A DNA stretch of 23,738 nucleotides. Origin: a virus. The first letter of the stretch is position 1. Each line of letters begins with the position of its first letter. Location of the stretch: positions 1 to 23,738 of IMG/VR virus record IMGVR_UViG_3300045125_000115; one strand, given 5' to 3'. The notes below the pieces were generated by a model. The model did not search any database, had not been told where the DNA came from, and saw only the letters and a list, made by a program, of their open reading frames with translations. The translations under genes were made by a program, and so were the position numbers. Shown here one piece after another: positions 1-23,738 of this stretch.

Positions 1-612
1 AAAAAAATTAATTTTGGAGATGTTTTACTATTTTTCTCCAAAAAATTGGTCTAAAGAAAAATTTTATAAATTTATAGAAATACCAAATTTCTCATACGAT
101 GAATATAACAAATTTTGTTTGATTGATCTGGTAAAATATGTTACACCAATTATGTGCTTATAATTCAAGATGATGGATTTGTACACAATCCAGAACTATG
201 GAATAACGATTATTTAACTATGATTACATAGGTGCACCGTGGCCAAAACAGCATTTATTTTTTAATACCAAAAGATGGCCTATAATTCTGGCTAAATTGC
301 AAAGCGTAAAATGAGTACATGAATGCGGTAGGTGCATGGTGGGTTTACACAAGAAGCAAAAAAGTTACGCTTGAAGAAGCTGCTAAAATCATTCATGGAA
401 AAGAGCATCAAAGATATCCCGAAGATGTTTTGACATTGCTTGATTCAGAAAAAAGTTAGAAGTGCTAAATTTAAAATTTGCTCCCTATAGTAGCAAAACT
501 CATTTTCATGTGAATCCATTTACGTAGAAAATGGAGATTAATTCTCCTGACAATACTTTTTGGATTTCATAGGTAAAGAGTACACATATGACTTTTAGTT
601 CCATGGCTAAAT
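1..612 (+). CDS. DUF5672-family protein, 5' end outside window, frameshifted
   Basis: The gene runs in from the left edge and is read by joining frames. Segments seen are YYFSPKNWSKEKFYKF near 28-75, IIQDDGFVHNPELWNN near 160-210, YIGAPWP near 226-246, HGGFT near 337, YPEDVLTL near 415-440 and FGFHGKEYTYDF near 559-595. The run QDDGF...NPELW, then YDYIGAPW, a GGF motif and a late FGFHG is the recognised pattern of DUF5672, a family found beside glycosyltransferases in bacterial and phage polysaccharide loci and thought to be glycosyltransferase-like. At least four one-base shifts interrupt it. The end is put at the stop near 610, but readable text after it (GHFLWKEFGENKKIYLE, about 660-710) could be its C-terminus or the start of the next gene. 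Family call is fairly firm; the biochemical role is unknown. Confidence 0.55.
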
Positions 613-1245
613 AACGTAGAATTGGAATTATAATGCAAGTCACCAAATTTTTCTTTTGATGGCCATTTTTTATGGAAAGAATTTGGTGAAAATAAAAAAA
701 TTTATTTGGAACATACAAACATTTTTTGTAATATTTACACATTATCATACTATGAGCAATTAAAAAATTTAAGATATTAATTTAGCGTGTTAGAGACTGG
801 AACCCTATAGTTTCTCACAGCGCAATGTGTGGCATGTTCCAAGTTATTTTCTAATGTAAGCACCGTAGAGCTGTGCGGAACAAAAAAAACCCATACAATA
901 ATAAAAATTTATTAGAATTATATAAAAATATTAAAAAAGAATATAATAATACTTGATTTTTATTTTGGTGAAAGTCCTAAATTTTTAAAAGAACTTATTT
1001 CTAAAACTCTGATGAAACCTTTATTTATTTTGGATGCCCATACTTTTAATTATTCGCCAATGTTGGATTGAACTTAATGCAATAAAAAATAATAGTAATA
1101 AAAATGATCATATAATAATGAGGTCGATGAGTTGTAATGATGCACTAGGTGTAACGGTTACCCATCATATGACATTTTACAAAATGCTATGTTAGATATT
1201 AATTCAGACTACAAAATTACTAACACGTTTCAGGGGCATTCTTTT
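613..1245 (+). CDS. Class I SAM-dependent methyltransferase-like protein, frameshifted
   Basis: Joined frames give SVLETGT near 785-806, then HSAMCGMF, then DFYFGESPKFLKELI near 955-1000 followed by KPLFILDAH near 1015-1041, then IIIIDDVDEL (after correction) near 1108-1136 and PSYDILQNAMLDINSDYKIT near 1160-1222. The order glycine-containing VETGT-like loop, G-[DE]-S...L..., [LF]F.LDAH, IDDV is that of small Rossmann-fold methyltransferases common in glycan clusters. The start is not resolved; 613-780 holds readable text I cannot place, ending YYEQLKNLRY just before the LETGT loop. Reading frame changes at least five times, so no boundary is exact. The end runs into the Rossmann start of the next gene. 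The substrate, probably a sugar, is not visible. Confidence 0.42.
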
Positions 1246-2248
1246 AATCTCACATATAATCACAATGAATATATTGGCCAACAGGCGATTGCTGGATTAT
1301 TGGGTCTCCCGATTAGCCGACTGGATCAAGTTGGAAAATACAGATTGCCAGAGTTATAGTGGAATCGATGATTTATGGTGGTATAGATATTGAAAACGTA
1401 AATTTAAAAGTTAAATTTTTTAAATTAAATTTAGCTAATTCAGATAATATTAGGTGGAGTACAGTGATGCAAACCCACGTATGTCTATCACTTATGCAGC
1501 ATAGCGCCGTGCAGAGGGATTGCTGCTCCTTTTTATAAGACAATTTAATTATGAAAAATAATTTAATTGCCACAACCAGGTTGACAAATCAATCACTGCT
1601 GTACGATGAAGAGATAGTATTTAAGCATCAACCATGGCCGTTTATGGATAAATAAACCACCATTTGTCGAATCATACTCAACAGGCGCCAATTGATCCGT
1701 ATGGCATAGCAAAATATGCATGCTGAAATGGATTCTAGAAGCGGCTGCTGGACGAACATGGGCGCGGTGGTGCTGCATATTCAGGGCCCCACAATGTTTA
1801 TGGTGTAAAACAAAACATTTGGAGGACAAGTATAGAAATGCTTTAAGATATGGATGTACCAGCACATGACTGGGATGCCTCTCTCAATTTATGGAAGACG
1901 GTACGCAGACCCGTGCATTCAGTTATGTCGATGATCGCAGTACCGGGCTTGGAAAGGCGCAGTGGACCCACAAGCATCCAAACAAATTTTTAATATTGGT
2001 GGTGATGACCACTGTACACAATGAGTGCGGATACATTAATCGAAGTAATGGATGGTGGAAAAAAATTTATCTGAAACAAAGACATGAAGTCAAAGATGCC
2101 TGTATCACATGATAAAATTAAAAATTTGTTAAATTTTATATAAAACTCACTGACCTAAAAACTGGATTGACCAAATGGAGTGGGCAAAGTCTCAGGCCAA
2201 GAGAGTTAGAAAACTTTATCTTCGTATGAGCTAGATAAGGGCATATAA
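1230..2248 (+). CDS. NAD-dependent sugar-nucleotide epimerase/dehydratase, frameshifted
   Basis: Despite many indels the extended short-chain dehydrogenase pattern can be followed. YIGQQAIAGLLG near 1270-1305 is the first Rossmann helix, followed by RLDQVG. VYHLCSIA near 1485-1505 corresponds to the usual H-L-A-A segment. SSTMAVYG (after correction, near 1625-1645) is the Ser-containing active-site strand. DPYGIAKYA near 1695-1725 carries the catalytic Tyr-x-x-x-Lys. HNVYGVKQNIW near 1790-1825 and GDGTQTRAFSYVDD near 1893-1935 are C-terminal substrate-domain motifs. The tail (LTKW..AKSQAKRELENF) matches the usual GL..M..W end. With the last frame restored, the stop TAA at 2246-2248 overlaps the next ATG (TAATG). 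Closest in feel to UDP-glucose/GlcNAc 4-epimerases, but the product sugar cannot be assigned. Class firm, specificity unknown. Confidence 0.6.
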
Positions 2249-3163
2249 TGATTTTGGAAATTGAAATAATGAAAGTGTTTTTTATTGAAAACAATCATCA
2301 TCCTGATTATTTTGGTACAAAAACTCTTTTTGAATCTTTGGAAATTGAAACGGATGTGGCCACCGAGGAACTGACATTAAGTTTGGGCGCTAATTACTGT
2401 TCAGTTTCAAAAAAAGATTTTAAATTTCAATGTGGAAAAAATTGGTATGACCCCAAAAACTCTTTTTCCAAATACAAAATTTACTTATAGCAACACTACA
2501 TGGGGTAAGGATTACTATATTTCAGTATGTAATCCCCACAATAGCTGAAAAATCTTCCATACGATGCAACCAAAAATATTTTTAAAAACGCAAGTTGTAA
2601 TGTGCTACTACTTCTTCAAAAAATGATTTTACAAAGTATAAAAATAAGCTCTTGTTGATTATGTAAAATCATATGGTGGGACGAGACTTACGTATTTTAT
2701 TCCGCACAAGGGGTGAATTAAAAGAAAAAATATATAACCCAATTAATGGAATCCTATAAAACAAAAAATATTTTGATGAAATGATGTATCTAAAGCAATC
2801 GTATCCTGTTATTATTGCAGGGCACCCTGATGCACCAGATGGTATAGTTGATGATTGGAACACTTGTGATCACAGACAAGCGCTTCTAGTACATCATAAA
2901 GAATATGGTTCATGTTGTAACGCGGTAATGAAAGCACTTTGACTGCGGTATACCGATATACATAAGCAGAGAAAATAGATACAAACTTGGATTCGACGAT
3001 GATGCCTGATTTTTTTATTTTTAGTGATGATTATAACATATCCAAAGCATATGAAATCAGTAATTATGCAGACAATTCGTTGATTCAATTTGAATTTAGA
3101 AAAGTAAAAAATTTAAAAAAGGCAAAAGAAGAGTTTAAAACCATATTAAATATAAAGGTATAA
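2248..3163 (+). CDS. Unrecognised protein with a possible glycosyltransferase-like C-terminal half, frameshifted
   Basis: The start is ATG 2248 (MILEIEIMKVFFIENNHH), or ATG 2269 (MKVFFIENN), coupled to the preceding stop. The N-terminal 80 residues are open and show a beta-strand start, KVFFIENN. After indels between about 2490 and 2760, the second half reads VIIAGHPDAPDGIVDDW near 2810-2860, then NAVMKALDCGIPIYI, RYKLGFDD and PDFFIFSDDYNISKAYEIS near 2915-3060, ending KEEFKTILNIKV with TAA at 3161-3163. A small-residue-rich segment followed by ALDCGIPIY resembles the donor-binding lobe of GT-B glycosyltransferases, where a conserved ALA.G.PV stretch precedes the nucleotide-sugar site. That resemblance and the sugar-gene neighbours are the only basis for the call. 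It could equally be an unknown phage family. Confidence 0.4.
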
Positions 3164-3164
3164 T

Positions 3165-3725
3165 ATGACTACATTAAGTGAAATTTATAAAAATAGTTGC
3201 GAACTTGCAATAGCCGAGGGAATGGAACAACACGGTTCCGACAAAGGAACACACCACAGTTATATCGATGTTTATGAAAATTTATTTTCAAAGTACAAAA
3301 ATAAACAAATTAATCTTTTAGAAATTGGAGTAAACCGTGGTTATAGTTTATATACGTGGAAAAATTATTTTATAAATGCTACCAATATAGTCGGAATAGA
3401 ATATCAACCACACATCGTATATAAAAAAGATGGAGTAAAATTAATTTATTCTGATATCAATGATGCAAACGATGTTAACCTACAATTGGGTGATATGAAA
3501 TTTGATATTATAATAGACGATGGGAGTCACAGAATTGAAGATCAACTTTTTGCATTTGAACTTTTAAAGGATCGTTTGAATCCTGGTGGCATCTACGTCA
3601 TAGAAGATATTCAAAATTTAGAATTAGATATTTTCTAAAGTTTGAAAAATATTATCCAATTGTTTACGATTTGAGAAAAAATAAAAAATCGATGGGATGA
3701 TGTATTGTTTGTTTGGGAGAAATAA
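3165..3725 (+). CDS. Class I SAM-dependent methyltransferase (glycan-cluster type)
   Basis: The start ATG 3165 has AAGG upstream (3155-3158) and lies one base after the previous stop. The open N-terminal 157 residues contain HGSDKGTHHSYIDVYE (about 23-38), then LLEIGVNRGYSL (about 50-61), the SAM-binding motif I, then IVGIEYQ (motif II acid), DIIIDDGSH (about 120-128) and LNPGGIYVIEDI (about 143-154). This is the arrangement of the methyltransferases that start H.[ST]DKG..H.Y...Y and are frequent in sugar-modification loci. After a shift near 3638 the text continues KFEKYYPIVYDLRKNKK, and after a second near 3689 it reads RWDDVLFVWEK and stops at TAA 3723-3725, directly before the next ATG. 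The restored length is about 185 residues. Methyl acceptor unknown. Confidence 0.68.
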
Positions 3726-3726
3726 T

Positions 3727-4502
3727 ATGAAAATATATGATTGTTTTACTTTTTATAATGAATTAGATCTTCTCGAAATCAGATTAAATGAATTAAACGA
3801 TGTTGTTGATAAATTTGTATTGGTGGAAGCTGAAAAGACACATCAAAATAAAGATAAAGAACTTTATTTTGAAAATAATAAAATTAAATTTGCTCCATTT
3901 TTGCATAAAATAATTCACATTATTGTACCAAAAGAACTTTTTGTAGATAATGATGCATGGTATAATGAAAAATTACAAAGAAATTGTATTTTAGAAGGTT
4001 TAAAAGAAACTAATGATGATGATTTTTTAATAGTATCTGATTTGGATGAAATACCATCTAGTGAATCTATAAAACAAGCTATAAATTTTAATCAAACACC
4101 TTTATCTTTTGAGCATATTTTACACTATTATTACTTGAATACACCATTACTTGTAAATAATAGTGAAAAAAATTTAGGTAGTGTTTTATTAAAAAAATCT
4201 TTTTTGAAAAAAATACAGAAATTGTTAGAGACAGAAAAAAACACAGTTTTGATATTGTAGAAAATGCTGGTTGGCATTTTTCATTTTTGGGAAATGAGAA
4301 CATAGTTTACAATAAAATTCAAAATTATGCACACACTGAATTTTCTCACTTTGATTCCGAAACAATTAAAAATCGTTTGCATAATATGCAAGATCCTTTA
4401 GGTAGAAAAAATTGTAAATTAATTTGTAATACAAATTTGGAATATCTTCCAACATACGTAAAAAACAATTTAAAAAAATTTGAAAAATATATAAAGAGGT
4501 AA
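3727..4502 (+). CDS. Glycosyltransferase family 17-like protein
   Basis: The start MKIYDCFTFYNELDLLEIRL at ATG 3727 is typical of GT17, the family of beta-1,4-mannosyl-glycoprotein N-acetylglucosaminyltransferase (MGAT3-like). Further family marks are DKFVLVEAEKTHQNK (about 34-48), NEKLQRNCI (about 89-97) and DDDFLIVSDLDEIP (about 107-120), where D-L-D-E is the metal/donor acidic motif. A shift in the A-rich stretch 4190-4250 breaks the frame; the second part continues FDIVENAGWHFSFLGNENI and ends KKFEKYIKR with TAA 4500-4502. The AGWHFS segment is also typical of the family's C-terminal half. Corrected length is about 255 residues. It sits between a methyltransferase and a GDP-mannose epimerase-like gene. 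Donor and acceptor in a phage context are unknown. Confidence 0.72.
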
Positions 4503-4504
4503 AT

Positions 4505-5469
4505 ATGAAAAAAGCTTTAGTATTGGGCGCAGGTGGATTTATTGGTGGACATCTCGTAACGAGACTTAAAAAAGAAGGTTATTGGGTTCGTGGAGTTGAT
4601 ATAAAAGAACACGAATATAAAAAAACCGATGCAGATGAATTTTTTGTATTAGATCTTAGAAATGCAGATAATGTTACCAGATCCTTTACCATACACAGCA
4701 TCACTGAAACATTTGATGAAGTATATCAACTTGCAGCTGATATGGGTGGGGCAGGGTATATTTTCACTGGTGATCATGATGCAGATGTTATGCATAATTC
4801 TGCTATTATAAATTTAAATGTTGCAAACCAAGCAATTAAATACAAAAAAATGCCAAAGATTTTTTATTCATCTTCAGCATGTATGTATCCAGAATATAAT
4901 CAATTAGATCCAGATAACCCAAAATGCTCTGAAAATTCTGCATATCCTGCTGCACCAGATAGTGAGTATGGTTGGGAAAAATTATTTAGCGAAAGATTGT
5001 ATATGGCTTACAATCGAAATTATGGGTTACCTGTGCGTATTGGCAGATTTCACAATATCTTTGGTCCATATGGATCTTGAATAATGGAAAGGAAAAAAGC
5101 ACCCGCCGCATTATGTCGTAAGGTAGCATTTTCTAAAAATGGAGAGATAGAAATTTGGGGGGATGGAAAACAAACAAGATCTTTCTTATATGTTGATGAA
5201 TGTCTTGAATGTGTTCGTAGATTTATGGATAGTGATTTTAGTGGACCTATGAATATAGGATCCGAAGAAATGGTTACCATTAATGAACTTGCAGAAAAAG
5301 TTATGATTATTGCTACTAAAAAATTAAATATAAAACACATTTCAGGTCCACAAGGAGTTCGTGGTAGGAATTCAGATAATACTTTAATGAAAGAAAAACT
5401 CGGATGGATTCCAAGTTTACCGGTTACATATGGTTTAGAAAAACATATGAATGGATTTCTAATTTATGA
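4505..5469 (+). CDS. GDP-mannose 3,5-epimerase-like NAD-dependent epimerase
   Basis: This is an extended SDR enzyme that closely follows the GDP-mannose 3,5-epimerase (GME) pattern; GME converts GDP-D-mannose to GDP-L-galactose and GDP-L-gulose. Visible are GAGGFIG (8-14) for NAD, YQLAADMGGAGYI (74-86), YSSSACMYPE (121-130) with the acid/base Cys126, YGWEK (155-159) with Tyr155 and Lys159, GRFHNIFGPYG (180-190), EKAPAALCRKV, WGDGKQTRSFLYVDEC, MNIGSEEMV and GPQGVRGRNSDN. An apparent stop TGA at 5078-5080 comes from one missing base near 5079 and one extra A in the run near 5094; correcting both gives GSWNNGKEKAPAAL, as in the family. A further missing A near 5441 hides the true end GLEKTYEWISNL-TGA (5467-5469), which overlaps the next ATG as ATGA. 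As sequenced, the last frame runs on to 5491. Confidence 0.82.
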
Positions 5470-6025
5470 AAATAATTCAAATAGGAGCTAACAGAGGAAA
5501 TGATGATTTAACAAATTTACTTAATAACACACAACCAAATAAATTTGTTATAGTTGAACCTATGAGCATTCACAATGAATGTATAAATTTTTGTTACAAT
5601 TGGATTGAAAACAAAATTATAGAAAACCTAGCAATTGTAAAGGATGATACAGTTAATATTGATTTTTATTATCATGTTGATGATGGACCCGGTTACGAAG
5701 TATCTTCTATTGATTTAAATCACATATTAAAACACGGTTATAATGAAAGTGGAATTATAAAAATTACAGTACCTTGTATTAATATTAATGAATTATTAAA
5801 AAACACAAAATAATTAATTTGGATATTTTGTTTATAGACGCAGAAGGATATGATGATGAAATTATACGATCTATAGATTTTAATATATACAAAATTAATA
5901 AAATATATTTTGAAAATCTTCATTTAAAAACTGATGTAAATGATTATTTAAAAAGCAAAGGATATGCTGTAAAAACAAATATCGGAACCAATGGGTGGAT
6001 GAACTTAGCTGAATTTTTAATATAA
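5466..6025 (+). CDS. FkbM-family methyltransferase
   Basis: The gene starts at ATG 5466, in a restored ATGA overlap with the epimerase. The N-terminus MKIIQIGANRGNDD is the FkbM SAM-binding loop. FVIVEPMSIHNECI (about 29-42) is the acidic strand and following helix, GYEVSSID the mid-domain segment, and LDILFIDAEGYDDEIIRSID the characteristic D-x-E-G-x-[DE] motif. A missing A in the run near 5802-5812 splits the frame; correction gives NELLKKHKIINLDILFIDAEG without a gap. It ends ...NGWMNLAEFLI with TAA at 6023-6025. Corrected length is about 186 residues, short for the family but complete in motifs. FkbM enzymes make O-methyl groups on sugars and natural products; here a methylated surface glycan is plausible but not shown. 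Confidence 0.72.
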
Positions 6026-6032
6026 ATATTGT

Positions 6033-6607
6033 ATGGAACACTTTTATAATGAAAATATTTTTGGAGAAAATTGGTTTGATTATTCGGAATTATATAAATC
6101 ACAAGTAAATAAAGCAATAGACGGTAGCCATTTTGTAGAAGTTGGATCGTGGAAAGGTAGAAGTTCTGCTTTTATGGCTGTAGAAATAATAAATTCTGGT
6201 AAAAAAATTAAATTTGATTGTGTGGATACTTGGACTGGAACAGAGGATTTGAATGAAAAAGCATCCGTTCCAGAATATCAAAATGATCCAGCCATATTAA
6301 ACAATACATTATATGATGTTTTTTTAAAAATAATGAAAAAGTTTTACATATAATAAATCCCATAAAAATGTCTTCGACCAAGGCTTCGTTATTATATGAA
6401 AATGAATCTTTAGATTTTGTATTTATCGACGCATGTCATACTTACGAGTGTGTTGACGCTGATATAAAGGCATGGCTTCCTAAAATTAAAATAGGTGGTA
6501 TGTTGTGCGGCCATGATGCCGGATACGGGCCAATCGATTTAGCTGTGGCTCACAATTTACCTGGAAATATAAAAAGTGGTTCTTGTTGGCTATACAATAA
6601 AAGTTAA
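6033..6607 (+). CDS. Class I SAM-dependent methyltransferase (Methyltransf_24-like)
   Basis: The start ATG 6033 (MEHFYNENIFGENWFDYSEL) is 7 bases after the FkbM stop. HFVEVGSWKGRSSAFMAVEI (about 34-53) is motif I; KIKFDCVDTWTGTEDLN (about 59-75) holds the acidic end of strand 2 and the W-x-G seen in this family; SLDFVFIDACHTYECVDADI and LPKIKIGGMLCGHDAGYGP are the strand 4 D-x-x-H-x-Y and strand 5 GG..GHD motifs. One indel near 6330-6345 splits the gene; the restored junction reads KNNEKVLHIINPIKMSST. It ends at TAA 6605-6607, just before the promoter of the replication block, so it is the last gene of the sugar island. Predicted length is about 190 residues. Substrate unknown, most likely a sugar by context. 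Confidence 0.7.
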
Positions 6608-6618
6608 ATAACTTAAAT

Positions 6619-6647
6619 TTGACTTTTTATTGATTATAAAGTATAAT
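6619..6647 (+). promoter_or_regulatory. Sigma70-type promoter, TTGACT-17-TATAAT
   Basis: TTGACT (6619-6624) and a perfect TATAAT (6642-6647) are separated by 17 bases, the optimal spacing, in the short gap between the sugar island and gp55. Transcription would start near 6653-6655. A second promoter with the same TTGACTTTTT start lies at 23474, which argues against chance. It would serve host RNA polymerase for early or middle expression of gp55 and the genes after it. Confidence 0.65.
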
Positions 6648-6653
6648 GTTAAC

Positions 6654-7205
6654 GTGAAAAAACCAAAGAAAAAGAAAGCTAAACCATCAGATGATGATTA
6701 TGTTGACAATAATCAGCTCTATAATGCTTTAGTTGAATACAATAAAAAAGTAAAAGAAAATGAAAACTCTGGAAGAAAAAAACCAAAACTACCAGATTAT
6801 ATCGGTGAATGTATTTTAAAAATTGCAAGCCGTTTGTCATATAGACCAAATTTTGCAAACTACCCCTACAGGGAAGAAATGGTATCAGATGCTGTTTTAA
6901 ATTGCATAACTTATATTGACAACTTTGATCCAAAAAATCAACCAGCCCATTTGGTTATCTTAACCCAAATATGCTGGTTTTCTTTTGTTCGTATTATAAA
7001 CAAAGAAAAGAAAGAAAAGTATACCCAGTATAAATTTGCAGAACAGCAAAACAATAAAGACTTTCAAAATTGGTTTAATGAAACTTATGCTGGAATAGAT
7101 ATAGGAAGAAGAGATTTCTTTGGCTTGACTGATTCAGATATGGAAAGATTTGATGAAATGATGAATCACAAAAGCAAAAATAAGAGAAAAAGAAAGCAAA
7201 AATAG
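6654..7205 (+). CDS. 55: T4 gp55-like sigma factor for late transcription
   Basis: gp55 is the phage sigma factor that directs host RNA polymerase to late promoters (TATAAATA-like), activated by gp45. The frame is fully open. It opens with a Lys-rich segment (KKPKKKKAKP), then YVDNNQLYNALVEY, then YIGECILKIASRLSYRPNF and YREEMVSDAVLNCITYIDNF, the sigma region 2-like core, then TQICWFSFVRIINKEKKEKYTQYK. The C-terminus is basic (KSKNKRKRKQK). The stretch QPAHLVIL before TQICW departs from the usual NPF-Y-FTQI; another frame of the same DNA reads SPFGYL, so a compensating pair of indels may sit near 6940-6965. No ATG fits; GTG 6654 gives the best N-terminus, with TTG 6630 as alternative. The GTG coincides with the predicted transcription start. 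Length about 183 residues, near the T4 gp55 size of 185. Confidence 0.87.
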   Translation: MKKPKKKKAKPSDDDYVDNNQLYNALVEYNKKVKENENSGRKKPKLPDYIGECILKIASRLSYRPNFANYPYREEMVSDAVLNCITYIDNFDPKNQPAHLVILTQICWFSFVRIINKEKKEKYTQYKFAEQQNNKDFQNWFNETYAGIDIGRRDFFGLTDSDMERFDEMMNHKSKNKRKRKQK

Positions 7206-7218
7206 AATTATTTGACAT

Positions 7219-8275
7219 ATGAAAGCAATAATATTTCAACGATACCCATTTCGGGTATAAAGCAGATTCTTCAATTGTATTGGATTATTTTCTTTCTTTT
7301 TTTGAAAATCAACTTTTTCCTTACATAGTTAACAATAAAATTAGAACCAATGTTTCATCTTAGGTGATTTGTTTGATCGAAGAAAATATATTAATTTTAA
7401 AACTTTAAACAATGTTCAGTCAAAGATTTTTTGAACCTTTAAAAGACCATCGGTATCCGCTGCCATGTTATTTGTGGAAATCACGATACATTTTATAGAA
7501 ATACAAACAATGTAAATTCATTGAATGAATTGGCCAGCCATTATTCTAATTGGTCAGTTTATTCCGAACCAACAGAAATTGAACTTGAATATGGTTGTGT
7601 TGCATTGCTTGCCTTGGATCAATCCAGAAAACGAAGATGAAGCAGCAAAATTTTTACAAGACAAGTACATGCTTCAATTCTTACTTGGCCACCTTGAACT
7701 ATGTGGGTTCCAAAGCCATTCGTGGAGTATTTGTGGAGCAGGGATATGATCATAAGCACTTCGACAAGTTTGAGTATGTTCTTACTGGGCATTATCATGT
7801 TAAGTCTAGCCGGGATAACATTCATTATCTCGGTACACAATATCAGATGGCTTATTCGGATGTGTGGGAAGAGAAAGGCTTTCATGTCTTCGATTTCAAG
7901 AACCGCACTCTTGAATTTGTACCAAATCCAGAGAAGCTTTTCTATACGCTTGATTATAACGAAGACTCACCTGAAAAGATAAACTATGAACAATACAAAG
8001 ACAAATACGTCAAAATTTTTATCAAAAACAAAACTAAGCAAAATCAATTTGAAAAGCATATCGACAAATTTTATGAAGCTGGAGTTGCTGAACTTCCAGT
8101 TGCAGAAGAAGTAACTTCAAATCCAGAATTGGTGGCGGTAGACATTCACAAAGACACTCTTCAACTGCTGCATGAAGAACTGGACACAATCAACGAGAAG
8201 TCCGTAAACAAGAATACGCTTGCCGAAATCATAAACACGGCGTATAATAGTGCACTGTCAAAGGATGAAGAATGA
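7219..8275 (+). CDS. 47: T4 gp47-like recombination endonuclease subunit (Mre11-type)
   Basis: gp47 is the nuclease of the gp46/47 complex, the phage Mre11-Rad50, which resects DNA ends for recombination-dependent replication. Phosphodiesterase motifs are visible in order across several frames: SDTHFGYKAD near 7229-7265 (D-x-H), GDLFDRRKY near 7363-7390 (G-D-x-x-D), GIRCHVICGNHDTFYRN near 7449-7505 (G-N-H-D), LLGHLELCGF near 7683-7712, and LTGHYHVKS near 7783-7808 (G-H-x-H). Start ATG 7219 gives MKAIIF before the first motif. From about 7690 to the end the frame is open (GVFVEQGYDHKHFDKFEYV... to ALSKDEE). The stop TGA 8273-8275 overlaps the gp46 ATG as ATGA, so the two subunits are translationally coupled. 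At least four indels fall in the first 470 bases. Restored size about 350 residues, as in T4-like phages. Confidence 0.88.
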
Positions 8276-9979
8276 TTGAATTTGTATCGGTAAAAATTAA
8301 AAACTTTGGTTCGTTTGGAAATAATTTTACTGAAATAAAACTGAATACAAATAAGACCACCTTGGTCACGGGAACGAATGGAAATGGCAAATCCTTCGCC
8401 CTGCTTGACTCCCTTTGCTTCGGTTTGTTTGGAAAGCCATTCCGACCCATAAACATTCCTCAGCTTGTAAACAGCATTAATGGCAAGCATTGCGTTGTTG
8501 AGATTGAGTTTAAACGGTCAAACTCAACATATCTGGTTCGTCGTGGTCTGAGTCCAAAGATGTTTGAAATTCACAAAGATGGTGAATTGCTAGACCAGCA
8601 TGCTAAATCCAAGGATTACCAAGAACATTTTGAAGAAAACATACTTGGATTTAATTATGCAGCGTTCAAGCAAGTAGTTATTCTAGGTAAGTCAAACTTC
8701 ATTCCTTTCATGCAATTGACACCAGCGGAGCGCAGAAAGATTATTGAAGGGCTTTTGGACTTGGATATTTTGGCTGACTATGAACACGTATGTCAAAGGC
8801 CAATTAGGTTCACTCAAAGTATCGATTGCCGAAAATGAATCTTTTTTAAAGATTGCTCATGAAAAGATCAAAGCACAGAAAAGTTTTATCGAACAGGTAA
8901 AAAATTACAATGCTGATGATATTCAAGTGCCATAGAAGACAAAATTAAATCGTTTGAAGACAATATCAAACTTAGCAAGTCTGAACGGGTTGAGCACGTG
9001 AAGCAACTTGAAAAAAATTTAGATGAAGCAAAGAAGCAAAAAAGATAATAGATCCTTTAAAAATGTTCCAGTGATGTTGGCAAAAGCAGAAGCAATGGAA
9101 GTAACTCTGAAAGAAGAAATAGAGTCTTTGAAAACTTCTGCTGTCTGCAGTTGCTGTGGTCAGGATCTTCCAAAAAATCAAAAAGAGAAACACATAAAAG
9201 AAAAAGAAACAAAACTTTTAGAATGCCAAAAAGCATTGAAGATTGCAAAAGAAAAGAATCAAGAACTATACAATGCACAGGACGATTTCAAGGCGTATAA
9301 TGTAACCATGGACACCATTAGCGATGACATAATGGGAATTGATTACAGAATCGGAAACGGTGAAGAAAACGTAAAACGGCTTAAAAAAGAAAAAGCAAGA
9401 AAAACAAGAAGCAAGCAATATTACTTCATTGGAACAAACATTAAAAGAATCTGAATCTGAGAAAGAAGACCTTTCGAACAAACTTCAGGGCTTAATCAAT
9501 GAGCAAATTCACCACGACGTTGTATATGATATTCTCAAAGATGGTGGGCTTAAGAGCCGAATCATCAAACATTATGTTCCCATCATCAATGGACTCGTCA
9601 ACAAGTTCCTCGGCAAACTTAACCTCTATGTTGACTTCAACATCGATGAGGACTTCAAGGAAACAATCAAGTCAAGATACCGAGATGAATTTTCATATTC
9701 CTCTTCTCTGAGGGAGAAAAGCAGCGTATCGATTTGGCCATACTGTTGACATGGAGAGAGATTGCAAAGATGAAGAACAGTTTGAACTGCAATCTTCTTA
9801 TTTTTGATGAAATTCTCGACTCATCTTTGGATGCTACTGGAACAGAGTCTTTCCTTAAGTTGTTAAATAAGATGAAAAGCAAATGTTCTATTTACATCAT
9901 AAGCCACAAAGCAGATGCGTTGGCAGATAAATTTGATTTGCATATGCATTTTGAAAAGAAAATAATTTTTCTAGAGTAA
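8272..9979 (+). CDS. 46: T4 gp46-like recombination endonuclease subunit (Rad50-type SMC ATPase)
   Basis: The ATPase partner of gp47. Seen in order: TLVTGTNGNGKSFALLDSL (about 33-51; Walker A G-x-x-G-x-G-K-S), FKQVVILGKSNFIPFMQL (Q-loop region), a long charged coiled coil, the zinc-hook CSCCGQDLP near 9149-9177 (C-x-x-C), a second coiled-coil arm, then near 9703-9770 FSEGEKQRIDLAILLTWREI after correction (ABC signature), NLLIFDEILDSSLD (Walker B and D-loop) and YIISHKADAL (H-loop His). It ends FEKKIIFLE with TAA 9977-9979. Indels fall near 8790, 8930, 9040, 9410 and 9710-9720; the last converts the signature into SSLREKSSV. Full length about 570 residues agrees with the family. All catalytic motifs survive once corrected, so this is a functional gene in a noisy sequence. 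Confidence 0.88.
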
Positions 9980-10003
9980 AGACGCAAATCTAAATATTTG
10001 TGG

Positions 10004-10288
10004 ATGTTCAAGGGAAAATATAAATCTAAAAACACTTTTGGTGATACGGTAACTATATTCACGTGGTGATGTAGTATTAGATCAAGGAAAAGTGTATCAG
10101 TGTCTTGAAACCACATCAGGAAGTCCTATTCAATTTCCAAAAAATGGAAAATTACAGCAATATCAAATCCATTTCATGGATCCAATCCACCTATAAATCC
10201 AATTGAAAATCAAATTTAAATCAGTGATTCGGGTATTCAATATATTTATTTTAAAGATCCAAATGGTTATCAGTGGATTGAAACTTGA
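10004..10288 (+). CDS. Small phage protein of unknown function, frameshifted
   Basis: A short gene between gp46 and gp45. ATG 10004 gives MFKGKYKSKNTFGDTVT, then after a shift near 10050 YSRGDVVLDQGKVYQCLETT, a second shift near 10140, and finally SDSGIQYIYFKDPNGYQWIE-T ending TGA 10286-10288. The pattern Y..GD.V...G..Y.CL...SP..F resembles the small chitin-binding-like beta modules often seen in virion proteins, and the C-terminal YFKDPNGYQWIET suggests a second beta hairpin. I do not recognise the family. T4 also carries several small genes between 46 and 45. Size about 95 residues. Confidence 0.45.
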
Positions 10289-10318
10289 TTTGAATAATTT
10301 AGGAGATATAATAGAGTC

Positions 10319-10486
10319 ATGAATGAAGACAGTTTTGAAAAGTTTACTAACCGCAGAAAGAAAAAGCCGTCTAATTTTGGAAGAAAACAAGAAAACCGTA
10401 GCAAGCGTGGAAACCGTCATGAGCAAAAACAACAGCTCAATGATATGATCTATAGAAAGAAAGATAATTATGACAACTGTGACTAA
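10319..10486 (+). CDS. Small basic protein of unknown function
   Basis: An intact 55-codon frame: MNEDSFEKFTNRRKKKPSNF, then RKQENRSKRGNRHEQKQQ, then DMIYRKKDNYDNCD. GGAGATATAATAGAG precedes the ATG (ribosome-site-like GGAG at 10302-10305). The composition is extremely rich in Lys, Arg, Asn and Gln with almost no hydrophobic residues, so it is probably disordered and may bind nucleic acid or a partner. Its end overlaps the possible gp45 start at 10470 by 17 bases. Its position just before the clamp gene recalls T4 rpbA (gene 45.1), an RNA-polymerase-binding protein, but rpbA is larger and no similarity can be claimed. Confidence 0.5.
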   Translation: MNEDSFEKFTNRRKKKPSNFGRKQENRSKRGNRHEQKQQLNDMIYRKKDNYDNCD

Positions 10487-11155
10487 AATGCGTTTGACCA
10501 AAGAAACATTTTCTCTACTTAAAAATTTTGCTGAAATCAACTCAAACATCCTGATTAAACCAGGAAGTACAATTCGCACAATGTCTGTTGGTAGAAATAT
10601 CTACGCAGAGGCAACAATTCAAGAAGAGTTTGATACAGAAGTTGGTATCTGGGATCCTAATAAGTTCCTTGGTATCATCAGCATGTTTTCAAACCCTGGA
10701 TCTGGAGTTCAACGAGCAATACGTTGATATTTCAAATGGACGCTCTTCTGTTCGTTACTATTATTCAGAAGCATCTCTTCTTCTAACAGTTCCCAACAAC
10801 AGAGAATTGAAGATGTCTGATTCAATCGTTTCTTTTGGATCTTGATGAAAATGATTTGAATGAGATTCTTAAGGCATCACGCATTCTACAGGTGAGTGAT
10901 GTTAAAATTATCGGAGAAGATGGCGGTAATGAAGATTGTTGTAGATGATTCTGCAAACACTCACTTCCAATAGTTTTTCTGTGGCAATTGATGAAAACTA
11001 CTAATCTGGTCCTAGATTATCAAGGTACAATCAATGTATCGGAAATCAAATTTATGCCCGGTTCTTATACTGTAGAACTGACAAAGTCAATTATTTCAAA
11101 ATTTACTCATAAGTCTCAAAACCTGGTTTATTACATCGCAATCAATAGAGCCTAA
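10470..11155 (+). CDS. 45: T4 gp45-like sliding clamp
   Basis: gp45 is the trimeric DNA polymerase clamp and also the mobile activator of late transcription through gp55. ATG 10470 gives MTTVTKMRLTKETFSLLKNF; ATG 10488 (MRLTKETF) matches the usual clamp N-terminus equally well. Then INSNILIKPGSTIRTMSVGR (about 22-41), FDTEVGIWDPNKFLGIISMF (about 53-72), LEFNEQYVDISNGRSSVRYY after a shift near 10705, ENDLNEILKASRILQVSDVK near 10850-10905, MKIVVDDSAN and SNSFSVAIDEN near 10930-10995, and GTINVSEIKFMPGSYTVELT near 11030-11090. It ends QNLVYYIAINRA with TAA 11153-11155. Restored size about 225 residues, as in T4 (228). At least five indels. The gene lies in the canonical order 46-45-44-62-regA. 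Confidence 0.85.
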
Positions 11156-11156
11156 A

Positions 11157-12101
11157 GTGTCTGATATTAATAGTGTGTTGTGGGTTGAAAAATATCGACC
11201 CAAATCTTTGTCTAATTGCATTCTTCCAATTGATCTTACCACCGTATTCAATGGTATGATCAAGGAAGGTGTTATACCAAACATGTTATTCTATGGCAAA
11301 GCTGGCACGGGCAAAACTACGGTTGCCCGTGCCATTGCCAAGGATCTTGATTCAGAATATATTTTAATCAATTGCTCCGAAGAAAACGGTATAGATACTC
11401 TACGTACAAAGATTCGTCAATATGCATCTACAGTTTCCTTGAATGGAAACATGAAGATTATTATTCTTGACGAGTTTGATTACGCCAATCCACAGTCGAT
11501 ACAGCCAGCTTTGCGTGGAGCAATCGAAGAGTTTCATAAAAATTGCAGATTCATTCCTCACTTGCAATTACAAGAACAGAGTAATTGATCCATTGCATTC
11601 CAGATGCACTGGAATTGATTTTACTGTTCCATCAGCAGAAAAATCTCAGATTGCAAAGTCCATGCTTTCTCGATTGAATACATACTTACAAATGAAAAAA
11701 TTCCGTATGAGCAGTCGGTTATTGCAAATCTCATCAAGAGGCATTTCCCGGATCTTCGCAGAATTATCAATGAACTGCAAAAGCATTCTTCTTCTGGAAA
11801 GATTGATGTCGGAGTATTGGCACAGAGTAGCTGCGAATCCTACAAAGAACTCATCGGATACATGAAGGCAAAGGACTTTGCTTCTTGCCGTAAATGGGTA
11901 GTCTCAAAATCTGGATCTGAACACCACTGAATTCTTTAAAAAGCTCTATAACGAACTGTATACGGCTCCCAAGCCAAACTCAGTCCCACAGGCGATTCTG
12001 TATATCGCAGAGTATCAATACAAAGCTGCGTTTGCAGCCGATCAAGAAATCAATACCATGGCTCTTGTAGTGCAGCTAATGATGGATTGTGAGTTCAACT
12101 A
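11157..12101 (+). CDS. 44: T4 gp44-like clamp loader large subunit (AAA+ ATPase)
   Basis: gp44 forms the ATPase ring that with gp62 loads gp45 on DNA. The best start is GTG 11157 (MSDINSVLWVEKYRPKSL), one base after the gp45 stop; there is no ATG. VEKYRPKSLSNCILP (about 9-23) is the clamp-loader N-terminal motif, LFYGKAGTGKTTVARAIAKD (about 43-62) Walker A, IIILDEFDYA (about 101-110) Walker B with D-E-F-D, LTCNYKNRVIDPLHSRC the sensor 1 region and S-R-C arginine finger. After shifts near 11560, 11690 and 11910, the collar domain continues (RHFPDLRRIINELQKHSSSG; KLYNELYTAPKPNSVPQAI) and ends MMDCEFN with TAA 12099-12101, overlapping the gp62 ATG as TAATG. Restored size about 315 residues, equal to the family. 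Confidence 0.88.
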
Positions 12102-12491
12102 ATGGTTTTAAAGGACTTTTTGAATAGCATCAATCACGACAAAAAACCACTTCTGGATTCAGAAGAAATTGGTTCAAGTAAGTATCCTGCATTTGTTGTT
12201 AACAAATGCATGTCTTATTTTAATGATACAATTTTTTATGCCAATGAAATGAATTGCAATCCTTGGATTGATGCTAAAGCTCAATTTGATTTTTACAGAC
12301 TGGGTGTTCGCAAAAAGAAGAGATATTCACCTTGGCTTGAAAAAGAAGAAGACAATGATATTGCAGTGATTAAAGAGGTTTTTGGATATAGCGAACCGAA
12401 GGCAAGGGAAGTGCTAAATATTATTAGCCCACAAGACATTGAAAAATTAAAAAAGTCTTTGGAAAAAGGTTGGGTTAAAAACTTAATATAA
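12102..12491 (+). CDS. 62: T4 gp62-like clamp loader small subunit
   Basis: An intact 129-residue frame that begins in the TAATG overlap with gp44, so the two loader subunits are translationally coupled. MVLKDFLNSINHDKKPLLDS at the N-terminus, KYPAFVVNKCMSYFNDTIFY (about 27-46), AKAQFDFYRLGVRKKKRYSP (about 59-78) with WLEKEE after it, and a helical C-terminus (GYSEPKAREVLNIISPQDIE) are the standard marks of cyanophage-type gp62. These proteins are shorter than T4 gp62 (187 residues). It has no ATPase motif, as expected. It is one of the few genes in the window with no visible indel. Confidence 0.86.
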   Translation: MVLKDFLNSINHDKKPLLDSEEIGSSKYPAFVVNKCMSYFNDTIFYANEMNCNPWIDAKAQFDFYRLGVRKKKRYSPWLEKEEDNDIAVIKEVFGYSEPKAREVLNIISPQDIEKLKKSLEKGWVKNLI

Positions 12492-12500
12492 AGGTGAGTT

Positions 12501-12927
12501 ATGTCAGAAGCTTCGGATAAGATTTTTAATAAAGTTGGCGTACATGTAAAATTAATGGATGAAGAAGACTTCATGGTTGTCCGTGAAACTCTTTCCAGAA
12601 TTGGTGTATCGCCCAAAGGGAAAAAAGTATTATACCAATCTTGTCACTTAATCCATAAAAATGGAGTGTATATTATTGCACACTTCAAAGAACTATTTGC
12701 ACTAGATGGATTACCCTCAAATGTTTCGTGAAGAAGATATTAAAAGAAGAAATGCAATTGTAAAATTGCTTGAAGATTGGGAATTGCTAGAAGTAATTGA
12801 TAAAGAAAAATTAAAAATCAAATACCTATCAATGCTATGAAAATTATTCGTTATAATAGAAAAAGATGATTGGGAATTAATACCAAAATTCAATCCCGGT
12901 TCTCTGCGTAAATTTTTTAATTCATAA
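12501..12927 (+). CDS. regA: RegA-like translational repressor of early genes
   Basis: RegA binds the ribosome-site region of phage early mRNAs and blocks translation, including clamp and loader genes. The ATG 12501 has AAGGTGAG 5 bases upstream. EEDFMVVRETLSRIGV (about 21-36), KKVLYQSCHLIHKNGVYIIA (about 41-60) and HFKELFALDG (about 61-70) align well with T4 RegA. A shift near 12718 is followed by REEDIKRRNAIVKLLEDWEL, and after another near 12838 by EKDDWELIPKFNPGSL; the gene ends KFFNS with TAA 12925-12927. Restored length is about 140 residues, slightly longer than T4 RegA (122) because of the N- and C-terminal ends. Position directly after gp62 matches the canonical order. Confidence 0.87.
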
Positions 12928-12929
12928 GG

Positions 12930-14156
12930 ATGACAATGCACAAATTAACTTTAAGTATGATTGTGAAAAACGAGGCACCAAATATTGAAAGATGCCTTGA
13001 ATCAGTTTCGCCTTTTATTGATTATTATAGTATCTGTGATACTGGATCTACTGACAATACAAAGGAAATAATCAAAAACTTTTTTGATAAAAAGGGAATT
13101 CCTGGGGAAATTCACGACCACGAATGGTCTGATTTCGGAACAAATAGATCAAAAGCTCTTGAACTTTGTTTGGGCAAAACAAAATGGGCATTGATGATCG
13201 ATGCAGACGACTTCATTACAGGAACTCTTCCAGTTGATAAATTTGATGACAATATCGACTGGCTATGTTGTTAAAATTAAACGTGGACCTTTTGAATGGT
13301 ATCGCGCACAACTTTTTAATCTAGGAAAAAGAAATGGTGGTACGAAGAACCATTGCACGAATATGCCTGTTGTGAACAGCCAATGAATATTCAACGTCTT
13401 GAAGGTGATTATGCTTGGGAGGTCAGAACAGAAGGATGTCGTTCCAGAGAAACAAACGGAGATGATAGAGAAAAGTATAGAAGAGATTATCATATCTTGA
13501 AGAAATACATTGATGAAAATCCAGACCAGCCAAGAAAACAATTTTATCTGGCACAGTCAGCATTCGATGCTCATATGTTTGACGTTGCAGAAAAAGAATA
13601 TGAAAAACGTACAAAAATGGGCAACTGGATTGAAGAAGTTTTTTATTCTTGGATGCGTGTTGGGATGTGCAGAGAAATTATTGGAAAGCCGGTTGAACAG
13701 GTTATTGATGCATTTATGAATGCATATGAAACTCTTCCAACAAGAGTGGAACCGTTATATCACATGTCTTGCATTTATAGGAAGCATGGAAGAAATAAAA
13801 ATGCATTTATAATGGCTCATATGGGATTGACAATACCGATGCCAACAGACCACATCCTCTTTGTAGATACTGCAAATTATTTGTGGGGCATTCTTGATGA
13901 AAGTGCAACCACAGCAGCGCATGTAGGAAAGCATCATATGGGTTTGGCAGCATGTGAAAAACTTCTTTCAGAACCACATTTGCCACAAGAACATAGAGAA
14001 CGTGTAGCAAACAACAGAAATCTTTATTTAAAAATTGTACAGGATTATCAACGACAAATAGAAGATCAACAGAAAAAAGTTTTGGAAAATGTGAAAAATA
14101 CTGCAAACAAAACAACATTAAATTTTGATCCAAATAAAGTTGCAGTAACCCTTTAA
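12930..14156 (+). CDS. Glycosyltransferase family 2-like protein with helical-repeat C-terminal domain
   Basis: ATG 12930 (MTMHKLTLSMIVKNEAPNIE) or ATG 12936 follows a TAAGGA site overlapping the end of regA. The N-terminal domain is GT2-like: LSMIVKNEAPNIERCLESV (about 8-26), ICDTGSTDNTKEII (about 35-48), DFGTNRSKALELC (about 68-80) and ALMIDADDFI (about 87-96; D-A-D-D metal/nucleotide motif). After shifts near 13260 and 13345 (GYVVKIKRGPFEWYRAQLF; WWYEEPLHEYACCEQPMN) a long helical domain runs open from 13353: DQPRKQFYLAQSAFDAHMF, PLYHMSCIYRKHGRNKNAFI and LLSEPHLPQEHRERVANNR look like tetratricopeptide-type helices. It ends QRQIEDQQKKVLENVKN and a short tail, TAA 14154-14156. Restored size about 405 residues. 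T4-like marine phages carry such proteins. It is followed by a terminator and closes the early block. Confidence 0.77.
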
Positions 14157-14162
14157 AAAAAT

Positions 14163-14170
14163 CATAAATA
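14163..14170 (+). promoter_or_regulatory. Late-promoter-like CATAAATA
   Basis: CATAAATA differs by one base from the T4 late promoter TATAAATA and fits the looser NATAAATA reported for cyanophages. It lies in the 54-base gap before the first structural gene (ATG 14211), the right place for gp55-driven late transcription. Predicted start about 14177, exactly the first base of the hairpin. AT-rich sequence makes chance matches common, so this is a moderate call. Confidence 0.45.
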
Positions 14171-14176
14171 CTTAAT

Positions 14177-14206
14177 AATGACCTACATATAGGTCATTGT
14201 TTTTTT
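14177..14206 (+). terminator. Intrinsic (rho-independent) terminator
   Basis: AATGACCTA (14177-14185), loop CATA, and TAGGTCATT (14190-14198) form a perfect 9-base-pair stem with a 4-base loop, followed by G and seven T. It lies 20 bases after the glycosyltransferase stop and before the structural genes, so it should end the early/replication transcript. It is the only clear intrinsic terminator in the window. Confidence 0.85.
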
Positions 14207-14210
14207 AAAA

Positions 14211-14632
14211 ATGTATCCAGAAAATTATGACATCATTGCAGTTCAAGGAGACACCATAAGGTGGTCTAAATTTTTTATTGACGAAACAACGGGAACTACT
14301 TTTAATTTTAATTCAAATTATGTTCTAAAGAATTTACAATGAAAACGGATACTATCCAGCTTCGGTGGTTGCCTCTTACATGAAGCAGGTTTTGTCCGGA
14401 TTGACTTTAACATCTCCGGACGGACTTGCAGGTGAGTATAGGCGTTGGAAGTGGAACAACTGGTGGCACCTGCAATTTTTGTATTGGTTGGAGTTTTTCA
14501 AATGAAATGTCAACCGATAGAATGTGCAAATATGATTTTAAAGCAAATAATACCACGACAAATAGCATAACTACTTTATTAAGAGGCAATATTCAAATAT
14601 TACCACAAGTAAATTACATACAAAATATTTGA
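14211..14632 (+). CDS. Probable small phage structural protein, frameshifted
   Basis: ATG 14211 gives MYPENYDIIAVQGDTIRWSK, then FFIDETTGTTFNFNSNYV. The opening 'Q-G-D-T-x-R-W...D..GT.FN....' is the pattern of small baseplate/appendage domains in tailed phages. After shifts near 14330 and 14425 it continues YNENGYYPASVVASYMKQVL, SIGVGSGTTGGTCNFCIGWS and MCKYDFKANNTTTNSITTLL, then RGNIQILPQVNY, ending TGA 14630-14632. The 'YDFK....N....LL.GNI.ILP.V' end matches the final strand pair of that domain (Y-D-L...V..LL.G...V.P..T). Restored length about 140 residues. No Shine-Dalgarno site is visible. First gene of the late block. I cannot name the precise family. Confidence 0.55.
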
Positions 14633-14642
14633 TAAAAAAATA

Positions 14643-14861
14643 ATGTTCTTCGGAAAGAACAAAACATCTTTGAAATTAGTCAAACAGCACCCAGAATTGC
14701 TGATGGGTTGTGATTATTACATTGTTGAAAATGCACTAAATCCCAAAAAAATTAAAATTGGTTTAGGTTTAACTAAATTATATTTGAAAAACCCTGATGG
14801 CGAAGAATATTTAATTGAAGGTAACGCATCAACTATAAAGAATTTTTTGTTCCTGCTATGA
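14643..14861 (+). CDS. Small protein with a domain repeated in the next gene
   Basis: MFFGKNKTSLKLVKQHPELL (1-20) leads to YYIVENALNPKKIKIGLGLT (about 26-45), KLYLKNPDGEEYLIEGNAST and IKNFLFLL, stop TGA 14859-14861. The second half aligns with residues about 34-76 of the following protein: K-I-K-I-G-L-G-L-T..Y......I.GN...IKN against L-Q-L-G-I-G-I-T..Y......I.GN...IKN. As sequenced, the stop overlaps the next ATG as ATGA, typical translational coupling. However, one extra T in the T6 run at 14843-14848 would fuse the two frames (IKNFFVPAMTFENLDGK), making one protein with two copies of the domain. Both readings are viable. Function unknown; a fibre base or assembly role is a guess from position. 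Confidence 0.5.
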   Translation: MFFGKNKTSLKLVKQHPELLMGCDYYIVENALNPKKIKIGLGLTKLYLKNPDGEEYLIEGNASTIKNFLFLL

Positions 14862-16774
14862 CATTTGAAAATTTAGATGGAAAACTAGTTAAAATAAAGC
14901 AATCGGTAGGACCGTTTCATCAAAATGAAATTTTAAAAGAAATTGGTCCATGCCAATATGATGAAAAATTACAATTGGGAATAGGTATTACTGAACAATA
15001 CTATATTCAAAAATATACCAATAAAGTAATAAAAATTTACGGAAATTCCAAACAAATTAAAAATTTATTTGAAGATCTGTTTTCTGATAAGAAAAAAACA
15101 GAAAATTATGTACAAAAAGTTGTCATAAATGAAGAAAACGAAGAACAAAGCATAAAAATAAAAGGAATCAAAGGGAGATAAAGGTGATAGGGGTGATGTT
15201 GGTCCACGTGGATTAATAGGACCAGCTGGTGCAAAAAAGGACCAAAGGGGGATAGGGGGGGGAACAGGGGGCCCCAAGGTCCACAGGAAGAACAAGAGTG
15301 AAAAAGGGAGAAAGAGAGGAGAAAAAAGGTTCTGGAGGATTCCACGGTCTTCAGGGAGAAAAGGGAGACAAAGGAGATATTGGACCAGTTGGGCCACAAG
15401 GACCACAGGGTGAAAAAGGTCTCGATGGAAAAGATGGAAAAGATGGTGCACGTGGGATTATGGGCTTCAAAGAGAAATGGGCCCCAAGGACCAATTGGTC
15501 CAAAGGAGAACCGAGGACAACCCGGAAAACCAGGAAAAGACGGTGAATCCTCAATAATAAGTGCAAAATTATCCTTTAATTTTAAATAAAAGGAACTTTA
15601 AGTTTTGATTCTGAAAAGTTTACAAAAGTAATTGATCAGTTAAGAAACACTGATGATATCCAAAATGCCATAAACAAATTGTCAGCAGCTTAATGAGTGC
15701 TGGTGGCGGAGCAGTCGGCATTAAAGAAAATGGAAATTATGTTTTAAAATCTGTAAATGATATAAATTTTACCGGTAATGGAGTATCGGTAAACAGAACT
15801 AGTAAAGATGTTACCATAAACCATTACTGGTGGGGGTGGTGGAATATCAGTAAAGGGAACTCAAGGTTCTTTGCAATTTGCAAATAGCGCAGGAAATGAT
15901 CTTGAATTTGCTACAGATCTCAAATATGATTCAAGCACAAATTCTCTTGAAGTTCCTTCAATTTTAAGAATTAACTCAAAATTCTGGTCCTGGTTATATT
16001 GAATTTCCAGATGGAACAACACAAGGAACTGCTGCCTGCGGAGTTGCTGGAAATACTTTGGTGCAGCTTGGGAGCAACGGGCCCCCAAGGAATTCAGGGA
16101 AACACTGGTGCTACTGGTGCCCAGCGCACCAACCTATGGTCTTACATCAAGTATATATTTTTCGGAATACATAGACCAAATTAAATTTACAGTGTATGGC
16201 GTTGGAGCGGATTTTCAGCTTCGCCACAACTTTTTGGACAAAATGATGTAACTATAACAATTTTATTTTGCTGAATCGACAACCAATACATATTCTGCAA
16301 TTAATATTGAATCTTATCAAGTTTATTTTGATGATACTAATGGGTGGTCTATCCGATTTTATAGTTAAACCTATATTTGAAGGTTGGATTTTTTGCGGAT
16401 GATATTGTAAATCAACAGGGTGGATTCTATTACACAGAAATTACTTATCAAACTATTGGTGCAGTCAATTACAGATAGTTGGACGAATGGTTTTGGAGGT
16501 CGAGGAGTGACATTTAATCAGATCATAAGTGAAGCCCGAGACCTATGTTACTAAAACCATTACTGGACAATCTTGGGTTACACTGCAAATTCTTTTTTAT
16601 TTCATGCAAAGTAATGGGTCTTACATCCGGTGACCATACTCCAGAAGATGCCATACTGGAAGGTGTTCAATATGAGATAAATAATATAGTTCCCGGAACA
16701 GGCTTTGATATAATACGAGACATGCCCCCGAAGGAACATACGGAAAATATGCGATAGAAATTTTAGGACAATAA
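14858..16774 (+). CDS. Collagen-like phage fibre protein, frameshifted
   Basis: The N-terminal domain (MTFENLDGKLVKIKQSVGPF, QLGIGITEQYYIQKYT, IYGNSKQIKNLFEDL) repeats the fold of the preceding small protein. It is followed by Gly-X-Y repeats at about 15170-15545 (GLQGEKGDKGDIGPVGPQG and others), then SSIISAKLSFNF, SFDSEKFTKVIDQLRNTDDI, SAGGGAVGIKENGNYVLKSV, FANSAGNDLEFATDLKYD, GYIEFPDGTTQGTA, a second short collagen run (QLGATGPQGIQGNTGATGA) and a C-terminal head with SSIYFSEYIDQIKFTVYG, AINIESYQVYFDD and HTPEDAILEGVQYEINNIV, ending YGKYAIEILGQ with TAA 16772-16774. Collagen-like stretches form trimeric rods in phage fibres; 'YDS.TN.L.VP...' and 'FPDGT.Q.TA' are usual fibre motifs. At least ten indels are present, several in G runs. 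Restored size about 640 residues. Confidence 0.75.
15170..15545 (+). repeat. Collagen-type Gly-X-Y repeat region
   Basis: After joining frames this stretch encodes at least 30 Gly-X-Y triplets rich in Pro, Lys, Asp and Glu, such as GDRGDVGPRGLIGPAG, GEKGDKGDIGPVGPQG and GQPGKPGKDG. GGN codons cause a purine-rich, G-rich local composition unlike the AT-rich neighbours. G runs (for example near 15255-15262 and 15268-15272) coincide with the breaks in frame. A second, shorter collagen run lies near 16060-16120. Confidence 0.8.
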
Positions 16775-16787
16775 GGAGTCATAAAAA

Positions 16788-18285
16788 ATGGGCGTTAACA
16801 TAAAGGGGTGGAAATAATTCAGCAGGTTTGGCAAACGTTAGTGATACTTACGAACTTCAAAGGTAGTTACACCACAAACAGAAATCAATGCAGGGTTCGT
16901 TCAGTTAAGCACTGAAGTGGATGCTGGTGTTGTAACTGGTACACGAACTGTAATTGCCTTAGAATGTTCAGACGACTATCGTCTTCGTGTTGGATTGGAT
17001 CAAACCTTATTCAATGCTACATTTGAAGGCACCACAATCCTCTCACGACTTCGTGGAACCAGTTGCTCACAACAATGACGGCAGCACAATCCAACGGTTC
17101 TTGGCTTTAAACAGCGGTACCTCAACTGCATCAGGACACGCTGCATATCTGCGTACACACAGACATTTTTCAACTTTTGGAACATATCCAACATACGTGG
17201 ACTTGTGGGTCCGTGAAACAAATCCCACGGCCACAAACGTGATCCACGAATGGGGACTTTTTGTTCTTGACGGCACAGGCAACACAACAGCCAATCGATG
17301 GAATTTTCTTTAGACGTATTTCAGGTGGACAGTTAAAGGCAATTATCCACAAATAACTCCGTTGATGTTGCGGAAGCAAACATAAACACAACAAACGTTC
17401 CTCAAGAGATGGTACTGGAACATTTGATGCAACAGAAGCAAATCATTATTTAATTGCATTTCACAACGATGTTGTTCGGTTTTGGATTAATGATGTTTTA
17501 GTTGCTGAAATTTTGTCTCCCGCCGCACAAGCACAATTTTCTTCGTCATCTGCCACACCCGTTGGATTCCGCGTGCTAAACACTGGTGCTGCATCGGCAG
17601 CTCGCCAACTTTCCGTGGGTTATGTAAACGTGGGAATTGGTGACCAAAATACAAACAAACTTTGGTCCCATGTAATGTGTGGTTTGGGAAATGGTGCGTA
17701 TCAATTTGCACAAGGCAACACACCAGGTCCAACCGTTACTCGCGCATCTGGCGCAGCAGGACACCCTGCAAGCGGTACTGCCCGTATTGCAGGAACGTGG
17801 ACAGCTACATCAGCTCCAGCACTAAACAACCTTGGAGGATTGTGGACAAGCCCTGCAATGTCAACACTTGCGTCTGATGCGGATTATCCAGTCTTTGCAT
17901 TCCAAAACCCAACAGGAACCGCAACTCTTCCGGGCAAGACACTCTATATCACCGGAATTCGTGTTGAAGCTTATGTGGCCATGCTGCTTCTACCAACGCA
18001 ATATTCCTTTCATATATCGTAATGGTTGGTAACAGTGCAGCTACTACCAGTACAGCAGATGCTGCAACCACAGTATCGGGTAAATCGATTACGGTTGGTG
18101 GACATGGTTTTACTGCAACAGAAGCAGTTGGAAACTATAAAGCAGGATTTGAGGTAACATTTGATGCTCCATTGATGGTTCCTGCTGGACATTATTTTCA
18201 TTTTGTAGTGCGTCCATTCGGTACAGTTACAAGCAATACGCTAGTAGTAACAAGCAGCCTTGCAGTAAACGGATATTTTGAATAA
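16788..18285 (+). CDS. Phage structural protein, first paralogue of a duplicated pair
   Basis: TAAGGAG (16772-16778) lies 9 bases before ATG 16788. MGVNIKGGNNSAGLANVS opens the gene (one extra G near 16806). Then VVTPQTEINAGFVQLSTEVD, DDYRLRVGLDQTLFNATFEG, THRHFSTFGTYPTYVDLWV, HEWGLFVL, ATQQPIDGIFFRRISGGQLK, ATEANHYLIAFHNDVVRFWI, then an open stretch from about 17513 (SPAAQAQFSSSSATPVGFRV, ARQLSVGYVNVGIGDQNTNK, GHPASGTARIAGTWTATSAP, SDADYPVFAFQNPTGTATLP), and lastly GKSITVGGHGFTATEAVGNY with PAGHYFHFVVRPFGTVTSNT, ending LAVNGYFE and TAA 18283-18285. Beta-rich, Gly/Thr/Ser-rich composition without any enzyme motif suits a virion surface or fibre protein, a type I associate with T4-like phages, but I cannot name its place in the particle. 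Restored size about 500 residues. Confidence 0.65.
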
Positions 18286-18562
18286 TGGCACTCGCACAAA
18301 TACTTCAAACCCCACACGGAGTTCCTGCTCTGTATTGGAAGATTGGATCTGCAACATTTAATTTGAACGGTTCTTGCACGATACGCATTGACGGATATTT
18401 TGACGAATCTGCGTAGACAGGAATCAGGTCATGCGGCGATTCCATATACACAATCTCACAGAGATGTCAACCGCGTTTCCTTCAGGATTCACGATTGCTG
18501 ATGCGTATGCGTATGCAAAAACTCAAGTTGATTTTTCTTTTGGTGCAATTGACATAATTTAA
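18285..18562 (+). CDS. Small protein between the two structural paralogues
   Basis: The ATG at 18285 overlaps the previous stop as TAATG. MALAQILQTPHGVPALYWKI (1-20), GSATFNLNGSCTIRIDGYFD (21-40), then after an indel near 18415 RQESGHAAIPYTQSHRDV, and after another near 18475 AFPSGFTIADAYAYAKTQVD, ending FSFGAIDII with TAA 18560-18562. The pattern 'TPHG..A.YW.I......N....I..DGY.D...R..G...I.Y....' is that of a small conserved beta-domain found in clusters of tail or fibre genes; I know no function for it. Size about 92 residues. Tight coupling to its neighbour suggests the two act together. Confidence 0.55.
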
Positions 18563-18576
18563 AGAGGAAAATATAA

Positions 18577-20122
18577 ATGGGCGTAAAAATTATTGGTGGA
18601 AACAGTTCAAATGACTTGGTTGACATAGACGCTTTACACCAAACAAAAATTGTCACACCTCAGACAGAAACCAATGCTGGATTTATTCAAGCTAGCGCAG
18701 AATCAGATTCAGGTGATGCTACTGGTTCTCGTTTAACTAGAGCAATAACAGCATCTGATGATTACCGCACTCGCGTTGGTTTTGATCAAAGTATTTTTAA
18801 TGCAACATTTGAAGGTACAGCCGTCAATACATTGATTTTTCTAATGCAACCACAGTAACATCAACAAGCCAAGCTAACGGATTTTTGATTTTAAATTCTG
18901 GTGGTGTAAGCTCATCCAGGGTGCGGCAGCTTATGTTCGTTCGTGGAGACTTTTTCCAACGTTTGGGACGTATCCGATGTATGCTGACATGTGGATTGCC
19001 GAAGGTGGTCATCTTGCAGTAAATGCAATTAGCGAATGGGGTTTTTTATTTTTAACAGCACTGGCAACACAACAGCCACTTGATGGAGTGTATTTTAGAC
19101 GCCTATCCGGTGGTCAATTGAAAGGGATTGTCACCAACAACGCAATCGATATTGCAGAAATAACTTTAAATACAATTTCTGTTCCGTCCAGAGATGGAGG
19201 ATTGGTTTGTATGATCCAACAGAAATAAATCGTTATCTTGTCACGATAGACAATAGCATCGTGCAATTTTGGATAAAATGATCGCGCTTTGTACAGGAAG
19301 TATTCTTTGCACCATCCGCTCAAGCACGATTTTCTGGTTCTTCACAAATTCCTGTTGGATTTCGCGTGGTAAACATTGCTCACTGCTTCTCAAGCAACGA
19401 ACAATAAACATTGGTTGCGTCAATGTTGGTTATGGTGACTGCAAATACAAACAAGTCGTGGGCAGATTCGATGGTTGGAGTCGGGTGGTGGCGCATATCA
19501 ACTACAAACTGGAAATACATCTCAGGTCCAACAGTTACTCGCACTGCTTCTCCACGACAGGACACCCCGCGAGCGGCAACCGGCGCGTGCGGCCGGCACC
19601 CGGACAGCCACAGGTTCAGCCCGGCACTCAGCAATCTTAGGAGGTTTGTGGACATGTCCTGCTATTTCATCTGCTGGCGTCTGACGCGGATTATCCTGTG
19701 TTTGCTTTTCAAAAATCCATCTGGTATAGCCAGCAAGACCGGGTAAAACTCTGTATATTACGAGCGTTCGTATAGGTGATACCAGTCCCTCAGTTGCAGC
19801 GTTAACCAATCCAATCAGTCCTATCTTTCGTAGTGATGGATTGGTGGAGCTGGCAGCAGCTTACAAATACTGCGGATTCAGCCACAGCCATATCAAACAA
19901 ATCCATAACAATTGGTGGTCAAGCTGTTTTCTGCCACTGCGGCGGTTGGAAGTTATGTAGAAGGATCTCAAATGAAATTTTCTTCTCCGCTTGTTGTGCC
20001 GCCCGGAATGTTTATAGACTTGGTTGTTCGGTTGTTCGGAACCGTTACAGGCATCGCATTGGTTCTAAGAAGGTAAAGCGTGTCTTTCATACGGATACTT
20101 TCAGAATAATAAAAATAAATAG
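18577..20122 (+). CDS. Phage structural protein, second paralogue, heavily frameshifted
   Basis: AAAGAGGA precedes ATG 18577. MGVKIIGGNSSNDLVDIDAL, IVTPQTETNAGFIQASAESD and DDYRTRVGFDQSIFNATFEG match the first copy closely. Later blocks also align: FPTFGTYPMYADMWIAEGG, AISEWGFLFL, ATQQPLDGVYFRRLSGGQLK, GIVTNNAIDIAEITLN, RYLVTIDNSIVQFWI, RFSGSSQIPVGFRVVN, SGPTVTRTAS, ILGGLWTCPAISSAG, SDADYPVFAFQNPSG (corrected), GKTLYITSVRIGD and VVPPGMFIDLVVRLFGTVTG. The end reads SYGYFQ...NK with TAG 20120-20122, but the last frame is uncertain. At least twelve indels. A GC-rich patch at about 19560-19620 falls where the first copy reads GHPASGTARIAGTWTATSAP. Diverged enough from copy one to be an old duplication. 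Confidence 0.6.
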
Positions 20123-20128
20123 ATAGTC

Positions 20129-23100
20129 ATGCCATGGAATTTTCCAACAAATCCATCAGCAGGCCAAACTTACTCCTATGGGGAACACCAGTGGGAATAA
20201 TACAATGGTGTTGCATGGGATAAAAATTATTTTTGCAGATGATTCCATAAACGCACAAATCTGTGGTGTTTCTGGTGATCGATTTGTAGAAAATCTTCAA
20301 ACTGGATTGTTATACGGTGGATTGCTTTCTATCAATGCTGGAAACACGGCAACCTTGATCTTACGGTGTTGGAATAATTGTAGCACTTAATGGAAGTACT
20401 ACGGGATATCCGTCTCCAACAGTCACAAATGTTACATGGAGCGCAAAAACTGGAGTTACTCTATCCGGATTAACTGGCCATGACGTGACATGTTGCGATG
20501 AATAGCAGTGGTAATTTGCGCAATCTGTTACGGAATTTACAGATGCCCAGTATGAACTTCGATTCCTCGGGTGCCCTGATTCACCCATCAAAATTTATAT
20601 TTCATTTTGCCAAATCATACCCACATATTTCCTATGGCCAACCGTCTCAATTTGACCCATTCATTAGGGCATTTGGTCCATTAAAACTTTCAGGTCATGA
20701 AATTTCTGGGTATGATGCAACTTCTTACAACTTGTGCGTTCTTCGGGCAGTGCTTATTCGATGGGCAGAAATTATGTTACGGATCCAAATAATCCAAACA
20801 TTGTATTTGATAAATTCCAATCCAGTTTCTACAATTTATCGCCAATACAGAGGTGCAACTGCTGGTACATTTATTACTGTAATTAATACTAGTGTTGATG
20901 CCACGAAGTACGACAATGGAACTGGAACGCTGGCATCTGTTCCAGGTGGGCAATATAGCATTCAACGTTTATATTATTTCCCTGGAGAACCAACTGTGAT
21001 GTTGGTATATTATGAAGAGCACATTATAATAGCATAGATACAGTTAAAAACTGCAATACCATTTGAACAATTTTCTGGAATCAGAGGACACGGCGCAAAA
21101 TGCAATATTTTGTGGTTATTTGATTATTAAAAGTGGAATTAGTACTCTTAGTGCAACTTGTGATTATTCATTTGTCCAAGCCGGTTTATTCCGAAATAGT
21201 ACAAACGTAGGTGGTGGCGGTGTTGCTGCGGCATATTTGGATGATTTGTATGATGTAACGATTACAAGTAAGCAATAATCAGGCACTTGTTTATGATTCG
21301 GCAACTTGAACTGGGTCAACAGAAGCTTTACATCTCTTCCAGTAGTATCAAGTTTTAATGGACTTACTGGTGCAGTTACTGGTGTTTCAGTATTCGTGGG
21401 CTGACTGGTGCTGTTGGTCTGACTAATGGCTCTGGTATTGGTTTATCTGTCTCTGGAAATACTCTGACTGTTTCAAATACTGGTGTGTTGAGTATTAATG
21501 GTTCGACTGGCACTATTACAAATATTGCTCGAACCAATGTTGATAATAATTTTAGTGCTTCACAAACAATCAACGCGCTCTGGAGCAGTTTTTGGAATTT
21601 ATGACACATTAAACAGTGCAGGAGTTACAATTGATCCAGCATCAAATGATATTATCTGGACAAATGGATTAAACCAATCCACTTTAAGATTTTAATCCTC
21701 AAGGTCAAGTTGTTACTTTACCAAACATAACAACAACTCTTGCAGGTCTTTCAGGCACTCAAACATTTGGTGGAACAAAGACCTTTAATGCTCTGACAAA
21801 CTTTAACGCAGGAATTAGTTCAGCAGGAGGAACTTTAGCGCACTCACAAGATTCACTGCAGGGGAATTAGTGCTTCTGGCAATGTAACATTAATGGTTCT
21901 TTATCAGGAACTACAGGATTTCACTTTGGGATTTCCAACATCAGCATCAGGATACATACAATATGTTCCAGCCCCTATCCTTCTGGTGGTCTTCTTTTAA
22001 CTGGATCTCAAATTTTTCAAATTGGTGGAGTTACTGTTATAGGAAATGGATTCTGGTTTCTAAATGTTGATCCAAATGGTGAAAGATTGTTGTTTAATGG
22101 CCGTACAGAATTTTATGTTAATCAAGGATATCAATCAGCTATCTCTCCATTATCTATTGCACTTGGTGATACTCATACAGGGCCAACCTATGCGTATTAC
22201 TAAACAAAGCACAACAGGAAGTATAGATTCTGCTAGAATTATCGCTGGTTGTGATTCAAATGGTATTTGGTATGGTTTTGGTTTTAGTGGGTGGTACTGG
22301 AGGTGGCACTACATTCTCTGGTAACGTAGCCAGCGACAAGTACATCATCGCATACTGATTGGCCAGTTTTGCTGGTGGTATAGGTGCTGCTGGTGCTACA
22401 TTTACCGGTATAGTAAACTTAAATGGACAGACATTTAGTAATATCGTTACATCCGTAAATGGGGCTACCGGTGCTCTAGGAACACCAATTGTTCCAGCAG
22501 GATTAACTAGTGCCTCCGTTACAGTATTAACATTTCCAAGTGGGAAATGTTTTGCATCTTTTTAGTTCCAGGATTCCTTATTATCAACCCTTATCAATAT
22601 ACATTCCCACTCTGGCAAATCCTTCTGGAGTTGTAGCGTCTAATAGAGTTTATTTTACATTGCATAATGCTCCAAGACAAATTTCTATACACACTATAAG
22701 ATTTAGCGCCAATAGTACAGGAATTACAGGCAATTGTTTTATTGGAGTATACAGTGCAAATTCTATTACCGGAATGCCCAATCCCTTACTATACAGTTCT
22801 ACATCTATAGCAGCTGCTAGTGGATTTCTCCGGACAAACATCGGCTACCAATGCATCTGGTTTAGTTACAATTCCCGCTGGCTCCCTCTTTATTGCTACT
22901 GTGTTCAGTAGCACCCCGCACAATATATTCTTCTTAAGTAGCGTATATAATCTTCCAGTTTTGGTTCTGGTGCTGCTACTTCTGGTTATCAAAATATAAG
23001 TCCATTCGCAGATCTAACTGGATTTACTCTCCCAACAAGCTTGCCTTCCACGGGAATAACTCTTGGATTCATTGATTATGTTCCAACTAATATTCCTGCC

Positions 23101-23130
23101 GGAATAATGTCAGAATACAGGATTGTATAA
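20129..23130 (+). CDS. Large phage tail fibre protein, heavily frameshifted
   Basis: ATG 20129 gives MPWNFPTNPSAGQTYSYGEH with NGVAWDK soon after, the short 'FP.NP..GQTY...G..W.WNG.AW' module that opens many T4-like fibre and structural proteins. Next comes GDRFVENLQTGLLYGGLLSI; the middle has SMGRNYVTDPNNPNIVFDK, GTFITVINTSVDATKYDNGT, GQYSIQRLYYFPGEPTVMLV and YSFVQAGLFRNSTNVGGGGV, then repeats typical of marine phage fibres: VSSFNGLTGAVTGVSV, LSVSGNTLTVSNTGVLSING, STGTITNIARTNVDNNFSAS, FNAGISSAGGTL, GGIGAAGATFTGIVNLNG and VTSVNGATGALG. The C-terminal head (from about 22500) has SNRVYFTLHNAPRQISIHTI, GNCFIGVYSANSITGMPNPL, SSTPHNIFFLSSVYN and ITLGFIDYVPTNIPAGIM, ending YRIV with TAA 23128-23130. 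I treat it as one gene of about 1000 residues because no credible internal start-stop pair appears, but two adjacent fibre genes are possible. Confidence 0.68.
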
Positions 23131-23131
23131 C

Positions 23132-23477
23132 ATGAAATACGCAACAGAACAAATTTTTGATGAATTGACAAACACTTATATTTTAATCGATGAAAGAATA
23201 TTTCATGATTGTGTTTTTAAGACAATTGATGACTGTCAAAGAAATTGCAAAGAACGTATATTAAAAGTTGCACCAGAACACAAACAAAAGCAAATGCTGC
23301 ATTGGGTCTTCTTTCAGACGAAGGAAACAAATCAAATTAAAAATAAATATACAAAATATCTCGATCTATTTCTAATTCTTTGGAACAACAAATTTTGGAA
23401 ATAACTTGGGATGGTACTGAAGAAAATAGACCAACAGCGTGCGGAAGCGCAAAGTGCAAAACATAAGATGGCCTTGA
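23132..23477 (+). CDS. Small fibre-associated protein, frameshifted
   Basis: ATG 23132 begins one base after the fibre stop: MKYATEQIFDELTNTYILID, then RIFHDCVFKTIDDCQRNCKE. After a shift near 23290 it reads KNAALGLLSDEGNK, then ISRSISNSLEQQILEITWDG, TEENRPTACDAVQNIRWP (with one further correction), and TGA 23475-23477. Restored length about 115 residues. The C-terminal half, helices followed by 'I.WDGTEENR..ACDAVQ.IRW', is a pattern I associate with small proteins encoded directly after phage tail fibre genes, sometimes assembly factors or fibre-tip partners. That link is inference from position; no domain can be named. Confidence 0.5.
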
Positions 23478-23501
23478 CTTTTTGTTGAATATCATTATAA
23501 T
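23474..23501 (+). promoter_or_regulatory. Sigma70-type promoter, TTGACT-16-TATAAT
   Basis: TTGACT (23474-23479) and TATAAT (23496-23501) with a 16-base spacer overlap the end of the small fibre-associated gene and precede ATG 23508. Like the promoter at 6619 it starts TTGACTTTTT and continues N-TTGA-N-TAT, so the match extends well past the two hexamers. It would give early expression of the dUTPase-like gene. Confidence 0.6.
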
Positions 23502-23507
23502 ATCCAT

Positions 23508-23738
23508 ATGCTAAAAGTATACAAAATTTTTCCTGATGCAGTACTTCCAAATTATCCAAGCTTCGGCTAGCAGCCTGCTTTTTGATCTGGCTGCATACCT
23601 TCCAGCCACTACTTCCGTTAGAATCTGGGCAGGCAAGCATCAAAGAGACTGAAGCGGCGCACGAAAAACGCGAAAGCGTTTCACGATAAATGCGAAAACG
23701 GTTAAACAATTCACCAGGTGCAACTGAACGAAGTACAC
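23508..23738 (+). CDS. Probable dUTPase, 3' end outside window, frameshifted
   Basis: dUTPase converts dUTP to dUMP and keeps uracil out of DNA. ATG 23508 gives MLKVYKIFPDAVLPNYP, and the next frame reads FDLAAYLPATTSVRIWAGK near 23577-23635, followed by a break and then KAFHDKCENG and IHQVQLNEVH. The 'K...PDA.LP.Y....SA.FDL.A' start is the first conserved segment of trimeric dUTPases, and the gap before the next motif contains an insertion seen in some T4-like phage members. The catalytic motifs 2-5 lie beyond the edge, so identity is not proven. At least three indels occur in 230 bases. It follows its own promoter and is outside the fibre transcript. Confidence 0.45.

Follow-up and report, generated by a model that had tools for sequence, protein, structure and literature searches.

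The question raised by this locus is whether a hairpin that directly follows a T4-type late promoter is part of the late message or a stop signal for the messages transcribed before it. The locus lies in a 23.7-kb (23,738-nt) viral record of an uncultured T4-like phage, IMGVR_UViG_3300045125_000115, the whole of which is called the window here. Megablast found no close GenBank phage for positions 6600-23738. The gp55 of the window was less than 60% identical to those of all 2239 phage records matched; among the best 40 of these matches identity was 36-45%, and nearly all were cyanophages.

The genes upstream of 14157 are those for gp55, gp47, gp46, gp45, gp44, gp62, a regA-like repressor and a glycosyltransferase-like protein (Table 1). 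Downstream of the junction in an intact relative, a gene of 140 aa is followed by genes for collagen-like proteins of 647 and 539 aa. This gene order supports the replication/late border recognized in the initial annotation. Homologs of the first late gene are 129-140 aa long in the relatives and match PHROG 1084 (function unknown) weakly; the 42 aa encoded downstream in the window had no match in the search.

Table 1. Positions of the promoter, the hairpin and the neighboring genes in the window.
Feature	Position	Strand	Basis or match
gp55-type late sigma factor	6630..7205	+	phrog_234, E 1.1e-44
regA-like translation repressor, fragment	12501..12731	+	phrog_242
Glycosyltransferase-like gene, directly upstream	12930..14156	+	phrog_13126
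T4-type late promoter CATAAATA	14163..14170	+	Read from sequence
Predicted late transcription start	14175..14177	+	Inferred from T4 spacing and the purine peak in relatives
Stem-loop	14174..14201	+	Sequence, folding, compensatory changes in relatives
T7 run, candidate U-tract for intrinsic termination	14200..14206	+	Read from sequence
First late gene, start	14211..14339	+	Frame broken in window; intact homologs in relatives

The late box was present where it had originally been read. In T4 the late box occupies positions -13 to -6, so that transcription starts twelve bases past the n of nTAAATA (PMC1524935). The same spacing predicts a start at 14176, a T flanked by an A on each side, so the earlier estimate of about 14177 was right within 1-2 nt but not to the base. 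A purine occupied the position 12 nt past the n of nTAAATA in 50 of 58 leadered late motifs in the records of 10 relatives. The perfect 9-bp stem with its T7 tail, placed by the initial annotation at 14177-14206, was also present: AATGACCTA (14177-14185) pairs with TAGGTCATT (14190-14198) around the loop CATA (14186-14189), a G at 14199 separates the core from the T-run, and an ATG follows at 14211. The stem can be extended to 12 bp by pairing 14174-14185 with 14190-14201, including one U-G pair; part of the T-run is paired in this form, and T occupies 5 of the first 8 bases after it.

Folding showed the stem to be whole in an RNA that starts at 14176, and starts at 14175, 14176 and 14177 leave 11, 10 and 9 bp, respectively, with the U-run complete in the nascent transcript. 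The predicted late RNA would thus carry the hairpin within a few nucleotides of its 5' end, in agreement with the 5'-terminal stem-loop proposed earlier. The further claim, that the short distance between start and hairpin prevents termination of a late polymerase, does not follow from this geometry, since each of these starts retains 9-11 bp and the entire U-run.

The sequence of the window alone makes the hairpin, and not the box, stand out. The 7-mer ATAAATA occurred 9 times against 12.06 expected, and the box alone is not unusual because the 7-mer is at chance level in this AT-rich window. A sigma70-like match at 14152-14179 agreed at 9 of 12 positions, and such matches were also at chance level (66 found, 68.4 expected). 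Terminator-like sites were in slight excess between 5000 and 23738 (17 found, 11.4 expected, sd 3.2). The leader hairpin folded alone had an energy of -13.2 kcal/mol, with 3 G-C pairs in 9-12 bp, and none of 300 dinucleotide shuffles was as stable (z -5.3). Nor was any of 200 shuffles as stable when the upstream flank was included (14140-14215, z -3.3). The signal was weaker when the start of the gene was included (14176-14240), with z -1.8 and 9 of 200 shuffles as stable. A chance overlap of promoter and hairpin without function would agree with the chance frequency of the 7-mer; it is contradicted by the conservation and covariation described below, and we regard it as scarcely credible. At the level of sequence, the main evidence beyond chance is the conservation of the combination of promoter and hairpin in relatives.

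Orthologous junctions were collected in overlapping sets: 11 loci through the upstream protein, 22 through the downstream family and 27 through an exact DNA pattern. A further set, not selected for the hairpin, came from an alignment of the upstream protein and comprised 38 loci, of which 5 that ended before the end of the gene were dropped; the remaining 33 represented 28 distinct junctions. A late box of the form [AC]TAAATA (first base by eye) was present in all 28, which, with the gp55 gene in the window, bears out the assignment of the element as a late promoter. The hairpin was present in 18 of the 28. In the 10 junctions without it, the ATG lay 1-3 nt after the predicted start (distances by eye). 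Three weak 6-bp stems, with scores up to 10.5, were not counted as hairpins; two lay inside coding sequence and one spanned the start. The predicted leader in these 28 junctions is either hairpin-bearing or nearly absent, and an unstructured leader was not among them. In the sequences compared, leader and hairpin are thus present or absent together.

Among 33 distinct junctions of a second set, in which stem starts 8-20 nt past the beginning of the 7-mer were accepted, 29 had a hairpin, and all 29 stems started at 8-18 nt. In one clade the stem begins 4-6 nt inside the predicted RNA. The sequence GGAG or GGGAG followed the stem by 0-5 nt in 25 of the 29 hairpin junctions as scored by script, and in one more (L009) by eye. 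The window (14211) and L001 and L002 form a sub-clade that lacks GGAG, unlike the other hairpin-bearing relatives. A short open reading frame in the stem, which in the clade of the window consists of an ATG, one or three codons and a stop, was rejected as a candidate feature, as many relatives have AATAATAGCC there and no ATG.

The element was nearly confined to this junction. Of the 27 matches of the exact pattern in the viral collection, 26 were at the orthologous junction; the pattern occurred once in the long relative G002 and was absent from G009, G010 and G011. The sole viral match elsewhere, L080 at 11122, is a long AT-rich palindrome. No Rfam family matched positions 13000-15500 of the window at E values up to 1. 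Matches in bacterial genomes lacked the downstream family in all 11 cases; hairpins with this shape and a U-run are present in these genomes, and several of the matches look like ordinary terminators.

Compensatory changes were evident in the stem. One pair was A-U in 14, G-C in 13 and G-U in 1 of 28 rows, and another was A-U in 13, G-C in 13 and G-U in 1 of 27 rows. Each row contributed only pairs from its best stem, which a mismatch would have cut short, and L006, in which the anchor is absent, was omitted. Covariation was evaluated in an alignment of 20 of the 29 hairpin rows, which left out the diverged rows L006, L009, L053, L054 and L063 and the near-copies L051, L065, L071 and L083; in rows derived from the pattern, the letters are fixed except at two variable pairs. 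Paired cells made up 97.5% of the alignment, 21 cells were changed on both sides and the covariation score was 0.243; none of 500 shuffles was as high by any of these measures. Controls with slid partners gave 0-2 double-changed cells. The number of pairs changed on both sides (3) and the number of further pair types (7) in the 20 rows were reached by 151 and 500 of 500 shuffles, respectively. On the tree, 2-3 independent row pairs changed in the expected direction or were unchanged, which is too few for significance. The compensatory pair changes argue that the stem structure is selected at the RNA level.

A protein tree of 36 rows (26 of the upstream-protein loci, the window and 9 pattern-derived rows) required at least three changes in the state of the hairpin. 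Repeated loss would be the simpler reading, given that the two halves of the tree have similar stems. These three or more changes would offer a natural test of the effect of a 5' stem on a late mRNA.

The initial annotation regarded the hairpin as a terminator fused to the promoter. A dual element of this kind, which is mainly an intrinsic terminator that ends early or middle RNA and whose hairpin is merely carried along by the late RNA, is a possibility that we take seriously but hold to be doubtful. Its position at the replication/late border, the T7 run and the 12-bp stem are consistent with this role, as is the finding that stems of this shape, followed by U-runs, also exist in the genomes of bacteria. 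The U-run itself depended on how it was scored. By a wide measure (at least 7 T in the 10 bases that follow the final G or C in the 3' arm), 22 of 29 hairpins had one, but by a strict measure (at least 5 T in the first 8 bases past the full stem) only the window did (1 of 29). Terminator-like criteria were passed by 5 of 8 fetched hairpin records (the window, G001, G002, G003 and G007) and failed by G005, G006 and G009. The stem was also kept in lineages with a broken U-run, with the T-run interrupted by AA in L005 and L056, and in lineages with a single G-C pair (4 of 29 stems: L009, L063 and the near-identical L053 and L054). Further points against a terminator as the main function are that the hairpin is missing from 10 of 28 junctions and that an efficient terminator so near the start would be expected to halt the late RNA as well.

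Terminator-like sites elsewhere in these phages had a different arrangement. Among 70 such sites in 12 records, 8 lay at most 40 nt before a late motif, compared with a mean of 1.0 and a maximum of 4 in 300 rotations. These 8 hairpins have 4-7 G-C pairs, compared with 3 in the studied stem, and stand on the opposite side of the promoter; in 5 of the 8 an ATG lies 12 nt from the first base of the motif (by eye). GC-rich hairpins before late motifs were seen at 43381 and 83424 on the + strand of G009, at 3654 in G008, 38171 in G010 and 28820 in G011, and at 66722 on the - strand of G002, and several of these borders continue with an ATG at 12 nt. Terminator-like sites that start 8-20 nt after a late motif numbered 5 of 70, all at the orthologous junction (control mean 0.28, maximum 3). 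The recurring border in these phages thus appears to be terminator, promoter and gene, whereas at the studied junction the hairpin is on the other side and would be part of the late RNA. This position, 3' of the promoter and inside the predicted late RNA, makes a role in the late RNA likelier than termination alone, and both roles are possible.

The same promoter-hairpin overlap, for which the initial annotation proposed to look at other module borders, did not recur there: a strong stem was found at 1 of 82 other leadered late motifs, no more often than at control motifs (10 of 375). Of 89 late motifs whose ATG was over 18 nt distant, 8 showed a strong stem at the start, and the orthologous junction accounted for 7 of them. 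This confinement to the border (1 of 82 elsewhere) fits a border terminator better than a general protector of mRNA.

The explanation that we prefer, and to which we give an even chance, is a conserved leader cassette that drives the first late operon and consists of a gp55-dependent late promoter, a 5' stem-loop and, in most relatives, GGAG. The retention of the hairpin where the U-run or the GC core has been lost supports this explanation. The gp55-dependent promoter would start the late RNA at 14175-14177, and the stem-loop would form the 5' end of the late mRNA and could shield it against decay. By holding the leader, the stem may also keep the ribosome site or the start single-stranded. 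In most relatives, GGAG directly after the stem would act as the ribosome site; it is missing from the window and the two relatives closest to it. The operon driven by the cassette, the first past the replication cluster, is probably of fiber type. In lineages with a preserved U-run, the element would probably also stop early RNA from upstream, as a secondary function. The hairpin thus probably functions within the late message, and it may in addition halt messages made earlier. If both roles hold, the element would show a T4-type phage closing one transcription program and opening the next within about 45 bases.

The position of GGAG next to the stem also bears on a translational switch of the kind known for T4 gene e, in which the promoter strand in read-through RNA pairs with GGAG and hides it, while late RNA, which lacks that strand, is translated. 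T4 gene e and I-TevI, in which a late promoter lies within an inhibitory RNA hairpin that has a function, are the precedents (PMC3014915). The predicted unpaired probability of GGAG was 0.00-0.07 in read-through RNA and 0.48-0.61 in late RNA for L007, L051, L009, L003 and L066, as such a switch would predict. The difference was opposite, however, in 10 of 26 junctions, and only 6 of 26, two of them near-copies, fell in the lowest tenth of shuffled upstream strands; the mean was 0.33 compared with 0.40 for shuffled strands, and the clade of the window has no GGAG to hide. We consider such a switch unlikely. The studied junction resembles gene e and I-TevI in that a late promoter is close to an RNA stem, but differs from them in that its stem lies within the late RNA and does not include the ribosome site.

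The spacing between late motif and ATG was also examined beyond this junction. In four long relatives (G002, G009, G010 and G011), 131 late motifs had an ATG in reach; in 34 of them the distance from the first base of the motif to the ATG was exactly 12 nt, and in 67 it was within 10-16 nt. Among controls at 12 nt, three other A+T motifs gave 1 each and GTAAATA, TTAAATA and [TG]ATTTAT gave 0; two control patterns that share letters with the late motif gave 25 and 10. The four long records (370 kb) contained the exact spacing 35 times (reversed control, 5 times), and T4, S-PM2, Sf-FP1, P-TIM40 and DLP6 combined (922 kb) contained it 6 times. It was absent as a pattern in seven short records including the window, with 1 of 36 motifs at 12 nt and 7 of 36 within 10-16 nt. 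A motif 12 nt before the ATG would make leaderless late mRNAs in the four long relatives. According to a remark in PMC5312081, phage transcripts often lack a leader, and the mere occurrence of leaderless RNA in phages is therefore already known. With late promoters positioned exactly at the AUG, this clade of lytic phages would be a model system in which a virus controls leaderless translation.

These observations suggest a wider reading, which we offer tentatively and with somewhat less than even confidence. The late promoters of the clade would often start transcription at the A of the AUG or beside it and yield many leaderless late mRNAs, whereas the border operon would have an all-or-nothing leader, with a 5' stem-loop and a ribosome site, as a late counterpart of the PeSLs, insulating it from early RNA and giving it its own mode of translation. 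PeSLs, reportedly described by Arbiol in 2010 and Comeau in 2014, are said to be cassettes of an early promoter and a stem-loop in T4-type phages. They are early elements and are dense in shuffled regions. PeSLs of T4-type phages are also named in PMC4503421. Like a PeSL, the studied element fuses a promoter and a terminator-like stem-loop in one small unit; unlike a PeSL, it has a late promoter, a fixed junction and usually a ribosome site after the stem. Its box is of the late and not the early type, and it is not present in many copies. As a composite of promoter and stem-loop at a module border, it could be thought of as a recombination cassette kept as a patch of homology for module exchange. 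Its near confinement to the orthologous junction and the early nature and dense distribution of PeSLs argue against this idea, which we consider very unlikely.

Compared with other known systems, the promoter is close to that of T4 (TATAAATA, used with gp55, gp33 and gp45), with which it shares the TAAATA core and the spacing, and the window has gp55 and clamp genes. It departs from T4 in having C at -13, a position that is variable in S-PM2 and others, and many relatives have C at -12, as in Aeh1 (PMC1524935, PMC2988020). Another departure from T4 is that the predicted start often coincides with the AUG in the four long relatives. A non-exhaustive search of titles and the beginnings of abstracts found no report of a hairpin directly after a T4-type late promoter. 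A stabilizing stem-loop at the 5' end of an mRNA is exemplified by ompA. The studied stem is likewise at or near the 5' end, with the ribosome site next to it in most relatives, but differs from that of ompA in being AU-rich.

Between 6000 and 23738 of the window, frameshifts split gp46, gp45, gp44, the glycosyltransferase-like gene and the fiber genes. The glycosyltransferase-like gene is broken into 12930-13274 and 13353-14156 and is whole in L044 (406 aa); gp45, gp44 and the glycosyltransferase are whole in an intact relative. The frameshifts are probably sequencing indels, and the loop, shorter by one base at 14186, may be among them. Near the end of the record, the 50 bp at 23650-23699 match the right end of phage Mu exactly; this was the only megablast match, and it looks like a remnant of cloning or of a transposon library.
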